A stretch of DNA of 64,000 nt from Haliscomenobacter hydrossis DSM 1100 (lineage in GTDB: Bacteria > Bacteroidota > Bacteroidia > Chitinophagales > Saprospiraceae), in assembly GCF_000212735.1 (NCBI RefSeq), contig NC_015510.1, positions 62,001-126,000 of the forward strand, in the 5' to 3' direction. A program made the position numbers and the translations under genes. Numbering within the stretch: the first letter of the stretch is position 1; each line of letters opens with the position of its first letter. Positions 1 through 64,000 of the stretch are shown in pieces. The notes below the pieces were generated by a model. That model made no database searches and was not told the DNA's origin. It was given only the letters and a program-made list of their open reading frames with translations.

Positions 1-1346
1 ACTTGGTCGTAGGTACGGTTTTCCTTGATGATGTAAAAAACGTATTTGATCGGTGAAGGCTCTCCTACCTTGCGTGGAATGGGATTGCCCGCTTCGCCTT
101 CCGTAACGAGTTCTTTATTTTTTTCGTAAGGTGTGTTTTGGTAGACCAAGCGCGTGAATGCGGGCAATTCTTCCCGTGTTGGAACGGGGATCACTGATAA
201 TGTGCCTTTAAACAACCCGGCAATGTACTCGGTTTCTTTGGTTCTGGCTTTGTAGGGATTAGGCCCATTGGGGTTGGCTTTCGAGGTGAGTCCTTTGCCA
301 TTGATAACCAATAGATTGTTGTTGGAAAAACGCACCGAGGTAGGATACCAGCCTGTCGGCACAAAACCCAATGACTTACTTTTGCGCGGCTCGCTTACAT
401 CAAACAAGGCCAGACAGTTGTTGTCAGCGTTGGCTACGGCCAGGGTTTTGCCATCTTCCGAAATGGCAATGGAATTGCTGGTAGAGCCAATGGGAGCATC
501 GGGATACAAGGAAGCCACAATGGTTTCCACTACCCTTTTTTCGGTCAAATCGATCACTGAAACGGCATTGTCATCGGCAGAAGCTACGAATAGCAGCGCT
601 CCATTTTTACTAAAAACCATTTCATTGGGATGTGAACCCACCGCAATTTCAGTTTCCATTTGTGCCGTTTCGGTATCGTAAACGCCAACACTGGATGCAC
701 CCCACAGGGTAATGTAGAGTTTTTTACCATCTGGACCCAGGTTACAAGTATAGGCCGGGGCTTTTAGTTTTGTCTTTTTGAAAAGCGTCTTGTTCCCAAC
801 ATTAAAGTCATAAAGTGCACTGTCGCCTTTGGTTACACAATACAAGTGTTGTTCATCAGCAGATAAGGCTAAACCAGCGGGGGAAGCAGCTCCGCGCGGC
901 CAGCGGTTGCCCAACACCAAACTATCTTTGAGTTTCAGTCGGTCATTTTCAATGCTGTACACTTTAATCATGTTGTCGTATCCGGCAGAAGCATAAAGCG
1001 TTTTAGCGTCTTTTGTCAGCGCCAATCCGTACCAGGCTTTGGGAATGTCCAGTTCATGCAGTACTTTTTGATTGGGTACGTCGATCCACATCAGGCTGTG
1101 TTTGGATTGTCCGTTGTTGCTGATCGCTGCGCGGGTTTGGTCGGCAGATAAAACCAGATTGAGGGGTAAATCACCCAATTCAATTTGTTTTCCAAGGGGG
1201 GTTAGAGACCAGCCGTTAGGCAAAAGTAATTTTTCAACCTTCCCATAGCGGCCAAGGGTAAGCGAAGCTTGTTTTGTTTTGTTACACGCACTCGTGAGTG
1301 CGATAATGACCAAAAAGCCGAAGAAAAGCGGATACTTGTGTCTCAT
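1..1346 (-). CDS. YncE-like beta-propeller / alkaline phosphatase family lipoprotein (3' part beyond window)
   Basis: My own translation of the reverse strand gives an open frame from 1346 to the window edge. It begins with a lipoprotein signal (hydrophobic LFFGFLVIIAL, lipobox LTSAC), so the product is probably membrane anchored. The body has repeated beta-propeller blades of the YVTN/YncE type (for example TLYASAGYDNMIKVY and LLFVASADDNAVSVIDL). At the edge it reads YVFYIIKENRTYDQ, the opening motif of the phosphoesterase/alkaline phosphatase domain seen in proteins annotated as bifunctional YncE family/alkaline phosphatase family. The catalytic domain lies outside the window. An in-frame ATG nine bases upstream (1355) is an alternative start. 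The substrate is unknown. Confidence 0.8.
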   Translation of the reverse strand, partial: MRHKYPLFFGFLVIIALTSACNKTKQASLTLGRYGKVEKLLLPNGWSLTPLGKQIELGDLPLNLVLSADQTRAAISNNGQSKHSLMWIDVPNQKVLHELDIPKAWYGLALTKDAKTLYASAGYDNMIKVYSIENDRLKLKDSLVLGNRWPRGAASPAGLALSADEQHLYCVTKGDSALYDFNVGNKTLFKKTKLKAPAYTCNLGPDGKKLYITLWGASSVGVYDTETAQMETEIAVGSHPNEMVFSKNGALLFVASADDNAVSVIDLTEKRVVETIVASLYPDAPIGSTSNSIAISEDGKTLAVANADNNCLALFDVSEPRKSKSLGFVPTGWYPTSVRFSNNNLLVINGKGLTSKANPNGPNPYKARTKETEYIAGLFKGTLSVIPVPTREELPAFTRLVYQNTPYEKNKELVTEGEAGNPIPRKVGEPSPIKYVFYIIKENRTYDQ

Positions 1347-1574
1347 GTGTTGCATTATTTTAGAAAAGTTCTATAAAAATCTTAACAATTGCCAATAGTT
1401 TATAGCATCTTGAGTTAAGAGTTTGTGAAACATGCCCTATTTTACGTTACTTTTCGCCCAAAACGAGTTATTAGATAGAAATGTCATTATAATGTAAAGG
1501 AAATAGCCAAGAACCGCTGCTCTTTACTGTTGCGATCTCCTTTATCACATGACAAACCCTACAAAATATTGGTC

Positions 1575-2855
1575 ATGAAAACTGAAATTAAAGAATTGGT
1601 TGCTGAGGGGAAGCTGGATGAAGCACTCGATAGGTTGGTTGCCTACCTGGAAGGCCAGATTGAACAATTTTCCCCTTTATACCGTGCTGCACGTGTAGCA
1701 CAAAGTGAATTCAATCAAAGCAAAGAGAAAGAACTACAGGGAATTTTGAGTGAAGACCAAATCCGCCTGTCCAACAACCTGGCGATCAACCGGATTTTGG
1801 AAATTCTGGAACAGTTGGAACGTAGGCCAGCTGATGCGCCATCAACTGCAGTCAGCAACAAATGGTGGTGGTATGCTGCGGGCGGGGCAGGAGCCGTAGT
1901 GGCTATTTTTTTCATCTGGAAAGGATTAAACCCCAATCAAAATGTTAAACCAGAACAGCCTCAAAACCCAGTAGACAGCACCCTAGTAGTAGAAAAACCT
2001 CCTTTCCCCTGTCCTTCATTTGATGAAGAGGCAGAGTACTCCATTGCAATTTTCAATTTCACCACGTTAGATCCAAAGGATTCCATCTCGGATAAATTCC
2101 TGGTTGAAGAAATTGACACCATTTTTCTGCGCAACCGTTTTAAGGGGGATGCTACGTTAGTAGAAAAAATCAATGGCTCAGTGGATGTTGCACTGGCAAA
2201 GTCAATGATCAAGAACTGCCGGGCCAAAATGATCATTTGGGGACGAGTTTTCGAAAACCACGAAATTGACCTCAATTTTTATGCGCCTTCCATCAACAAC
2301 GAGCAGCAAGATGAATTGGATAGCCTGTTGCAATTCAGGGAGCAAGGCAACTTTCAAGCAAGCATAAAACACGCCGCGCTGATTATAGCCTCCCGTGTAT
2401 TGGTCATGAACAATGCCAATGGTGCGGTAGCCGTTGCAGAAGAAGCCTACGAAAAAACAGTAAAAAAGAGCACCACTACTGCCTCCTCCAAAACAAAACC
2501 AAAAAGTTCAGAGTCTATGGCGACCATGACCCTGGCCAATGCCCACGCAAGCCGCAAGGATTACAAAAAATCGATCCAATACTACGACGAGCTCTTGCGT
2601 AAAAACACCAAGGATACTGTAGCCCGCAAAAACCTGGCGATTGTCCAAATCAAGGTAAACGATGTGGCAAGTGCAACTAAAACCATCGATACCTTGCGCC
2701 AATACAAAAAAAAGGAGGATCCAGTCTTTCTGGATAAAGCTGGAGATGCCTTGCAAGAAAAAGGCTGGACCCGCAAAGGTGCCGAGCTGAAACGGGATGC
2801 GAAACAAGCCATTCAAGACCAAAAAGTGGTGCCAAAGATTTTACCCAAAGAATGA
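1575..2855 (+). CDS. EAD11-like domain, single TM, C-terminal TPR protein
   Basis: A 426-residue protein. Residues 1-85 (start MKTEIKELVAEGKLDEAL, later NNLAINRILEILEQLE) match the pattern of effector-associated domain 11: a short helical domain with an LIAxGxLxxAL start and an N-x-I-x-x-LLxxIE end. Residues 97-117 form one membrane span (WWWYAAGGAGAVVAIFF). A globular region follows (EYSIAIFNFTTLD), then TPR-like helices from about residue 290. I chose 1575 over an upstream in-frame start at 1530 because the domain begins there and a weak -7 box (TACTGTTG, 1525-1532) overlaps the upstream start. EADs are described as adaptor modules linking effectors to STAND NTPases and proteases in bacterial conflict systems. 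The role here is inferred from architecture only. Confidence 0.7.
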   Translation: MKTEIKELVAEGKLDEALDRLVAYLEGQIEQFSPLYRAARVAQSEFNQSKEKELQGILSEDQIRLSNNLAINRILEILEQLERRPADAPSTAVSNKWWWYAAGGAGAVVAIFFIWKGLNPNQNVKPEQPQNPVDSTLVVEKPPFPCPSFDEEAEYSIAIFNFTTLDPKDSISDKFLVEEIDTIFLRNRFKGDATLVEKINGSVDVALAKSMIKNCRAKMIIWGRVFENHEIDLNFYAPSINNEQQDELDSLLQFREQGNFQASIKHAALIIASRVLVMNNANGAVAVAEEAYEKTVKKSTTTASSKTKPKSSESMATMTLANAHASRKDYKKSIQYYDELLRKNTKDTVARKNLAIVQIKVNDVASATKTIDTLRQYKKKEDPVFLDKAGDALQEKGWTRKGAELKRDAKQAIQDQKVVPKILPKE

Positions 2856-2865
2856 CCATGCATCC

Positions 2866-2909
2866 ACTTGGTTTTGTAAATTGAGGTTTCTTTTTTATCT
2901 AAACCAAGT
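2866..2909 (+). promoter_or_regulatory. 9-bp inverted repeat just upstream of the site-2 protease gene
   Basis: ACTTGGTTT (2866-2874) and AAACCAAGT (2901-2909) are perfect reverse complements, with a 26-nt AT-rich spacer. The second half ends five bases before the ATG at 2915. It could be the terminator of the preceding gene or a leader hairpin/operator for the protease. The sequence alone does not decide. Confidence 0.35.
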
Positions 2910-2914
2910 TTTCC

Positions 2915-4009
2915 ATGAAGTGGTCACTTAAAATTGCAAGAGTAGCAGGTATAGATGTTTTCCTACATTGGACCTTTATTGTGTTATTGGTAGGTGTTTT
3001 GGTAGCGGGAGTTCGCACCCTGGGGCAAGAAGGTGGCTCCTTGAATGGGTTTTGGTTCATCCTTTTGCTCTTCCTGTTTGTACTTTTACACGAATTCGGT
3101 CATGCCTTAATGGGAAAAAGGTTCGGCGTAAAAACCAATCACATTACCCTTTTGCCGATCGGAGGGGTAGCCGCAATGGAACACATTCCTGAAAAGCCCT
3201 GGCAAGAAATGCTCATCGCTTTGGCTGGGCCGGCGGTTAATTTTGTACTGGCCATCGGTTTCCTCATTTTTTTGGGTTTAAGTGGCCATATTCCTGCTTT
3301 TTCGGATTGGTGGAGCCCGGTTAGCAATGACAATATGGTGTACAGTCTTTTTACCACCAACGTCATGCTGTTTTCTTTCAACCTCATCCCAGCCTTTCCC
3401 ATGGACGGAGGGCGGGTGCTGCGCGCTTTATTGGCCATGAAGTATGGCCGTTACAAAGCCACGAATATCGCCGTACGCATCGGCCAGCTCCTGGCCATTG
3501 GCCTGATCCTATTTGGACTGAGTGGCAATATCTGGCTGGTTTTTATCGGGGTATTCATCTATTTAGGGGCGGGTGCTGAGGGCAATTACGAATCAACCCG
3601 ATCGGCCCTATCCAAATATAAGGTGCAAGACGCCATCATGCACCATTTTACACCATTACAAAGTACCGATACCATTGGCATGGCCGTACGCCTGTTGCTG
3701 GATGGACAAGAAAAGGAATTTGTGGTGCTTGAAAATCAAACCGTGGTAGGAACCCTGACCCGCAACGAAATGATTGAAGGTTTGGGGCATTTTGGCAAAG
3801 AAGCCGCCTTGAGTGAGGTGATGAAAAAAGTGATCCTGAACCTGGAACCTCAGATGCCACTGGATGATGTATATGACCAGATGACCGATGAGAATGTAGA
3901 AATTGCACCTGTTTTTGAGAATAAAAAATTGATCGGGGTGTTAAACCGCGACAACATCATGGAACTGCTGATCATTGATAACGCTCAACCGCATTTGCGG
4001 TTGAGTTGA
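2915..4009 (+). CDS. site-2 protease family zinc metalloprotease (M50) with CBS pair
   Basis: A 364-residue polytopic membrane protein of the M50 intramembrane protease family (Rip3-like subgroup). The zinc motif HEFGH lies in the second membrane segment (FVLLHEFGHALMGKRFG), and the second metal-binding region is MDGGRVLRALLAM after AFP. These are the expected catalytic elements, so it should be active. The C-terminal part (about 215-360) holds two CBS-like repeats (VQDAIMHHFTPL; LSEVMKKVILNL), which in this family bind adenine nucleotides and may gate the protease. The substrate is unknown; such enzymes often cleave membrane-bound regulators. The last codons lie inside a 10-bp hairpin (3984-4005) and the stop codon inside the following 32-bp palindrome arm. 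Confidence 0.93.
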   Translation: MKWSLKIARVAGIDVFLHWTFIVLLVGVLVAGVRTLGQEGGSLNGFWFILLLFLFVLLHEFGHALMGKRFGVKTNHITLLPIGGVAAMEHIPEKPWQEMLIALAGPAVNFVLAIGFLIFLGLSGHIPAFSDWWSPVSNDNMVYSLFTTNVMLFSFNLIPAFPMDGGRVLRALLAMKYGRYKATNIAVRIGQLLAIGLILFGLSGNIWLVFIGVFIYLGAGAEGNYESTRSALSKYKVQDAIMHHFTPLQSTDTIGMAVRLLLDGQEKEFVVLENQTVVGTLTRNEMIEGLGHFGKEAALSEVMKKVILNLEPQMPLDDVYDQMTDENVEIAPVFENKKLIGVLNRDNIMELLIIDNAQPHLRLS

Positions 4010-4098
4010 ATAGTTTAGGGTTGAAGAGTTGAAAAGAAAGGCACCTCGACTCCGCTCGGTGGCCGCCTTTTCAACTCTTCAACCCTAAACTATTCAAC
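4005..4098. repeat. perfect 32-bp palindrome between convergent genes (32-30-32)
   Basis: The left arm (4005-4036, begins GTTGAATAGTTTAGGG) and right arm (4067-4098) are perfect reverse complements separated by 30 nt. The loop contains CTCGACTCCGCTCGGTG. The arms contain or touch both stop codons of the flanking convergent genes. It probably works as a bidirectional terminator. It shares arm template and loop core with the element at 12035-12128. Confidence 0.9.
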
Positions 4099-5084
4099 TA
4101 TCCTTTCACGTACATCACTTCTTTCACCGCTTTAATTACCTTGCTTGGGTTGGGCATAAACTCATCCACCAAAGTAGAGGCATAGGGCAATGAAGTATCG
4201 GCTGAGCTTACCCGCACAACTGGTGCATCGAGGTAATCAAAAGCAAGTCTTTGTACCGTGTAGGCTACTTCTGAAGATACACTGGCAAATGGCCAGGCTT
4301 CGTCCACGATGATACAACGATTGGTTTTTTTAACCGAATTGATGATGGTTTCAACATCGAGTGGGCGAATGGTGCGCAAATCGATCACTTCAGCGGAAAT
4401 GCCCTCTTTGGCCAATTCTACCGCAGCATCCAGGGCCACCAGCGTCATTTTATTATAGGATACCAGGGTAACATCCTTTCCTTCCCGACGTACTGCTGCT
4501 TTACCAATAGGTACGATGTATTCCCCTTCAGGCACGGGTCCTTTGTGGCCGTACATGATTTCAGATTCCATCATACAAACCGGGTTATTGTCACGGATAG
4601 CCGCTTTGAGCAAACCCTTGGCGTCAGCCGGATCAATACAAGAAATAACCTTCAATCCGGGAACATTGGCCATCCAGCTCTCAAAAGTCTGGGAGTGTTG
4701 TTGCGCCAATTGACCAGCAGCCCCAGAAGGCCCACGGAATACAATGGGGCAATTGAATTGGCCAGCTGATTGAGAAAGGGTTTTAGCGGCATTGTTTACG
4801 ATTTGGTCAAAAGCCAAAATGGCAAAGTTCCAGGTCATAAATTCAATTACCGGGCGCAAACCATTCATGGCCGCGCCAACACCAATACCTGCGAAACCCA
4901 GCTCGGCAATGGGCGTATCGATTACCCTTCTGGCCCCGAATTCGTCCAATAAACCTTTGCTCACTTTATAAGCACCATCGTATTGGGCAACTTCTTCTCC
5001 CATCAGGAAAACAGTGTCATCCCGACGCATTTCTTCGATCAGCGCTTCACGGAGTGCATCGCGAAGCGTTAGTTCTCTACTCAT
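4098..5084 (-). CDS. pdhB: pyruvate dehydrogenase E1 component subunit beta
   Basis: A 328-residue protein, the usual length for the beta subunit of heterotetrameric branched-type 2-oxo acid dehydrogenase E1. It has the transketolase pyrimidine-binding region ([38 protein letters not shown]) and the C-terminal transketolase domain ([25 protein letters not shown]). With the alpha subunit and ThDP it decarboxylates pyruvate and transfers the acetyl group to E2 lipoyl groups. The alpha subunit is not adjacent, as is common in Bacteroidota. The stop codon lies at the edge of the 32-bp palindrome. It is divergent from the small lipoprotein/mnmD unit. Pyruvate specificity is inferred from similarity to annotated Bacteroidota PdhB. 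Confidence 0.93.
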
Positions 5085-5169
5085 ACGCAGATTTTATAAT
5101 TTTTATCGATTAACCCAAACGAGCTTAGAGCTTATTTAAGTTGGGCGCAGCAAAAATAGAAAAAATCTT

Positions 5170-5177
5170 TACTTTTG
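5170..5177 (+). promoter_or_regulatory. Bacteroidota -7 box (TACTTTTG)
   Basis: TACTTTTG matches the Bacteroidota -7 consensus TAnnTTTG, 77 nt before the small lipoprotein ATG at 5254. No good TTTG -33 box is visible at the usual spacing. It probably drives the small lipoprotein/mnmD pair. Confidence 0.55.
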
Positions 5178-5253
5178 CATCGAAAAGCAAAGCTCTATAA
5201 TAAAACCATATGGCCTTGCGTTTGTTTGGACAAATTGTAAATCCTTTGAAGAT

Positions 5254-5412
5254 ATGAAAAGCCAAATCAAAAAATCTCAGCACACTTTGTTGGCCTGTGC
5301 AGTGCTCGTGTTGTGTTTTTCCTGCAACCGAGGCTATGGTTGCCCAACCAACTTCTCATTTACCGACTTGATTACCGAGGCCATCAAAACGGTTTTCTCC
5401 TTGTTTTTTTAA
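5254..5412 (+). CDS. small lipoprotein, 52 aa
   Basis: The reading frame starts ATG at 5254 and stops at 5410-5412. The 52-residue product begins MKSQIKKSQHTLLACAVLVL and continues into CFSCNRGYGC, giving a signal peptide with an LCFSC lipobox, so the mature protein would be only about 29 residues. The mature part ends in a hydrophobic/amphipathic tail (FTDLITEAIKTVFSLFF). A TAnnTTTG promoter lies upstream and mnmD begins 19 bp downstream on the same strand, so the two are probably co-transcribed. I do not recognise a family. The clean lipoprotein signal and the tight spacing argue that it is a real gene. Its function is unknown. Confidence 0.65.
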   Translation: MKSQIKKSQHTLLACAVLVLCFSCNRGYGCPTNFSFTDLITEAIKTVFSLFF

Positions 5413-5431
5413 GCGATAGTACTACATACCA

Positions 5432-6115
5432 ATGAGCGACGGCGCTGACGAAAACGAAATCTTCGTAACACAAGATGGTTCACACTCTATTACTGCTGCA
5501 AAATTTGGGGTAAGTTACCACTCCCGATACGGTGCAATTACCGAGTCACGTCATGTATTCATCGAGGCAGGTTTGTACCCGCTGTTGGTGAATACACCCG
5601 CTGAATTGTCTATTTTAGAAATAGGTTTGGGCACAGGACTGAACGTACTGCTTACCTACCATGAATTGGACAAACGCCCCATTACGGTGTATTACGAAGC
5701 GCTCGAAGGTTTTCCCATATCTCCGGCTATTGCCCAAAACCTCAACTACCCTAGCCTCATTGAAGGACCACGATTACAAGCTGTGTTTCAACAACTACAC
5801 GAAGGAGAATGGAACAAACCCATTGCCCTATCTCCTCATTTTCAGGTGTTGAAACGTTTGGGTCAGTTGGAAGAGCAATCCTTTTCTCCTGTTTTTGACT
5901 TGATTTATTTCGATGCTTTTGCCCCCAGTGCTCAGCCAGAGTTGTGGGGCGAAGAAATTATGCAGAAAATGTATGCTGCACTAAAGCCCGGAGGAGTTTT
6001 GGTTACCTATTGCGCAAAAGGAGAATTTAAACGCACTTTGAAAAAAGTGGGCTTCACCGTGGAACGGTTACCGGGGCCACCAGGAAAAAGAGAAATGACC
6101 AAAGCTGTAAAATAA
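5432..6115 (+). CDS. mnmD: tRNA U34 methyltransferase MnmD
   Basis: A 227-residue stand-alone version of the methyltransferase half of MnmC (DUF752/MTase30 family). It uses SAM to methylate nm5(s2)U to mnm5(s2)U at the wobble position of certain tRNAs. Diagnostic features are the N-terminal GSHSITAAKFGVSYHSRYGA block, the SAM-binding loop ILEIGLGTGLNVLLT, and FDLIYFDAFAPSAQPELW with the D-A-F-A-P catalytic segment, followed by YCAKGEFKRTLKKVGF. No FAD oxidase domain is fused, as usual in Bacteroidota and Gram-positives. The stop is immediately followed by the palindromic repeat at 6114. Confidence 0.93.
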   Translation: MSDGADENEIFVTQDGSHSITAAKFGVSYHSRYGAITESRHVFIEAGLYPLLVNTPAELSILEIGLGTGLNVLLTYHELDKRPITVYYEALEGFPISPAIAQNLNYPSLIEGPRLQAVFQQLHEGEWNKPIALSPHFQVLKRLGQLEEQSFSPVFDLIYFDAFAPSAQPELWGEEIMQKMYAALKPGGVLVTYCAKGEFKRTLKKVGFTVERLPGPPGKREMTKAVK

Positions 6116-6214
6116 TGTGCTGATGGGCTAATGTGCTGATTTGCTAATGGATAGCGTGCAAAAGCCTGAGTTTGGCACATTAACCCATTAGCACATTAAC
6201 TCATCAGCACATTA
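6114..6214. repeat. imperfect palindrome of TGTGCTGATG/TGCTAATG words
   Basis: The left part consists of reiterated AATGTGCTGATG and TGCTAATG words. The right part is the approximate reverse complement (ATTAGCACATT, CATCAGCACATT). It sits between convergent mnmD and the AP2 gene. The central core GCGTGCAAAAGCCTGAG reappears, inverted, in the element at 8989-9103. Likely a bidirectional terminator. Confidence 0.8.
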
Positions 6215-6217
6215 ATT

Positions 6218-6859
6218 TTATTGGCTGGCATTTTTAGGTTTCCGGCCGCGTTTGGATTTTATGCCGGTGTTGGGCACCTCAATGACTTGTGACAAATCAA
6301 TGGGTGTCTCTTCCTCTCCTTTTCTTGATGACTTGATGGCATTGAGTTTGCCATCGTCTCCATAGAGTTTTCGCGACATTTTGTTGTAGGCCATTGCTGC
6401 TTCCTCAGCAGTTGCAAACATGCCAATGTGAACCGATTTTCGGTTTACAGAAATGACCGCCCGATAGCGGTTGTTTTCTTTGTAAACACCCGTATATCCA
6501 ACTTTGCTGCTGGTTTTACGTTTTCGGCTGGCTACGGAACGGGATCGATAAATTAGATTTTCCATCCGGCAATCTAATTTATTGCCATTTTTGGCACCCA
6601 CTAAATTCTTATCACCGCCTTTGGTATCCACCAAGAATTTTTCTGCAATCAGCTTGTGCAGATAAATGGTTTCGGTCTTGTATCCTCCATCAGCTTTTTT
6701 CCAGGTTTTCTGGAAAACTGCACATCCGCTGGAGTGCCGTCGGAGATTGTTGATGAAATCTACCTTGGTTAAGTAAGGGTCGGTGGTCAGAAACTCGTAG
6801 ATTTTGTCATCCAATAGGACGGACTCCTCTGCGTTTTTCAGTTTAACTTTGTAAAGCAC
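6218..6859 (-). CDS. AP2-domain DNA-binding protein with degenerate HNH and AT-hook
   Basis: A 213-residue protein starting with GTG. Residues about 67-103 (LHKLIAEKF ... NGNKLDCRMENLIYRS) align by eye with the HNH endonuclease fold found in HNH-AP2 homing endonucleases. However, the usual VNHxDGN segment reads VGAKNGN, so the catalytic His is missing. Residues about 121-173 (GYTGVYKENNRYRAVI ... FATAEEAAMAYNKMSRKLYG) are an AP2 DNA-binding domain. Residues 203-209 (KRGRKPK) form a typical AT-hook. The simplest reading is a domesticated, probably non-cleaving DNA-binding protein. It is convergent with mnmD. The target and role are unknown. Confidence 0.78.
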   Translation of the reverse strand: MLYKVKLKNAEESVLLDDKIYEFLTTDPYLTKVDFINNLRRHSSGCAVFQKTWKKADGGYKTETIYLHKLIAEKFLVDTKGGDKNLVGAKNGNKLDCRMENLIYRSRSVASRKRKTSSKVGYTGVYKENNRYRAVISVNRKSVHIGMFATAEEAAMAYNKMSRKLYGDDGKLNAIKSSRKGEEETPIDLSQVIEVPNTGIKSKRGRKPKNASQ

Positions 6860-7166
6860 GCTCTCAAAATTTTAGTTATTCAAAATAAAGGCAAAGAATG
6901 GTAAACCTGTTTCCTTCAAGGGATTACACACTTATCGCATTGATGTTGCACGGCACGAGGGTTTGGGGAAGTAAGCAAGTTTATTACTGGTCCTTGAGGT
7001 AAATTTTTGATCTAATCAATCCAAGAGCTGGTTCTCTTTGTTCAGTGGGCTGGATTTTACAGCACTAAAGATAAAAAAATTCAAAAAATGAATAACATTT
7101 ATTCAACAATATTTAGGTAATAAGCATATTTTTCTTTGTCTTACGGTAGCATAATCGGTAAAAAAT
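6860..7166. other. intergenic region between divergent AP2 gene and ribD
   Basis: AT-rich, with no supportable ORF or RNA gene. I looked for an FMN (RFN) riboswitch before ribD and saw none of its conserved elements. It presumably holds both divergent promoters, but I find no clean TAnnTTTG box. Confidence 0.5.
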
Positions 7167-8222
7167 ATGGTAAAAGACATAAACCGCTACATTACAAGGT
7201 GCTTCGATTTGGCGCGAATGGGGGCAGGATCGGTATCTCCAAACCCTATGGTGGGCGCAGTTTTAGTGTATGACAACAAAATAATTGGGGAAGGTTATCA
7301 CCAAAAATATGGTGGCGCTCATGCTGAAGTCAATGCGCTCGCTTCTGTCTCCTTATCGAATCGCCCATTGATTCCTGAATCTACCCTCTATGTTTCGTTG
7401 GAACCCTGTTGCATTTTTGGAAAAACTCCACCTTGTACCAACTTGATCATTCAGGAAAAAATCCCCCGCGTGGTCATCTCCTGTTTGGACCTTACACCAG
7501 AGGTGAAAGGCCGTGGCGTTGAACTTTTACGTGCTCACGGTATCGAAGTAACCACTGGAGTTTTGGAAAAAGAAGGACAAGCACTGGCCGCGACCCGCAA
7601 TGTTTCTGTCAGCCAGCAAAGGCCCTATGTCATCCTCAAAATGGCCATCACCAGCAATGGCTATTTTGCTCCACTGGATCGCAGTCAATTTTGGATTACA
7701 CAAACACTTACCAAACGTTTGGTTCACCGCTGGCGGATGGAATCAGACGCAATATTAGTGGGCACCACGACCGCTTTGATGGATGACCCCCAGTTGGATA
7801 ATCGCCTCTATTATGGTAAATCTCCGCTGCGCATCGTGCTCGATCGCAGGCTGCAATTGCCAAACAGCCTGAAGGTATTCAGCGATGGGCAACCCACCTT
7901 AATCATTACCGAGCGTGAAAAATCCATTAACAGTGCTTCCCATTTGCATTACTTGTCCATGAATTTTGGGGAAACATTTTGGCCCGATTTATTGGCTATC
8001 TTGTGGCGGGAATACAAACTTGGCGTGATTTTGGTCGAAGGTGGCCAAAAAGTGTTGAGTAGTTTAATCGATACCGGACTATGGGACGAAGCAAGGGTGC
8101 TGATTGGTCAAAAATCCCTTACTGTAGGCATCCCCTCGCCTACCCTGCCCGGATCTCCGGAAAAAAATCTCAAACTGGGATTTGATGAGTTGAAAATTTA
8201 TCAGCATGTCCAAAGAAGTTAA
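7167..8222 (+). CDS. ribD: bifunctional riboflavin biosynthesis deaminase/reductase RibD
   Basis: A 351-residue two-domain enzyme. The N-terminal cytidine-deaminase-like domain carries the zinc/catalytic motif HAEVNAL (H52, E54) and PCCIFGKTPPC (C81, C90). It deaminates 2,5-diamino-6-ribosylamino-pyrimidinone 5'-phosphate. The C-terminal DHFR-like reductase domain (from about residue 150: RPYVILKMAITSNGYF, ESDAILVGTTTALMDDPQL, VILVEGG) then reduces the ribose to ribityl using NADPH. Both domains look complete. No other riboflavin genes are adjacent, so the pathway is dispersed. The opposing gene is divergent. Confidence 0.95.
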   Translation: MVKDINRYITRCFDLARMGAGSVSPNPMVGAVLVYDNKIIGEGYHQKYGGAHAEVNALASVSLSNRPLIPESTLYVSLEPCCIFGKTPPCTNLIIQEKIPRVVISCLDLTPEVKGRGVELLRAHGIEVTTGVLEKEGQALAATRNVSVSQQRPYVILKMAITSNGYFAPLDRSQFWITQTLTKRLVHRWRMESDAILVGTTTALMDDPQLDNRLYYGKSPLRIVLDRRLQLPNSLKVFSDGQPTLIITEREKSINSASHLHYLSMNFGETFWPDLLAILWREYKLGVILVEGGQKVLSSLIDTGLWDEARVLIGQKSLTVGIPSPTLPGSPEKNLKLGFDELKIYQHVQRS

Positions 8223-8321
8223 ACTTGCTTTAAAATTGTCACTTTAAACGATAATTTTGGTGACTTGGCTGTTTTAAGGGAGTCTTTTAATTCAGTAGAT
8301 GTGTGGGTTGCCAACATTTAC

Positions 8322-8329
8322 TACTTTTG
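8322..8329 (+). promoter_or_regulatory. Bacteroidota -7 box (TACTTTTG) that fixes the thioredoxin start
   Basis: TACTTTTG matches TAnnTTTG. It lies downstream of a possible upstream start codon (8299) and 26 nt before ATG 8356, so the later start is the one compatible with this promoter. Confidence 0.5.
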
Positions 8330-8355
8330 TATTGCAAAATCAAATACTGTCAGAA

Positions 8356-8988
8356 ATGAGCAGATTGGGTGCGTGTTTGGCCATTTTTTTACTGATTGGC
8401 TTAAATGTAACGGAATCAATAGCCCAGGAAAACCTCTTGGGTAAGAAAGGAACTACACCTAAATCAGGGGTGACTGCGAAAGGAATTACACCCCGTACGC
8501 CAAGCCGTAGTCAGGCCACTACGGTGAATTGGGTGACTTGGGATGAGGCTATCGAACTCAATAAAAAAGAGAAGAAAAAAATCCTCCTGGATGTATTCAC
8601 CTACTGGTGTGGATGGTGCAAAAAAATGGATGCTGAAACCTTTACCAATCCATATCTGATCAAATACCTCAACGATAACTATTACCTGGTTAAGTTTGAT
8701 GCAGAATCCAAAGAAACACTAGCGTATAAAGGTAAGGAATTCCGCTACGTGCGCACCTCCAAGGGCGGGCACCACGAATTGGCGGAAGAGTTCCTGCGGG
8801 GTCACCTGAGTTTTCCTTCATTGGTGTTTTTGGATGAAAACCTGGAAGTCATCCAACCCATTCCAGGATACCGCGATGCCGAAGAGCTCCTGATGATTTC
8901 CTCTTACTTTGGATCGGGTAAGTACAAAGAAACCCCCTGGTCGATTTTCCAAAAGGATTTTAAAATTCCGGAGGGCTTTAAAAGATAA
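8356..8988 (+). CDS. secreted thioredoxin-fold protein
   Basis: Start 8356 gives a normal signal peptide (MSRLGACLAIFLLIGLNV, cleavage near SIAQ-EN). An earlier in-frame start at 8299 lies before the promoter box and would spoil the signal. The mature protein has a low-complexity Thr/Lys/Ser linker, then a thioredoxin fold with the redox motif YWCGWCKKMDAETF (CxxC = CGWC) and SFPSLVFLDENLEVI including the cis-Pro region. It resembles DUF255/thioredoxin_7-like periplasmic thiol proteins. It probably handles disulfides outside the cytoplasm; the partner is unknown. The stop is followed directly by the palindrome at 8989. Confidence 0.88.
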   Translation: MSRLGACLAIFLLIGLNVTESIAQENLLGKKGTTPKSGVTAKGITPRTPSRSQATTVNWVTWDEAIELNKKEKKKILLDVFTYWCGWCKKMDAETFTNPYLIKYLNDNYYLVKFDAESKETLAYKGKEFRYVRTSKGGHHELAEEFLRGHLSFPSLVFLDENLEVIQPIPGYRDAEELLMISSYFGSGKYKETPWSIFQKDFKIPEGFKR

Positions 8989-9103
8989 AATGTGCTGATG
9001 TGCTGATGGGTTAATGTGCTGATGTGCTAATGTGGAGTGCACTAAACTTAGTGTTTTGCACGCTCTAAATCAGCACATTAGCACATCAACACATTAGCAG
9101 ATT
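8989..9103. repeat. imperfect palindrome of TGTGCTGATG words between convergent genes
   Basis: AATGTGCTGATG/TGTGCTAATG words on the left mirror CAGCACATTAGCACATC words on the right. The centre (GTGCACTAAACTTAGTG... TTTTGCACGCT) is the inverse of the centre of the element at 6114-6214. It abuts the thioredoxin stop and includes part of the glucosaminidase stop codon. Confidence 0.8.
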
Positions 9104-9965
9104 ATTTATCGTACTGGTCTAACTTGAGGTTCCGAATAATTCGAATCAACTTCTGAGCATACGTTTTATCAGTTGCATATCCTGCCTGTTTCAGGCCATA
9201 GGCCCAACTTTTATAGTCCTTGCCAAATTTTTGCAAATGTTGATATCGAGGGCTTCGCAAGAGAATAGAATGTTCTTCATAACTTTCCCATACTGAATTG
9301 AATACGCGAAACATATCGTATACATCGTCATCGGTGTAATTCCGGCAAGTGCAGCCGCGGCATTTGCGCCGACATTTGATGCCAAAATGGTTGTTTGACT
9401 CTCTGGCCAACTTGCTTCCTCCTGCATTGGATTCCAATAGCCCCTGAGCCAAAGTGATGCTGGCGGGTATACCATAATTATTCATGGCCCGAATGGCTGC
9501 CGGAGCATATTTTTCGATATAATCCTGAAGCACTTGTTGTTTTTCGGCAAAATTACTGCTGCCCCCTCCTTTGCGTTCCACGTAATCCGGGCTCAATGCT
9601 GGGGTCAAATTGGATACACTAAAAGTAGGCTCTTTGCTTTTTTCAGCTGCAGGAACTGTGCTGGATTTGGGCAAACTTTTTTTCACCAATTGGCTGATGT
9701 TGATCGCCGGAACAAATACGGCTTGCTGGGTATTGGGGGCATTCCCCAAACTTGTTCGGGTGGAAACTGGTGTTGAAGCGTATTTTTTTGCTCCATCTCT
9801 TTCCATATTTATTTGCAAGCTGAGATCCCTTTGAAACAAAAGATGGCCCGCAAGGTAAAGCAAAATGGCATTAAACCAGTTCCGGTTAATCCATTCAATC
9901 AATTGGTTTACAGATGAAACCAAGGAAAAATCGGTGGGAGTGTTACGGGTATATGTTGGCTTCAT
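9102..9965 (-). CDS. membrane-anchored glucosaminidase-family peptidoglycan hydrolase
   Basis: A 287-residue protein from ATG 9965; a longer frame to 10010 adds a hydrophobic stretch that looks non-coding. One N-terminal membrane segment (FNAILLYLAGHLLFQ) precedes a linker and a C-terminal mannosyl-glycoprotein endo-beta-N-acetylglucosaminidase (FlgJ/LytG) domain: YIEKYAPAAIRAMNNYGIPA, TLAQGLLESNAGGSKLA with the catalytic Glu in LLESNAG, NHFGIKC, SYEEHSILL and SWAYGLKQAGYATDKTYA. An inserted Cys cluster (CRRKCRGCTC) follows the NHFGIKC motif, and its four cysteines after that motif suggest a metal or disulfide knob. It probably trims glycan strands of the cell wall. Confidence 0.88.
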   Translation of the reverse strand: MKPTYTRNTPTDFSLVSSVNQLIEWINRNWFNAILLYLAGHLLFQRDLSLQINMERDGAKKYASTPVSTRTSLGNAPNTQQAVFVPAINISQLVKKSLPKSSTVPAAEKSKEPTFSVSNLTPALSPDYVERKGGGSSNFAEKQQVLQDYIEKYAPAAIRAMNNYGIPASITLAQGLLESNAGGSKLARESNNHFGIKCRRKCRGCTCRNYTDDDVYDMFRVFNSVWESYEEHSILLRSPRYQHLQKFGKDYKSWAYGLKQAGYATDKTYAQKLIRIIRNLKLDQYDK

Positions 9966-10136
9966 GACAATAAAAGTTTTTGTTACCACAAATATAAAAC
10001 AAAAAATCAAACAAACAAAAAATCTAAAAACTTTTTGTTTTTCAAAAAGCTTGTCCTTTTTTTTACTTAGTGTAGTTATTACACTACCTTTACCTTGTAT
10101 TCATTCAAAAACAGTCTCTAAATAGCTCTGACACCT

Positions 10137-10995
10137 ATGATCATTGTAGCCGACAGTGGATCGACCAAGACCGATTGGATGCTTTTAACCGATGAAGGGG
10201 CATTATTGGCTGCATACCATGGGTTTTAATCCCCTCTACCACAGCGAAGAACTTATCTACGATAAAAGCAAGGAAGAACTGGACAAGCACCAGGTGGATT
10301 TAACAGCGGTCTCTGCCATGTACTATTATGGTACCGCAGTTTGGGATCATGCCAAAGCAGAAAAAATCGCCCGTGCCTTGCGTCGCTTATTCCCCAACGC
10401 CCACGTCGAAGTAGAGCATGACTTATTGGCAGCAGCGCGTTCCACCTGTGGGCGAGACCCCGGTATTGCCTGCATCATCGGCACAGGATCAAATACTTGT
10501 CTTTTTGATGGCAAAGCAGTAACCGACAACGTGACCAATTTGGGCTATTTTGTTGGCGACGAAGGCAGTGGTGCCCATTTGGGCAAAGCCTTGATCCGGG
10601 CTTATTTCTACCGTGAACTTCCACCCGACCTGGTGACAGCGTTGGAGGAGCAAATTCCCGGCGGGAAAGACGAAATTTTGGACAATGTTTACAGCAAGCC
10701 ACAACCAAATGTATACCTCGCTTCATTCACCAAATTTTTGGGCGAGTATAGAAACCATTTTTTTATCCAGAAGCTTATTTACCAATCTTTTGCGGAATTC
10801 ATCGACCGCAATGTGCGCAAGTATCCCGGCCACCTTTCGATGCCCGTCCATTTTATTGGGTCGGTAGCTTATTACTTTCAGGATATTGTAAAAATTATTC
10901 TGGAAGAGCGCGGAATGCAACCGGGAGTATTTATCTTGAAGCCCATTGATAATTTGGTGCAATTCCATAAAGCCCATGCAGAGCCCGCGACCTGA
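10137..10995 (+). pseudogene. N-acetylglucosamine kinase-like (BadF family), +1 frameshift at TTT TAA
   Basis: ATG 10137 opens MIIVADSGSTKTDWMLLTDE, the phosphate-binding start of BadF/BcrA ATPases annotated as GlcNAc kinases. After 30 codons the frame stops at GGG TTT TAA (10221-10229). Moving +1 at the T4 run continues directly as NPLYHSEELIYDKSKEELDK. This restores the family's GFNP motif, and the rest of the domain is intact (CIIGTGSNTCLFDG, GYFVGDEGSGAHLGK, FIGSVAYYF). So either one T was inserted (mutation or sequencing error) or the ribosome shifts +1 on TTT-T. An internal start at 10192 would lack the phosphate loop. Substrate is inferred from family; the protein would act before glycolysis, next to pfkA. 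Confidence 0.8.
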
Positions 10996-11040
10996 TTCGA
11001 GGGCTTTTCCGTGGGATAACCCAACAAGTAGCTACAAGAG

Positions 11041-12027
11041 ATGAAAACAGACATTAAACGCATTGCCGTATTCACCTCGGGAGGAGATGCTCCGGGAATG
11101 AACGCGGCTATCCGTGCAGTGGTACGTACCGCCTCTTTCCACGACTTACACGTATACGGCATTTCCCGTGGGTATGAAGGCATGATTGATGGCGATTTTA
11201 AACGTTTGGAACGCAAAGACGTTGCCAACATCATTCACCGTGGGGGAACTGTTCTTAAAACGGCCCGCAGTAAGCGATTCATGACGCCCGAAGGACGCAA
11301 AACCGCATATGAATCGCTGAAGGCATTTGACATTGATGCTTGTATTGCCATTGGTGGAAACGGAACGTTTACAGGTGCAAATATTTTTGCCCAGGAACAC
11401 CCCATTCCCATCATCGGCTTACCGGGCACCATCGACAACGACCTTTTTGGTACCGATTATACCATTGGTTTTGATACTGCTGTAAACACTGCCATCGACG
11501 CAGTGGATAAAATCCGCGATACAGCCGACTCCCATGACCGGGTCTTTTTTGTAGAAGTTATGGGCCGTCACGCGGGATACATTGCACTACATACTGGTAT
11601 TGCCAGTGGCGCCGAAAGTGTGGTTACCCCCGAAATAGATACCACCATTGAAGATGTGGTGGGGGTATTGCAGCGCAGTGCCAAACGCAAAAAATTGTTT
11701 AGTTTGATCATCGTTGCTGAAGGTAGTCGTTTGGGCAATGCCAACGAGATTGCCGCCAAGGTGAACGAGCGCTTACCGGGTGTTTTCGACATTCGGGTAG
11801 CCGTGATCGGACACTTACAACGGGGCGGAGCACCCAGCCACCTCGACCGCATGTTGGCCAGCCGCATGGGGCACGCAGCTGTAGAAGGCCTTGTTGAAGG
11901 AAAAGCGGACGTCATGGCGGGAATCGTCAACGATGAAATCGTGTATACACCATTTTACGACGCCATTTTTACTGAAAAAACGATCAACAATCAGTTGATC
12001 AAGATGGCCGGGATTTTGGCCATGTAG
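11041..12027 (+). CDS. pfkA: 6-phosphofructokinase
   Basis: A 328-residue enzyme of the bacterial ATP-PFK type that phosphorylates fructose 6-phosphate to the 1,6-bisphosphate. It has the nucleotide loop TSGGDAPGMNAAIR, catalytic PGTIDND (base Asp in TIDND), VEVMGRHAGY and GHLQRGGAPSHLDRMLASRMG. The usual GGDG motif, whose Asp (E. coli D103) binds Mg-ATP, reads GGNG here (N107, from codon AAC), an uncommon substitution. All other active-site elements look intact. It is co-directional with the GlcNAc-kinase-like gene 45 bp upstream and may share its transcript. The stop is followed by the 12035 palindrome. Confidence 0.94.
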   Translation: MKTDIKRIAVFTSGGDAPGMNAAIRAVVRTASFHDLHVYGISRGYEGMIDGDFKRLERKDVANIIHRGGTVLKTARSKRFMTPEGRKTAYESLKAFDIDACIAIGGNGTFTGANIFAQEHPIPIIGLPGTIDNDLFGTDYTIGFDTAVNTAIDAVDKIRDTADSHDRVFFVEVMGRHAGYIALHTGIASGAESVVTPEIDTTIEDVVGVLQRSAKRKKLFSLIIVAEGSRLGNANEIAAKVNERLPGVFDIRVAVIGHLQRGGAPSHLDRMLASRMGHAAVEGLVEGKADVMAGIVNDEIVYTPFYDAIFTEKTINNQLIKMAGILAM

Positions 12028-12034
12028 GGTTTTA

Positions 12035-12128
12035 GTTGAAAAGTTTAGGGTTGAAAAGTTGAAAAGAAGGCACTCCGACTCCGCTCGGTGACTGTTCTTT
12101 TCAACTTTTCAACCCTAAACTTTCCAAC
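12035..12128. repeat. 32-30-32 palindrome, sister of 4005-4098
   Basis: The left arm (12035-12066, begins GTTGAAAAGTTTAGGG) and right arm (12097-12128) pair with one mismatch across a 30-nt loop containing GACTCCGCTCGGTGAC. The geometry is identical to 4005-4098, with sequence changes mirrored in both arms. The right arm encodes the last residues of the convergent gene ending at 12101. Confidence 0.88.
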
Positions 12129-13030
12129 TCTTTTCGCCACAAAAACCAGGGCAACAAAAAGTGCGGAAAGCGGATTAGCAATTCGTGGATCCACATTTGC
12201 CACCAATTCTCAAAAAAATCAATACTGAAATAGCTCCATACCCGAGCCAATGAGGTCAGTAATCCCCACAGAATCAGGTAAGCAAAGATTGCGGTCTTGA
12301 AGCGCCCAGGCCATATTACACCCAATGCGGCCAAAATATCCAGGATGCCAATACTAAACAAAAACATTTTCGCCGCATCCTCGGCAATACCCAATGAGCG
12401 CATGGTCATTTCGATAAAATTCCCGGGTACCGGGTAATAACCTATAGCATACAACCCGTGTCCGATGAATGTAGCGGAGATGGCTGTCCGGGTGGCGTAA
12501 CGAATCCATTTTTCGGGGATTGAACCTTTGCTGCTGGCGGCCAAAAGTAAGGGCGTTGCCCATTGCAGGGAGTACTCCAACAACTGCCCAATTTGCCAAC
12601 TGTATTCTTTCCAGGCAATCAAGGCCAAGAGGAACAAAGCACAACCCGAAACATTCAATATCCCCCGTGCCAGGCGTGGAAACCAATGTATACCTACGGC
12701 AGCCAAAGCACTGATGACATAAAACCAGCCTATTCCTTGCGTAAAGATTTGAATTCGTTCGTCGTACAGGGGGTTGCTCACGTATTCCGACCAACTCAAT
12801 CCCAATATTTGGGCAACAATGTCCTTCATCCAATACTCATCCCAAAGCAACTCGCGATAAGGTGCATCCCAAAAAATATGCTGCCAGGCCCGCCCCAAAA
12901 GTAGCCCAACCGCCGCTGTCTGTAAAAGTTGAAAGCTTGAAAAGTTGAAAAGTTGAAAAGTTCGGTAGCGCAAGGTTTGGGTTTTTAGACTGTAAAGGTA
13001 CGGAGAACCTTTCAACTCTAAACTTTTCAA
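12101..13030 (-). CDS. polytopic membrane protein, DoxX-like, with repeat-derived ends
   Basis: A 309-residue hydrophobic protein with about seven membrane segments (LLLGRAWQHIFW, FYVISALAAVGI, ALFLLALIAW, FLFSIGILDILAALGVIWPG, AYLILWGLLTSLARVWSYF). It resembles DoxX-like/unknown Bacteroidota membrane proteins; no enzymatic motif is seen. The N-terminal stretch RYRTFQLFNFSSFQLLQ is a translation of the TTTTCAACTTTTCAA words of the repeat at 12928-13041. The C-terminal ELESLGLKS is encoded by a palindrome arm. The true start may therefore lie inside the gene and the repeat may have extended it. Function unknown. Confidence 0.75.
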   Translation of the reverse strand: MKSLELKGSPYLYSLKTQTLRYRTFQLFNFSSFQLLQTAAVGLLLGRAWQHIFWDAPYRELLWDEYWMKDIVAQILGLSWSEYVSNPLYDERIQIFTQGIGWFYVISALAAVGIHWFPRLARGILNVSGCALFLLALIAWKEYSWQIGQLLEYSLQWATPLLLAASSKGSIPEKWIRYATRTAISATFIGHGLYAIGYYPVPGNFIEMTMRSLGIAEDAAKMFLFSIGILDILAALGVIWPGRFKTAIFAYLILWGLLTSLARVWSYFSIDFFENWWQMWIHELLIRFPHFLLPWFLWRKELESLGLKS

Positions 13031-13041
13031 CCCTTCAACTT
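12928..13041. repeat. degenerate palindrome of GTTGAAAAGTT words overlapping a gene start
   Basis: 12928-12962 carries GTTGAAAGCTTGAAAAGTTG-type words and 13006-13041 carries the complementary AACTTTTCAACCCTTCAAC words. The centre contains GGTAGCGCAAGG, also present in the element at 61365. It overlaps the predicted 5' end of the gene on the minus strand. Confidence 0.75.
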
Positions 13042-13160
13042 AATTTCACCTACTTTTCAAGCCCTTTCACCGACTATTTCCATTCTGTGTTTGAATTCAC
13101 CCTAATGTTGTAGCGAATTCAGTTGCCAACACGTTTGGCGCTATAAAACCTAAGAATACC

Positions 13161-13802
13161 ATGAAAAAGATTTTTTTGATTGCCGTGCTTTTTTTGCTCA
13201 TGCAGTCCTGCATTACTTCTTTGTTTCCATTGTATACCGATGCTAGCCTGGTGGCTAAAAATGAACTGATCGCTACCTGGAAAGGCAAGGATAGTTTTTA
13301 TTGGAAGTTCTATAAAGTTGATGATTCTAAGCTGTACAGTCTCCGCTGCCGTACTGGACGGTTTACTGCTGAATATTCCGCAGGGTTGGTTAAAATTGGT
13401 GACAACTACTTCATGGACCTAAAAATGCTGGGCACTCCATTGAGCGATGATGAAAAAAAACGCATCGAAGCGGATGAAGCCGCCAAGAAAAAGGCGGGTA
13501 AGGATGAGACCAGCGATGGCAGTGAATTGGGGCTCCTGGCAATGAATGTAGCTTGCCATAATTTTTACAAACTTGGTTTCAAAGGAGAAAAAATTTATGT
13601 TTATCCTTTTAATGAAGATTACCTGAAGGAACTTTTTAACCAAAGGAAAATCCGCATCAAGCACGAAAAAGTGGATGAATACACCACTTTACTCACGGCT
13701 TCTACGAAGGAATTACAAGATTTTTTCCAGAAATATGGAAATGATCCCAAGCTTTTCCAGGATGACCCCGAAATTTTGACCAAATACATCAATACCAAGT
13801 GA
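13161..13802 (+). CDS. hypothetical lipoprotein
   Basis: A 213-residue protein with a lipoprotein signal (MKKIFLIAVLFLLMQSC; lipobox LMQSC). The mature part is mixed charged/hydrophobic with an Asp/Lys-rich middle (DEAAKKKAGKDETSDG). I recognise no family. The stop overlaps the start of the following kinase gene (TGATG at 13800-13804), so the two are translationally coupled and probably functionally linked. One possibility is that the lipoprotein acts as, or feeds, an envelope sensor for the kinase. Confidence 0.85.
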   Translation: MKKIFLIAVLFLLMQSCITSLFPLYTDASLVAKNELIATWKGKDSFYWKFYKVDDSKLYSLRCRTGRFTAEYSAGLVKIGDNYFMDLKMLGTPLSDDEKKRIEADEAAKKKAGKDETSDGSELGLLAMNVACHNFYKLGFKGEKIYVYPFNEDYLKELFNQRKIRIKHEKVDEYTTLLTASTKELQDFFQKYGNDPKLFQDDPEILTKYINTK

Positions 13803-14848
13803 TGAAAAAAATGCTCCTGGCTATTGTCCAATTTCGATTCCTGCAACACCTGTTGTTTTGGGCAGTGGCCGGGTTCATTATTTATCGGATTACCGCTTAC
13901 AGTGCAAGTCCGAGTCAAACCGATATTTATTATACCTTCCTCTTTCTTTTACCTGCTTCCTGGGTAGTATACTGGAACATTTCTCTGATCGATCGATTGC
14001 TGCCAAAGCACTTGTATTGGCGGTTTTTTCTCAGCACACTACTGCTCCTGGGCAGTGGTGTGCTGGGGTATTATCTGATGATGGAATACCTGGTCGATTA
14101 TATTTTTCCGGGTTATTATTTTATCTCCTACTACCAGCCTGGTGAAATCTTGTTGTTCCTCAGCGCCTTTTGGGCTTTGAGCACTTTGTTGAACTTGTCC
14201 AAAGGCTGGTTTCGCGAACAAGAACAAAAGCAAAAAATTCAGCACCTCGAAAAACAAAAAACCCAGGCTGAACTGGACGCCCTTAAGGCCCAACTCGACC
14301 CCCATTTTTTGTTCAACAACCTCAATAGCCTATACAGCCTGGCGCTGGAGGAAAATCCCAAAACCCCGGAGGCCATTCTCAAATTGTCCGAAAATTTGCG
14401 GTATGTCTTGTACGAAGGCATTGGCCCGGAAGTAGCGTTGCAAAAAGAAATCCAGCATCTGAGCAATTATTTTCAACTGCAGCAATGGCGCTTTGGAGAA
14501 GAAATGGAGATAACTCTGGACATTGATGTGGAAAAAAACGAAGAAAGTATCGCCCCTCTCCTACTGTTGCCCCTGGTGGAAAACAGTTTTAAGCACGTGG
14601 GCCGAAATCGTACCGGACAGTATGCGGTACGGGGAAAAATTCGATTACGGGAAAGTAAAATGATTTTTTCACTGCAAAATACCATCGGGGAAAAACCTAT
14701 GCTACTCAACACCCCAATGAGTGGTGGTATTGGCCTGGTTAATCTGCAAAAACGCTTGGAAATCTTGTACCCGAATCGATATTATTTCAATACCTTGAAT
14801 ACAGACAATGAGTTCATTGCAAAGCTAGAACTGCAATTGAAGCCTTGA
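13802..14848 (+). CDS. LytS/YehU-type sensor histidine kinase (His_kinase PF06580)
   Basis: A 348-residue kinase. Four membrane helices (residues about 10-125: FWAVAGFIIYRITAY, YYTFLFLLPASWVVYWNISL, FFLSTLLLLGSGVLGYYLM, ILLFLSAFWALSTLL) are followed by a coiled coil (EQEQKQKIQHLEKQKTQAEL). Then comes the phosphoacceptor box AQLDPHFLFNNLNSLYSLA and an ATPase domain with LLPLVENSFKHV and GGIGLVNLQKRLE. Such kinases usually pair with a LytTR response regulator, but none is adjacent here. ATG 13802 overlaps the upstream lipoprotein stop; an in-frame GTG at 13799 is an alternative. Confidence 0.92.
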   Translation: MKKMLLAIVQFRFLQHLLFWAVAGFIIYRITAYSASPSQTDIYYTFLFLLPASWVVYWNISLIDRLLPKHLYWRFFLSTLLLLGSGVLGYYLMMEYLVDYIFPGYYFISYYQPGEILLFLSAFWALSTLLNLSKGWFREQEQKQKIQHLEKQKTQAELDALKAQLDPHFLFNNLNSLYSLALEENPKTPEAILKLSENLRYVLYEGIGPEVALQKEIQHLSNYFQLQQWRFGEEMEITLDIDVEKNEESIAPLLLLPLVENSFKHVGRNRTGQYAVRGKIRLRESKMIFSLQNTIGEKPMLLNTPMSGGIGLVNLQKRLEILYPNRYYFNTLNTDNEFIAKLELQLKP

Positions 14849-14877
14849 TCAGCAGGAAATAAGCCCCGCCGATCAAG
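14844..14877. terminator. hairpin between convergent genes
   Basis: CTTGATC (14844-14850) pairs with GATCAAG (14871-14877), extended by GC/GC and GG/CC with two mismatches. It overlaps the end of the kinase gene and precedes the convergent gene end at 14889. Probably a bidirectional terminator. Confidence 0.55.
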
Positions 14878-14888
14878 TGTTTCAACGG

Positions 14889-16586
14889 CTAATCCGGATT
14901 TAGTGCCCTTCGGATATCCGCTTCATTGCGAATGGTATGATTGATGGTTTGCACCTTCAGTTTCACTCCTTTTTTTGGATTGGATTTAGCCCATTCCGCC
15001 TTCGTTTTTACCAGGGCAATTTTGCCTTCGGGAGTCAACAACCACAACAGATACTCTTTTTGGGAATCAAAATAAACCGTGCTGCCTCTTCCCGTGTGCA
15101 ACTGGTAAATCGATTGACCGGATTGGTCACTCAAATACGCCGTTTGGTTGGGATAGGTATTGCCATTTTGATCCTCAATCACGCGAATGCGGAAACTGTT
15201 GGAAGACAAGGGGGCAGGGCTATCACAGTTCCAGATGCCAAAAGCATTGATGTCAAAGACATGTCGTACCCTGCGCAGAGATGGAGCAGGATTGGCGTTA
15301 GTTTCCTCTGTCTTCAGGTAGCGCGCTTCCACTGCAGTTATCTTTTCTCCAGTGCGTTTTTCCCAGTCGGCGAGCTCTTTTTGGTAAGCCGCCAGTGCTT
15401 CATCGTATTGCTGTAAGGCATTTTCGAATTCTTTGCCGGTAATGACGGGTTGCACCAACAAGCGCAACTGTTCGCCATCATCCAGTAAGGTCAGTTCGTA
15501 AGCCGTTTCGCTCAAACGCTTCAACCTTGCCGACTTCCAGACCTGGTTCAATGCGTTGACATTAAACGCAGGACTATTGGGGAGGACTTGCCAGATGGCG
15601 CCTTCTTGCAGACTCGCTACGGCTTCTTCCGAACCAGGTTCCAGGGGCAATTCACCATCTTTCAGGTCAAGCTCAAAAGAAACCGATTTACCATCTGGTT
15701 TTACTGGTTTTGCTGGGGCTTGAGGCATGGGGTCGGCAGCCAAAATGGCTTCTTTCTCCGCATTGATCTTTTGTTCAAGACTCATCCCTGGAGTAATCAG
15801 CACTTGGGGTTCTTCCTCAAAAAGCATAGAGCTTTTGCCGTGAAACACCCAACTGCGCGCTGTGGCATCCAGGTGATAAACTTTGAAAGAAGGCCAACTG
15901 CCATCCGCTTGAGCGCTGATGCTGGATTGTAATTCGATGCGGATTGTTTTCCCTGGTGCCATCCCCACAGGTTGGCCATTTTGTAAGGCGATGATTTCAA
16001 CCATGCCTGCTGACTGCAAATAATGGCGTGTACCTGCTGAATCATAACTCATCGGCACTCCCGCCACAAAGAAATCGACCGCATCGTGCATTTCGCGATA
16101 ATAAATGTCTACTTCACCCGATTCGATCAATTGACCCCGATCGGTTTGGAAAGCAGTACGCGGGATAACCAGGCGAGTACCTTCGTCCAAATCGAGGGTA
16201 GCTCCGGCAGCAACGTCAACTTTGATGGGGCGGCCTGCTGGTACAACTTTGGTCAATGGAGGGTTGACGTAAGGTTGTTTGGCAAAATAGGCATCCGCTA
16301 CAGCAAGAGATTGCGCAGGTGTAGGCAAGTCATTGAGGGAACGAACGATCAGCAGCAATGCCACCGCAGCGGCAGCCGCCAAACCTGCTCCCATGACCAT
16401 CCAGCGCCGCATCCGCGGACCGATTTGCCCTTCACGAGGAGAGGTGAATTGTCGAATCACACCACCCTCCTGGCTCGATTCGATCTTCCGGTGAGCTTCT
16501 AGCAAGGCATCGAAGTCCATAAACTTCGCGATGTCCTCACTGCTCGGTTCCGGAACATTGTGTTTTATGTTGTAATTGTTCCCCAT
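14889..16586 (-). CDS. putative transmembrane anti-sigma factor with large extracytoplasmic part
   Basis: A 565-residue protein with a cytoplasmic N-terminus of about 60 residues, one membrane span (about 63-82, MVMGAGLAAAAAVALLLIV) and a large outer part with beta-rich segments (LVIPRTAFQTDRGQLI, VDIYYREMHDAVDFFVAG, YLQSAGMVEI). It lies 66 bp downstream of an ECF sigma factor gene on the same strand, the usual arrangement for a cognate anti-sigma factor. It lacks a recognisable FecR or zinc anti-sigma motif. The role is inferred from topology and neighbour. A similar but much smaller arrangement is at 24200-25176. Confidence 0.68.
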   Translation of the reverse strand: MGNNYNIKHNVPEPSSEDIAKFMDFDALLEAHRKIESSQEGGVIRQFTSPREGQIGPRMRRWMVMGAGLAAAAAVALLLIVRSLNDLPTPAQSLAVADAYFAKQPYVNPPLTKVVPAGRPIKVDVAAGATLDLDEGTRLVIPRTAFQTDRGQLIESGEVDIYYREMHDAVDFFVAGVPMSYDSAGTRHYLQSAGMVEIIALQNGQPVGMAPGKTIRIELQSSISAQADGSWPSFKVYHLDATARSWVFHGKSSMLFEEEPQVLITPGMSLEQKINAEKEAILAADPMPQAPAKPVKPDGKSVSFELDLKDGELPLEPGSEEAVASLQEGAIWQVLPNSPAFNVNALNQVWKSARLKRLSETAYELTLLDDGEQLRLLVQPVITGKEFENALQQYDEALAAYQKELADWEKRTGEKITAVEARYLKTEETNANPAPSLRRVRHVFDINAFGIWNCDSPAPLSSNSFRIRVIEDQNGNTYPNQTAYLSDQSGQSIYQLHTGRGSTVYFDSQKEYLLWLLTPEGKIALVKTKAEWAKSNPKKGVKLKVQTINHTIRNEADIRRALNPD

Positions 16587-16652
16587 AGTAACACGATTTG
16601 GATCGCAGTTACCCAGAGTATACAGAAGATCAGGCCATATTGCCTTGCGCTT

Positions 16653-17273
16653 CTATCCTCCCGATAATCTACGTTTAAGGCGTTCCAAAATTCGATGTAC
16701 TTTAACCTTCGCATTGTTCTCCGTCATGCCGAGGATTTCGGCAATCTCTTTGAACGACCTTTGCTCAAAAAAGCGCATTTCAATCAGTTGCATATCGTCG
16801 GTTTTCAGGTTTTCCAGTGCCCCCATCATTTTGCGGCGCAACAACTCCTGTTCTTCGGGATCCGATCCGATTTCATCAATCAAATCGTGCAAATGCAGGT
16901 CGTTTACACTGACCACCCGATTGCTTTGTTGTTGCCGAAAATGCTGGCTTACCTCATTTACGGCAATGCGAAACAGCCATGCCGAAAAGGGCACCCCCTG
17001 AAAGGTGTAGGTACTAATCTTTTGGAGCGCTTTGAGAAAAACTTGCGAACAAAGGTCGCCGGAGAGTTCCATATCGGTCGTGCGCCGATGGATCAGTCGA
17101 AAAACGGACTCATAGTAACGTTCATACAACGGACGGAACAGTGCCGGGTTGCCCTGGGCTGCGCGAATTTCCTCCCACTCTTGGTGTAATGCAGACTCCG
17201 AAACAGTCTTAGCAGACCGATCCATCCATTCATTTTTTGCAAGGGTACGACTAATTTGCAAATTTGCGAACAT
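16653..17273 (-). CDS. ECF-family RNA polymerase sigma factor
   Basis: A 206-residue sigma-70 family protein. Region 2 (FRPLYERYYESVFRLIHRRT, DLCSQVFLKALQKI, FSAWLFRIAVNEV) is linked to region 4 (MQLIEMRFFEQRSFKEIAEI, LGMTENNAKVKVHRILERLK), a helix-turn-helix for -35 recognition. M17 (MDRSAKT) is an alternative start. It is followed on the same strand by the putative anti-sigma membrane protein. It presumably responds to an envelope signal relayed by that protein; the regulon is unknown. Confidence 0.92.
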   Translation of the reverse strand: MFANLQISRTLAKNEWMDRSAKTVSESALHQEWEEIRAAQGNPALFRPLYERYYESVFRLIHRRTTDMELSGDLCSQVFLKALQKISTYTFQGVPFSAWLFRIAVNEVSQHFRQQQSNRVVSVNDLHLHDLIDEIGSDPEEQELLRRKMMGALENLKTDDMQLIEMRFFEQRSFKEIAEILGMTENNAKVKVHRILERLKRRLSGG

Positions 17274-17340
17274 CTGGACTTTTTTTCAGAGTAATTATTT
17301 TCCTATATAATGCAGATTTAAAAAAAGGTTACACTTTTTG

Positions 17341-17445
17341 AGTGACGAATTATTCGAATGACGAATGACAAATTACCTCGCATTGCCTCTAAGTTTTGAG
17401 TAGCGCTCCCCAATTCGTCATTCGTCATTCGAAAAATTCGTCACT
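17341..17445. repeat. 34-bp-arm palindrome of GACGAAT words
   Basis: The left arm 17341-17374 (AGTGACGAATTATTCG..., ATGACGAATGACAAATT) pairs with 17412-17445 with two mismatches across 37 nt. It overlaps the last codons and stop of the DUF4403 gene. Probably its terminator; the same word set recurs at 56514-56617. Confidence 0.82.
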
Positions 17446-18814
17446 TCTTCTTCTCCTCCACCATCACCTTCAAATTCCCCAATATCTCGATCCCAATGTT
17501 AAAGCCATTCGGTCCTAGGCGCAATTTGCCGATCTCCAGTCGGTCGATGTTGCCGGACATGCGCAGGCCGGAGCCCAGGCGGTAATTGTTCAGTTCGGCC
17601 TGGAGCATGTTTTTCATTTCTTCCAGGTTGTACTTCAGCAAAAAATTCATGTTGTCCTGAATGCGGTTTTTGATGGTAGAGCGCAACATCCAGGCCCCTC
17701 CTTTCATCAAAACATTTTTGGTGTCAAGGGTGAAATCCAGGTCTTTGATTTTAATTTTATTGGCGCTGAGGTCGTATTCCGGCGACCCGTTGAGGTAAAT
17801 GCTGCCGTTGTAGCTACCCGTCAGGCGGGTATTGACCACCACTTTGCTCTCATTCGTTCCGTAGAGTTTGAGGTCTTGTACCGTGACTTTGCGCTTGCCC
17901 GAAGAATAAGTTTCGCCCAGAACGTATTGTTTGGCAATTTTTTCGGCTTCTTCCCAGGCTATAGTGGTGTTCAGGTACATTTCCATCCCAGGAGCCAGTG
18001 CGGTATACATGGTGAGTGGGGGCAATTGCATAGCCTCTTTGTCTTCAGGGCGCGGCCCAATGTTGACCAGTGGTCTGGCCTCGATGACAATGGTCGTGGA
18101 AAGGGCATTGTTCACGATCCCCACCGGCGTCATGCCAATGGATGTAGGGTTGACTTGCAACCAGGCGCTGTATTCCGGCGATACCAACAGGGGCTGAAAC
18201 ATCATGTCCCAGGTGTCTTGAATCACCCGGCTCAGGCCCAGGTAGTCCTTGACTACATCGTCGATTTCACGACCGATGGACTTACGGGTTTTATTGAGCA
18301 CCAAATCCACCAAAGAACCGATCGGCACGTTGATGCTGCCCATTTGCAAGGTCGGGCGTCGGAGCCAGCGGTAACTAGAAATTTCGGTTTTGGTGACAAT
18401 CGACCAATCGGGCTGAATGCTGTATTCCGTTTTGAGGTCAAGTGAAATGTCTCCCGTGGCATCCAGCGTACCAAAGATCCCCCCGTTGTACTGGATGCTG
18501 AGCGCCAGGGGCAGCGCAAAAGAGATGGAAGTATTGTCGGCTTTGAACCCGATTTTGTTCAGTTTCGTGGCCTTGATTTTCATGTTGTCCCCATCGTCAA
18601 AGGAGTTGTCATTGAACAACACGCCCTGCAATTCGTTGTTGAGGGTTTCTTCCAAATCGCTAATTTTTAGCTCAATCGGAATGTGCAAAACCGAGCGTTT
18701 CTCCTCCGGCTCAGACGCGTAAATCGCCATAGGTGGTTCTATTTTACGTTGGGTTTGACAGGCCAGTAAAGAGGCCAATAAAATGAGCATGCTCAATCGT
18801 TCAAGGGATCTCAT
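17441..18814 (-). CDS. DUF4403 family lipoprotein
   Basis: A 457-residue protein with a lipoprotein signal (MLILLASLLAC, lipobox LLAC). The body matches DUF4403, a family of envelope proteins related to lipid-binding/barrel-like repeat proteins (VLHIPIELKISDLEETLN; TGDISLDLKTEYSIQPDWSI; IGSLVDLVLNKTRKSIGREI). A role in outer-membrane maintenance is suspected for the family but not demonstrated. The stop lies in the palindrome at 17341-17445. Confidence 0.85.
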   Translation of the reverse strand: MRSLERLSMLILLASLLACQTQRKIEPPMAIYASEPEEKRSVLHIPIELKISDLEETLNNELQGVLFNDNSFDDGDNMKIKATKLNKIGFKADNTSISFALPLALSIQYNGGIFGTLDATGDISLDLKTEYSIQPDWSIVTKTEISSYRWLRRPTLQMGSINVPIGSLVDLVLNKTRKSIGREIDDVVKDYLGLSRVIQDTWDMMFQPLLVSPEYSAWLQVNPTSIGMTPVGIVNNALSTTIVIEARPLVNIGPRPEDKEAMQLPPLTMYTALAPGMEMYLNTTIAWEEAEKIAKQYVLGETYSSGKRKVTVQDLKLYGTNESKVVVNTRLTGSYNGSIYLNGSPEYDLSANKIKIKDLDFTLDTKNVLMKGGAWMLRSTIKNRIQDNMNFLLKYNLEEMKNMLQAELNNYRLGSGLRMSGNIDRLEIGKLRLGPNGFNIGIEILGNLKVMVEEKKK

Positions 18815-18837
18815 GGTATAGATTTATGGTGTTAAGA

Positions 18838-18865
18838 ACGTAAGTCCGGTATTTCGGTTACGTTT
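18838..18865. promoter_or_regulatory. short palindrome upstream of the DUF4403 gene
   Basis: AACGTAA (18838-18844) and TTACGTT (18859-18865) are perfect reverse complements, with inner CCG/CGG. It lies 24-51 bp upstream of the DUF4403 start. Possible operator or leader hairpin; no direct support beyond symmetry. Confidence 0.3.
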
Positions 18866-19000
18866 TTACTGCAATTTTGGTAAAAATAATTGAAAAATTA
18901 AGGGATGTGGGTGGAATAGCGGTTTGTACGGCTGCTTTCAAACGCGCTTGGCCGTATTTGTATACGAGGGTTTATTCGACTGGGGTGAAGTCGGGCTTCT

Positions 19001-21988
19001 TCATTTTACTTGAGCTCCTTTCCAATCACTGAGGACTTGTTTTATTTCTTCCAATACCTCCGTCCAGACACTGTCGCGGTCAGGAGCAGCACTAATGGCG
19101 GTATAATTCCTCGGCAGACCTTGCAATTTGCTGAAGGGTGTATCTTCACAAGAGCAAACGCGTAGTTTGATGGGAATCACCCTCGCCGTGCCCGCTTCAT
19201 GGCGGCGCATCACTTCAGCCATTTCGGTATCCCAGATATCGTCCTTTGCCAAAAAATCGGAACTAAGCAGCAAAAAAACAATATCGGCTGTACCTAAAGC
19301 TTGATTAATTTCCTTGTCTCGTTCTGCGCCTGCGCTAATTTTTCGCTTATCCCAAAGGCGGATTTTTCCACTTCGGACGAGGGGGATGAGTTGTTTGTGT
19401 AATTCCTCTAGATGCTTCAAATCTTGCTCGGAATTTGAATGAGAAAAGAAGGCCAAGGGTGCCTTATTCTCGCCACCTGTTTTTACAGGAGCCTGGGTAT
19501 CCTTCATCACCACCGGCTCCCCTACCCGCAAGTTGTCAAAAACCAACAAATCGCCCAGCAATTGCAGCAATTCCACTTCTTCCAGGGACTTGTCGCATTC
19601 CACTACCCTTCTTCCTTTTTCGAGGCGGTTTTTCAGGTTGTCAAAATCAAAAAAGTGTTGTTTGTTTTTTCCATTTCGGCAACCCGAACAAGGACAAGGC
19701 ACTATTTCTGCAACTTTGATGCCCTTATAGCTGCTGTGCAGGTCGCGCAGGGTTTTCAGGATGGCGGTCAGCAGCCCCTTGCGGTTGCGGCCTTGCGCGC
19801 GAATACCAAATGCATCCCGCCCCTGCGATTTGGCCTTGACCACCTCGGCGAGGGCATCCGGCCAGCGCAGCACCACGCCGTTGCGCCAGACTAGGGTACG
19901 CCCTTGATCAATATCGGTATGGCGAGTGACAATGAACTGTGTCAACAATGCCTTGGGCAAAAACTCGTACTCGACGTATAATTCCAGGGATGCTTCCGGG
20001 GGAAGTTCCCAACCCTTTGGCGGCCTGGGCGACAGGAGTGGTGGTGCTACAAATTCCGAAACATTGGGCAGCGGATAAGCCATTTTGAACTGCTGCATCA
20101 ATTCGAGCAACTGCGGACGCATCTCACTATAAGTATCGTCCGACCAGATGCGGCGCAGATCCTCCCAATCAAAAAAGCCTTTTTTCTCTTCGGCCACGAT
20201 GCGGTCTTCGAGAATTTTATACACGGCATCAGTCGCCCACTCGTTTTTCAGAATAACGTACTGCCGCAACAAATCACTTTGCTGGTAGTGCAAACACACC
20301 CCTATTTTGTGCAAGACACTGCTCAAAATCAGTGCACTTTCCTTTTCTGGCAACTCGTTCTGGCGGCAGATCTTGAGGTATTCTCCGAAAGAAATAAAGT
20401 TTTCGTCCCGCCTGTGCTCCAATTCCCGACGAATGGCTGCCCAGTTTTTCGGGTATTCCACCAGGGTATGGGGAAGCGATTGGGCGTAAAGGTGGATGGC
20501 ATTTTTAAGGATATCAACATTTTTTTCACTGAGCAAATTGACCAAAAAATGCTGTTTGAGCAGCCCGGGAAAACGTTTTTGCCAGTGTTCTGGGTCAAAG
20601 GTACCGTAGCCAATGCCATCCTTGAATTCGTTGAGCACCGCCAGCAGCGGGCTGCCACCGCCAAAAAGTTGAGCAGTTTGTAGCCAATCATCGTAGTCAG
20701 TACCTCGATTGCCACTGTCGGCCACCAGCACATAAACCGCCCCTTCGGTGTAAAAAAACTGATGCAGGGGTTTGTATTTATCTTGCCCGGCAAAGTCCCA
20801 AATGTGTAATTTGAATTGCCGCCCCTCTGCAACCGGAAAGCCGTATTCACCAATGACGATGTCTACCCCCAGGGTTCGGTCAGTTTCCTTAGGCATAGCT
20901 TTGCCAAGTAGCCGATTGGCCAGCGAGGTTTTGCCTGCCCGGCCATCGCCGAGGAGGATGAGTTTGGCTTCGAGGAGAGGGGCGGCCCCAGTTTTTTCGA
21001 GTTGGCGGAAGTATTCAAGGATGGCGACATTACCTTGTTGGACTACATCCTCTGGAGGAGTCTGGAGTGGGTTGCCTTGAACGTTGATTTCCCAATATTT
21101 CGTCTCATAAGGCGACCTACAGATCACTTTCATTCCTTTCTCTTGAAAAAAATACTTTATTGGAGCTAGGTTGTTTAATTGATTGTATGCCAAGTCAATT
21201 TTTCTGAGGCTTGTCAATTTTTCTAACAATCCTATATCCTTGATTTTATTGAAGGTCAGGTCAAGGGTTTTCAGGCTCGTCATTTTTTCCAAAAAACCTA
21301 TGTCCTTGATTTTATTGAAACTAAGGTCAAGGATCTCCAGGCTCGTCACCTTATTCAAAAATCCAGCATCCTTGATTTTATTTCTACTTAGATCAAGTAA
21401 GCTTAGTTTGGTTAGTTTTTCCAAGAAAAACCAGACGTTAATATAATTAGAGCCGAGATATAGTGCACTTAGGTTGGTCAGGTTTTCCAGGAAATCACCA
21501 TCTCTGATATTGTTATAACTGATATCAAGCAAACTCAAATTGGTTAGTTTTTCCAGAAAATCGCCGTCTCTAATTTTATTATCAGAAAGGTTAAGCAAAC
21601 TCAGATTGGTAAGATTTTCTAAAAAAGACCAATCTCTAATCCTATTGGAACTGAGGTAAAGTTCGCTTAGATTAGTGAGGTTTTTCAAAAAGTCACCGTC
21701 GCTAATTCCCCAATTTTTACCCCATTCGCCGTTAAGTACTATTTTCGTTAACCCTGTTGGAAGATAGTTATCAGTCACCTTATTTAGGTAGTTGGGACTC
21801 ATCTTATTGCGGCTTTCAAACCATTTGCGTTGCTCGGCATCATACCACTCATTGGACACGATCAGTGTATCCAGCCAATATAGATCAGAGAGATCAGGTA
21901 GTTCTCTCAGCCCGCAGCGCCCCAGGTCCAAATAGCCAGTCCGTTCTTCCTTTTCACGTTCGATAAGCTCTTGGGCAAGTTTTGTCAT
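19001..21988 (-). CDS. Roco protein: LRR - Roc GTPase - COR - TIR
   Basis: A 995-residue multidomain protein. Residues about 104-279 carry eight 22-residue SDS22-like leucine-rich repeats (pattern LTNLSLLDLSxNKIRDGDFLEK). The Roc GTPase follows, with P-loop GDGRAGKTS at 347-355, switch II WDFAGQD at 397-403 and NEFKDG in the NKxD position. COR follows, with a CPCSGC...VEC cysteine cluster. Residues about 843-995 form a TIR domain (LAFFSHSNSEQDLKHL, IRLWDKRKISAGAERD, WDTEMAEVM) with the candidate catalytic Glu922. Roc-COR is a dimerising GTPase switch and bacterial TIRs are often NAD-cleaving effectors, so the protein may be a ligand-activated NADase (inference). It has its own promoter at 22046-22076. 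Confidence 0.9.
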   Translation of the reverse strand: MTKLAQELIEREKEERTGYLDLGRCGLRELPDLSDLYWLDTLIVSNEWYDAEQRKWFESRNKMSPNYLNKVTDNYLPTGLTKIVLNGEWGKNWGISDGDFLKNLTNLSELYLSSNRIRDWSFLENLTNLSLLNLSDNKIRDGDFLEKLTNLSLLDISYNNIRDGDFLENLTNLSALYLGSNYINVWFFLEKLTKLSLLDLSRNKIKDAGFLNKVTSLEILDLSFNKIKDIGFLEKMTSLKTLDLTFNKIKDIGLLEKLTSLRKIDLAYNQLNNLAPIKYFFQEKGMKVICRSPYETKYWEINVQGNPLQTPPEDVVQQGNVAILEYFRQLEKTGAAPLLEAKLILLGDGRAGKTSLANRLLGKAMPKETDRTLGVDIVIGEYGFPVAEGRQFKLHIWDFAGQDKYKPLHQFFYTEGAVYVLVADSGNRGTDYDDWLQTAQLFGGGSPLLAVLNEFKDGIGYGTFDPEHWQKRFPGLLKQHFLVNLLSEKNVDILKNAIHLYAQSLPHTLVEYPKNWAAIRRELEHRRDENFISFGEYLKICRQNELPEKESALILSSVLHKIGVCLHYQQSDLLRQYVILKNEWATDAVYKILEDRIVAEEKKGFFDWEDLRRIWSDDTYSEMRPQLLELMQQFKMAYPLPNVSEFVAPPLLSPRPPKGWELPPEASLELYVEYEFLPKALLTQFIVTRHTDIDQGRTLVWRNGVVLRWPDALAEVVKAKSQGRDAFGIRAQGRNRKGLLTAILKTLRDLHSSYKGIKVAEIVPCPCSGCRNGKNKQHFFDFDNLKNRLEKGRRVVECDKSLEEVELLQLLGDLLVFDNLRVGEPVVMKDTQAPVKTGGENKAPLAFFSHSNSEQDLKHLEELHKQLIPLVRSGKIRLWDKRKISAGAERDKEINQALGTADIVFLLLSSDFLAKDDIWDTEMAEVMRRHEAGTARVIPIKLRVCSCEDTPFSKLQGLPRNYTAISAAPDRDSVWTEVLEEIKQVLSDWKGAQVK

Positions 21989-22045
21989 GGTAGGTGGGTT
22001 TTAGCGGGTGGCAGGTTCTCACCACCAATCAAAAATGGATGCTGA

Positions 22046-22076
22046 CAAAACTAACAAAACCACGTTATTCTACCAA
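22046..22076 (-). promoter_or_regulatory. Roco promoter, -33 TTGG / -7 TAGTTTTG, 19-bp spacer
   Basis: On the minus strand TTGG (22073-22076) is followed by a 19-nt spacer and TAGTTTTG (22046-22053), matching the Bacteroidota sigma-ABfr-type consensus. It predicts transcription starting near 22040, about 50 nt before the Roco ATG at 21988. The gene therefore has its own promoter, separate from the esterase upstream. Confidence 0.6.
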
Positions 22077-22102
22077 CGAACGAATTACATTTTTTTGTTT
22101 AA

Positions 22103-22164
22103 CGCAGATTTCACACAGAAAAAATCTGTGTAAAATCTGTGCCTAAATCCGTATAAAATCTGCG
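22103..22164. terminator. nested hairpin downstream of the esterase
   Basis: The outer pair CGCAGATTT (22103-22111)/AAATCTGCG (22156-22164) encloses the inner perfect pair ACACAGA (22113-22119)/TCTGTGT (22125-22131). AAATCTGTG/AAATCCG words are repeated between them. It lies 15 bp after the esterase stop, so is a likely terminator. Confidence 0.6.
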
Positions 22165-22178
22165 CGAAATACCCCCTC

Positions 22179-24029
22179 CTACTCCTTCCAAATCTTCACG
22201 CCCAAACTCCTCCCTCCAGCCTGCGCCCGCAGCAGCAACATCCCCCTTGCCGCTTCCGGAATCTTCAAGGCCAACAAATGCTCCCCTGCACTCAGGTTCC
22301 CCTGAAACACCGTACTGATCTTTTGCCCCAATAAATTGTACACCTCGATCTGCAAAGTCAGGTCTTCTTCCAGACTCAAACTCACCCGTGCTCCCTCTTG
22401 ATAAAGCGTTGGCATCTTCATGTTTACGCCCAATAGTGACAAAGGCTGGCGAGTTGAGGTGCTTACCCCCCTTGCACGGTCCCAATAATCACTTTTTTGC
22501 GTACGCAAGCCTTCCGCGCTGGCTACGGGGGATTTGATGTCGAGGTAGGGGTCTTTTTGCCAATCGTAGGTCGGCCAAATGGTCAGGCCACTGCTATTGG
22601 GGTTGCCGGTACGCGCAAAATTGGTCCAATAATCCAGCATGGCTTTGGCCACTACTTTGTCGTTGTTGTTGTAAAAGGCACCTTTGCCGTAGTTCGTTTC
22701 TTCGACACTTTGAAAAATAAAGGCCAATTCCAGGCCATGTGCTGCACCGTAAATGCTGCCCAAACCCGCCTGGCTGTGCGAAAAAAGGTAGCGCCAAACG
22801 GGTTCGGTTTGAAACAGATCGAGTCCGCGGGCCAAGCGCCGGGCCGGGGCCGTAAATTGGGCATCGGTCAAGGCCTGAATGTAAGACTGGCGCGCCTGGG
22901 CATTGGTAGTTCCCGGAGGATACAGGGTCAATCCTTCCGCTTCATACGCTTCCGGAACCTGGGTGTCAAACAGGGTACGCACCTGGGCGGGCGTGACGAC
23001 CAAGGGGCTGGAAGCCGACATTTCATCGGCATTTGAACCCAGCATGACTGGCATTTTGTGGTGTTGTCCACTCAAAATAACCGAGGCGGGGTCTTTGGGA
23101 ATCACCAAACCATCCACCACGGGGCCCCAGCCGAGGCTCACCTTTCCGCCGGACAAGGGGCTTTCTAGTTCAGCGATGATTTTATCAATGGGCAGGGCCT
23201 TCAAACAAGCCAGCTGTTGTTCCAAAGTTCCAGTGGCGCAGCCCATGCGCGAGGCAAAAGATTTGCCGAAATTTTCGCCCAGCAAATAAGGTGAGGCAAT
23301 GGGTGAACCACTCTGGATACCTGCACGGTGAAACAAGTTTTTGGCGGAAGGCACCGTGAGCAGGACGGAGGTATTCACTGCGCCAGCCGACTCGCCAAAT
23401 ACCATGACGTTGTTGGGGTCGCCACCAAAACGTTCGATGTTGTTTTTGACCCATTCCAGGGCAAACACCTGATCCATGGTGCCGTAATTGCCGGAGGTTT
23501 TGGAGGTACTAGCCGCAGCCACGGCCGGGTGAGCCAAATACCCCAGCGCACCGAGGCGATAATTGATGGTCACGACCACCACATCTTTACGCGAGGCCAG
23601 GAATTTCCCGGTGTACAAGAGGGTTCCATTGACGGTTTCCGAAGCGGAGCCTTGTTGGTTGCCGCCACCGTGGATGAAAAACATCACGGGGCGTTTGCCA
23701 CTGAGGGCAGGTGTCCAGACGTTGAGGTACAAACAATCCTCTTGCCCTTCAATGATGGCCGTATCGGGATTGGTGGACTCGAAGTTTTTTTGGGGACATT
23801 TGGGCGCGAAGGCGGTAGCCATTTTGGCCGTCGTCCAGGCGCTGGGGGCTTGGGGGGCTTGCCAGCGCAGGTTTCCTACGGGTGGTTTGGCGTAGGGAAT
23901 TCCTTTAAAGGCCAGGGTTCCTTCTTCGGTGCTGCCGGAAATGGGGCCGTAGGTGGTGCTGACAGTAGTTTGGGCAAAAAACAGCGTCGCCCATAGACTC
24001 AGGAATAGGATGGTGGAAAATTGTTTCAT
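22179..24029 (-). CDS. secreted type-B carboxylesterase with T9SS sorting domain
   Basis: A 616-residue protein with a signal peptide (MKQFSTILFLSLWATLFFAQ) and a full alpha/beta-hydrolase carboxylesterase domain. It has GIPYAKPPVGNLRW, the oxyanion HGGG motif, the nucleophile elbow FGESAGAVN, and AAHGLELAFIF near the catalytic His. About 85 C-terminal residues (LSLEEDLTLQIEVYNLLGQK, then AGEHLLALKI) resemble a type IX secretion sorting domain. It is probably exported across the outer membrane and cleaves esters outside the cell. The substrate is not predictable. It lies upstream of the Roco gene on the same strand but is separated from it by a hairpin and a promoter. Confidence 0.9.
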   Translation of the reverse strand: MKQFSTILFLSLWATLFFAQTTVSTTYGPISGSTEEGTLAFKGIPYAKPPVGNLRWQAPQAPSAWTTAKMATAFAPKCPQKNFESTNPDTAIIEGQEDCLYLNVWTPALSGKRPVMFFIHGGGNQQGSASETVNGTLLYTGKFLASRKDVVVVTINYRLGALGYLAHPAVAAASTSKTSGNYGTMDQVFALEWVKNNIERFGGDPNNVMVFGESAGAVNTSVLLTVPSAKNLFHRAGIQSGSPIASPYLLGENFGKSFASRMGCATGTLEQQLACLKALPIDKIIAELESPLSGGKVSLGWGPVVDGLVIPKDPASVILSGQHHKMPVMLGSNADEMSASSPLVVTPAQVRTLFDTQVPEAYEAEGLTLYPPGTTNAQARQSYIQALTDAQFTAPARRLARGLDLFQTEPVWRYLFSHSQAGLGSIYGAAHGLELAFIFQSVEETNYGKGAFYNNNDKVVAKAMLDYWTNFARTGNPNSSGLTIWPTYDWQKDPYLDIKSPVASAEGLRTQKSDYWDRARGVSTSTRQPLSLLGVNMKMPTLYQEGARVSLSLEEDLTLQIEVYNLLGQKISTVFQGNLSAGEHLLALKIPEAARGMLLLRAQAGGRSLGVKIWKE

Positions 24030-24199
24030 GGTGTGGGTTTTGTTTTCTTTGACGCTTAAATGCGTTATGGGTTTAATTTTTTAATTTTAATTTAGTAAGA
24101 AAATTTTAACTGAGTAAAAAATATTTGTAAGAAGCGGTAAAAAACGCGTATTGTGAGGGTAATAATTATAAAATTTAACAATGAGTAGAAAAAATGGCT

Positions 24200-24562
24200 C
24201 TACTCCTTTTCCCATTCCAAGATAATGGTATCACCAGGATGACCGGATTCGAGTTCCAAAAACCGCCGGGTTTCCGGCAAGGTATCCATTGGAGACAAGA
24301 CCTGCAAAATCACGGGAGGATTGCGCAGGTCTGCACGTTTTTGTTCTTCGATAGAAATGCCAATGATGGTAGGTGCTACTATCGCGACCAAGAGCAAAAA
24401 GAACAAAACGATCTGCATAGAAATGCGCTGGGCATTTTTGTGCCAACGGTCATACGTATCCAAGCGCCGTTGCAATCGCCGCCATACATTGACCCCGGGC
24501 CGCTCAAGTGGTTTGGGGGCTTGTTGTCGAAACAATTCGCTGAGATCTCTATTCGCTTTCAT
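24200..24562 (-). CDS. small single-TM protein, putative anti-sigma partner
   Basis: A 120-residue protein with a charged cytoplasmic N-terminus (DLSELFRQQAPKPLERPG, VWRRLQRRLDTYDRWHK), one membrane span (about 48-70, MQIVLFFLLLVAIVAPTIIG) and a short outer tail. Its start overlaps the stop of the ECF sigma gene by four bases, so the two are translationally coupled. Topology and coupling suggest an anti-sigma or sigma-associated membrane protein, with no known motif. The outer part (about 50 residues) is too small for a large sensor domain. Confidence 0.72.
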   Translation of the reverse strand: MKANRDLSELFRQQAPKPLERPGVNVWRRLQRRLDTYDRWHKNAQRISMQIVLFFLLLVAIVAPTIIGISIEEQKRADLRNPPVILQVLSPMDTLPETRRFLELESGHPGDTIILEWEKE

Positions 24563-25176
24563 GGCTTGGTAGTTATTTTTACTGGGACTTCCACTTCTTC
24601 TTCCTCCTCTTCAATGTCAAACAATTCAATCCCAGGGTAACGAATTTGTTCAAGCAAACTCTTCAGTCGTTTTTTGGACAGGATCAACTGCGACTTGGAC
24701 GTATTGATGCTAATGCCCAGGATCTGCGCAATCTCGCGGTGTTTGTAGCCTTCGATCACGTAGAGGTTAAAGACGGTGCGGTACCCAATGGGGAGTAAGT
24801 CGATGAGGTTTAAAATGTCTTTGGCCACTAGTTCTTGGAGTACGGAAGTAGTCACTTGTACATCTATGTCGGTAAGTTCCAGTGTTTGGCTAAAATTGAC
24901 CCTTTTGCGCAAGGCCATCAGGGATTCGTTGACCACAATGCGGCGGATCCAGCCTTCAAAACTTCCTTCGCCCTTGTATTGCTCAATGTTGGTCAACACT
25001 TTGAAAAACGCCTCTATCAACACATCTTCCGCGTCTTCCTGGGTTTTAACATACCGCTTGCACACCCCAAACATATGGGGAGCAAAGCGGTCGTACAGGG
25101 CTTGCTGAGCCCTGCGGTCGCGTTGTCGGCAGGCATTAATGAGATCTTTTTCGCTCACAAAAAGCTGTTTAGCCAA
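24559..25176 (-). CDS. ECF-family RNA polymerase sigma factor
   Basis: A 205-residue sigma-70 family protein. Region 2 (LYDRFAPHMFGVCKRYVKT, EDAEDVLIEAFFKVLTNI, SFEGWIRRIVVNESLMALRK) and region 4 (LLPIGYRTVFNLYVIEGYKH, REIAQILGISINTSKSQLI) are complete. An acidic tail (DIEEEEEEVEVPVK) follows, which is unusual and might modulate DNA or anti-sigma binding. It is coupled to the small membrane protein downstream. Confidence 0.92.
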   Translation of the reverse strand: MAKQLFVSEKDLINACRQRDRRAQQALYDRFAPHMFGVCKRYVKTQEDAEDVLIEAFFKVLTNIEQYKGEGSFEGWIRRIVVNESLMALRKRVNFSQTLELTDIDVQVTTSVLQELVAKDILNLIDLLPIGYRTVFNLYVIEGYKHREIAQILGISINTSKSQLILSKKRLKSLLEQIRYPGIELFDIEEEEEEVEVPVKITTKP

Positions 25177-25369
25177 AGGAAGATTTGGAGTATACCTTTA
25201 CTTGATGCAATTTACATCGATTTTTGGCGTGAACAATGAAAAAAATATTGTAGCCCCTCTCTATTCTTCAACATTATCAAAGGCAATAAGTGTGTATTTT
25301 TTTACCAACACGTTCAAAATATCCCTGTTTTGACGATATTTGCACTCCGAAATTTTCAAAAACAGGAAA

Positions 25370-26599
25370 ATGAAATTTGAAAACGGCCACTACCTGCTCA
25401 GCGGGGGCATCAATCCACTCAAGCTGGTAGAAAAATACGGCTCACCGCTCTACGTATACGAAGCCGAAACTATTGAGCGCCAATACCAACGCCTCAAGGC
25501 AGCTTTTCAAGTCGAAAAACTCAAAATCAGTTACGCCTGCAAGGCATTGACCAATATTTCCATTCTGAAGTTCATCAAACAGCTGGGGAGCACTATTGAT
25601 TGTGTGTCCATTCAGGAAGTGCAAATGGCGCTGCGGGCAGGATTCGCCCCCGTGGATGTCTTGTACACCCCCAGTGGCGTACATTTTTCCGAAATTGAAG
25701 AGGCGGTAGCCCTAGGTGTACGCATCAATCTGGACAACATTCCCGCGATTGAAAAATTCGGTGAAATTTATCCACACATCCCCATTTGTGTACGCATCAA
25801 CCCGCACATCATGGCGGGGGGCAACCTCAAAACTTCGGTGGGCCACATCGATTCCAAGTTTGGGATTTCCTATCAGCAAATGCCCCTGGTACAAGGTATC
25901 CTGGAAACGACAGGCATGAAACTCGAAGGTTTGCACATGCACACGGGTTCAGACATCCTCAATCCCGATGCCTTTATCGCCGGCGCCGACGTGATGCTGA
26001 ATCTGGCCAAAGATTATCCCGATCTGGATTACATCGATTTTGGCAGCGGGTTTAAAGTTCCTTATAAGCCCAACGATCTGGAAACCAACATCGAAGAATT
26101 GGGAGAAAAACTATCGGCCAAATTCAATACATTTTGCCAGGAATACGGAAGGGCCATCACCATGGTTTTTGAACCCGGCAAGTTTTTGGTCAGCGAAGCG
26201 GGTTCCTTTTTGGTCACGGTGAATGTGGTCAAACACGGTGTCACGACCGTGTTTGCTGGTGTAGATTCGGGCCTGAACCACCTGATTCGCCCGATGTTTT
26301 ATGATGCCTATCACCGCATCAGCAACTTATCCAACCCTGAAGGCAAAACCCAGACTTACAACGTGGTGGGCTACATCTGCGAAACGGATACCTTTGCCAC
26401 CAAACGTGAGATTCCGGAGATTGCCCCCGGAGACGTGCTTTGTATGCACAATGCTGGTGCTTACTGTTACTCCATGGCCTCCAACTACAATTCACGCCTG
26501 CGTCCCGCCGAAGTGTTGATTTATCAGGGAAAAGATTTCCTGATTCGGGAACGCGAAACGATAGAAGACTTGTTTAAGCATCAGATTGATGTGTTTTAA
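25370..26599 (+). CDS. lysA: diaminopimelate decarboxylase
   Basis: A 409-residue PLP enzyme, fold type III, converting meso-diaminopimelate to L-lysine. The PLP lysine is K58 in ISYACKALTN. Further signature blocks are GLHMHTGSDI, YIDFGSGFKVPY, FEPGKFLVSEAG and HNAGAYCYSMASNYNSRLRP. ATG 25370 is preferred over 25340, because a degenerate -7 box (GATATTTG, 25335-25342) overlaps the longer start and the family N-terminus aligns with MKFENGHYLL. It is followed by the TTCGGGG palindrome. Confidence 0.95.
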   Translation: MKFENGHYLLSGGINPLKLVEKYGSPLYVYEAETIERQYQRLKAAFQVEKLKISYACKALTNISILKFIKQLGSTIDCVSIQEVQMALRAGFAPVDVLYTPSGVHFSEIEEAVALGVRINLDNIPAIEKFGEIYPHIPICVRINPHIMAGGNLKTSVGHIDSKFGISYQQMPLVQGILETTGMKLEGLHMHTGSDILNPDAFIAGADVMLNLAKDYPDLDYIDFGSGFKVPYKPNDLETNIEELGEKLSAKFNTFCQEYGRAITMVFEPGKFLVSEAGSFLVTVNVVKHGVTTVFAGVDSGLNHLIRPMFYDAYHRISNLSNPEGKTQTYNVVGYICETDTFATKREIPEIAPGDVLCMHNAGAYCYSMASNYNSRLRPAEVLIYQGKDFLIRERETIEDLFKHQIDVF

Positions 26600-26603
26600 A
26601 TAG

Positions 26604-26680
26604 GGTTCGGGGGTTCGGGGTTCGAAAGTTCGGGGGTTGACGCTGAACCTTCGAACCCCCGAATCCCCGAACCCCCAAAC
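26604..26680. repeat. palindrome of GGTTCGGGG words
   Basis: GGTTCGGGGGTTCGGGGTTC-type words on the left are complemented by GAACCCCCGAATCCCCGAAC on the right, with a short GACGCTG loop. It lies between co-directional lysA and valS, so it is not limited to convergent junctions. Confidence 0.8.
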
Positions 26681-26689
26681 CTTTTTCTT

Positions 26690-29425
26690 ATGTCCTTGTC
26701 CACACGTTACACCCCTCAAGAGATTGAAAGCAAGTGGTATCAACACTGGCTGGAGCGGCGATATTTCCATTCCGAACCCGACGACCGTGAGCCTTTTACC
26801 GTGGTGATCCCTCCGCCCAATGTCACCGGGGTGCTGCACATGGGGCATATGCTCAACAATACCATCCAGGACATCCTCATCCGCAAGGCGCGGTTGGATG
26901 GCAAAAACGCCTGTTGGATACCCGGTACCGACCACGCTTCGATTGCCACCGAAGCCAAAGTAGTACAACAGCTGCGCGCACAGGGCATCCGCAAAACCGA
27001 CATCGGCCGCGAAGCTTTTTTACAACACGCCTTTGAGTGGAAAGACAAATACGGCGGCATCATTCTCGATCAGCTCAAACGCCTGGGCGCTTCCTGTGAT
27101 TGGGAACGTACGCGTTTTACGATGGAAGATAGCCTGTCCGAGGCGGTGATCCGGGTGTTTGTAGACTTGTATGGCAAAAAAAGAATCTACCGCGACTGGC
27201 GCATCACCAACTGGGACCCTGAAGCGAAAACGGTACTCTCCAACGAAGAGGTGATTTACAGCGAGGAAAACGCGCAATTGTTTCACCTGCGCTATGCCTT
27301 AGAGGGCGACGCCAGTCAAGGCATCGTTATCGCTACCCAACGTCCGGAAACCATCATGGCCGACGTGGCTGTGGCCGTTCACCCCGACGATGAACGTTTT
27401 CAACACCTGATTGGCAAAAACGTACTGATCCCCCTGATCGATCGGGCTATTCCCATCATTGCCGACACTTATGTTGACCGTGAATTTGGAACTGGTGCCT
27501 TAAAAATCACCCCGGCGCACGATCAAAATGACTACGAAATCGGGCAACGTTTTAAGCTGCCCGTCATCGATATCCTGACTGAAGACGGTAAACTCAATGA
27601 AAAGGCCCGAATCCTGATTGGCGAAGACCGTTTTGTGGCCCGTAAAAAAATCCGCAAACTCCTCGAGGAATCCGGGCATTTGATCAAGCTGGAAGATTAC
27701 CGCACTAAAATTGGCCGTTCCGAACGCACCAGTGCTGTAGTTGAACCCCGGCTGACCTTGCAGTGGTTTGTAGACATGAAAAAATTCGCCCACTCGGCCC
27801 TGGAAGCGGTACGCAGTGGTGAAGTGAAGTTTTATCCAGAACATTTCTGGAACATGTACAACTCCTGGCTCAACGAAGACAACGTCCGGGATTGGTGCAT
27901 CTCCCGCCAGTTGTGGTGGGGTCAACGTATTCCCGCCTGGTACCTGGCCACAGAGCGTATGGGCGAAGAAAACCACATTTTTGTAGCCGACACTGCCGAA
28001 GATGCCCTGGCGCAAGCCCGCGAAAAAACGGGCAATGCCGACCTGAGCCTTGCAGATTTACGGCAAGAAGAAGACGTAGTGGATACTTGGTTTTCTTCCT
28101 GGTTGTGGCCCATTTCGGTTTTTGATGGTTTCAAAACCCAGGAGGAATTAAAATACTACTACCCGACCAGCATATTGGTGACGGGTTGGGACATCATGTT
28201 TTTCTGGGTAGCACGCATGATCATGTCGGGATACGAGTGGGCACCGGAATTGATCCCTGACGTGGTGAAGGAAAAAGGCGCCATGCCTTTCCGGGGCGTT
28301 TATTTCACGGGAATGGTACGTGACAATTTGCGCCGCAAAATGAGCAAATCTTTGGGCAACTCGCCCGACGCTTTGGCTTTGTTGGATAATTACGGTGCAG
28401 ACGGCGTACGTTTTGGCATGTTGTCCAGCGCTGCTGCGGGCAATGACATCATTTTTGATGCACCCATTGGCAAAGACGGCGTACTCAACGAGAGTAAACT
28501 CTGCGAGCAAGGCCGCAATTTCTGCAATAAAATGTGGAATGCCCTGCGCCTGATCAAAAGTTGGGAAGTGACCGATAAAGCCGTTGATGGCGAAACCGAG
28601 CAAGTCAATCAACTGGCGGCAACCTGGATGGAGCATAAACTGAACCAGACCCTGGCTCAGGTGGAAGTGATGTTCACCGAATACCGCTTGTCAGAAGCTT
28701 TGATGACCTTGTACAAGTTCATTTGGGACGATTTCTGTGCTTGGTACCTGGAGATGATCAAACCGGCTTATGAGGCCCCCATTGATCGCCAGACCTTAGA
28801 GCAGAGCATCGCCCTTTTCGAGCGCATGATGACGCTCTTACACCCCTTTATGCCCTTTGTGACGGAGGAAATTTGGCACCAATTGCGCGAACGCCCCACA
28901 GGGGACGATTGTGTGATCAGTACCTATCTCAAAGCTGCTGCTTTTGACGCTGTTTTTATTGAAAAAATTGAACGCGCCAAGGGTTTGGTAACGGGTGTAC
29001 GCGAAATCCGCAACAACAACGGTTTGAAGCAAAAAGAACTGCTCAAGGTTTTTGCCCAGGAAACCCCCAGCAGCCGCGAATTGTTGGTGATGGAGGGCTT
29101 GCTGCCCATGGTGGTAAAAATGGCCAGCCTGGAGTTTTTACAAATCACCAGCGCCGAAATCAGCAACGGGGTTGCTTTCCTGGTAGGGAATGAAAAATTC
29201 TACGTGGAACTGGAACAGGCCATCGATGTAGAGGAAGAACGCAAACGCCTGCAAAAGGAACTGGAGTACTATCAGGGCTTTGTAAAATCGGTACAAAACA
29301 AGCTGAGCAATGAAAAATTTGTCAGCGGTGCTCCGGCAGAGGTCGTGAACAAGGAGAAGCAGAAGCTGGCCGACGGAGAAATGAAGATGAAGAATTTGGC
29401 GGAAGAGTTGGGGAAGTTGGGGTAG
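26690..29425 (+). CDS. valS: valine--tRNA ligase
   Basis: A 911-residue class I synthetase charging tRNA-Val. The HIGH-type motif is HMGHM (residues 50-54, after PPPNVTGVL), the WIPGTDHASIATE and TTIQRPET-like IATQRPETIMADVAV editing blocks are present, and the KMSKS loop reads RRKMSKSLGNSPD. The anticodon-binding domain and C-terminal coiled coil (DVEEERKRLQKELEYYQG) are complete, so length and architecture are normal. It follows lysA across a palindrome that may terminate lysA or attenuate transcription. It is convergent with queA. Confidence 0.97.
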   Translation: MSLSTRYTPQEIESKWYQHWLERRYFHSEPDDREPFTVVIPPPNVTGVLHMGHMLNNTIQDILIRKARLDGKNACWIPGTDHASIATEAKVVQQLRAQGIRKTDIGREAFLQHAFEWKDKYGGIILDQLKRLGASCDWERTRFTMEDSLSEAVIRVFVDLYGKKRIYRDWRITNWDPEAKTVLSNEEVIYSEENAQLFHLRYALEGDASQGIVIATQRPETIMADVAVAVHPDDERFQHLIGKNVLIPLIDRAIPIIADTYVDREFGTGALKITPAHDQNDYEIGQRFKLPVIDILTEDGKLNEKARILIGEDRFVARKKIRKLLEESGHLIKLEDYRTKIGRSERTSAVVEPRLTLQWFVDMKKFAHSALEAVRSGEVKFYPEHFWNMYNSWLNEDNVRDWCISRQLWWGQRIPAWYLATERMGEENHIFVADTAEDALAQAREKTGNADLSLADLRQEEDVVDTWFSSWLWPISVFDGFKTQEELKYYYPTSILVTGWDIMFFWVARMIMSGYEWAPELIPDVVKEKGAMPFRGVYFTGMVRDNLRRKMSKSLGNSPDALALLDNYGADGVRFGMLSSAAAGNDIIFDAPIGKDGVLNESKLCEQGRNFCNKMWNALRLIKSWEVTDKAVDGETEQVNQLAATWMEHKLNQTLAQVEVMFTEYRLSEALMTLYKFIWDDFCAWYLEMIKPAYEAPIDRQTLEQSIALFERMMTLLHPFMPFVTEEIWHQLRERPTGDDCVISTYLKAAAFDAVFIEKIERAKGLVTGVREIRNNNGLKQKELLKVFAQETPSSRELLVMEGLLPMVVKMASLEFLQITSAEISNGVAFLVGNEKFYVELEQAIDVEEERKRLQKELEYYQGFVKSVQNKLSNEKFVSGAPAEVVNKEKQKLADGEMKMKNLAEELGKLG

Positions 29426-29442
29426 CCCCCTGGGCTCCCAAC
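29416..29442. terminator. GC-rich hairpin between valS and queA
   Basis: GTTGGG-(GT)-AGCCC (29416-29428) pairs with GGGCT-CCCAAC (29432-29442), leaving a 2-nt bulge and tiny loop. It spans the valS stop and precedes the convergent queA end. Half of a GTTGAAAAG word follows, so it may be a worn member of the palindrome class. Confidence 0.6.
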
Positions 29443-29445
29443 CCT

Positions 29446-30741
29446 TCAACTTTTCAACTCAATATAACACCCATCCCCATAACTCAAGAAGCGGTAGTCG
29501 TGCTCCAGGGCATATTGGTACATTTCTTTCCACCTGTTGCCCATGAGTGCGGCGACCAGCAGCAATAATGTGCTTCCCGGTTGGTGAAAATTGGTACACA
29601 ACCCACTGATCATCCTGATTGTATACCCAGGAGCAATCAACAATTGGGTTTTTGCCACCATGCGGTCTAGCCCCTGCTGATCCATCCAATCCAACAAAGC
29701 CGACAGGGCACGGGGTACATCCGTTGTTTCATGGGCAAGCTGGTAGGCGTCCCACTGCTTGATCTCCAGGTCTTCATGTGATAGATCACTGAGCGAAGCC
29801 GAAGCGCGGTTGCTGAGCGAAGCCGAAGCGCGGTTGCTGAGCGAAGCCGAAGCATCGAGCAACTTGCAACCCATCAAAAACAGGCTTTCCAAGGTTCTCA
29901 ACGTAGTCGTTCCAACCGCAATAACTGGTCTTTTCTCCGAGTAGGCTGTGTACAAATCCTGAATGAGGTACCGGGAGACATCAAAATATTCGGCGTGCAT
30001 ATCGTGGTTACCAATGGTGGTTGCACTTACGGGTTTGAAGGTGCCGGCACCTACGTGCAAGGTCACATAGGCAAGGTCGATGTTTTTTGCCCGCAAATCA
30101 TCAAAAACTTTTTCTGTAAAGTGCAATCCGGCAGTAGGCGCAGCCACCGAACCTTCCAAATTGGCATAAATGGTTTGGTAGCGCTCCCGATCCAGTTCTT
30201 CAGCTTCCCGATCCAGGTAAGGGGGTAAGGGAATCTGCCCAATGGCACTGAGCACTTCTGCGAAGGTAAATTCAGAAGGTTGCCAACGAAATTTGATGTG
30301 AAAGTAGGTGTCGGTTCGTTCAATCACTTCCGCAGAAAGCAAGTATTCCCGGTAACTGTCGGTACCCCACACTGCGGTTACCGTACCTTCTTTCCATTTT
30401 TTTGCCCCGCCGACGAAACATTTCCAGGTGGTTTCGCCGTGTCGTGCCATTTCTACACTGAGCTCTCCAATGGGCTCCAGGCAAAAAATTTCCACCATTC
30501 CACCCGTGGGTTTGGCCATGTGCAGACGCGCAGGAATTACCTTGGTGTTGTTGAAAAGCATCAAGGCACCATTGGGAATGTAATGATGGATATTGGCATA
30601 AATATCTTCCTGAAAACCAGAGGCGACATCAATGGCAACGAGCAATTTGGAGGCATCCCTTAGCGGTAAAGGGTACTTTGCAATCCGCCCTTCCGGCAAA
30701 ACATATTGGTAATCTTCAATTCGGATATCTTGAACACGCAT
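29446..30741 (-). CDS. queA: SAM:tRNA ribosyltransferase-isomerase QueA
   Basis: A 431-residue enzyme of queuosine synthesis that transfers and isomerises the ribosyl group of SAM onto 7-aminomethyl-7-deazaguanine in tRNA. Signature blocks are LPEGRIAKYPLPLRDASKLL, FNNTKVIPARL, PYLDREAEELDRERYQTIYA, AAPTAGLHFT, VTLHVGAGTFKPV and NFHQPGSTLLLLVAAL. It is longer than E. coli QueA (356 aa). Part of the excess is a tandem repeat insertion encoding repeated ASASLSNR near residues 300-318 (DNA 29790-29853). The insert lies before the conserved C-terminal lobe and seems tolerated. The last residues (ELKS) are encoded by a GTTGAAAAG word at the gene end. Confidence 0.93.
   Translation of the reverse strand: MRVQDIRIEDYQYVLPEGRIAKYPLPLRDASKLLVAIDVASGFQEDIYANIHHYIPNGALMLFNNTKVIPARLHMAKPTGGMVEIFCLEPIGELSVEMARHGETTWKCFVGGAKKWKEGTVTAVWGTDSYREYLLSAEVIERTDTYFHIKFRWQPSEFTFAEVLSAIGQIPLPPYLDREAEELDRERYQTIYANLEGSVAAPTAGLHFTEKVFDDLRAKNIDLAYVTLHVGAGTFKPVSATTIGNHDMHAEYFDVSRYLIQDLYTAYSEKRPVIAVGTTTLRTLESLFLMGCKLLDASASLSNRASASLSNRASASLSDLSHEDLEIKQWDAYQLAHETTDVPRALSALLDWMDQQGLDRMVAKTQLLIAPGYTIRMISGLCTNFHQPGSTLLLLVAALMGNRWKEMYQYALEHDYRFLSYGDGCYIELKS
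29790..29853. repeat. 24-bp tandem repeat inside queA
   Basis: Two full copies of TGAGCGAAGCCGAAGCGCGG plus TTGC (29790-29813, 29814-29837) and a partial third copy (29838-29853). The multiple of three keeps the frame, adding eight residues per copy. The unit resembles the reverse complement of the CTCCGCTC core in the palindrome loops. Confidence 0.9.
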
Positions 30742-30757
30742 ACTAAAACCATTAAAG

Positions 30758-30797
30758 AATAAAGACAGGCCGCGAAGATACGTGACCTGTCCTTATT
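30758..30797 (-). terminator. imperfect 12-bp hairpin between queA and the beta-propeller gene
   Basis: AATAAAGACAGG (30758-30769) pairs with CCTGTCCTTATT (30786-30797) with one mismatch and a 16-nt loop. It lies just beyond the 3' end of the minus-strand propeller gene (30823), so is probably its terminator. Confidence 0.55.
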
Positions 30798-30822
30798 GTT
30801 CAACTATTCTCCCCTACCCTTT

Positions 30823-33447
30823 TTACGGTTGAGCAGTAGATGAGGTTTTGACAAAGCGCATTGATTTGCCTTTCCCGTTGGTCAGGTAGTAGATGCCATT
30901 GGGTAAATCGTTGATCTGGAGATTGACTTTATTAAAGCCTTGAACCATTTCAACAACTTGATCCTTGGTTTGTACTCTACCCATCAAATCCAGAATGTAC
31001 AAGCGGCTGGTGCCACCTTCTGCGGCATAGAACTCAACATTGAGCACGTCTTGTGCAGGGTTAGGATACACTTTGAAGTTGGTGTTTTGCAATTCCTTAT
31101 CCGAAAGCTTGCTGGCAATTTCTGGCGCAATAAACGGTGTTGTGCCGTAAAGGTCAGATTCCCAAACTCCACGTCCGTAAGTCGCTGCGCGAATTTTGCC
31201 CAGACTATACTGGATTTCCAGGTCAGCAATTTCTACATTGGGCAACTGGGCATTGAACAAAATCCAATCACTCATGGTGTTGTCGCGGTAGTATACACCC
31301 ACATCCATACCCAGGTATACTCCACCGTTGCTGCCATTTGAATAGGCTACACAGTTGGCAGGAATATTCGGCAACGTACCAGTTACATTGGTCCAGGAGC
31401 TTCCCCCATTAGTAGACTTGAATACTTTTTGGCCTGCATTATAGCCACTGACCGTAACCCAAATGTTGTTCGAGTTGGTATTGTCGATCGCAATTGATCC
31501 AACCCGTCCTACGTTGGTAGGGTTGGTCAGGGTAGTCCATGAATTGCTTCCGCTGGTCGTTTTTCTCAATTGAGCACCTGCAGACAGATCTGCATCAAAA
31601 CTATAATAGACCACATTGGCATTGTTAGGTGCCACCGCAATAGCCCGAATGCTTGGACCCGAGGTAGAATTGGAGCCTATTTTTGTCCATCTTACATTTG
31701 AAGATGTTCCCGTGGTCGACTTCCAAATGTTTTTGAAACCAATGTAGATGGTTGCGGGTGCACTGGGTGCCAGGGCAAATGGAGTGATCCAACCACCTTG
31801 CTCGGTTGTACTGGGTTTTATCGTCGTCCAGGTGGAACCACCATTGGCAGAGCGTTTAATGTCCCCATAGTACAATTCGCCATACATGTAATTACCATTG
31901 GATGGGTTGATGGCACAATCCATTCCATCTCCACCGATTTCATCCGTCCAAGTGCCGGTAGCGCTCCGCAGTTTGGTGCCATTGTCTTGCAAACCACCAA
32001 TTAATGTGGCGCTGGTTTGGGCTACACCCAAACGATACAATTGGCTAATGGCCATGGTGTTGGTGAGGTCAGTCCAGCTGGTACCCCCATTGGTAGTCCG
32101 ATAGATCCCCCCGTCGTTGCCTTGAAACAAGGTAGTATTGTTTTGAAATTCCAACGCGTGCTTGTCCGCGTGGACCACTGGAACAGAACCCGAAGAAGTC
32201 CACATGGTATTGATGGTCCAGGACGTACCCCCATTGGTAGATTTCCAGGTGTTTACACCGCCTAGATAGATGACATTGGCATTGGTCGGGTCAGTAACGA
32301 TAGTGAGGTCGTACCAGCCTTGTCCACCCGCGTCATTACCGGTCGCATTCCAACCCAACAAGTTAGGCGTAGAGGCTTTGAGCGCCCAGGCAGTACCCCC
32401 ATTGGTCGAAGAGTAGAAACCATTGAATCCACTGTCGGAAGACTTGGAATATACCACACCTACATAATCGGTGTTTGCAGGTGAAACGGTTAATTCAGCC
32501 CGATTAGAAGCGGTCAAAGAATGGACTTGTGTCCAGGTAACCCCATTGTCCGTAGAACGAAAAACTTGTGCGGTAGTGCCATTGACTGCGGTGGCGTAAA
32601 AAGTACCCGCTGAACCAGGCATTTGTTCGAGATCATAAAATACCCCGGTATTGGCTTGCGTCCAATTGGCTCCAGCATCATCGGTATAAAAAATTCCGAT
32701 AGAAGTCGCTACTAGAATTCTTCCAGATGGGTTTTTTACCAATTTACGGGTGTAGCGTACATCCGAACGCACCCAGTTCAACCCCGTAGTTGACCAGGTA
32801 GCACCGCCATCAGTCGACTTGAGGATACCTACTGATGGGGAATCCCGACCATCACCATCGCCAGTTGAGAGATAAATGGTGTTGGGAGTAGCCGGGTCAA
32901 CCAGGATGGAACTAACCCCAAGGCTGGGTCCGAAATCAGTAAGTGCCGTCCAGGAAGTACCTCCATTGGTTGTTTTCCAAACCCCACCGCCTGCGCTGCC
33001 AACGTAAATTATGCTGGAATTAGTGGGATCAAAAGCAATGGCGTTGAGGCGACCAATCCCGGCATAACCTCCGGTAGAAGAGGTTGGCCCCATTGGCGAC
33101 CAGGTGCCTACAGGGGTCAGTGAACTGGTCACTTCTCCTGGGGCAAAACCACGTGCTTTTTGGTAGTTTTTGAATTCTTCTTCGGTGGTTCCGGCTTTTG
33201 GTAGCGAGCCATCCGGCATCAAACGATCTTCCCAGTAGTTTTGCCAACGCAAGAAAGGCTTGTAACCCTTACCTTTTTCAGGCGTTTTGTCTTTCCAAAA
33301 TTCCTTGAATTGGTTTTTTGCCGCTTCAAAACTTGCTTTGTCTCCTTTTTCCATTAAATCCACCCAGGGCTGGGCGTAAGCAGAAAAAGTACAACATGTA
33401 GTAAACCATAACAATAGAGCAGTTGCTCTGAACAAGTGTTTTTTCAT
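30823..33447 (-). CDS. secreted VPS10/sortilin-type beta-propeller with T9SS domain
   Basis: An 874-residue protein with a signal peptide (MKKHLFRATALLLWFTTCCT, ending AYA-QPW). Many Asp-box/BNR-like repeats follow (WKTTNGGTSWTALT, STDGGATWSTTG, STNGGSSWTNVTG), typical of sortilin/VPS10-type ten-bladed propellers. The C-terminal domain (VYPNPAQDVLNVEF, LYILDLMGRVQTKDQ, LPNGIYYLTN) is a type A T9SS sorting domain. It is likely surface-attached or secreted; ligand or glycan binding is inferred, with no catalytic residues identified. The repeated NGGTSWT motif produces repeated DNA words inside the gene. Confidence 0.9.
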   Translation of the reverse strand: MKKHLFRATALLLWFTTCCTFSAYAQPWVDLMEKGDKASFEAAKNQFKEFWKDKTPEKGKGYKPFLRWQNYWEDRLMPDGSLPKAGTTEEEFKNYQKARGFAPGEVTSSLTPVGTWSPMGPTSSTGGYAGIGRLNAIAFDPTNSSIIYVGSAGGGVWKTTNGGTSWTALTDFGPSLGVSSILVDPATPNTIYLSTGDGDGRDSPSVGILKSTDGGATWSTTGLNWVRSDVRYTRKLVKNPSGRILVATSIGIFYTDDAGANWTQANTGVFYDLEQMPGSAGTFYATAVNGTTAQVFRSTDNGVTWTQVHSLTASNRAELTVSPANTDYVGVVYSKSSDSGFNGFYSSTNGGTAWALKASTPNLLGWNATGNDAGGQGWYDLTIVTDPTNANVIYLGGVNTWKSTNGGTSWTINTMWTSSGSVPVVHADKHALEFQNNTTLFQGNDGGIYRTTNGGTSWTDLTNTMAISQLYRLGVAQTSATLIGGLQDNGTKLRSATGTWTDEIGGDGMDCAINPSNGNYMYGELYYGDIKRSANGGSTWTTIKPSTTEQGGWITPFALAPSAPATIYIGFKNIWKSTTGTSSNVRWTKIGSNSTSGPSIRAIAVAPNNANVVYYSFDADLSAGAQLRKTTSGSNSWTTLTNPTNVGRVGSIAIDNTNSNNIWVTVSGYNAGQKVFKSTNGGSSWTNVTGTLPNIPANCVAYSNGSNGGVYLGMDVGVYYRDNTMSDWILFNAQLPNVEIADLEIQYSLGKIRAATYGRGVWESDLYGTTPFIAPEIASKLSDKELQNTNFKVYPNPAQDVLNVEFYAAEGGTSRLYILDLMGRVQTKDQVVEMVQGFNKVNLQINDLPNGIYYLTNGKGKSMRFVKTSSTAQP

Positions 33448-33902
33448 ACTAATCAGTTTATTTGAAAAATTTGAAGATGCACAAATTAGAATCCTTTAAA
33501 GGTGTAAAGGAACAAATGAAATTGTATTGGCTGGAACACTTGCAAAATTAAACTATGCTAAGATAAGTTACTTTTTCAGAGTGGCAACTATTATTTTGAA
33601 TGCTTAGCGAAAAATGTGAAATTTCTAATCTGAATCAAGCACAAGTCGCCGAGGGCGCGAACGACCCCGGCGAACCTGTCAGCCTCAAGACTGATTACAG
33701 TATTTCAGAAGGTGTCAATAAAAAAGTTCTATTGCTAGCACAGTGTCTACAGTGGAGGCTATAACACAATTGAAATTGAATATGGGAAATTGGTGAATAT
33801 GGGAGAAAGTATGGATCTAAATCCGAGGTGTAAGGAAATGGAAGCTATTGCGTTGTAAAATTAAGAATAAAATGATTTATAAAAATAAAATTATAATTTT
33901 TT
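33448..33902. other. 455-bp AT-rich intergenic region
   Basis: No supportable gene. It includes the upstream region of the propeller gene, with TTTG about 20 nt before a TCTAATTTG box on the minus strand (weak promoter). An unrecognised 54-codon frame at 33600-33764 has an isolated GC-rich patch (GCCGAGGGCGCGAACGACCC) that may be a decayed gene fragment. Confidence 0.4.
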
Positions 33903-34499
33903 TTACAAAACTATGAAAGAATCGAAAAAACGGTCGCTCGCAGCATTAATCGCCATGTCTTTTACCGTAACTGTTTGAATGGTGTAAAAGCGATTACCCA
34001 CCATAAAAGCTCGGGTTTTAATCAGCGCTTCACCCCGCAAATAATTAATGCGCCACAATTTACCCGGAAACCCTTTGAGCGTGATGTCATTTTGATAAGC
34101 CAGTTCACCATTTACACTTTTTATGGCCTGATCTATACTGGCATCAAAAAAGTCTTTGAGCAATTCGGTTGAATCAGAATGAATGGTTCCTGGAGGATAA
34201 TCACAAAAGGTGATCATGTAGAACAGATTTTCGGCATTTTTCTGGGTATTGTTGTAGATCAGAATATGGTAGGCGAGTTTTCCAATGTCCGTATACACCG
34301 AATCAACAGCTTTGTCAAAATCTCCCGGGGTCAATACTTGAAACTTCCCCTCGATGGACTTGTATTCTTTCCAGGGATGCACCCGCCAATCCTCAGCCGA
34401 AGTGCGTACAAAGGTGTCGCGAAGTATCTGTGCGGGAACCAGTACCGGAAGAACACTACAAAAAAGGCCCACAATCAACAGTTTTTGAACAAGTTTCAT
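33903..34499 (-). CDS. hypothetical exported protein
   Basis: A 198-residue protein from ATG 34499, with a signal peptide (MKLVQKLLIVGLFCSVLPVL, cleavage near VPA-QIL). A longer frame to 34589 adds 30 residues that would bury the signal. The mature part (KSIEGKFQVLTPGDFDKAV, HILIYNNTQKNAENLFYMIT, TLKGFPGKLWRINYLRGEAL, YTIQTVTVKDMAINAASDRF) has the pattern of a PsbP-like/DUF1795-type fold, but I cannot name the family with certainty. It is divergent from pncB. Function unknown. Confidence 0.8.
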   Translation of the reverse strand: MKLVQKLLIVGLFCSVLPVLVPAQILRDTFVRTSAEDWRVHPWKEYKSIEGKFQVLTPGDFDKAVDSVYTDIGKLAYHILIYNNTQKNAENLFYMITFCDYPPGTIHSDSTELLKDFFDASIDQAIKSVNGELAYQNDITLKGFPGKLWRINYLRGEALIKTRAFMVGNRFYTIQTVTVKDMAINAASDRFFDSFIVL

Positions 34500-34582
34500 C
34501 TCCATTCTATTTCCGTATTTGAGCGTTTTTTGTGCGTAAAAGTTGTATTCCAGAAAATATTTTTTCGTTTGAGCCACTTTTT

Positions 34583-34614
34583 TTTGCAAAATATAAAAAA
34601 GGCGCGTACCTTAG
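34583..34614 (+). promoter_or_regulatory. pncB promoter, -33 TTTG / -7 TACCTTAG, 20-bp spacer
   Basis: TTTG (34583-34586), a 20-nt spacer and TACCTTAG (34607-34614) fit the Bacteroidota consensus with one mismatch in the -7 box. Transcription would start about 12 nt before the GTG at 34632. Confidence 0.55.
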
Positions 34615-34631
34615 TTTTAAAATCAAACTAA

Positions 34632-36077
34632 GTGACAAATACATCCCATTTATCTACCGTTTATCGCGAAAAATTCGCCCTGGTTGCGGATTTGTACCAT
34701 TTGACCATGGCCTACGGTTTTTGGAAAAATGGCCTACAGGATCGTCCTTCCGTTTTTCAATTGTATTATCGGCGCAATCCTTTTGGCAACCCCTACGCCA
34801 TTGCGACCGGGCTGGGTCTGGCGATTGATTACCTCCAGCAGTTCCGCTTTACCGTGGAAGACATTCATTATCTGGGCTCCTTAAACGGTGCCGACGGCAA
34901 ACCACTTTTTGACATTGGTTTTTTGAATTACCTGCAAAGACTGGAGTTCAAGTGTGATGTATACGCCATCCCCGAGGGAACTGCCGTTTTCCCCAACCAG
35001 CCCTTGATCCGGGTGGAAGGCCCCTTGTTGCAAGCCCAAATCATTGAATCAGCCTTACTGAACCTCATCAACTTTTCAACGCTCATCGCTACCAAAGCAG
35101 CACGGGTTGTACAAGCAGCTCCGGGTGACCAGATTTTGGAGTTTGGTCTACGGCGCGCCCAAGGACTTGACGGCGCGCTTACCGCCTCCCGTGCAGCCTA
35201 TATCGGCGGTTGCCATGCTACCAGTAACTTGCTCGCCGGAAAATACTACCGCATACCCGTACGCGGCACCCATGCCCACAGTTGGGTGATGAGTTATGGT
35301 GATGAGCTAAAGTCCTACCGCGGTTTTGCCAGTGCCATGCCCAACAACTGTATCTTTTTGGTCGACACGTATGATACCATCAGCGGAATCAAAAACGCAA
35401 TTGAGGTGGGCAAAGAACTAAGAACCACTGGCCATGACCTCATTGGCATCCGGTTAGACAGTGGTGATTTGGGTGCCTTGAGCAAGATCGCCCGCCAAAT
35501 GCTGGACGAGGCCGGTTTCAACAATACCGCAATTTTAGCGAGCGATTGTCTGGATGAAAATTCCATTAAAAAATTAAAAAACGAGGGTGCACCGATCAAT
35601 ATCTGGGGGGTGGGCACCGAGCTGATCACCGGCGGCACCCAGGCTGCACTGGGTGGCGTGTATAAACTTGCTGCCATTCAGGACAACGATGGTGCCTGGG
35701 AATACCGCATCAAAAAATCAGAGGATTTGTACAAAATGTCCAACCCGGGAATCCACCAGGTACGGCGCTATTATAATGCGGCAGGAATTCCGCAGGCCGA
35801 TGTACTTTTTGAACTGGGAAAGCAGGAACCAGAGCAAGAATTGATTGAAATGCACAATGGTAAAGCCAGTCCGCTACCCTCCCCTGCCCCATTTGAAGAT
35901 TTGTTGGTGCCGATTTTTAAAACCGGTGCATTGGTGTACACAGTCCCGGAGCTACACCAGGTCCGGGAAAGGTCCATCCAGCAACAATTGCTTTTTAAAG
36001 ATGCGGAACAAGATTTTATACATGGACTAGACCGTTATTTGTACGATTTGAAGCAGCGTTTCGCACAAAAAAACTAA
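34632..36077 (+). CDS. pncB: nicotinate phosphoribosyltransferase
   Basis: A 481-residue enzyme with a GTG start, converting nicotinate and PRPP to nicotinate mononucleotide in the Preiss-Handler NAD salvage route. Signature regions are LVADLYHLTMAYGFWKNG, FQLYYRRNPF, LEFGLRRAQGLDGALTASRA, YIGGCHATSNLLAG, GTHAHSWVMSY, GIRLDSGDLGAL and GVGTELITGG. The length is typical of the long NAPRT form. The neighbouring NrtR-like NUDIX gene lies 80 bp downstream on the same strand, so the pair may form an autoregulated NAD unit. Confidence 0.94.
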   Translation: MTNTSHLSTVYREKFALVADLYHLTMAYGFWKNGLQDRPSVFQLYYRRNPFGNPYAIATGLGLAIDYLQQFRFTVEDIHYLGSLNGADGKPLFDIGFLNYLQRLEFKCDVYAIPEGTAVFPNQPLIRVEGPLLQAQIIESALLNLINFSTLIATKAARVVQAAPGDQILEFGLRRAQGLDGALTASRAAYIGGCHATSNLLAGKYYRIPVRGTHAHSWVMSYGDELKSYRGFASAMPNNCIFLVDTYDTISGIKNAIEVGKELRTTGHDLIGIRLDSGDLGALSKIARQMLDEAGFNNTAILASDCLDENSIKKLKNEGAPINIWGVGTELITGGTQAALGGVYKLAAIQDNDGAWEYRIKKSEDLYKMSNPGIHQVRRYYNAAGIPQADVLFELGKQEPEQELIEMHNGKASPLPSPAPFEDLLVPIFKTGALVYTVPELHQVRERSIQQQLLFKDAEQDFIHGLDRYLYDLKQRFAQKN

Positions 36078-36157
36078 ATTGCCACGGCGTTGAAGAACGA
36101 TACTAATAAAACTGGGGAAGCTATTCCTTTTACCCATTTCGAACTCGGACCTGAACA

Positions 36158-36883
36158 ATGAAGTATTGCTATGAATATCCTCGGCCAGCAGTTACAGTAG
36201 ACTGTATCATTTTTGGCCTCGACGAATCTCAAGTGCTTAAAGTGCTGCTCATTCAACGGGGCCATGATCCCTATCTGGGCCATTGGGCTTTACCAGGTGG
36301 TTTTGTCGACCTGGAAGAAGACCTTGAGTTCGCCGCATTGCGGGAATTGGAAGAAGAAACGGGCGTACGCAACGTATTCATTGAGCAACTTTTTACTTTT
36401 GGTGCCCCCCATCGCGATCCCCGTGGCCGGGTGATCAGTGTGGCATATTATGCACTGGTTAACCTGACGGACCACCCGGTACACCCTTCTACCGATGCAC
36501 AATCCGCCGAATGGTTTCCCATCACCGCTTTACCACAATTGGCCTTTGATCATGATGTTATCCTTGAAACGGCGCTCAACCGACTGAGGGCAAAAGTGCG
36601 TTACCAACCGATCGGATTTGAGTTGTTGCCCGAAAAATTTACCTTGACCCAGTTGCAGAATTTGTACGAAACCATCTTAGGTTTGCCCAAAAACGACCAA
36701 CTGAACAAGCGCAATTTCCGTACCCGCATCCAAAAAATGGATGTATTGAAAGAAGTGGGCATCCAGGAAGGTGTCTCGCATCGCCCGGCAAAACTGTATA
36801 GTTTTGACAAAGAGCGCTACGAGGAGTTGCAAAAAATGAAGTACAAGGAGTTGGTTCGCCGTGGGCTCGATTTCGAGATATGA
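36158..36883 (+). CDS. NUDIX hydrolase / NrtR-like regulator with C-terminal winged helix
   Basis: A 241-residue protein. The N-terminal NUDIX domain has a complete box ([20 protein letters not shown] followed by TGV), so hydrolase activity is possible. The C-terminal part ([49 protein letters not shown]) is the winged-helix domain seen in NrtR and related regulators. NrtR repressors sense ADP-ribose or NAD metabolites and control NAD synthesis genes, and adjacency to pncB supports this. Many true NrtR proteins have a degraded NUDIX box, whereas this one is intact, so it may be enzyme, regulator or both. Confidence 0.88.
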
Positions 36884-36896
36884 ATCTATTTATTTC

Positions 36897-36924
36897 TTTG
36901 CTGCAATTAATCTGCCTAAATTTG
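36897..36924 (+). promoter_or_regulatory. sixA promoter, -33 TTTG / -7 TAAATTTG
   Basis: TTTG (36897-36900), a 16-nt spacer and an exact TAAATTTG -7 box (36917-36924), about 43 nt before the ATG at 36967. The spacer is slightly short. Confidence 0.5.
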
Positions 36925-36966
36925 CCCGCGTAAAATACTCCTTAGATTTCTTTAAAAAACGGCATT

Positions 36967-37464
36967 ATGAAAACCGTATATTTTGTTCGTCACGCCAAAT
37001 CCAGTTGGGACAATGCTTCCATCAAAGACATTGACCGCCCCCTCAACGAACGTGGCCTGCGTGATGCTCCGGAGATGGGCCTCAAACTCAAACAATTAGA
37101 CGCCAAGATTGGACTAATCGTCAGTAGCCCGGCCAAAAGAGCTTATACCACTGCAACTTATTTTGCCGCAGCATTGGGTATTTCTCCAGATCAGGTTGTA
37201 ACAGAGCCTCGTTTGTACGAAGCCATGTCCGAAGATGTACTCGAAGTAGTCAGCGGCTTGTCTGATGACTTCGATACCGTGGCCATATTTGGACACAATC
37301 CAACCTTGACCTTTATTGCCAATCTTTTTACCGAAGATTTCATCGACAATGTCCCTACTTGTGGCGTCTTTCGGGTAGATGCCAATGTAGCTTCATGGGA
37401 CCAGTTTGGAGAAAACAGCGGACGCCTGACCGAGTTCCATTTCCCAAAACAATTCTACCACTGA
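36967..37464 (+). CDS. sixA: SixA-type phosphohistidine phosphatase
   Basis: A 165-residue histidine-phosphatase-superfamily protein. The RHG-type motif at the N-terminus is VYFVRHAKSSWDN, followed by DIDRPLNERGLRDAPEMG, the second Arg in VSSPAKRAYTTA, and the second catalytic His in IFGHNPTLTFIANLF. E. coli SixA dephosphorylates phosphohistidine on NPr/HPt-type proteins. The substrate here is unknown. Its stop overlaps the start of the DUF4296 lipoprotein gene (TGATG), so the two are coupled. Confidence 0.9.
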   Translation: MKTVYFVRHAKSSWDNASIKDIDRPLNERGLRDAPEMGLKLKQLDAKIGLIVSSPAKRAYTTATYFAAALGISPDQVVTEPRLYEAMSEDVLEVVSGLSDDFDTVAIFGHNPTLTFIANLFTEDFIDNVPTCGVFRVDANVASWDQFGENSGRLTEFHFPKQFYH

Positions 37465-37775
37465 TGAAATTGCTGCGTATTGCGCTGTTACCGATTTTTT
37501 TGGGGTTATTTGCCTGTAACGTAGGTCAGCAAAAGCTTCCCATTCCGGAAAAAAAACTGATCCAAATCCTGACTGATGCCCACTACGCCGAAGCCGCACT
37601 CCAGGATGTGTATGGCACCCAAAAGGACAGTTTGAAAAAAGTTTACTACGAAGAGATTTTCCAACTGTACCAAACTTCGGAGGAAGAATTAACCAAAGCG
37701 ATGGATATTTTACGTAAGGACCCTGCTAGGTTAGATAAAGTTTACCAGGAAGTAGTAAAGAACCTAAATGGTTAA
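37464..37775 (+). CDS. DUF4296 lipoprotein
   Basis: A 103-residue protein. The ATG overlaps the sixA stop by one base, and the lipoprotein signal MKLLRIALLPIFLGLFAC starts exactly there, which rejects the longer upstream frame. The mature part (KLIQILTDAHYAEAALQDVY, YYEEIFQLYQTSEEELTKAM, DKVYQEVVKNL) fits DUF4296, a short Bacteroidota lipoprotein family of unknown role. Confidence 0.85.
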   Translation: MKLLRIALLPIFLGLFACNVGQQKLPIPEKKLIQILTDAHYAEAALQDVYGTQKDSLKKVYYEEIFQLYQTSEEELTKAMDILRKDPARLDKVYQEVVKNLNG

Positions 37776-37796
37776 CAATTATTTAATCTACATAGC

Positions 37797-37828
37797 TTTC
37801 GGGTCATCTTAGATTAATCATAGCTTTG
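37797..37828 (+). promoter_or_regulatory. response-regulator promoter, -33 TTTC / -7 TAGCTTTG, 20-bp spacer
   Basis: TTTC (37797-37800), a 20-nt spacer and exact TAGCTTTG (37821-37828). The word CATAGCTTT occurs at both boxes (37791 and 37819), making a 28-bp-spaced direct repeat that could bind the regulator itself. The 5' leader would be about 70 nt. Confidence 0.58.
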
Positions 37829-37903
37829 CACTGGAATTAAGGGTAATGGGTTTTTGGCAATTCTCAAACCTGAACACTGGAAGTTCCAAACCAATTCTAG
37901 TGC

Positions 37904-38587
37904 ATGGACAACATAAAAATTCTCATCGTTGACGATGAGCCAGACATCCTGGAGATCCTCCAGTACAATCTGGAAAAAGAAGGTTACCAGGTGGTAACGG
38001 CCTCTAGTGGTGAAGAAGCGCTGGTGGTCGCCGAAAAGGAACAACCTAACCTGATTGTGCTGGACATCATGATGCCAAAAATTGACGGCGTTGAAGTTTG
38101 CCGGATCTTGCGGACCAAACCCGAGTTTGACCGCACCGCCATCACGTTCTTAACTGCCCGGGAAGAAGACTACTCCCAAATCGCCGCTTTGGACGTAGGT
38201 GGCGACGATTACATCACCAAGCCCATCCGCCCCCGGGTATTCATCAGCCGGATCAAGGCCCTGTTACGGCGCTCCGACCGCTTGCCCCAGGAAGAAGGCC
38301 TGGATGTGATCAAAATTGGTGGCTTGTCCATCGACCGGGACCGGGTGAGTGTACAAAAAGGTGAAGAAGTGATTGAATTGGCCAAAAAAGAATTTGAATT
38401 GCTGTTTTTACTCGTTTCCAAACCGGGAAAGGTTTTTTCTCGTGAAGAAATTTTTAACAAAGTATGGGGAACCGACGTCATTGTAGGCAACCGCACGATT
38501 GATGTGCACATCCGCAAATTGCGGGAAAAAATTGGCGACGATTACATCAAAACGATCAAAGGGATTGGGTATAAATTTGAATTTTAA
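37904..38587 (+). CDS. OmpR/PhoB-family response regulator
   Basis: A 227-residue protein. The receiver domain has the acidic pair in ILIVDDEPDI, phosphoacceptor D54 (LIVLDIMMPK), a Thr in ITFLTAREED and a Lys in YITKPI. The C-terminal winged helix has EFELLFLLVSKPGKVFSREE, VGNRTIDVHIRKLREKIG and IKTIKGIGYKFEF. Its stop overlaps the kinase start (TAATG). It resembles the Bacteroidota PhoB-like regulator usually encoded beside a PhoR-like kinase. The signal could be phosphate or envelope state, but no pho genes are nearby to decide. Confidence 0.93.
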   Translation: MDNIKILIVDDEPDILEILQYNLEKEGYQVVTASSGEEALVVAEKEQPNLIVLDIMMPKIDGVEVCRILRTKPEFDRTAITFLTAREEDYSQIAALDVGGDDYITKPIRPRVFISRIKALLRRSDRLPQEEGLDVIKIGGLSIDRDRVSVQKGEEVIELAKKEFELLFLLVSKPGKVFSREEIFNKVWGTDVIVGNRTIDVHIRKLREKIGDDYIKTIKGIGYKFEF

Positions 38588-39639
38588 TGCTTAAAAATCC
38601 AACCCCACGGCAGATAGCCATTGCTTCCGCAGCATTGATTACCGCAGTGGGCGTGCTCATCTTTTTGATGGTGCGTTTTTTGCGCTGGGACGCTTATCCC
38701 TGGCTGGAATATTTGACCTGGGTACTCATCTTCTTCATCCTCACCTATCGCGTGGTTTTGTTTTTTTTGCAAAATTACATTTACCGCAAAATCAAACTCA
38801 TTTACAAAACCATTCACCAGGAAAAAATCAACCCCGCTGAAAAAAACAAAACCATCAACGCCGACGCGAAAATATTTGAGGAAGTAGGCGAACAAGTTGC
38901 CGCCTGGGCGGCCAATCAACAGAAAGAAATTGACCAATTGCGCTCATGGAGTGAGTACCGCCGGGCATTTTTGGGCGATATTTCGCATGAGCTTAAAACC
39001 CCCATTTTCAACATTCAGGGGTATATCGAATCTTTGATCGATAGTGGAGTTGAAGATCCCGTCTTCAGCCTGTCTTTTTTGAAAAAAGCCGCCAAAAACG
39101 TCGATCGCCTGCAAACCATCATTCAGGATCTGGAGACCATTTCCAAGCTGGAAACGGGCAATATGCTGCTGGAAATCACCAGTTTTGACATCCGCGAGCT
39201 GGGCAAAGAAGTATTTGAAGAACTGGAAATCAAGGCCGCCGAACGCAACATTTCCCTTGATTTTAAAGAAGGTGCCAATCAAAATTTCCGGGTGAAAGCC
39301 GATCGGGAAAAAATTCGTCAAGTGCTGATCAACCTCGTCCACAACTCCATCAAATACGGCATTCCCAACGGGCGCATCAAATTTGCCTTTTACGACATGG
39401 ACAAACGGGTCTTGATCGAAGTAGCCGACAATGGCATCGGCATCCCCAAAGAGCACCTTGCCCACGTTTTTGACCGTTTCTACCGCGTGGACAAAAGCAG
39501 ATCGCGCACCCAGGGCGGTTCGGGTTTGGGTTTGTCCATCGTCAAACACATCATCGAAGCCCACGCACAAACCATCAATGTGCGCTCTACACCCAATTTG
39601 GGCTCTACTTTTGGGTTTACACTGGATAAAGCAGGTTGA
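38587..39639 (+). CDS. sensor histidine kinase (PhoR-like)
   Basis: A 350-residue kinase with two membrane helices (IAIASAALITAVGVLIFLMV; LEYLTWVLIFFILTYRVVLF) separated by only a short loop. No large periplasmic sensor is present, so sensing may be in the membrane. The H-box FLGDISHELKTPIFNIQGYI, N-box VLINLVHNSIKYG, G1 VADNGIGIP, F-box FDRFYRVDKSRSR and G2 GGSGLGLSIVK are all intact. It is co-translated with the regulator upstream. The stop lies in the 46-bp palindrome arm. Confidence 0.94.
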   Translation: MLKNPTPRQIAIASAALITAVGVLIFLMVRFLRWDAYPWLEYLTWVLIFFILTYRVVLFFLQNYIYRKIKLIYKTIHQEKINPAEKNKTINADAKIFEEVGEQVAAWAANQQKEIDQLRSWSEYRRAFLGDISHELKTPIFNIQGYIESLIDSGVEDPVFSLSFLKKAAKNVDRLQTIIQDLETISKLETGNMLLEITSFDIRELGKEVFEELEIKAAERNISLDFKEGANQNFRVKADREKIRQVLINLVHNSIKYGIPNGRIKFAFYDMDKRVLIEVADNGIGIPKEHLAHVFDRFYRVDKSRSRTQGGSGLGLSIVKHIIEAHAQTINVRSTPNLGSTFGFTLDKAG

Positions 39640-39759
39640 GAAAGTTGAGAAAGTTTAGGAGGTTTAGGCTACCGCAAGCGGCTTTGCACCTCGGCTCCGC
39701 TCGATGACCGAGTCGCTTGCGGTAGCCTAAACTTTCTCAACCTCCTAAACTTTCTCAAC
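39635..39759. repeat. 46-33-46 palindrome with shared CTCCGCTCG loop core
   Basis: The left arm 39635-39680 and right arm 39714-39759 pair perfectly in the inner 19 bases (CTACCGCAAGCG and flank). The outer halves use the same TTTCTCAA and CCTCCTAAAC words in a partly different order. The loop carries GCACCTCGGCTCCGCTCG then TGACCGAG. Closely related to 57823-57937. Confidence 0.88.
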
Positions 39760-39780
39760 TAAATTTTCAATTTTTTACAT

Positions 39781-39788
39781 TACTTTTG
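39781..39788 (+). promoter_or_regulatory. Bacteroidota -7 box (TACTTTTG) before the ABC-F gene
   Basis: Exact TAnnTTTG match 26 nt before ATG 39815; the expected start is about 20 nt before the ATG. It lies 21 bp after the palindrome, which would insulate it from the kinase transcript. Confidence 0.55.
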
Positions 39789-39814
39789 CGCTCCGAAATT
39801 AAGTTTGAACCTTT

Positions 39815-41746
39815 ATGCTCAACATAACCAACGTTTACATCCAGTACGGAGACCGAATTTTGCTCAACCGCATCAACCTCACCATTGGTGAAAAAGACAA
39901 AGTGGGTCTGGTAGGACGCAATGGTGCCGGCAAGTCAACGCTGCTCAAAATAATCGCTGGCGAAATGAGTCCCCACGATGGCAAGATCAGTCGGCCAAGT
40001 GGCGCTTCCCTGGGTTTTTTGCACCAGGAAATGGATATTCCCAAGGGACGTTCCGTGTTGGACGAGGTCATGACCGCCTTCGCCGAAGCCAAAGACCTCG
40101 AAATTCGCATCGCCGAAATCCACGAGGAAATGGAAACGCGTACCGACTACGAGAGCCAGGAATACATGGATCTGCTGGAGGAATTTGCCCACGTCAACGA
40201 TCGTTTCCACTACCTCGGTGGCGAATCAGCACAGGGCGAAGCCGAAAGGGTACTCAAAGGTTTGGGCTTCAAACAAACGGACCTCTCGCGCCTCACCGAC
40301 GAATTCAGCGGGGGCTGGCAAATGCGGGTGGAATTGGCCAAGATGCTCTTGCGCCGCCCCGACTTCCTGCTCCTTGACGAACCGACTAACCACCTCGACA
40401 TTGAATCCATCATCTGGCTGGAAACCTTTTTGAAGGATTATACCGGGGCGGTTATCCTCATCTCGCACGATAAAGAATTTCTGGACAACGTGACCCTGCG
40501 CACCATAGAGGTAGAATTGGGCAACGTGTTTGACTATAAGGCGCCCTACACCAAGTTTGTCGAAATGCGCCGGGAGCGCCGCGAAAAACAACGCGCCTCC
40601 TACGAAAACCAGCAAAAAGTAATTGCCGAAAAAGAACGCACCATCAGCCGGTTTATGGCCAAAGCCACCAAAACCAAGATGGCGCAATCGATGCAAAAGC
40701 AGTTGGATAAAATTGAACGCATCGAAATCGACGACGAGGACATCGCCGCCATGAACATCCGCTTCCCGACTGCACCCCGCGCCGGGCAAATTGTGGTGGA
40801 AGCCCATCACCTGGAAAAACGATACGGCGATCTGCTGATTTTGGATAAAGTTGAGTTCAAAATGGACCGTGGCGACCGGGTGGCTTTTGTCGGCCAAAAC
40901 GGGCAGGGTAAAACCACTTTGGCCAAAATCGTCGTCAACGAAATACCACTCAGTGGCGGTAAACTGACCCTGGGCCACAACGTCAAAATTGGTTACTACG
41001 CCCAGAACCAAAGTGAGACCCTGAAATCGAGCGAAACCCTGCTGGAAACCATGGAAAACGCGGCTCCGCCAGAAATGCGCAGTCGGGTACGCCATATTTT
41101 GGGCGCATTTATGTTCAGCGGTGAAGACGCCGACAAAAAAGTATCGGTGCTTTCCGGGGGCGAACGCGCCCGTTTGGCCCTGGCCTGTTTATTACTCAAT
41201 CCCTTCAACCTGTTGGTACTCGACGAACCGACCAACCACTTGGACATCATCTCCAAAGACGTACTCAAAGCGGCTTTGATGGAATACGATGGTTCCTTGA
41301 TCGTGGTTTCTCACGACCGAGACTTTTTGTCGGGCCTCACCAACCGTACCGTAGAGTTCCGCGACCGCCACCTCTACAACCACATCGGCGACGTGAACGC
41401 TTTCCTCGAAAAACGGCAGTTGGACAACATGCGCCAGGTGGAATTGAGCACCAAAACCACCACACCTGCGGTTGTTGCCTCCAGCAATGGCACTTCCAAC
41501 GGCACCCCCGCCCGCGAACTGAGCTTCGAAGAACGCAAACGCCTGCAACGAAACGTGAGCAACGCCGAAAAAAAAATTGAACGCCTAGAAGAGGATTTGG
41601 TCAAATTCCAAAAACTGATGTCCGATCCCGAGTTTTATAGCAAGCCAGATTCTACCAAAACCATGCAGGCTTACGAGGCCAAGAAGAAGGAATTGGAAGG
41701 CGCGATGGAGGAATGGGAAATGGCGACGATGGAGTTGGAGGGGTGA
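39815..41746 (+). CDS. ABC-F family ATPase (Uup-like)
   Basis: A 643-residue soluble protein with two ABC domains and no membrane segments. The first P-loop is GRNGAGKST (34-42) and its signature FSGGWQMRVELA. The second P-loop is GQNGQGKTT and its signature LSGGERARLALA. Both Walker B motifs are followed by the ABC-F hallmark LDEPTNHLD. A charged inter-domain linker (VEMRRERREKQRASYENQQK) and a C-terminal coiled coil (KKIERLEEDLVKFQKLMS) follow. ABC-F proteins act on ribosomes to relieve stalls or maintain translation. The C-terminal coiled coil resembles Uup. Confidence 0.94.
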   Translation: MLNITNVYIQYGDRILLNRINLTIGEKDKVGLVGRNGAGKSTLLKIIAGEMSPHDGKISRPSGASLGFLHQEMDIPKGRSVLDEVMTAFAEAKDLEIRIAEIHEEMETRTDYESQEYMDLLEEFAHVNDRFHYLGGESAQGEAERVLKGLGFKQTDLSRLTDEFSGGWQMRVELAKMLLRRPDFLLLDEPTNHLDIESIIWLETFLKDYTGAVILISHDKEFLDNVTLRTIEVELGNVFDYKAPYTKFVEMRRERREKQRASYENQQKVIAEKERTISRFMAKATKTKMAQSMQKQLDKIERIEIDDEDIAAMNIRFPTAPRAGQIVVEAHHLEKRYGDLLILDKVEFKMDRGDRVAFVGQNGQGKTTLAKIVVNEIPLSGGKLTLGHNVKIGYYAQNQSETLKSSETLLETMENAAPPEMRSRVRHILGAFMFSGEDADKKVSVLSGGERARLALACLLLNPFNLLVLDEPTNHLDIISKDVLKAALMEYDGSLIVVSHDRDFLSGLTNRTVEFRDRHLYNHIGDVNAFLEKRQLDNMRQVELSTKTTTPAVVASSNGTSNGTPARELSFEERKRLQRNVSNAEKKIERLEEDLVKFQKLMSDPEFYSKPDSTKTMQAYEAKKKELEGAMEEWEMATMELEG

Positions 41747-41787
41747 AATTACTAAGATCAAATTTCGCAATTCAATAGCTTTCAAAC

Positions 41788-41881
41788 CTGAGGTGATTCT
41801 CTGGTGTCTTAGGTTTCTTAGGTGGTGAAAAACGCTCTCTTCACCACCTAAGAAACCTAAGACACCAGAGAATCACCTCAG
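41788..41881. terminator. perfect 42-bp inverted repeat with 10-nt loop
   Basis: The arm 41788-41829 (CTGAGGTGATTCTCTGGTGT...) and arm 41840-41881 are perfect reverse complements, with only 10 nt between them. The arms contain the word pair CTTAGGTTTCTTAGG. It lies between two convergent genes and is a very strong candidate bidirectional terminator. It is the longest perfect stem found in the window. Confidence 0.88.
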
Positions 41882-41907
41882 CTGAATAAATAAACAAATT
41901 CCCCAAC

Positions 41908-44900
41908 CTACTTCTTCCCCACTTTTCCCCCTTCCGTTGTCCGCAAATATTTCACCAAATCCAGCACCTCCGTTTCCGAAAGTGGATCAAACAGCCCCAC
42001 CGGCATCAAGGAAGTGGGCATAACTTCCCGGGATTGAATCGCCGATTTGTCGAGCACCACAGCCTCCTGCCCCACCGTCCGGAAGGTCAATTGGCGTTCA
42101 TTTTCGGAAACCACGTTTCCTGAATAGGTCCGGCCATCGCGGGTAGTCAGCACCACCAATTTGTAATCGTCTTGAATTTCGCCGCTGGGATTCAGGACGT
42201 TGAACAAAATATAATCCAGGTTGGCGCGGTTTGAACCCGTCAAGTCCGGACCGATGTTGCCACCTTTGCCGTACATTTTATGGCAAGATCCACAAGCCGC
42301 TTGAAAAACCAGTTCACCCTTGGCCGCATTGGCGGAAAGCAGAGCCTTTTCGGTGATCATGCGCTGGTATTTCGAGTAGGCCTTTTCCAGAGAAGGCTCT
42401 TGTTCAATCGGCCCCCAGACTTCAATGAATCCGCTGCCCACCACGCGCAACAATTGCCGGGCAGCATAAGGTGGTACATCCCGTTTGGGAATCGCCTCCG
42501 TTTTTAAAGCCTGTGTCAATTGCCAGCCATAACGAGGCCGGGAAGACAGGGATTGAATGGCCTGTTGCTTTTCGGCAGCATTGAAATTAGGGTATTGCGC
42601 GATCAACAATTTCGCCAATGACTCTACATCGTAATCGGCAATGGCTTGAATCACATCCAAACGCAAAGCTGGTTCATTGAGCAATGCAGGGATTTCCGCC
42701 ACCAGTTCCGTTCGTTTGCGAGCAGCCATTGTTTTTAACGCTTGCTGCCGTTGTGCGAGGAGAGCATTTTTGTTTTTCAAGGTGATCAAGGCCTTTTGGG
42801 TGGCCTCGGTATCGCCAAAACGTTGGGCGATTTGGGTAGCCAAGTCCTGGACGGGGCCTTTGGCCTGGCGAAATTTGGCATACAGCGCCGCCCAATTTGC
42901 CGGGGCTTTCAGGTCATACCTGGCTTCCAGGCCGTCGCGCATGCCTTCCAGCATATTTATTTTGCGTTTGGGGTTCTTGGCCAGAGCGCTGACCAAAACA
43001 TCCGGGGCATTGGCATCAATGATGCGCCGGGCAACGTACCTGGAGATCAAAGGGATTTCGGCTTGCCCGGCCAAAGCTAGTGCCCGCTCGGGATTGGCTT
43101 TTACCAATGGCTCGAGGCCAAACCAGATCATTTTGGGCAAATTGTGGTCTTCCTGGTCTTCACCATGTTTGGCCAATTGTTCGGCAATTTTCCAGGCCGA
43201 ATCCTTGTCGAGGCGCTGCATCGCCGACGCCAGATAAAGCCTTACTACGGGCGAAGGGTCGGCTTTGGCCATGGCTACAAACTTCTCCACCGCTGCGCTG
43301 GAAGGCGCTTTGTCTTCACACAACAGCTGAATGGCCCAGGCCCGGATGTGGGGGTCGGCATCGCTGAGGGAGGTCAGTAGTTTTTCGGCAGTTAAGTTTC
43401 CCGTGGTGTGCAAGCTCCACATCCCCCGGAGTCGGTAATCTGGATTGGGATGGCTTTGAAAAATGCTTTGCAAATTGGCGACTGCCGTTTTGTCCAAAGC
43501 CGTTTTGCTCGCCCTGGCTTGCAGGATCAATCTTGCCCGACGGGAATGCCAATCGCTGGGGCTTTTTTGCAATTCCACCAATTGCACATCCGACAATTTG
43601 GTCAAATCGGCATAACGTCCTTCCCAGTTTTGCGCCAATGAAGTGGTCGGCATGATTCTAAACACCCGCCCTGTTTCACCATTTAGCACCTCTTTGCCAC
43701 AAATATCGGCATCGTGCCAGTCCAACACGTACAAGCCACCATCGGGCCCCACTTCCATGCTGAAGCCAACCCATTGCGCGTTGTTGGCCAAGAGCAGATC
43801 GTCGCCATGTTTGGCCACAAAACCGGATCCTTTATTCTCCAAAATATCCGACAAAACCGCGTGTTCATGGATGTTGGCCATAAAAATGCGCCCCTGATGT
43901 TCCGTAGGAAAGGCATCGGACTGATACACCCTGGCGCCACCATGCGCGGAACGGTGGCTGTGTTCAGCAATGGTGCGGATGTCGCTGTACAAATAGGGGT
44001 TGAAATGTTGCCCGCCCTGGCGGTGGTAAACGCCTCCGGGGATGATGTGCCACATGTGCGGGATGACGCAGGCGCTGATGAACAGTTGCCCCTTGGCATC
44101 GTAATCGATACCCCAGGGGTTGCTGAATCCGTGGGCCACTACTTCAAATTTGTCTTTAACTGGGTGATAGCGCCAAACTCCGCCATTGATGTCCACGCCC
44201 TCCGCATTGAGGATGTCTTCTGGAAAAGGGTCATTGTGCTTGTAAATCCGGCCTTTGCCAGTCGGTTTGCGCACTTTGGAAGGTGTAGCAAAACCCTGGC
44301 AACCATACAACCAGCCATCTGGCCCCCAGTGCAAACTGTTCAAAGTCTCGTGACGGTCGCGGATTCCCCAGCCAGTCAGTCGCACTTCAATGTTGTCCAT
44401 ATCGGCCACATCGTCATGGTTGCGGTCGGGTACAAAAAGTAGGTTAGGCGGTGCGCCCAAAAACAGCCCATCAAATCCCACGGCGATGGCCGCAGGAAAA
44501 GCAATGCCTTCTAAAAATACTTTTTTTGAATCGGCTACCCCATCGTGGTCGGTGTCTTCCAAAATCAAAATCCGGCTATTGCCTGCTTTTGAAAACCCGT
44601 ATCCACGCGACTCGTAGTCGCGGTTTTCGGCCACCCAGAGTCGGCCACGGTCGTCCCAGCAAAAAGCCATCGGCTGGGTCATCATCGGTTCGGAGGCCCA
44701 GGTATTTACTTTAAATCCTTCCTTGAGGGTCATGGCCTTAACTGCTTCCTCAGGGCTCAAAAACTTTGCGTCGCGGCCTTCGGCTTGCGCAATGCCCCAT
44801 AGCGAGTACATCATATCCTGGCCGCTGTAGGCACTCCAGATGCTGTTCATTTTTACATCGTCGAGTGTGCCCGTATATAGAACCAATTGGTATTTGATGA

Positions 44901-45738
44901 CCTCCACTTTGCCTTTGGGGATTTGCCAATCAGCAGTACGTGCCCGGGCCGGGCCGATGCCCAATTGCCCATCTACCCGCCAGGTCTGGGGGAAACCTTT
45001 GTTTTCGGGGTGGTCCAAAATGGCGATGTGTCCCCAATCATTGCGCCCTTCTATCTGCATGCCTACATCGACCCAGCCAGCGCGTTGGCCTTCGGCTTTT
45101 TCGTTGCGTTGACGGGCGGCATTGATCACCTCACCTTGGATGCCCGCTTTCCAGGGCATGCGCACAAACAGACCACCGTAATCATACTTGCCAATCGTGA
45201 CATCGGTTTGGGCCTCACCCGCCCATTCCAAATCCAGGAGGTATTTGCCGTCTTGCTCCCGCATGGTCCAGGTTTGGGTTTCAGTCAGCACGGTATTGCC
45301 CTTTTCATCCAAGAGATCGTAAACGGTTTCCCATTTTACCTCCGGCCCTTTGGCTTTGATGACGGTAGCCGAAACCCTCCGCCAATAATCCCCCTCCGGG
45401 TGATGAAAATAATCCCGCCCATTGACCCGGGTGAAACCCCAATAAATGCCAGTTTGGTGTTTGTGGTGGCCGGGGCTGTATTCCGTCAGCACGCCATTGC
45501 CATCCGGGGCGATGATGGGATGTAAAAAAGGCCGAAAATCCGCTTTGGCATTTTGGGTCAGCACGGGCGTTTTTCCTTTGGCGGTAAAAACCGCAATGGT
45601 GCCGAGTGCTTCGTCTTGGACCAGGCGAAATTCGGTAGCATTGGCTGGGGTGCCTTTTGGCTTAAGCGCTTTGGGGGCTAGGGTAAACCAGGCACAAGCG
45701 AGCAGGGCTAGGGAAAAAGCGTACAATTTGGATGTCAT
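41908..45738 (-). CDS. DUF6807 (PmoA-like) - PVC-type dehydrogenase - HEAT - cytochrome c fusion
   Basis: A 1276-residue secreted protein. ATG 45738 starts the signal peptide (MTSKLYAFSLALLACAWFTL). The N-terminal about 300 residues (GNGVLTEYSPGHHKHQTGIY, WGFTRVNGRDYFHH) are DUF6807/PmoA-like. Then comes a membrane-bound dehydrogenase beta-propeller of the Planctomycetes type (WASEPMMTQPMAFCWDDRGR, LWVAENRDYESRG, HWGPDGWLYGCQG) and HEAT-like repeats (DPHIRAWAIQLLCED). The C-terminal haem module has CGSCH at 1149-1153 and MPTSLMPVG. Such proteins are linked to oxidative breakdown of sugars in PVC and Bacteroidota bacteria. Sugar oxidation with electron transfer to the haem is inferred. Confidence 0.88.
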   Translation of the reverse strand: MTSKLYAFSLALLACAWFTLAPKALKPKGTPANATEFRLVQDEALGTIAVFTAKGKTPVLTQNAKADFRPFLHPIIAPDGNGVLTEYSPGHHKHQTGIYWGFTRVNGRDYFHHPEGDYWRRVSATVIKAKGPEVKWETVYDLLDEKGNTVLTETQTWTMREQDGKYLLDLEWAGEAQTDVTIGKYDYGGLFVRMPWKAGIQGEVINAARQRNEKAEGQRAGWVDVGMQIEGRNDWGHIAILDHPENKGFPQTWRVDGQLGIGPARARTADWQIPKGKVEVIKYQLVLYTGTLDDVKMNSIWSAYSGQDMMYSLWGIAQAEGRDAKFLSPEEAVKAMTLKEGFKVNTWASEPMMTQPMAFCWDDRGRLWVAENRDYESRGYGFSKAGNSRILILEDTDHDGVADSKKVFLEGIAFPAAIAVGFDGLFLGAPPNLLFVPDRNHDDVADMDNIEVRLTGWGIRDRHETLNSLHWGPDGWLYGCQGFATPSKVRKPTGKGRIYKHNDPFPEDILNAEGVDINGGVWRYHPVKDKFEVVAHGFSNPWGIDYDAKGQLFISACVIPHMWHIIPGGVYHRQGGQHFNPYLYSDIRTIAEHSHRSAHGGARVYQSDAFPTEHQGRIFMANIHEHAVLSDILENKGSGFVAKHGDDLLLANNAQWVGFSMEVGPDGGLYVLDWHDADICGKEVLNGETGRVFRIMPTTSLAQNWEGRYADLTKLSDVQLVELQKSPSDWHSRRARLILQARASKTALDKTAVANLQSIFQSHPNPDYRLRGMWSLHTTGNLTAEKLLTSLSDADPHIRAWAIQLLCEDKAPSSAAVEKFVAMAKADPSPVVRLYLASAMQRLDKDSAWKIAEQLAKHGEDQEDHNLPKMIWFGLEPLVKANPERALALAGQAEIPLISRYVARRIIDANAPDVLVSALAKNPKRKINMLEGMRDGLEARYDLKAPANWAALYAKFRQAKGPVQDLATQIAQRFGDTEATQKALITLKNKNALLAQRQQALKTMAARKRTELVAEIPALLNEPALRLDVIQAIADYDVESLAKLLIAQYPNFNAAEKQQAIQSLSSRPRYGWQLTQALKTEAIPKRDVPPYAARQLLRVVGSGFIEVWGPIEQEPSLEKAYSKYQRMITEKALLSANAAKGELVFQAACGSCHKMYGKGGNIGPDLTGSNRANLDYILFNVLNPSGEIQDDYKLVVLTTRDGRTYSGNVVSENERQLTFRTVGQEAVVLDKSAIQSREVMPTSLMPVGLFDPLSETEVLDLVKYLRTTEGGKVGKK

Positions 45739-46263
45739 TTTACCAGATTTTGGCTGCGATATGATGGTGGAAAGTACCATGTACTACTATACATTTTGCT
45801 TGGAGGACATGAATTGCCACGTGCTTGGACGTCAATGAAAAACCCTGGTTTGGGCATTAGTGTCAATTGGTTCCGGTTTCAACCCCGAAGGGGTGACAGG
45901 ATTATAGCAAAATAACCGTGTTTATTTCATGAAGAGAAACCCCGAAGGGGTGGCATTATGAAATAAAACGGCGAGGGTACGGTCAAATAATGTCACCCCT
46001 TCAGGGTTCAAATACATCGTCATGTCATTTTTGCTATAATCCTGTCACCCCTTCGGGGTTGGTAGACCTCAGCACAATCCTATGCTGGATGCACCATTTC
46101 AGGTCTTCCGAGCAAAATGTCAAGTAGCGAGGGAAAATACTCATTCCACAAGTGATTTAAAAACAAACCAAAAAAAATATTTAGAATGGATTGCATCCTT
46201 GGGGCTTATTGGACATTGACCAGATTCTTGCTATCTTCACCGCAAGACCAAAAAGCTAAAACA
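45739..46263. other. 525-bp divergent intergenic region
   Basis: Lies between the minus-strand fusion dehydrogenase and the plus-strand STAND gene. It contains the nested palindrome at 45881-46060. Before the STAND gene, TTGG followed 19 nt later by TATCTTCA (46232-46239) is a possible weak promoter. No gene is seen. Confidence 0.5.
45881..46060. repeat. nested palindrome of AACCCCGAAGGGGTGACA units
   Basis: The outer arms 45881-45912 and 46029-46060 are perfect 32-bp reverse complements (AACCCCGAAGGGGTGACAGG... ). Inside lies a second, imperfect pair of the same unit (about 45939-45958 and 45990-46008). Each unit is itself palindromic (ACCCC-GAA-GGGGT). Unlike the other elements it lies between divergent genes, so is not simply a terminator. 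Confidence 0.9.
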
Positions 46264-48735
46264 ATGGCCTTGCCCCAATACCTATCGAAGATCCGCCAGC
46301 TCATCGCCGATGACGAGCTCCCTGCCGCCCTCCGGCAACTGCATTCCCTGCTCGAAAACAGCCGCAAACTCGATGAAGTCATTCAGCAAAGTGGCCGTTT
46401 CACCCACATTCTCAAGCAGATTCGCCTGGGAACAGTCCATTTCGAAGACGCAACCGTGACCAGGAATCAAATCAGTGCAGCTTTGCTGGAATTGCTCAGC
46501 GAGATTGAAAAAGAAGGAATAAAGCCGGAACTGAAGGCAGAACTTAAAAAGGCGGTTTCGATTGTAAACAGCAAAAATGTAGCCTCCGGCACTTTTTCAG
46601 CGGGCGGCGACATCAAAATTGGTGACACCACCACCCACGTCCACAATTACAGAGGTGTAGAAATCCCCCGCCTGCTCACTCCCCCACCCTTCCTGCCCGA
46701 AATTTTCCTCGGCAGAACGGACGATCTCCTCCGCATCCACGAGCTGCTTTTTGCCCCCAACGGCAACCTGCTCCTGCTTGTCAACGGTGAAGGGGGTGTA
46801 GGCAAAACCTCCATTGCCTCCAAATACTTCCATACCTATCAGGAAGAATACGCCCATGTAGCCTGGGTGTTTAAGGAAAACAGCATTGCCGATGCCCTTT
46901 TGTTGTTGGCCATGCCCCTGGGGGTGAGTTTTGACGAAAAATGGAATACTGCCCAACGGCTCGAAGTGCTGCTGCGCGCCATGCTCAACCTCAAAAAGCC
47001 TTGTTTGCTCATCATCGACAACGCCAATGAACTGCATGACCTCAATGCCTATCTACCCCAATTGCAGCGTTGCAGCAATTTTCACGTCTTGCTCACCACC
47101 CGCATCAGCGAACAGGGCCATGCGGCCCGCTACAAAATTGAAGCACTGCCACAAGACCTGGCTCTACATGCCTTCAAATCCCATTACAAAGCCTTTGAGG
47201 CCAGTGAAGAAGCCCTGTTTTTTGACATTTACAGGGCAGTACAAGGCAATACCCTGGTACTCGAGCTATTGGCCAAAAACCTCAACAATTTCAACAACAA
47301 ACTGAAAAAACGCTACTTGCTGGCCGATTTAAAACAAGAGCTTGAGCAAGGCCTGTTGAAATTGAGCAAAATCAGCACAGTGGATACTCGATACCAAGCC
47401 AAAGGAACAGGCTTGCGCAATGAAAGCATCGAAGTCATCATCATGGCCATGTACGACTTGGGGGATTTGAGTGAGACAGAAAATCAATTGCTTGCTGTAT
47501 TTGCCGTATTGCCTGCTGAAAGTATTCCTTTTGAAAGGTTGGAAACACTCTTGCCCGAATTTGCTGAGATAGATACCCAACTGCTTGCGCTGGCTCAAAA
47601 AGGCTGGATTGAATACAATGCAGATACTGCCGCTTTTAAATGTAGCCCCGTGGTGCAGGAGGTGGTATGCATGAAACAGGGCGATTTGTTGGGAAACTGC
47701 CAGCCTTTAATTGATGGGTTGATTAAAGAATTGGGTCGAGACAAAATTCATGTAGACAATTACTTGCATTCTTCCATGTTTGCTCGCTATGCAGAGGCGC
47801 TAATAAATGCACTCTCGGTTGTTAACTACAATTTAGCAAGGCTTTGTGAAGCCCTTGGTAATTTTCATCGAGAAATTGGCGACTTGAACAAATCAATGGC
47901 TTTATTCCAAAAAGCTCAAGAGATCCTACTTGAATTACTTGATGCTGAGCCTGAAAATTCATCATTTAAATATGCATTGGCAATAATGGTTTGTTGGATT
48001 GGAATGACCTATCGAGATTTAGGTGACCTAAAAAAAGCATTGACTTTTTTTGAAGACTATAACACTTTGAATAAAGAACTGTACACGGTCTATCCGCAAA
48101 ATGCGGACTTCAAACACGGCTTGGCCATTTCGTATACAAAACTCGGGGAAACTCACCGGGACCTGGGCAATTTGCAACAGGCTTTGACTTTTTTTGAAGA
48201 ATACAACACTTTAGAAAAAGAACTGTACGCGGCCTATCCGCAAGATGTGTCCTTCAAAAACAACCTAGCCATTTCGTATGAAAAACTCGGGGAAACCCAC
48301 CGCGACCTGGGCAATTTGCAACAGACTTTGACTTTTTTTGAATTGGACATCGAATTGTCGAAAGAACTGTACGCGGCCTATCCTCAAAATGTGTCCTTCA
48401 AAAACGGCTTGGCCATTTCGTATGAAAAACTCGGGCAAACCCACCGCGACCTGGGCAATTTGCCACTGGCTTTGACTTTTTTTGAACATTTCAACACTTT
48501 AGAAAAAGAACTATACACGGCCTATCCTCAAAATGTGTCCTTCAAAAACGGCTTAGCTTATTCCTTCAAATTTCTTGGTCTTTTTTATCGAGATCAAAAA
48601 GAAGACCTCCAAAAAGCAAAGGAATATTTCCAGCAATGTTATACCCTCTGGCAGGAGTTGTCGGAGGTTTACCCGGCTTATGTGGAGTTCAGCAGGAATT
48701 TCGAATGGGCAAAAGAGGCGATGGGCGAAGAATGA
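46264..48735 (+). CDS. EAD11-like - STAND (NB-ARC type) NTPase - TPR protein
   Basis: An 823-residue protein. Residues 1-85 are an EAD11-like helical domain (LSKIRQLIADDELPAALRQL ... RNQISAALLELLSEIEK). Residues about 103-130 are a Gly-rich linker (SGTFSAGGDIKIGDTTT) often seen after EADs. The STAND NTPase has P-loop GEGGVGKT (175-182), Walker B LLIIDNANE (248-256) and sensor LLTTR (276-280). The winged-helix region precedes TPRs from about residue 540, four of them near-identical 48-residue units. STAND proteins oligomerise on ligand binding. With only an adaptor domain at the N-terminus, the effector is probably supplied in trans through EAD-EAD contact. ATG 46264 is chosen over 46186 because the domain starts there. 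Confidence 0.88.
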   Translation: MALPQYLSKIRQLIADDELPAALRQLHSLLENSRKLDEVIQQSGRFTHILKQIRLGTVHFEDATVTRNQISAALLELLSEIEKEGIKPELKAELKKAVSIVNSKNVASGTFSAGGDIKIGDTTTHVHNYRGVEIPRLLTPPPFLPEIFLGRTDDLLRIHELLFAPNGNLLLLVNGEGGVGKTSIASKYFHTYQEEYAHVAWVFKENSIADALLLLAMPLGVSFDEKWNTAQRLEVLLRAMLNLKKPCLLIIDNANELHDLNAYLPQLQRCSNFHVLLTTRISEQGHAARYKIEALPQDLALHAFKSHYKAFEASEEALFFDIYRAVQGNTLVLELLAKNLNNFNNKLKKRYLLADLKQELEQGLLKLSKISTVDTRYQAKGTGLRNESIEVIIMAMYDLGDLSETENQLLAVFAVLPAESIPFERLETLLPEFAEIDTQLLALAQKGWIEYNADTAAFKCSPVVQEVVCMKQGDLLGNCQPLIDGLIKELGRDKIHVDNYLHSSMFARYAEALINALSVVNYNLARLCEALGNFHREIGDLNKSMALFQKAQEILLELLDAEPENSSFKYALAIMVCWIGMTYRDLGDLKKALTFFEDYNTLNKELYTVYPQNADFKHGLAISYTKLGETHRDLGNLQQALTFFEEYNTLEKELYAAYPQDVSFKNNLAISYEKLGETHRDLGNLQQTLTFFELDIELSKELYAAYPQNVSFKNGLAISYEKLGQTHRDLGNLPLALTFFEHFNTLEKELYTAYPQNVSFKNGLAYSFKFLGLFYRDQKEDLQKAKEYFQQCYTLWQELSEVYPAYVEFSRNFEWAKEAMGEE
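48091..48570 (+). repeat. 144-bp tandem repeats encoding TPR units in the STAND gene
   Basis: Unit starts (TATCC[GT]CAA) fall exactly at 48091, 48235, 48379 and 48523, a 144-bp period or 48 residues. Long stretches are nearly identical at DNA level (for example the CACCGCGACCTGGGCAATTT block), indicating recent duplication or homogenisation. Confidence 0.9.
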
Positions 48736-49096
48736 AGTGCCCAATAAGCGATCTGCAGCTTGTTTTACCAGCTCACATTACGCAGTCTGTGTAAGGTCGA
48801 GCGTTATTCATACATAATTTTTTGACGCAGCTTCGCTGCTTGTTTTTCACCACGACGGGACGACGATACGACGATAGCTACCGCTACAACCCGACGCCAT
48901 GCGTCGTGTCCTTTGAGCGCGAAGCGCGCAAAAACGTCGTGTCGTCGTTCCGTCGTGTCGTCGTGGTGAAAAAGATTTGGCGTAGTCGAATCAAAAAAAA
49001 CCGTTGCGTTTATTCGCATACCAGGCTCTGCAATATCACGACCACGTAATGTGAGTTACCAGAACATCGCTTTAGGCACGTAATGGTGCTTTATGC
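48736..49096. other. 361-bp intergenic region with a CGTCGT-word palindrome
   Basis: Between convergent STAND and acyl-CoA dehydrogenase genes. The arms 48843-48873 (TTTTTCACCACGACGGGACG...) and 48935-48973 (…CGTCGTCGTGGTGAAAAA) are complementary over the outer 15 bp and use repeated GACGACGATACGACG words inside. The centre holds smaller hairpins (GACGCCATGCGTC; GCGCGAAGCGCGC). No gene is seen. Confidence 0.75.
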
Positions 49097-50299
49097 TCAG
49101 CCCCCCCGATACTTCTTCAAAATCTTCCGCGCCAGCGACGCCTTATGCGTCTCATCCGTCCCATCGTAAATCCGCGCCGCCCGCTCTTCGCGGTAGTACA
49201 AGGCCAGAATGGTATCATCGGTGATCCCCAATCCACCATGCACCTGAATCGCCCGATCCAGCACGTCACCCAGCACCTTGGCCGTAAAAAACTTGATCGC
49301 GGAAATCTGCTCAGCTGCCGCCCGTTGTCCCGCTTTTTCGATCAGGAGCGCGGTGCTGAGCACCATCAGTTTGGCCGCATCGATCTCTGCACGGCTTTCG
49401 GCGATCATCTGCTGTACCATCTGTTTTTCACCCAAAAAGACCCCGTCTTCAATTTCACGGGTGGCGGCATAGCGGCACATCATATCAAAAGCCCGCTCAC
49501 AAATGCCCATCCAGCGCATGCAATGGTGGATGCGCCCAGGGCCAAGGCGTACTTGGGCCAGCATGAAGCCAGTGCCTTCACCCCCCAGGAGGTTTTCGAC
49601 CGGAATCCGCACGTTTTCAAAGCGAATTTCAGAATGGCTGGGCCAACCCGATCCGGCGTGCCCCATGATGGAGAGGTTGCGGATCAGTTGTAACCCGGGG
49701 GTATCGGTGGGGACAATGATCATACTTGCCCGTTGGTAAGGCGCGGCCTCCGGATCGGTCACGGCCATCACTATTGTCAGTTCCGAGCCGTCAAAACCCG
49801 TAGTGAACCACTTGTGGCCATTGATGATGTATTCGTCGCCAACCCGCTTGGCGATGGTGCCCATGCGCACGGGGTTGCTGCCCGCGAATTCCGGTTCGGT
49901 CATGGCAAAACAGCTGCGGAATTGCCCTTCGGCCAGAGGCTGTAAAAATTGTTCTTTTTGGGCTTCGGTTCCGGCCAGGTGCAGCAGCTCCATGTTGCCA
50001 ATATCGGGGGCCTGGCAATTGAACAGGTAGTAGCCGAAGGGTGAGCCGCCGATGGCTTCGGAGATGAAGGCGTGCTCCATTAAGCTCAGTCCCATGCCGC
50101 CGTAATGGGCGTCAAAACAGGGCAGCCACCAACCTCGGGCTTTTACTTTTTCGCGCAGGGCTTCCAGGATGGGTTCGAGTTCGCCGAAAGGGAGTTTGCT
50201 CCAGGCTAGATCGTAGGGGAAGACTTCTGCGGCCATGAAGGCCTGGATGTCGGGTAGGAGTGCTTTTACTCTTGCGGATTTGATGAGTTCTGTCAGCAT
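49097..50299 (-). CDS. acyl-CoA dehydrogenase (ACAD10/11-like)
   Basis: A 400-residue FAD enzyme. It has the FAD-binding block CFAMTEPEFAGSNP, YIINGHKWFTTGFDGSELTI, IRFENVRIPVENLLGGEGTG, the C-terminal IQVHGGLGITDDTIL and RAARIYDGTDETHKASLARK. The sequence style is that of ACAD10/ACAD11 rather than short-chain dehydrogenases. A kinase-fold gene lies upstream on the same strand. In animal ACAD10/11 and Pseudomonas LvaA/LvaC the same pair (kinase plus dehydrogenase) converts 4-hydroxyacyl-CoA via a 4-phosphate intermediate. A similar role here is inference. Confidence 0.92.
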   Translation of the reverse strand: MLTELIKSARVKALLPDIQAFMAAEVFPYDLAWSKLPFGELEPILEALREKVKARGWWLPCFDAHYGGMGLSLMEHAFISEAIGGSPFGYYLFNCQAPDIGNMELLHLAGTEAQKEQFLQPLAEGQFRSCFAMTEPEFAGSNPVRMGTIAKRVGDEYIINGHKWFTTGFDGSELTIVMAVTDPEAAPYQRASMIIVPTDTPGLQLIRNLSIMGHAGSGWPSHSEIRFENVRIPVENLLGGEGTGFMLAQVRLGPGRIHHCMRWMGICERAFDMMCRYAATREIEDGVFLGEKQMVQQMIAESRAEIDAAKLMVLSTALLIEKAGQRAAAEQISAIKFFTAKVLGDVLDRAIQVHGGLGITDDTILALYYREERAARIYDGTDETHKASLARKILKKYRGG

Positions 50300-50331
50300 G
50301 GTTACAGGGCAGCTACGCTGCTGAGTTTGCT

Positions 50332-50488
50332 AAAGCGACAGGATGGGAACGCGGATGACGCGGATTGGGCGGATTACCACGGATTTTTTATTCTGCCTGC
50401 GGCGAAATTAGAATAGCAAAAAAAAACAGCTCCGCCGCAGGTGTGAGCCAAAATCCGCGTTAATCCGCGTTCCCATTATTGTCGCTTT
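50332..50488. repeat. nested palindrome of GCGGAT words
   Basis: The outer arm AAAGCGACA...GGGAACGCGGATGACGCGG (from 50332) pairs with CCGCGTTAATCCGCGTTCCC...GTCGCTTT (to 50488). The inner CCTGCGGCG and CGCCGCAGG form a further 9-bp stem. It lies between two co-directional minus-strand genes (kinase and dehydrogenase) and may attenuate expression of the second. Confidence 0.82.
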
Positions 50489-50498
50489 GGTTCACGTA

Positions 50499-51590
50499 TT
50501 AAATTTTATCTTCTTCTAACGCTTGAATTGCTTTTTTCGCCAACACCTGCACGCCCCAAATGAGCATGGCGAAGCGCTCATCCTGCGTATAACCCTTCTT
50601 GTAGCGGCTGTAAATTTGCTGCATGATCACGGCATTTTTGAACAGCCCAAACACATAAAAATAAAGGGCATTCGAGGTATCCCGGCCACTTTTTTCTGAG
50701 TAATACTCCGCCACTTCTTGACGGGTCAGGTTGCCTGGCAGCCAGGAGACGTTGAAGCTTTTTTCAAAATCACCATCACCCGCTTCACACCAATACGAAA
50801 GACTGGTGCCAAAGTCCATCATGGGGTCACCCACTGTGCTCATTTCCCAATCCAGGATAGCGCTGATTTCCAGGGATTCAGGGTGGAGGATCGCGTTGTC
50901 GTACTTAAAATCGTTGTGGATGAAGCTGGGTTTACCTTCGGCGGGAAGATTTGCGATCAGCCAGCTGGACAATTCCTCCATCTGCGGAATCTCGTCGGTT
51001 TGCGCAGCTGCGTAGCGTTGGCTCCAGCCTTCTACTTGTCGACGGATGTACCCTTCCGGTTTGCCGAGCTGGATCAAGCCAGTTTGTTCGATGTCAATTT
51101 GGTGCAGTTCCACCAAGGCATCAATCAGGGAAATGGACAACTGGCGCATTTGCTCCGCTGGAATTTGGATTTTATGGGCCATTTTTCCCCGCAGGATCAC
51201 GCCCTCGATTTTCTCCATGAGGTAAAAGGGGAAACCCAACAAACTTTCATCTTCACAGCAAAGCAAAACTTGAGGCACTTTGTTGTATCCGGCCTGATGT
51301 AGCGTGCTCAGGATCTGATACTCCCGGGCCATGTTGTGCCCCTTTTTGATGTCTTTGGCACCAAAAGGCGGCCGGCGAAGCACGTAAGTTTGGTCTGCTG
51401 TTTGCAACTGATAAGTCAGATTGGAATAGCCTCCGCCAAATTGACCTACCTTGATGATGTTGCCAAACCCAGGAATGGCTGCATGCAAATAGTCGTTGAG
51501 CTTTTCCAGGGGTAGCTCCTCTCCTACCCTTGGCTCAGTCGCGGCGTCCAGTCTGATGTTGGTCATTGAATAGCGGATTTTCGCTAACAA
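50499..51590 (-). CDS. APH-fold phosphotransferase (LvaA/ACAD10-11 kinase-like)
   Basis: A 363-residue aminoglycoside-phosphotransferase-fold kinase. The nucleotide-binding lobe has LRRPPFG and YQILSTLHQAGYNKVPQVLL. The catalytic loop is SFIHNDFKYDNAILHP (Asp of HND) and the metal motif ILDWEMSTVGDPMMDFGTSL. This architecture matches the kinase domain of ACAD10/11 rather than antibiotic kinases, and its downstream neighbour is an ACAD10/11-like dehydrogenase. It probably phosphorylates a 4-hydroxyacyl-CoA or related hydroxy acid (inference). Confidence 0.9.
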   Translation of the reverse strand: MLAKIRYSMTNIRLDAATEPRVGEELPLEKLNDYLHAAIPGFGNIIKVGQFGGGYSNLTYQLQTADQTYVLRRPPFGAKDIKKGHNMAREYQILSTLHQAGYNKVPQVLLCCEDESLLGFPFYLMEKIEGVILRGKMAHKIQIPAEQMRQLSISLIDALVELHQIDIEQTGLIQLGKPEGYIRRQVEGWSQRYAAAQTDEIPQMEELSSWLIANLPAEGKPSFIHNDFKYDNAILHPESLEISAILDWEMSTVGDPMMDFGTSLSYWCEAGDGDFEKSFNVSWLPGNLTRQEVAEYYSEKSGRDTSNALYFYVFGLFKNAVIMQQIYSRYKKGYTQDERFAMLIWGVQVLAKKAIQALEEDKI

Positions 51591-51618
51591 AATAGAAAAA
51601 TATTCGGCATTTATTTAC

Positions 51619-52173
51619 TCACCCAAATATTTCAGCTACGGATAGTTCTAAATTTATGGTTTTTGCGTGAATGGCATCCTCTAGGTGGAATAACTCCAGA
51701 TACCTATAAGCATTGTCATCCGCTTGCCAATAGACTTGAATCTCTTTTTTTCTCAAATCAATTACCCAGCATTCCGGGATGCCACTCGCCGCGTATAGTG
51801 GAAGTTTTACCTTACTGTCGTAGACTAGCGTTGTATCTGCTACTTCGATGATGAGCAAAACATCTTCACCATGTGGCAGTTCATCTTCGTAAAAATCTGC
51901 GCGGTATTTGAGTACGGCTACATCCGGTTCTGGTTCTGACAAATCATTGGCAATGATGGGATCCTGGATGCTGATGATCGCTTCATCACCAAAAATTTTA
52001 CCCAACATTTTATTCAATTTCTTTACTACCTTAGCATGTTTGCTACCAATTGGACTCATTTCTATAATTTCACCATTGATTAATTCAACACCTCGCTCTG
52101 GCAAAATACCTACTTCACCCATTTTATGGTATTCCGCTACGGTAAACAATCTTTTTTGAATTTGGGTGGCCAT
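51619..52173 (-). CDS. Uma2 family protein (PD-(D/E)XK fold)
   Basis: A 184-residue Uma2/DUF820 protein. Landmarks are RGVELINGEIIEMSPIGSKH, the acidic site EPDVAVLK, IIEVADTT with the D/E-x-K-like Glu, and KLPLYAASGIPECWVIDLR. The fold is that of restriction-like nucleases, but the family's function is not established. It is usually found in cyanobacteria and filamentous bacteria in many copies. It lies 28 bp upstream of the kinase gene on the same strand, probably by chance. Confidence 0.9.
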   Translation of the reverse strand: MATQIQKRLFTVAEYHKMGEVGILPERGVELINGEIIEMSPIGSKHAKVVKKLNKMLGKIFGDEAIISIQDPIIANDLSEPEPDVAVLKYRADFYEDELPHGEDVLLIIEVADTTLVYDSKVKLPLYAASGIPECWVIDLRKKEIQVYWQADDNAYRYLELFHLEDAIHAKTINLELSVAEIFG

Positions 52174-52271
52174 AATATAGATGCCTTATTTTGTACAAAA
52201 ATACGCTATTTTTTTCAACCTTGTGGGTTTATGTGTCCGTCCAATTTTTCTTTAATCCTTAATTCAACGCT

Positions 52272-53234
52272 GTGAAAGCTCTTGTACTATCCGATCAACA
52301 TACACCGCCAACGTATCAGCAAGCACCTGACCCCATCCTTGAACCAGGTGAAGTCCTTGTCGAAATAAAAGCTGCCGCGCTCAACCACCGCGATTTATTC
52401 GTTACCCAGGGCAAGTACGCCGGAATTCGATTCCCGATTATTTTGGGATCAGATGGCGCAGGCATTTGTGAGGGGAAAGAAGTGGTGATCAATCCTGCAT
52501 TGGATTGGGGAACAAGTGATCGTTTTCAATCCAAGGACTTTCAAATTCTGGGGTTGCCCCGCAATGGCACGTTGGCCGAAAAAATCGCCATTCCGGAGAG
52601 CCAGATCTACCCAAAACCCCACCATTTGAACTGGAAAGAGGCAGCAGCCCTGCCCTTGGCCGGATTGACCGCCTATCGGGCCTTGTTTACCAAAGGCCGT
52701 TGTGCAGCCGGAGATCGGGTTTTAATCACGGGTATTGGTGGCGGCGTGGCCTTGTTTGCCCTGCAATTTGCCAAAGCGGTAGATGCGGAAGTTTGGGTAA
52801 CTTCCAGTTCGGATGAAAAAATCGAGCGGGCCATTGCCCTGGGTGCTAGCGGAGGTGTCAACTACACCACACCAGACTGGAACAAACAGCTGGAAACTGC
52901 GGGAGGATTCGACATCGTGATCGATGGTGCCGGCGGTGAAGGCTTTGGATTGCTGCTAAAACTGTGCAAATCCGGTGCACGAGTGGTTTCCTACGGTGGC
53001 ACCATCGGTGTCGTACCCAATTTTAGTCCCCAGATTTTGTTTTGGAAACAATTGGAGATTTTGGGCAGTACCATGGGCACCGAAGAAGAATTTGGGGAAA
53101 TGCTCGCCTTTGTTGCCGAACACAAGATTCATCCCGTCATCGATCAGGTTTTTAGCCTAAAAGACGGCGCACAAGCCTTTCAACGAATGGATGAAGGTGG
53201 GCAGTTTGGGAAAATTGTGTTGAAGGTACACTAG
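52272..53234 (+). CDS. zinc-binding alcohol dehydrogenase / quinone oxidoreductase family (MDR)
   Basis: A 320-residue medium-chain dehydrogenase/reductase with a GTG start. It has the GroES-like N-terminus (GEVLVEIKAAALNHRDLFVT, FPIILGSDGAGI), AAALPLAGLTAYRALF, the nucleotide loop VLITGIGGGVALFALQFAKA, and a Rossmann C-terminus (FDIVIDGAGG). The structural-zinc Cys cluster is absent, closer to quinone oxidoreductase-type members. The substrate is unknown. It is convergent with the NRAMP gene, with only 11 bp between. Confidence 0.9.
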   Translation: MKALVLSDQHTPPTYQQAPDPILEPGEVLVEIKAAALNHRDLFVTQGKYAGIRFPIILGSDGAGICEGKEVVINPALDWGTSDRFQSKDFQILGLPRNGTLAEKIAIPESQIYPKPHHLNWKEAAALPLAGLTAYRALFTKGRCAAGDRVLITGIGGGVALFALQFAKAVDAEVWVTSSSDEKIERAIALGASGGVNYTTPDWNKQLETAGGFDIVIDGAGGEGFGLLLKLCKSGARVVSYGGTIGVVPNFSPQILFWKQLEILGSTMGTEEEFGEMLAFVAEHKIHPVIDQVFSLKDGAQAFQRMDEGGQFGKIVLKVH

Positions 53235-53245
53235 TTGGCCTCTGT

Positions 53246-54517
53246 CTACAACACGCCAAACTGAAACAGTAACAGAACAACCGCCGAAACGGTCATGATG
53301 GTCAAGGCAGCAAATCCCAATACGTTTGCAGTAGTAGTATTCGTGTGTTTGCCCATAATGGCCTTGTTGTTGGCAATGTGCAGGATGATGGCGATCAATA
53401 CCGGTGCCGTCATGCCATAAAAAATGGCTGAATAAATCAAGGCTTGAATGGGTGAAATGCCGATGTAATTCAAGGATAGCCCCAACAGGAGGGAAACCGC
53501 GATCACGAGGTAAAAAGCTTTGGCCTCGTGAAATTTTTTGTCGAGACCTTGCTCCCAACCGAAGGTTTCGGTGATGATGTAAGAAAGACAACCACTTAAA
53601 ACCGGAATGGCCAGCAGCCCGGTTCCGATGACGCCGATGGCAAAAAGCAAGTATGCGGCATTGCCTGCCAAGGGTTTTAGAGCCAGGGCTGCTTGTTCAA
53701 CCGTATCGATTTGATGAATACCTCCTTTGAACAATACAGTGCCCGTGGTAAGGATGATAAAAAACATCACCAGCCCCGAAAAAGACATGCCAAAATCGAC
53801 GTCCTGCTCCATCTCGTGTATCACTTTTTTATTCACAACCAGGTGTTTGGATTTGTGTTTCATTTCTTCCACTTCCATTGATGCTTGCCAAAAGAACAGG
53901 TAAGGTGAGATGGTCGTACCCAGAATACCCACCAGAATACTGATGAATTCTTTATCGAATTTGATGCTCGGGATAAACGTAGCTTTCAATACCGCTAGCC
54001 AATCTTGTGGATACAAAAACGGGACAATCAAATACACCAATAGTACCAGACAGAGGTATTTGAGGATCGAAGCAATTTTTTGGTAGGGCAAATAAACGAT
54101 CAGCACCAGCAGCAGTATGGTAAAAAATACACTGAAATAAGTGGTTTCAATGGCCGGAAACAACAGATTCCCAACAGCTCCCATCGCAGCAATGTCGGCC
54201 CCGATGTTCATCACAATCGCCGGAAAACTAAACAACAACATTACATACAATACCGGCCGAGAATAATGTTCTTTCAAGGCTCCGGTTAATCCATGTCCCG
54301 TAACCAGGCCAATTTTGGCACACATCTGTTGCAGTGCTGCCATTAATGGAAAAGCAATCAAGGCCGTCCATAAGGTAGAAAGGCCAAACGCAGCCCCTGC
54401 TTGAGAATATGTAGCAATGCCAGATGGGTCGTCGTCGCTGGCACCGGTGATGAGACCGGGGCCAAGGACTTTCCAAAAGCGGTATAGCTTATTTTTACGT
54501 TGTGTCCGTTTATTCAT
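53246..54517 (-). CDS. NRAMP family divalent metal transporter
   Basis: A 423-residue membrane protein with about 11 helices. The first helix motif is GASDDDPSGIATYSQAGAAF in place of the canonical DPGNW/DPSNL, the style of the wider NRAMP-related group. Helix 6 has ILVGILGTTISPYLFFWQAS (the canonical MPH motif is replaced). Loss of the metal-selective Asn-Met pair suggests a substrate other than Mn/Fe, such as Mg or another cation (inference). A minus-strand -7 box lies at 54604-54611. Confidence 0.88.
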   Translation of the reverse strand: MNKRTQRKNKLYRFWKVLGPGLITGASDDDPSGIATYSQAGAAFGLSTLWTALIAFPLMAALQQMCAKIGLVTGHGLTGALKEHYSRPVLYVMLLFSFPAIVMNIGADIAAMGAVGNLLFPAIETTYFSVFFTILLLVLIVYLPYQKIASILKYLCLVLLVYLIVPFLYPQDWLAVLKATFIPSIKFDKEFISILVGILGTTISPYLFFWQASMEVEEMKHKSKHLVVNKKVIHEMEQDVDFGMSFSGLVMFFIILTTGTVLFKGGIHQIDTVEQAALALKPLAGNAAYLLFAIGVIGTGLLAIPVLSGCLSYIITETFGWEQGLDKKFHEAKAFYLVIAVSLLLGLSLNYIGISPIQALIYSAIFYGMTAPVLIAIILHIANNKAIMGKHTNTTTANVLGFAALTIMTVSAVVLLLFQFGVL

Positions 54518-54603
54518 GTCATTTGCAGGCTAGTATTACACACAATTAAAGCAAATTATTTGATACTTAGCCCAGCATTGTTCAACTTTGTATCCAAGCG
54601 ACT

Positions 54604-54611
54604 CAAAAGTA
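54604..54611 (-). promoter_or_regulatory. NRAMP -7 box (TACTTTTG)
   Basis: The minus strand reads TACTTTTG, an exact TAnnTTTG match, about 85 nt before the NRAMP ATG. On the plus strand a TTTG at 54587-54590 followed by TATTTCAC at 54610 could serve the divergent gene, so the two promoters would overlap. Confidence 0.5.
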
Positions 54612-54635
54612 TTTCACCCGACTGAATGAAAGGAT

Positions 54636-55925
54636 ATGGCGGAAATTAGCGAAAAACACGACCTCGCAAGCTATTTGGAATTGCTGGAGGCCAAGCTCAA
54701 CTGGGGTTCTAGCCAATACTGGGTCAATTACGACTTTGAAAAGCTGAGCCAGGAAATTGAACACAAAACCGGCGTCACACTGAGCGTCACTACCCTCAAA
54801 CGCATCTGGGGCAAAGTCAAATATCCACATGCCCCCACTCTGACCACTTTAAACACCCTGGCGCAATACCTGGATTATGATGATTGGCGAGCCTTTACAC
54901 AAGCCCTGAAGCTGCGTGCTCAAAACCTTGAACGATCCGAAGTGGCTCAGAATGCCGAGCTGCCGCTGCCGGAGAAACGCCGGACTTGGCTAAAAAGACC
55001 CTGGCTGTTGCTTGCCGTTCTGTTGCTGCTGACCATTTTTGCCGTATCTCCGGTTGTCCCCGATTTTTTTGCATTTAAAGTCGATCAGCATCAATACCAG
55101 TTCAAGGCCAATAAAATTGTCGCGGAAGGAGTACCCAATACGGTAATTTTCAACTACGACGCCAGCGCTTCCCCAACGGATTCGGTCTACATCGTACAAA
55201 CCTGGGATATGCGCCGAAAAACGCGGGTACCCAAAGACAAACACGCCCACTCGGCCATCTATTATTACCCCGGCTTTTTTCGTACAAAGCTCATCGTTGG
55301 CAATTCCATTGTAAAAACCCACGACCTACAGATCAGTTCCGACGGCTGGTTGGCTTTGGTTGAACAGGAACCTGTACCAATCTACTTCAAAAAAGAAGAC
55401 TACCTCAAGGCTGATGGCGTTGACATTGGTACAACTACTTTAAAAAAATACAACCTGGCTTTGCTTCCCAATCCGCCTAAAATTCGCGTGTTCAATCAAG
55501 GAGATATGGGCGAGCTGATGAACGACAATTTCACGTTTGAAACGACGGTTAAAAATGCATTCAGCGAGGGCAGCAATGCTTGCCAATTCGTGGAAGTGTT
55601 GATCCAGTGCAAAGACGACATCATCATCATTCCCCTGGCGGACAAAGCTTGTGCGGGTGATCTGCGCATCTACGCCGCCGGAGCGCCGGCAGAAAGCAAA
55701 TATGCCGATTTATCGGGCTTTGGTTGTGACCTAAATGAGTGGACTACTCTAAAAGTGGTGACCAAAGACAAAAAAATGAGTTTTTATGTCAATGGAAAAA
55801 AAGCACATTCCCTTACTTTTCCCAATACGCCCACGGGCATTGTGGGGGTACAGTATCGGTTCAATGGGCTGGGTGCGGTGAAAGATGCGAAGTTTAGCCA
55901 TGGTGATTTCGAGGTAAAGCTGTAA
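54636..55925 (+). CDS. membrane-anchored HTH-like protein with LamG-like outer domain
   Basis: A 429-residue protein. Residues 1-95 are cytoplasmic and helical, with an HTH-like segment (YDFEKLSQEIEHKTGVTLS, VTTLKRIWGKVKYPHAPTLT, TLNTLAQYLDYDDW) known at the N-terminus of many Bacteroidota proteins. Residues about 122-141 are a membrane span (PWLLLAVLLLLTIFAVSPVV). The outer part includes a beta-sandwich resembling LamG/concanavalin folds near the C-terminus (DNFTFETTVKNAFSEG, LNEWTTLKVVTKDKKMSFYV, NGKKAHSLTF). This layout would suit a one-component ToxR-like regulator with an outer ligand-binding domain. DNA binding is not proven. Confidence 0.82.
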   Translation: MAEISEKHDLASYLELLEAKLNWGSSQYWVNYDFEKLSQEIEHKTGVTLSVTTLKRIWGKVKYPHAPTLTTLNTLAQYLDYDDWRAFTQALKLRAQNLERSEVAQNAELPLPEKRRTWLKRPWLLLAVLLLLTIFAVSPVVPDFFAFKVDQHQYQFKANKIVAEGVPNTVIFNYDASASPTDSVYIVQTWDMRRKTRVPKDKHAHSAIYYYPGFFRTKLIVGNSIVKTHDLQISSDGWLALVEQEPVPIYFKKEDYLKADGVDIGTTTLKKYNLALLPNPPKIRVFNQGDMGELMNDNFTFETTVKNAFSEGSNACQFVEVLIQCKDDIIIIPLADKACAGDLRIYAAGAPAESKYADLSGFGCDLNEWTTLKVVTKDKKMSFYVNGKKAHSLTFPNTPTGIVGVQYRFNGLGAVKDAKFSHGDFEVKL

Positions 55926-56008
55926 CATTAACCCTCATTATAAAAAACGTACAAGCCATCCTTTCCGGCTACAAAGCCAGTATCTTCCCCCCAACAAACA
56001 ATTTTTCT

Positions 56009-56515
56009 ATGCTCCGCATCGGCCTACTCTCCGACACCCACAGCTACCTCGACGAAACCATCTTCGACTTTTTCACCGAATGTGACGAAATCTGGCATGC
56101 CGGTGACATCGGTAATCCCGAAATAGCCGATCGCCTCGAAGCATTCCGGCCTTTTAAAGCCGTTTTTGGCAACATTGACGACAAGGACATCCGCCTGCGT
56201 TACCCCGAGGACTTACGTTTTACTTGCGAAGGTTTGGACGTCTTCATGACCCATATCGGCGGTTATCCCGGCAAGTACAATCAACGGGTACGGGAAATTT
56301 TACGTGCCGATCCTCCTAAACTTTTCATCTGTGGGCATTCACACATCCTGAAGGTCATGCCCGATCCGGGTCTGGGACTTTTGCACATCAATCCCGGCGC
56401 TTGTGGGCAAGAGGGGTTTCACAAAATGCGCACGATTATCCGGTTTTCTATCGACCAGGGGAAACCCAAGGATTTACAAGTGATTGAGTTGGGGAAACGC
56501 GGAGCGCTGATTTAA
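56009..56515 (+). CDS. YfcE/MJ0936-family metallophosphoesterase
   Basis: A 168-residue binuclear metallophosphatase. All metal motifs are present: LLSDTHS, HAGDIGN, GNIDD and CGHSHILKV, with LLHINPGACG near the end. Relatives cleave phosphodiesters such as bis-pNPP, and the physiological substrate is unclear. The stop codon lies in the first bases of the 35-bp palindrome. It is co-directional with the RlmI-like gene downstream. Confidence 0.93.
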   Translation: MLRIGLLSDTHSYLDETIFDFFTECDEIWHAGDIGNPEIADRLEAFRPFKAVFGNIDDKDIRLRYPEDLRFTCEGLDVFMTHIGGYPGKYNQRVREILRADPPKLFICGHSHILKVMPDPGLGLLHINPGACGQEGFHKMRTIIRFSIDQGKPKDLQVIELGKRGALI

Positions 56516-56617
56516 ATGACGAATAACGAGTGACGAATGACGAATTTGGTGTTCCACATCGTAAAATTTTCATCATTGCCGACAAATTCGTCATTCGTCA
56601 CTCGTTATTCGTCATTT
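56514..56617. repeat. perfect 35-34-35 palindrome of GACGAAT words
   Basis: The left arm 56514-56548 (AAATGACGAATAACGAGTGA...) and right arm 56583-56617 are perfect reverse complements around a 34-nt loop. They use the same words as 17341-17445. It separates two co-directional genes and ends 12 bp before the next promoter box. Confidence 0.9.
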
Positions 56618-56629
56618 CAGATTTCTTTC

Positions 56630-56637
56630 TATTTTTG
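56630..56637 (+). promoter_or_regulatory. -7 box (TATTTTTG) six bases before an ATG
   Basis: An exact TAnnTTTG match ending at 56637, while the next gene's ATG is at 56643. With a start 5-7 nt after the box, the mRNA would begin at or within a base or two of the ATG. Confidence 0.5.
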
Positions 56638-56642
56638 CATCG

Positions 56643-57821
56643 ATGAAACAAATTTTTCTAAAAGACAAACGAGACGCTGCGGTGCTGCGCTTTCACCCCT
56701 GGGTGTTTTCCGGGGCAGTAGCGCGCAAAAGCGGCGCAATTGAAGATGGAGAATGGGTAGAAGTGCGCTCCCACAAATCCGATCTGTTGGGCATGGGCCA
56801 TTACCAGGACGGCAGCATTTGTGTGCGGCTCCTGAGCTTTCAGCCAGCCGAAATTGACCAGAGTTTTTGGACCAAAAAAATCGCCAACGCCTACCAATAC
56901 CGCAAAGCCATTGAGCTGACCGATCGCGAACTGATCAATTGTTACCGGCTGGTACACGGCGAAGGCGATGGCCTGCCTGGCCTGGTCATCGACATCTATG
57001 GTGAAGTTGCCGTGGTGCAATGCCATTCGATCGGGATGCACAAGGATCGGACTTTCATTGCCCAGGCGCTGCAAGACGTATATGGGGCCAAACTCAAAGC
57101 GGTGTTTGACAAAAGCGCGGAGTCTTTGCCCAAAGACTATGCGGGCAAAATGCAAAACGGCTATTTGTACGGCACTGGCGGTGAACCCGTGGTCAAAGAA
57201 TACGGTGCGCTGTTTTCCATCGACTGGGAAACGGGCCAAAAAACGGGCTTCTTTTTGGACCAACGCGAAAACCGCCGCTTGTTGGGCGAATACGCCACCG
57301 GCAAAAAGGTACTGAACGCTTTTTGTTACACGGGAGGTTTTTCCATTTATGCCCTCAAAGCGGGCGCCCATTCCGTAGATTCGGTCGACGTATCGGCCAA
57401 GGCCATGGAACTCACCGATAAAAACGTAGCCCTCAACGGTTATGACGACAGTAGGCACCAATCCTACACGAGCGATGTACTCGATTTTTTGCGCAAAACG
57501 CACAATACCTATGATCTCATGATTGTAGATCCACCTGCGTTTGCTAAAAACATGGAGAAACGCCACAACGCCGTACAGGGTTACAAACGCCTAAATGCCC
57601 AGGCGATGGAAAAAATCAATCCTGGAGGAATACTTTTTACTTTCTCCTGTTCACAAGTTGTCAATAAACAGCTATTTTACGACACCATTGTGGCAGCGGC
57701 GCTGGAAGCTGGTCGGCAAGTGCGGGTGATGCACCAACTGAGCCAAGGCCCCGATCACCCCGTCAATATGTTTCATCCGGAGGGTGAATATTTGAAGGGA
57801 TTGGTATTGTATGTAGAATAA
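56643..57821 (+). CDS. class I SAM-dependent rRNA methyltransferase (RlmI-like)
   Basis: A 392-residue protein. The N-terminal PUA domain (VLRFHPWVFSGAVARKSGAI, GHYQDGSICVRLLSF) is followed by a YccW/RlmI-type linker and a Rossmann methyltransferase with TGFFLDQRENRRLLGEYA, LNAFCYTGGFSIYALKAGA and LMIVDPPAFAKNM, and a Cys in FTFSCSQVV. E. coli RlmI makes m5C1962 in 23S rRNA. The same site is inferred but not certain. The expected start coincides with a likely leaderless promoter. Confidence 0.92.
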   Translation: MKQIFLKDKRDAAVLRFHPWVFSGAVARKSGAIEDGEWVEVRSHKSDLLGMGHYQDGSICVRLLSFQPAEIDQSFWTKKIANAYQYRKAIELTDRELINCYRLVHGEGDGLPGLVIDIYGEVAVVQCHSIGMHKDRTFIAQALQDVYGAKLKAVFDKSAESLPKDYAGKMQNGYLYGTGGEPVVKEYGALFSIDWETGQKTGFFLDQRENRRLLGEYATGKKVLNAFCYTGGFSIYALKAGAHSVDSVDVSAKAMELTDKNVALNGYDDSRHQSYTSDVLDFLRKTHNTYDLMIVDPPAFAKNMEKRHNAVQGYKRLNAQAMEKINPGGILFTFSCSQVVNKQLFYDTIVAAALEAGRQVRVMHQLSQGPDHPVNMFHPEGEYLKGLVLYVE

Positions 57822-57822
57822 G

Positions 57823-57937
57823 GTTGAGAAAGTTGAGGAGGTTGAGGCTACCGCGAGCGACTTTGCACCTCGGCTCCGCTCGGTGACCGAGTCGCTCGCG
57901 GTAGCCTCAACCTCCTCAACCTCCAAACCTTCTCAAC
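57823..57937. repeat. palindrome with shared CTCCGCTCG loop core
   Basis: The left arm 57823-57861 and right arm 57891-57937 match perfectly over the inner 30 bp (…GCTACCGCGAGCGAC). The right arm then has an 8-nt insertion of the CTCCAAAC word. The loop contains TTTGCACCTCGGCTCCGCTC then GGTGACCGA. The closest relative is 39635-39759. Confidence 0.88.
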
Positions 57938-57945
57938 TAAAAAAC

Positions 57946-60213
57946 ATGGAGCGACTCCACTACCCCATTCTCTATTATCCCATCAGTGATCAAGCGGTGC
58001 TGGGGCTCTTGGTAGGCTCCGAGCAGCAGGCCATTGCGGCCAATGTGGATACCTTGAAGTTGAAATTTCAAAACCACCTGCAGCGCGAGTACAAAAAAAC
58101 GGGTACTTATCCTGAAATCCGCATCAATGAAGCCAAACTCAAGGTTTTTACCATTTCATTTCGGCCTTCTTTGCGCGACAGCAGCGGGGTTTATCCTTTG
58201 CCCAGAGAGGTTGTAATCCCCATACCCGCCGTGTTTGGCGCTTCCGATTCAGGTTTTTATCACTGCTACTTGCCGGTTTTTCAGGAGGGGTTCATCTATT
58301 ACTCTCCCGAGCATTTTGAGGCTTTGACCGATTATGTGGCCATCAGCAATTTGAATCGCTCTACTCCGGAAGACATTTACAAATTGATGCGTTACGGCAA
58401 TCCGGGTTTGACCAGCATTGAACTGCGGGTGAATCCGCGCAACAATTATTACTGGAAGTCCAACTGGAATTTCCGCAACCAACAAACCACCCTTTCCCGC
58501 TTGGGCGAGGCATATCCTCCGCTCAAAGCCACCCGTCGCCTCAACCGTTTGGCGCCGGATGTAGCCTGGGAAAGAGAGGCCATCATCGAGCAGGTCGTAG
58601 AAAAAGTACTGAGTTCCAGGGCCAATGTGCTGATCATCGGCAATCCGGGATCGGGCAAAAGTGCGGTCTTGCAGGCGGCCATCCGCAAAATGACCAACAA
58701 GGCCAAAAGCGCCAAGTTGAAGCTCAATTTTTGGCGCATCCTGCCCCAACGCATCACCAATAGTGCCAAATATCTAGGTGAATGGCAAGCCACCTGTGAA
58801 GAATTGATCGAAGAAGCAGCCAGCACCAACAGCATTTTGTGGGTGGTCTCGATGGTGCGGCTGTTGATGAGTGGCGGAACGGGCCCTGAAGACAGTGTAG
58901 CGGCTTTTTTTCGCCCCGTTTTGAATCAGGGCAAAGTCCAGATGATCGGCGAAGCTACGCCACAGGAATTGGAAAGTATGCGCCGACTGATGCCCGGCTT
59001 TGTCGACGCTTTTCATTTGATCCATTTGGAGGAAATGGCTGAATTCCAGGTGCAAAATGTGTTGGCAAAATATGCGCTGTTTGCTCAAAATACCTTAAAA
59101 ATCAACATTGAAAAAGCCGCATTGGACCTCTCCTACCGGCTTTTGTCCCGTTTTTATCCCTACGAAAGTTTTCCCGGCAAGGCCGTGAAATTTTTGGGGA
59201 AATGTATGGCGGATGCCCGACTCAATCGAAGTGAAACAATCGGTGTAGAGGATATCAACGAACATTTTATCCAACAAACCGGCTTGCCGGAATTGCTGCT
59301 GAACGACGACTTGGAGTGGGACGAAGCCGAGTTGCTCCGTTTTTTCCATGACCGCATCATTGGCCAGCCACGCGCGGTAGAACAATTGTGCAGTCTGGTG
59401 AAGATATTTAAAGCGGGCATCAACAATCCCCAGCGGCCGATTGCTACCTTGATATTTGCAGGGCCAACGGGCGTGGGTAAAACAGCTTGTGCCAAAACTC
59501 TGGCCGAGTATTTCTTTGGCAAAGGCCAGCAAAAAACGCCGCTCATTCGCATCGACATGAGCGAGTACCAGCACGCTTTCCAGATCGACCGCCTGATTGG
59601 CGCCGATCGGGAACCTGGGCAATTGGTCAAAGAAGTACGAGAAAAACCTTTTGCCGTATTGTTGCTCGACGAGATTGAAAAAGCCGATCCGGCGATATTT
59701 GATGCGCTGTTGGCGGTACTCGATGACGGCATGTTGGTGGATGGATTTGGGCGGGTCACTCATTTCAAAAATACCATCATTATCATGACCTCCAACCTGG
59801 GAGCTTCCAGTCGGCGGAGCATGTCCTTTTCGGATACCACCAGTGCTGAAAACCGCTATCTATCGGCCATTATGCAACACTTCCGCCCTGAATTTGTCAA
59901 CCGCATCGATTCCGTAGTGGTCTTCGACGAGTTGAGCAAAGAAGGCATTCGGAACCTCGCCAAGCGTGAATTACATGAGTTGGGCCGCCGAGAAGGATTC
60001 ACCAAAAAGAAGATACAACTCCAATTTTCGGAACGCCTGATTGACTACCTGGTTACCATCGGTTTTGACGAAAGGTACGGTGCGCGTCCGATGCAACGGG
60101 CAATTGAGCAGGGTGTCATCGGGCCTTTGGCCTTGTGGCTTCTGGAGAATCCAGATACAACCAATCATACCCTAGTCGTCGATTATGAAGGCGGAATCGT
60201 CATTCAAAGCTGA
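57946..60213 (+). CDS. Clp-like tandem AAA+ ATPase with degenerate first motor
   Basis: A 755-residue protein from ATG 57946. The N-terminal about 200 residues are unlike the Clp N-domain. NBD1 keeps the Walker A motif GNPGSGKSA (232-240), but the Walker B motif, normally hhhhDE, reads ILWVVSM (297-303), and the arginine-finger region reads PGFVDAF. NBD2 is complete: GPTGVGKTA (506-514), VLLLDEIEK (571-579), MTSNLGA and RPEFVNRID. No ClpB middle coiled coil and no ClpP-docking IGF/IGL tripeptide are visible. It is likely a ClpP-independent unfoldase driven by NBD2 alone (inference). An upstream frame to 57883 is palindrome sequence and is rejected. Confidence 0.9.
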   Translation: MERLHYPILYYPISDQAVLGLLVGSEQQAIAANVDTLKLKFQNHLQREYKKTGTYPEIRINEAKLKVFTISFRPSLRDSSGVYPLPREVVIPIPAVFGASDSGFYHCYLPVFQEGFIYYSPEHFEALTDYVAISNLNRSTPEDIYKLMRYGNPGLTSIELRVNPRNNYYWKSNWNFRNQQTTLSRLGEAYPPLKATRRLNRLAPDVAWEREAIIEQVVEKVLSSRANVLIIGNPGSGKSAVLQAAIRKMTNKAKSAKLKLNFWRILPQRITNSAKYLGEWQATCEELIEEAASTNSILWVVSMVRLLMSGGTGPEDSVAAFFRPVLNQGKVQMIGEATPQELESMRRLMPGFVDAFHLIHLEEMAEFQVQNVLAKYALFAQNTLKINIEKAALDLSYRLLSRFYPYESFPGKAVKFLGKCMADARLNRSETIGVEDINEHFIQQTGLPELLLNDDLEWDEAELLRFFHDRIIGQPRAVEQLCSLVKIFKAGINNPQRPIATLIFAGPTGVGKTACAKTLAEYFFGKGQQKTPLIRIDMSEYQHAFQIDRLIGADREPGQLVKEVREKPFAVLLLDEIEKADPAIFDALLAVLDDGMLVDGFGRVTHFKNTIIIMTSNLGASSRRSMSFSDTTSAENRYLSAIMQHFRPEFVNRIDSVVVFDELSKEGIRNLAKRELHELGRREGFTKKKIQLQFSERLIDYLVTIGFDERYGARPMQRAIEQGVIGPLALWLLENPDTTNHTLVVDYEGGIVIQS

Positions 60214-60231
60214 CAAATAACACTGCAATCT

Positions 60232-61365
60232 GTGGAAACCTTACACATTCTAGTTCAGGTTTTGGTCATGCTGATTTTTCCTTTTGTGGCCCAGCGTTCC
60301 AAACATTGGGGCCAGTTCGGCAATTTTTTAAGCCCAGTCGTCCTGTGTTATATTTTCGGGATGATCTTGAGCAATTTTAACCTGGTTCAAACGCCCCTTA
60401 CTTTTCGCGAAACCTGTAGCCAAATCAGCATTGCATTGGCCCTGCCACTTTTGCTGTATTCATCCGATTTAAGTTTCGTTTACCGCAACCTAAAAGTGTT
60501 CATGTTGTCTTTTGTTTTGGCCGTTCTTTCGGCAGTAGTAGCCACAGGGGCGATCTCCTACCTGTTTTTTGCCAATTTCCCCTTCATCCACCAGGCTGCG
60601 GGGATGCTTTTGGCAGTGTATGTAGGCGGGACCGTCAATTTATTTGCTACAGGGTACGGATTGGAAGCCAGTGCCGACTTCATCGGGTTGGTCAATGCTG
60701 CCGATATAGTCGTGGGAGGTTCATATTTGTTGATTTTGACCTCGGTGGGTCCCAAATTGGTTGCACTGGTCTTGCGCCGCAAGGTGAGTAATGAATATAC
60801 CCACGTTGAAGAAGATGAAAAAGCGGGCACTTTATCTATGGGGATGATTGCGGCTTGTTTGTTGTCAAGTGTCCTGATTTTGGCAATCAGCGTAGGTACC
60901 TCTTTTTTGGTTTTTGGCAACATGAAAAACGGGACTTTTCTGATTTTGTGTTTGACAACCCTGAGTATAGCAGCGTCACGCCTGGAGATCATCAAAAAGT
61001 TGAGGGGTTCCTTTCAAGTGGGGGAATACTTGCTGTTGATGTTTTGTGTAGGACTCGGCTTGTTGGCCGATTTGGAACAATTGGTGGGTGGTGGTTTCCA
61101 AATCGTCCTGTTGACCATTGCGACCATCCTCGGCACGGTCGGCTTGCACTTAATCTTGGCAAAAATTTTCAAAGTAGACGATGAAGCTTTTTTGGTTACA
61201 TCAACTGCGACTATCTTTGGTCCACCCTTTATTCCGCAAATTGCGGCCACCATTGGTAATCCCAAAGTCATTTTGCCCGGTATTGCTGCGGCTTTGATGG
61301 GCATTATGCTGGCCAATTATCTGGGGATATCATTGGGCTGGTTTTTAGCTTGGCTGTTGAACTAG
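60232..61365 (+). CDS. DUF819 family integral membrane protein
   Basis: A 377-residue protein with a GTG start and about ten membrane segments (LVQVLVMLIFPFVAQ, FLSPVVLCYIFGMIL, ISIALALPLLLYSSDL, LSFVLAVLSAVVATGAI, SMGMIAACLLSSVLILAISV). DUF819 proteins resemble the gluconate/citrate-type symporter fold, with conserved Gly-rich segments (YVGGTVNLFATGYGLEAS, VNAADIVVGGSYLLIL, TATIFGPPFIPQIAATIG). Transport is presumed; the substrate is unknown. It starts 18 bp after the Clp-like gene and may be co-transcribed with it. The stop touches the interrupted palindrome. Confidence 0.9.
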   Translation: METLHILVQVLVMLIFPFVAQRSKHWGQFGNFLSPVVLCYIFGMILSNFNLVQTPLTFRETCSQISIALALPLLLYSSDLSFVYRNLKVFMLSFVLAVLSAVVATGAISYLFFANFPFIHQAAGMLLAVYVGGTVNLFATGYGLEASADFIGLVNAADIVVGGSYLLILTSVGPKLVALVLRRKVSNEYTHVEEDEKAGTLSMGMIAACLLSSVLILAISVGTSFLVFGNMKNGTFLILCLTTLSIAASRLEIIKKLRGSFQVGEYLLLMFCVGLGLLADLEQLVGGGFQIVLLTIATILGTVGLHLILAKIFKVDDEAFLVTSTATIFGPPFIPQIAATIGNPKVILPGIAAALMGIMLANYLGISLGWFLAWLLN

Positions 61366-61420
61366 TTGAAGAGTTTAGGGTTGAAGAGTTGAAAAGTAAG
61401 GGTAGCGCAAGGTTATGATA

Positions 61421-62359
61421 ACTCAAGTTGTGACCTATAAAAAGGAAAAAAAAGAAAGACCTCCGTTACTTTGTAGTTACCACACAACAAACTACGGAGG
61501 CCAGTATGAAATATTTCACGGTTGCAATTTACATCACAATTTCGGATATGCTGCAAGCGATGCACCATAAAGAAGATGAGCAACGTCGGATTGATGACGC
61601 GACGATCATCACGACCTTGGTCGTATCTAGCCGGTATTTCGGAGGAAACATCCAAAATACGCTTAGCTATATGAAGTCTGATCATTGCCCTGGCATGTTG
61701 AGTAAATCCCAGTTCAATCGTCGTATGCATCATATCAAAGACTTGATCCAGGCTGTTTTCGAGGTTTTTTCCTCCGTTTTTAAGCAAGAAAATGAACGGC
61801 AGTACTATCTTTTGGACAGTTTTCCGGTCAAAGTCTGTCATAATATTCGTATCAGTCGCAATAGGCTATTGGGGTATAATGATATTTTTCGAGGAAAAAA
61901 TGCCTCGAAACGAGAGTACTTTTATGGATTTAAAGCGGGTGTTCTGTGTACCGAAGAGGGGATCCCTGTAGAGATTGCCCTTTTGCCCGGTTCTTATCAC
62001 GATGCGCGATTCCTTAACCGAATGGACTTCAATATCCCCCCAGAAGCCTCCATTTTTGGTGATAACGCATTTGAAAACCATGATTTGGAGGACAACTCCG
62101 GCCAAATGGGGCAAATCATCTGGGAGACGATGCGTAAAAAAAATACCAGCAGGGGAGATATTTACCAGATCCGTTTATGGAAAAAGGCCATTCGAAGACA
62201 AATCGAGTCCGTTTTTAGTGCCATTTGTGCTGCAATGCCCAAAACCATTCATGCCGTCACCCCGGATGGATTTAACTTGAAGACCTTTATGTTCATTTTT
62301 GCCTATGCCCTTTCCTTTTTGTTTAACGAGCAGGAATTCGTATAGGTCACAACTTGAGT
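61421..62359 (+). mobile_element. IS982-like insertion sequence, 939 bp
   Basis: The element has 19-bp perfect terminal inverted repeats (ACTCAAGTTGTGACCTATA at 61421 and its complement ending at 62359). It is flanked by 7-bp target duplications TATGATA (61414-61420 and 62360-62366) and carries a single intact transposase gene. The perfect ends and duplication indicate recent, potentially active insertion. Confidence 0.93.
61506..62345 (+). CDS. IS982-family transposase
   Basis: A 279-residue DDE transposase. Landmarks are LDSFPVKVCHNIRISRNRLL (first Asp), YFYGFKAGVLCTEEGIPVEI, LLPGSYHDARFL, IFGDNAFENHDLE (second Asp) and RQIESVFSAICAAMPK (Glu). This order and spacing are typical of IS982 enzymes. 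The stop codon lies in the right terminal repeat. The gene is intact, with no frameshift or internal stop. Confidence 0.92.
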   Translation: MKYFTVAIYITISDMLQAMHHKEDEQRRIDDATIITTLVVSSRYFGGNIQNTLSYMKSDHCPGMLSKSQFNRRMHHIKDLIQAVFEVFSSVFKQENERQYYLLDSFPVKVCHNIRISRNRLLGYNDIFRGKNASKREYFYGFKAGVLCTEEGIPVEIALLPGSYHDARFLNRMDFNIPPEASIFGDNAFENHDLEDNSGQMGQIIWETMRKKNTSRGDIYQIRLWKKAIRRQIESVFSAICAAMPKTIHAVTPDGFNLKTFMFIFAYALSFLFNEQEFV

Positions 62360-62442
62360 TATGATACTCAATGAAAGCACTTACTATTTCAATACTTCGA
62401 CCAATCTTTTCAACTTTTCAACTATAAACTTTTCAACTAAAC

Positions 62443-63225
62443 ATGGAATTATCAATCTATCAAGTCGACGCCTTTGCCAATGCCGTTTTTCAAGGCAACC
62501 CTGCGGCAGTGGTTCCGCTGGATGCCTGGCTTCCCGATGCGGTTCTGCAAAACATCGCCACGGAAAACAATCTATCTGAAACGGCATATTTCGTGCCTGA
62601 GGGTGAAGGTTATCACCTGCGTTGGTTTACACCAGCCATGGAAGTCCGTTTGTGTGGCCACGCCACGCTGGCCAGTGCGCATGTATTGTTTGCCCATTTG
62701 GGGTACAACAAAGCAAGCATCAGTTTCAATACCCTGGGAGGAAACTTGTTGGTTCGCAAAGTAGCAGATCAATACGTCATGGATTTTCCTACCGACGAAC
62801 CCCAGCCATTTCATGTACTCCGAAACCTCGAAGAAACCCTGGGGGTTCAGATTTTAGAAATGGCCAAAGGGACTGACGATTATTTGGCCATGATCGAATC
62901 GGAGGAGATGCTGATGGCGCTGCGGCCCAATTTCCGCATGTTGTCGGAGTTAAAAACCCGGGGCTTGATCGTTACCGCGCCCGGTACAAGCACGGATATT
63001 GCTACGCGCTGTTTTTTTCCAAGCTTTGGTATCGATGAAGATCCTGTAACGGGTTCAGCCCACACCTTGCTCACTCCTTTTTGGGCAAAAAAATTGGGAA
63101 AAACGAGCATCAGTGCCATCCAGGGAGGCGCACGCAAAGGTCAACTGCACTGCGAACTCAAGGGGGATCGTGTGGAACTGATGGGCAAGGCGCAGACGTA
63201 TTTGATTGGAAAAATTTGGGTGTAA
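62443..63225 (+). CDS. PhzF family isomerase/epimerase-like protein
   Basis: A 260-residue PhzF/DAP-epimerase-fold protein. It has IYQVDAFANAVFQGNPAAV, the catalytic Glu region ENNLSETAYFV, LRWFTPAMEVRLCGHATLAS and DPVTGSAHTLLTPFW. Phenazine genes are absent, so it is one of the many PhzF-like proteins of unknown substrate. Its start is six bases beyond the split palindrome's right arm. The IS element may have altered its upstream region, and no promoter box is obvious. Confidence 0.92.
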   Translation: MELSIYQVDAFANAVFQGNPAAVVPLDAWLPDAVLQNIATENNLSETAYFVPEGEGYHLRWFTPAMEVRLCGHATLASAHVLFAHLGYNKASISFNTLGGNLLVRKVADQYVMDFPTDEPQPFHVLRNLEETLGVQILEMAKGTDDYLAMIESEEMLMALRPNFRMLSELKTRGLIVTAPGTSTDIATRCFFPSFGIDEDPVTGSAHTLLTPFWAKKLGKTSISAIQGGARKGQLHCELKGDRVELMGKAQTYLIGKIWV

Positions 63226-63234
63226 TTAAAACCC

Positions 63235-64000
63235 TTATACCCGCTGCATCCGAAAACAGCGGTGGATTTTTTTGTCCCGAAAATCCATTGGAATGCTGCG
63301 TTGGCTGATTTCTTCAATCTCTACCCCTTTTAAAGCTTCGGCATCCAGTTTGAACGAGCGGTAATTGGTGGAAAAATAAATGGTGCCGCCGGGGATGGTC
63401 GCGTAAATCACTTTATTGAGCAAATCCACGTGGTCGCGTTGGGTATCCAATACTTCTTTCATCATTTTGCTGTTGGAAAAAGTGGGTGGATCGATCAGCA
63501 CCAAATCAAATTGGTGTGGACGTAAGGTATCAAGGTACTGTTTCACATCGGCACGGACGAGGAAATGGGTTTTGTCGATTTGCTGACCAAAGTTGTTGAT
63601 GTTCAGGTTGGCACGTGCCCAATCGAGGTAGGTATTTGATAGATCTACTGTGGTGGTGCTCCGTGCACCGCCGGCAGCGGCATAAATGGTAAATGCCCCG
63701 GTATAGGCAAAAAGATTCAAAAAATGCTTGCCCTCGGCTTGTTCCCGGATCATTTGCCGGGTATTGCGGTGATCGAGGAATAGCCCGGTATCTACGTAAT
63801 CGCTGAGGTTGACCAAAAAATTCAGGCCATTTTCCCTAACCAGGCGCTGGTGTTTTTCGGCGTCAACCTTTTCGTATTGTTGTTGCCCTTTTTGGCGTTT
63901 GCGTTCTTTAAAAAAAATCAAATGCCGGGGCACCACCATGACCTTGCTGATGCTGTCCAGGCAATCTTCCAACCATTGCTGGTGCTGGAACTCATCCAGA
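63235..64000 (-). CDS. 23S rRNA methyltransferase, RlmK-like C-terminal part (5' end beyond window)
   Basis: Open frame from the window edge to 63235. The sequence LVNLSDYVDTGLFLDHRNTR, FLNLFAYTGAFTIYAAAGGA, RSTTTVDLSNTYLDWARANL and LVLIDPPTFSNSKMM is the RlmK domain of the bifunctional RlmKL enzyme, or of a stand-alone relative. E. coli RlmKL makes m7G2069 and m2G2445. The upstream sequence (LDEFQHQQWLEDCLDSISKV) continues the frame, so the window holds only the C-terminal part. Whether the RlmL half is fused cannot be seen. Confidence 0.9.
   Translation of the reverse strand, partial: LDEFQHQQWLEDCLDSISKVMVVPRHLIFFKERKRQKGQQQYEKVDAEKHQRLVRENGLNFLVNLSDYVDTGLFLDHRNTRQMIREQAEGKHFLNLFAYTGAFTIYAAAGGARSTTTVDLSNTYLDWARANLNINNFGQQIDKTHFLVRADVKQYLDTLRPHQFDLVLIDPPTFSNSKMMKEVLDTQRDHVDLLNKVIYATIPGGTIYFSTNYRSFKLDAEALKGVEIEEISQRSIPMDFRDKKIHRCFRMQRV

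Follow-up and report, generated by a model that had tools for sequence, protein, structure and literature searches.

Word palindromes at gene ends of Haliscomenobacter hydrossis, with arms possibly kept matched by DNA-level copying

The genome of Haliscomenobacter hydrossis DSM 1100 contains a dispersed class of palindromes that lie at gene ends and are built of short words, and we hold with moderate confidence that their arms are kept matched by copying at the level of DNA. The window analyzed here is a 64,000-nt stretch of contig NC_015510.1 of this sludge bacterium. In 464 kb, comprising the window and three further stretches, 74 stem-loops were observed versus none in a first-order Markov control, and 864 kb contained 132 such elements, none of them centred in a called gene. 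Provided that the 864-kb sample is representative, the whole genome would contain ~1,300 elements. They are located between genes, mostly near stop codons; convergent junctions held 38 elements versus 19.6 expected by length (p=3.7e-5), while divergent junctions held 13 versus 32.0 expected (p=3.8e-5). The arms, about 19–57 nt long, surround a loop, and tandem arrays of a 7–10-nt word were found in 73 of 118 longer arms, compared to 13 of 333 control stretches. About a dozen sets of arm words, here called vocabularies, were present in the sampled genome. These data agree with the original prediction that the palindromes form a dispersed family and are not unrelated terminators, and the class is much larger than was thought. 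The arms that were read first are, when taken inward, rich in stop codons. Arrays of stop codons were dropped as a general explanation, because several vocabularies have few or none; the counts for the 74 elements were 157 inward and 81 outward, with 131.4 expected from shuffles. A replichore bias of the word arrays was also dropped, as the GC skew was weak and, in the stretches sampled, no clear rule emerged for the arrays.

The geometry of the elements is variable. The sequence GTTGAANAGTTTAGGG had 37 exact matches in the genome and none in a reversed control. For 36 of these matches the best inverted partner was located at a distance of 15–109 nt, compared to the proposed 60–65 nt, and two of these partners scored just 6 and 10; the remaining match is a copy split by an insertion sequence, with no partner in reach. 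Only one of the 132 elements combined 31–34-nt arms with a loop of exactly 30 nt. Hence, the fixed 32-30-32 geometry proposed as a family trait was rejected. Fully paired stems made up 25 of 132 (19%), only slightly more than the 4–17% obtained at similar rates when mismatches were simulated at a uniform rate, which counts against arm copying.

The palindrome at 4004..4099 (like all the palindromes and stem-loops below, listed without strand) has a perfect 33-bp stem, with both 33-nt arms complementary at 33/33 positions, and a 30-nt loop with the core CACCTCGACTCCGCTCGGTG. Its convergent neighbours encode an M50 peptidase/CBS protein (2915-4009, + strand) and a transketolase-like protein (4098-5084, − strand), and both have their stop codons in or at the edge of the arms. 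The palindrome at 12034..12129, located between a phosphofructokinase gene (11041-12027, + strand) and an ORF (12101-13030, − strand), has 35-nt arms paired at 34/35 positions, with one mismatch, and a 26-nt loop; it can alternatively be cut into 32-nt arms and a 30-nt loop, as was done earlier. The stem-loops proposed at 4005-4098 and 12035-12128 thus exist. Between the two loci the 32-nt arm differs at position 7 (T/A) and position 22 (G/A), and the opposite arms mirror both differences; one G in the right arm of the 12034 element is unmatched. The third element, which is of the same word type, has its left arm at 61365..61396 (+ strand) and its right arm at 62406..62437 (− strand). The arms are separated by an insertion sequence (61421..62359, + strand, ends set by eye) with 19-bp terminal inverted repeats, a flanking 7-bp repeat, TATGATA (61414-61420 and 62360-62366), and a DDE transposase (61506-62345, Pfam DDE_Tnp_1_3). 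Among the three elements this split copy is the least well paired, with 28/32 positions paired, or 88% over 34 nt. With four mismatches in 32, the split pair has drifted apart, and so the mirrored differences claimed for these arms hold between the 4004 and 12034 loci, but not for the third pair.

The window contains further stem-loops of other words. Long perfect stems are formed by the CTTAGGTG-type palindrome at 41788..41881 (42 bp), the GACGAAT-type palindrome at 56514..56617 (35 bp), and the GTTGAGG-type palindrome at 57832..57920 (31 bp). The last of these, with the inner sequence GGCTACCGCGAGCG, and the GTTGAGAAAG-type palindrome at 39635..39759, with the inner stem GGCTACCGCAAGCG, have REP-like cores. 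At a second GACGAAT-type palindrome (17341..17445), congener G001 also has GACGAAT words, while G002 and G004 have other words. Of the two TGCTAATG-type palindromes, the one at 6109..6218 corresponds to a 12-bp hairpin in three sister species, while at 9012..9096 three sisters have hairpins of other, GTAGAGACGCACGG-like sequence. A CGACGA-type palindrome is located at 48843..48973, and a weaker, 75% complementary GTTGAAAAG-type stem-loop at 12942..13041. The window contained 0 matches to Rfam families above the gathering threshold.

The coupling of the arms was analyzed in samples not selected by pairing. The data for 29 elements picked by one arm showed, at the unconstrained positions, a score of 12.4 for the own partner versus 10.5 for the partners of other elements (permutation p=2e-4). 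For 19 distinct copies of the GTTGAGG family the identity of arms was 0.934 within and 0.875 between elements (p=1e-4), with higher values within in 18/19 copies; the values were 0.931 and 0.872 when one duplicate was included among 20. The CTAAGG family (18 copies) gave 0.884 within versus 0.864 between, with 14/18 higher within (p=0.003). The own partner was the best match for 11/29 of the elements picked by one arm, 6/18 CTAAGG copies, and 11/19 GTTGAGG copies. Hence, arm coupling is partial, and the CTAAGG copies mostly drift nearly freely. In the GGTTCG family the order of word variants often differs between the arms, as read from the listed matches. The proposal that the arms co-vary is thus upheld by element-specific coupling in three families, but the weak effect in CTAAGG and the drift of the split copy show its limits.

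Covariation was also analyzed in alignment A2, which contains 20 elements, namely 19 and that of the window (57832..57920, the top row of both A1 and A2). A2 replaces A1, in which L321 and L325, one element on two contig ends, formed a duplicate; L327 and L333, which share long stretches but come from different genomes, were both kept. In A2, 31 cells were changed on both sides versus 15.1 in shuffles, and the covariation score was 0.174 versus 0.110, each value being reached by 0/500 shuffles in statistics that ignore relatedness among the elements. Both-side changes occurred in 9/30 pairs, a number reached in 27/500 shuffles, and the number of pair types was reached in 57/500. The corresponding count in A1, duplicate included, was 12 pairs (0/500 shuffles). 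Near the foot, some of the both-side changes reflect arms that both differ in length by one base. Pair 14/81 of A2 changes from G-C (13 sequences) to T-A (6), with one sequence unpaired, and this step is not bridgeable by a G.U intermediate. The data thus give indirect evidence of mirrored changes without wobble intermediates, as expected from template-switch correction, in a number of pairs only marginally above that in shuffles.

Two causes had been proposed for the matched arms, selection for the stem and arm-to-arm conversion. If the stems were selected as RNA, either as bidirectional terminators or as protectors of mRNA 3′ ends, the changes in the arms would be ordinary compensatory substitutions. 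This is consistent with the gene-end placement, with its enrichment at convergent and depletion at divergent junctions, with the predicted RNA folds of the 4004 and 12034 elements (−61.1 and −52.9 kcal/mol), and with the fact that a sister also carried an element at 24/51 of the junctions filled in H. hydrossis, compared to 6/49 others. However, the same position bias would result if insertions into promoters were selected against, and several sister junctions are cleanly empty. The residual mismatches of 80 tandem-junction elements of H. hydrossis comprised 65 G.U and 66 A.C, although 32 terminators of the same genome, a small and home-made control set, gave 26:9 (Fisher p=0.012 against the palindromes). 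The ratio was 85:78 in all genomes, and other cut-offs changed it to 98:103 or 54:54. A first sample of 464 kb and four congeners had given 58:41 (p=0.11); the 65:66 and 85:78 counts come from this sample enlarged by 400 kb of H. hydrossis. A U-tract (at least 7 T of 12) was found at the 3′ foot of just 4/80 elements, so that the elements show neither the stem followed by a U-tract nor the excess of G.U over A.C that would mark intrinsic terminators. Even though rapid copying between arms might remove the trace of wobble pairs, the lack of G.U excess, unlike in terminators, and the rarity of U-tracts favour arm copying at the DNA level. Conversion is thus the better fit of the two causes, and stems selected as RNA are unlikely.

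The comparison with sister species showed that orthologous junctions often carry a palindrome too, frequently of other words. Stems missing at orthologous junctions without an insertion signature had been named as evidence against the original prediction, and this was seen in part: several sister junctions are empty, and no target duplication was apparent by eye at the two sites read, B 59445 (H. hydrossis, G004) and A 91038, which are filled in one sister and empty in another. The elements thus come and go. The vocabularies also differ between species, with 416 matches to the GGTTCG-word pattern in H. hydrossis and 0 in each of four congeners, while the GTTCCA-word pattern had 195 in G004, 11 in G002, 1 in G001, and 0 in H. 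hydrossis and G003 (overlapping matches inside one array are counted separately). Some vocabularies are thus nearly species-private. Ordinary miniature elements, REPIN- or MITE-like and moved by a transposase, could explain the filled and empty sites, the many dispersed copies of each family, the species-private expansions and the REP-like loop core; the arms would match because the copies are young, and the dialects would be bursts. On the other hand, independent decay after insertion predicts that the two arms of a copy resemble each other no better than arms from separate copies, which is the opposite of what was seen in three families, no duplication was apparent at the two sites, and some arms combine words of two vocabularies (L005, L020). 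Some stem-loop (score at least 14) was found within 1.5 kb at 5/7 Y1_Tnp loci of the genome, two of the five being of the CCCCGAAGGGG family, but no word palindrome of the described vocabularies lies within 1.5 kb on either side of the seven loci, Y1 being the type searched. We therefore regard transposase-driven spread as rather improbable.

In copying between arms at the DNA level, the strand being synthesized in replication or repair would fold back on itself or change its template inside the hairpin, and would thereby carry a change from a single arm, or a word duplicated by slippage, into the opposite arm. The poor pairing of the copy split by the insertion sequence is in line with such copying. 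Ectopic copying might then spread words through one genome and give rise to species dialects, with elements also being lost over time, and the elements would settle at gene ends because selection eliminates copies inserted within genes or promoters. The elements may also have a function as folded DNA or RNA, although the pattern is explicable without one. Like the vocabularies, the loops turn over between sister species. At the 4004 junction the loop is inverted between G001 and G004 against fixed flanks, the only case in seven scorable comparisons; a second inverted loop, at A 97316 in G002, was seen by eye outside these seven. Both loop orientations occur in A1 and A2, but this was not used as evidence, because reading a palindrome on the other strand flips its loop, and so only orthologous junctions count. 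In a more speculative version, which we consider doubtful, the palindromes would be self-templating: a single word-array arm would spread and fold-back synthesis would rebuild its partner in each round, a satellite-like process driving species-private vocabularies. Alternatively, the match could result from vocabulary alone, with both arms being arrays of one simple word that pair without any process between the arms. In favour of this, most long arms are tandem arrays, identity between elements of a family is already 0.86-0.88, and CTAAGG coupling is weak. Nevertheless, this reading is very unlikely, since the element-specific coupling exceeds the family level in permutation tests, the 42- and 38-bp perfect stems consist of non-identical units, and the inverted pairing of arrays would itself be left unaccounted for.

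Compensatory changes are commonly taken to prove that an RNA stem is under selection. The palindromes provide a large natural set of mirrored changes that lack the signature of wobble pairing, and the neighbouring species serve as replicates, so that selection and arm-to-arm copying become directly testable, and they caution that covariation alone should not be called RNA structure. The data suggest concerted evolution of bacterial non-coding repeats to an extent better known for the satellites of eukaryotes. Reportedly, Ladoukakis and Eyre-Walker in 2008 and van Noort in 2003 described an excess of small inverted repeats in prokaryotes, said to be explained by arm correction; those repeats are short and general, while the H. 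hydrossis elements are dispersed word families.

Literature searches gave no description of such word palindromes, and REPs and REPINs (Bertels and Rainey 2011, PMC3116915) are the nearest relatives. The H. hydrossis elements are likewise dispersed, intergenic, palindromic and present in many copies, and the inner loops of several look REP-like by eye. REPINs and the GTAG/CGTC REPs are, in the portions of the sources concerned with placement, also mostly located between convergent or co-directional genes (PMC3116915, PMC3733652), and REP dimers inside long palindromes are given for A. variabilis GTAG-15 and H. neapolitanus CGTC-1 (PMC3733652). However, the sections on GTAG REPs describe stems mostly of 6–9 bp, the longest of 12–13, with frequent GT pairs (PMC3733652), in contrast to the longer, variable arms of tandem words without G.U excess seen here. 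No shared unpaired GTAG/CGTC-like tag was seen by eye on the 74 elements, and none of the seven Y1 loci has word palindromes within 1.5 kb that would mark a cognate RAYT (Y1 transposase). Template switching (quasipalindrome mutation) is a known source of such stems and a known means of their repair, and it likewise predicts perfect stems from one event and mirrored multi-base changes. In the part concerned, Monttinen and Loytynoja (2022, PMC8794818) describe it for RNA genes, whereas the elements here are non-coding, genome-wide and of changing words. The stem-loop families of Cozzuto (2008, PMC2267715) are also repeated and intergenic, but are defined by sequence profiles, and the abstract mentions neither co-change of arms nor species vocabularies. 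TAACTGA and other 7-mer repeats of Beggiatoaceae, Cyanobacteria and some Bacteroidetes are also intergenic tandem arrays of short words, patchy over phyla; as far as that account goes, they are direct, mostly upstream of start codons, and inverted in 1/170 sets of the BOGUAY genome (MacGregor 2015, PMC4679880), unlike the inverted pairs at gene ends seen here.

The GACGAAT palindrome pattern was found in H. hydrossis only among 395 sampled Bacteroidota, a sample that excludes the congeners, of which G001 does have GACGAAT elements. A collection scan with GTTGAAAAGTT..AACTTTTCAAC returned 70 stretches in many phyla; many of the single matches are 11–12-bp hairpins and may have arisen by chance, and the argument is therefore limited to genomes with several matches or long word stems. 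Other Bacteroidota and a verrucomicrobial MAG (UBA3761) likewise contained word palindromes of several vocabularies.

The data showed that the stem–loops at 4004-4099 and 12034-12129 of the window (C1:62001-126000, contig C1 having 8,371,686 bases in a genome of 8,771,651) are present, with 33/33 and 34/35 positions paired. In a third pair of arms (61365-61396 and 62406-62437), described as keeping its pairing, 4 of 32 positions are mismatched. These arms flank an insertion sequence (61421-62359, ends read by eye) that encodes a DDE transposase (DDE_Tnp_1_3), has terminal repeats of 19 bp and is bordered by the 7-bp repeat TATGATA. The window yielded 11 stem–loops in a scan for ungapped stems (score at least 18, span up to 200), and 464 kb of the Haliscomenobacter hydrossis genome yielded 74, compared to none in first-order Markov controls (one sequence per stretch). 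With 400 kb added, the number reached 132 in 864 kb, which bears out the proposed dispersed family and extrapolates to about 1,300 elements in the genome. The supposed fixed 32-30-32 geometry did not hold, because arms of 31–34 nt with a 30-nt loop occurred in 1 of the 132 elements; the arms averaged 33 nt, and the loops had a median of 27 nt and a range of 0–144. Words repeated in tandem at a period of 7–10, most commonly 8, were found in 73 of 118 arms of at least 24 nt versus 13 of 333 control intergenic stretches, and our own sorting by word gave 12 groups, with 16 of the 132 elements left unsorted. A core that looks REP-like (CTCGRCTCCGCTCGGTG) or an inner stem of sequence GCTACCGC was seen in several loops. 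At C1:3630971-3631216 about 31 GGTTCGNN words form a direct array on one strand, with no reverse match nearby among the matches listed, which is perhaps the slippage product of one arm.

The position of the elements was compared with genes called by a home-made caller (hexamer score). None of the 132 elements in 864 kb was centred in a called gene, and one was located past the final gene call of its stretch. With the cut-off relaxed and all genomes pooled, 3 of 230 were within genes. Relative to intergenic length, convergent junctions were enriched (38 elements versus 19.6 expected, p=3.7e-5), divergent junctions were depleted (13 versus 32.0, p=3.8e-5) and tandem junctions were at expectation (80 versus 79.4). 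The outer edge lay at most 50 nt from the stop codon of the gene ending there in 68 of 92 distances (464-kb sample).

To avoid selection on pairing, 29 elements were picked by one arm only (GTTGAANAGTTTAGGG). In the unconstrained arm half, an element's own partner scored 12.4 versus 10.5 for the partners of other elements (p=2e-4), and it was the best match, ties included, in 11 of the 29. The same coupling test was applied to the GTTGAGG and CTAAGG families, whose members were collected from sister genomes by their resemblance to a window element. For GTTGAGG, 20 copies were hand-fetched from a longer match list and one duplicate was dropped; arm identity was 0.934 within and 0.875 between elements, and was higher within in 18 of 19 (p=1e-4), while 18 CTAAGG copies from the same match list gave 0.884 and 0.864, respectively (14 of 18, p=0.003). 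In an alignment of the 19 GTTGAGG copies and the window's element, both-side changes were seen in 9 of 30 pairs, a number that 27 of 500 shuffles reached. None of the 500 shuffles reached the 31 cells with such changes or the covariation score of 0.174. Taken together, the partner-score, identity and alignment tests show that arm coupling is real but partial; arms changing together, as first noted, are supported in three families, weakly so in CTAAGG.

Two causes had been offered for this coupling, selection for the stem and arm-to-arm copying. Selection for an RNA stem predicts that the remaining mismatches favor G·U over A·C on the transcribed strand. The 80 tandem-junction elements of H. 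hydrossis had 65 G·U and 66 A·C mismatches, whereas the same count in 32 short terminators with a T-run, taken from this genome too, gave 26 and 9 (p=0.006), the wobble balance differing between the two sets (Fisher p=0.012); an earlier, smaller sample gave 58 and 41 (p=0.11). A U-tract was found at the foot of 4 of the 80 elements. The mismatch and U-tract counts disfavor RNA-stem selection and favor a DNA-level process, here arm-to-arm copying, while a use as RNA is possible.

Four congeners with draft genomes were considered; the one protein compared matches that of H. hydrossis at about 90% of residues in G001, G002 and G004 and at 65% in G003. Of 60 junctions of 25–700 bases in four 20–25-kb stretches, 43 were located in one or more of G001, G002 and G004, giving 100 comparisons. 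The sister had an element in 24 of 51 comparisons where H. hydrossis has one (score at least 17) and in 6 of 49 where it does not (Fisher p=1.7e-4, the comparisons not being independent); by our count, the arms had at least two six-mers in common in 11 of these 24 comparisons, and none or one in 13. The check at orthologous junctions thus gave a mixed outcome, since empty sites without apparent target duplication also occurred (59445 of sampled stretch B in G001 and G002; 91038 of stretch A in G004). At the 4004 junction, a GTTGA-type palindrome is found in all four species (H. hydrossis, G001, G002 and G004) with differing arms and loops, the G001 loop being the inverse of the G004 loop. The words at the 17341 junction are GACGAAT in H. 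hydrossis and G001, TGAAAA-type in G002 and ATGATGA-type in G004. Sampled densities per 100 kb were 15.9 in H. hydrossis (464 kb), 19.9 in G002, 19.5 in G004, 12.0 in G001 and 3.0 in G003.

Three GGTTCG words in register gave 416 matches in H. hydrossis and none in each congener, and three GTTCCA words gave 195 in G004, 11 in G002, 1 in G001 and none in H. hydrossis and G003; such matches overlap within an array, and therefore outnumber the elements. Controls with the patterns reversed gave 0, save 1 and 5 in G004. Arms mixing GTTGA and GTTCG words (L005, L020) suggest that a vocabulary may develop from an existing one. The exact GTTGAAAAGTT palindrome pattern was found in 70 stretches from many phyla of the GTDB collection, where single short matches may be chance, and several stretches occurred per genome in, e.g., Verrucomicrobia UBA3761 (7) and Pseudobacter HJP_bin9 (6). 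Some fetched stretches contained palindromes with other words; word palindromes of other vocabularies were seen in L216 (Bacteroidetes MAG SZAS-41) and in L245, L253, L256 and L259 (Verrucomicrobia MAG UBA3761).

The simplest account of the word palindromes, whose tandem words, coupling, dialects and position are shown by the data, is a DNA cycle for which we infer copying events and their enzymes. Slippage would multiply a word within one arm, hairpin-templated copying (of the template-switching kind treated in PMC8794818) would mirror it into the other arm, ectopic copying would spread it across the genome, and selection would confine the palindromes to gene ends. None of seven loci of Y1 transposase, the REP-associated type, in H. 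hydrossis had a word palindrome within 1.5 kb.

Rfam gave no match in the window. Word palindromes with vocabularies that differ by species were not seen described in the open-access literature consulted, which covered REPs, REPINs and TAACTGA repeats as well as general surveys of inverted repeats; we file them as a new form of dispersed intergenic palindromic repeats. A different repeat (CAACCCCGAAGGGGTGACA...) lies at 45880-46061 of the window, with many copies about 87–94% identical in sister genomes (query around 7360-7562). As its CCCCGAAGGGG motif also occurs near two Y1-transposase loci (L205, L206), this repeat and the transposase may form a REP/RAYT pair. Hairpins of GTAGCGGCGGGTTTYAACCCGCC that occur in pairs, with a separation of about 100 nt, and resemble classical REP doublets were seen in the sampled H. 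hydrossis stretches at B 16786-16978, B 55527-55676 and A 187770-187968.
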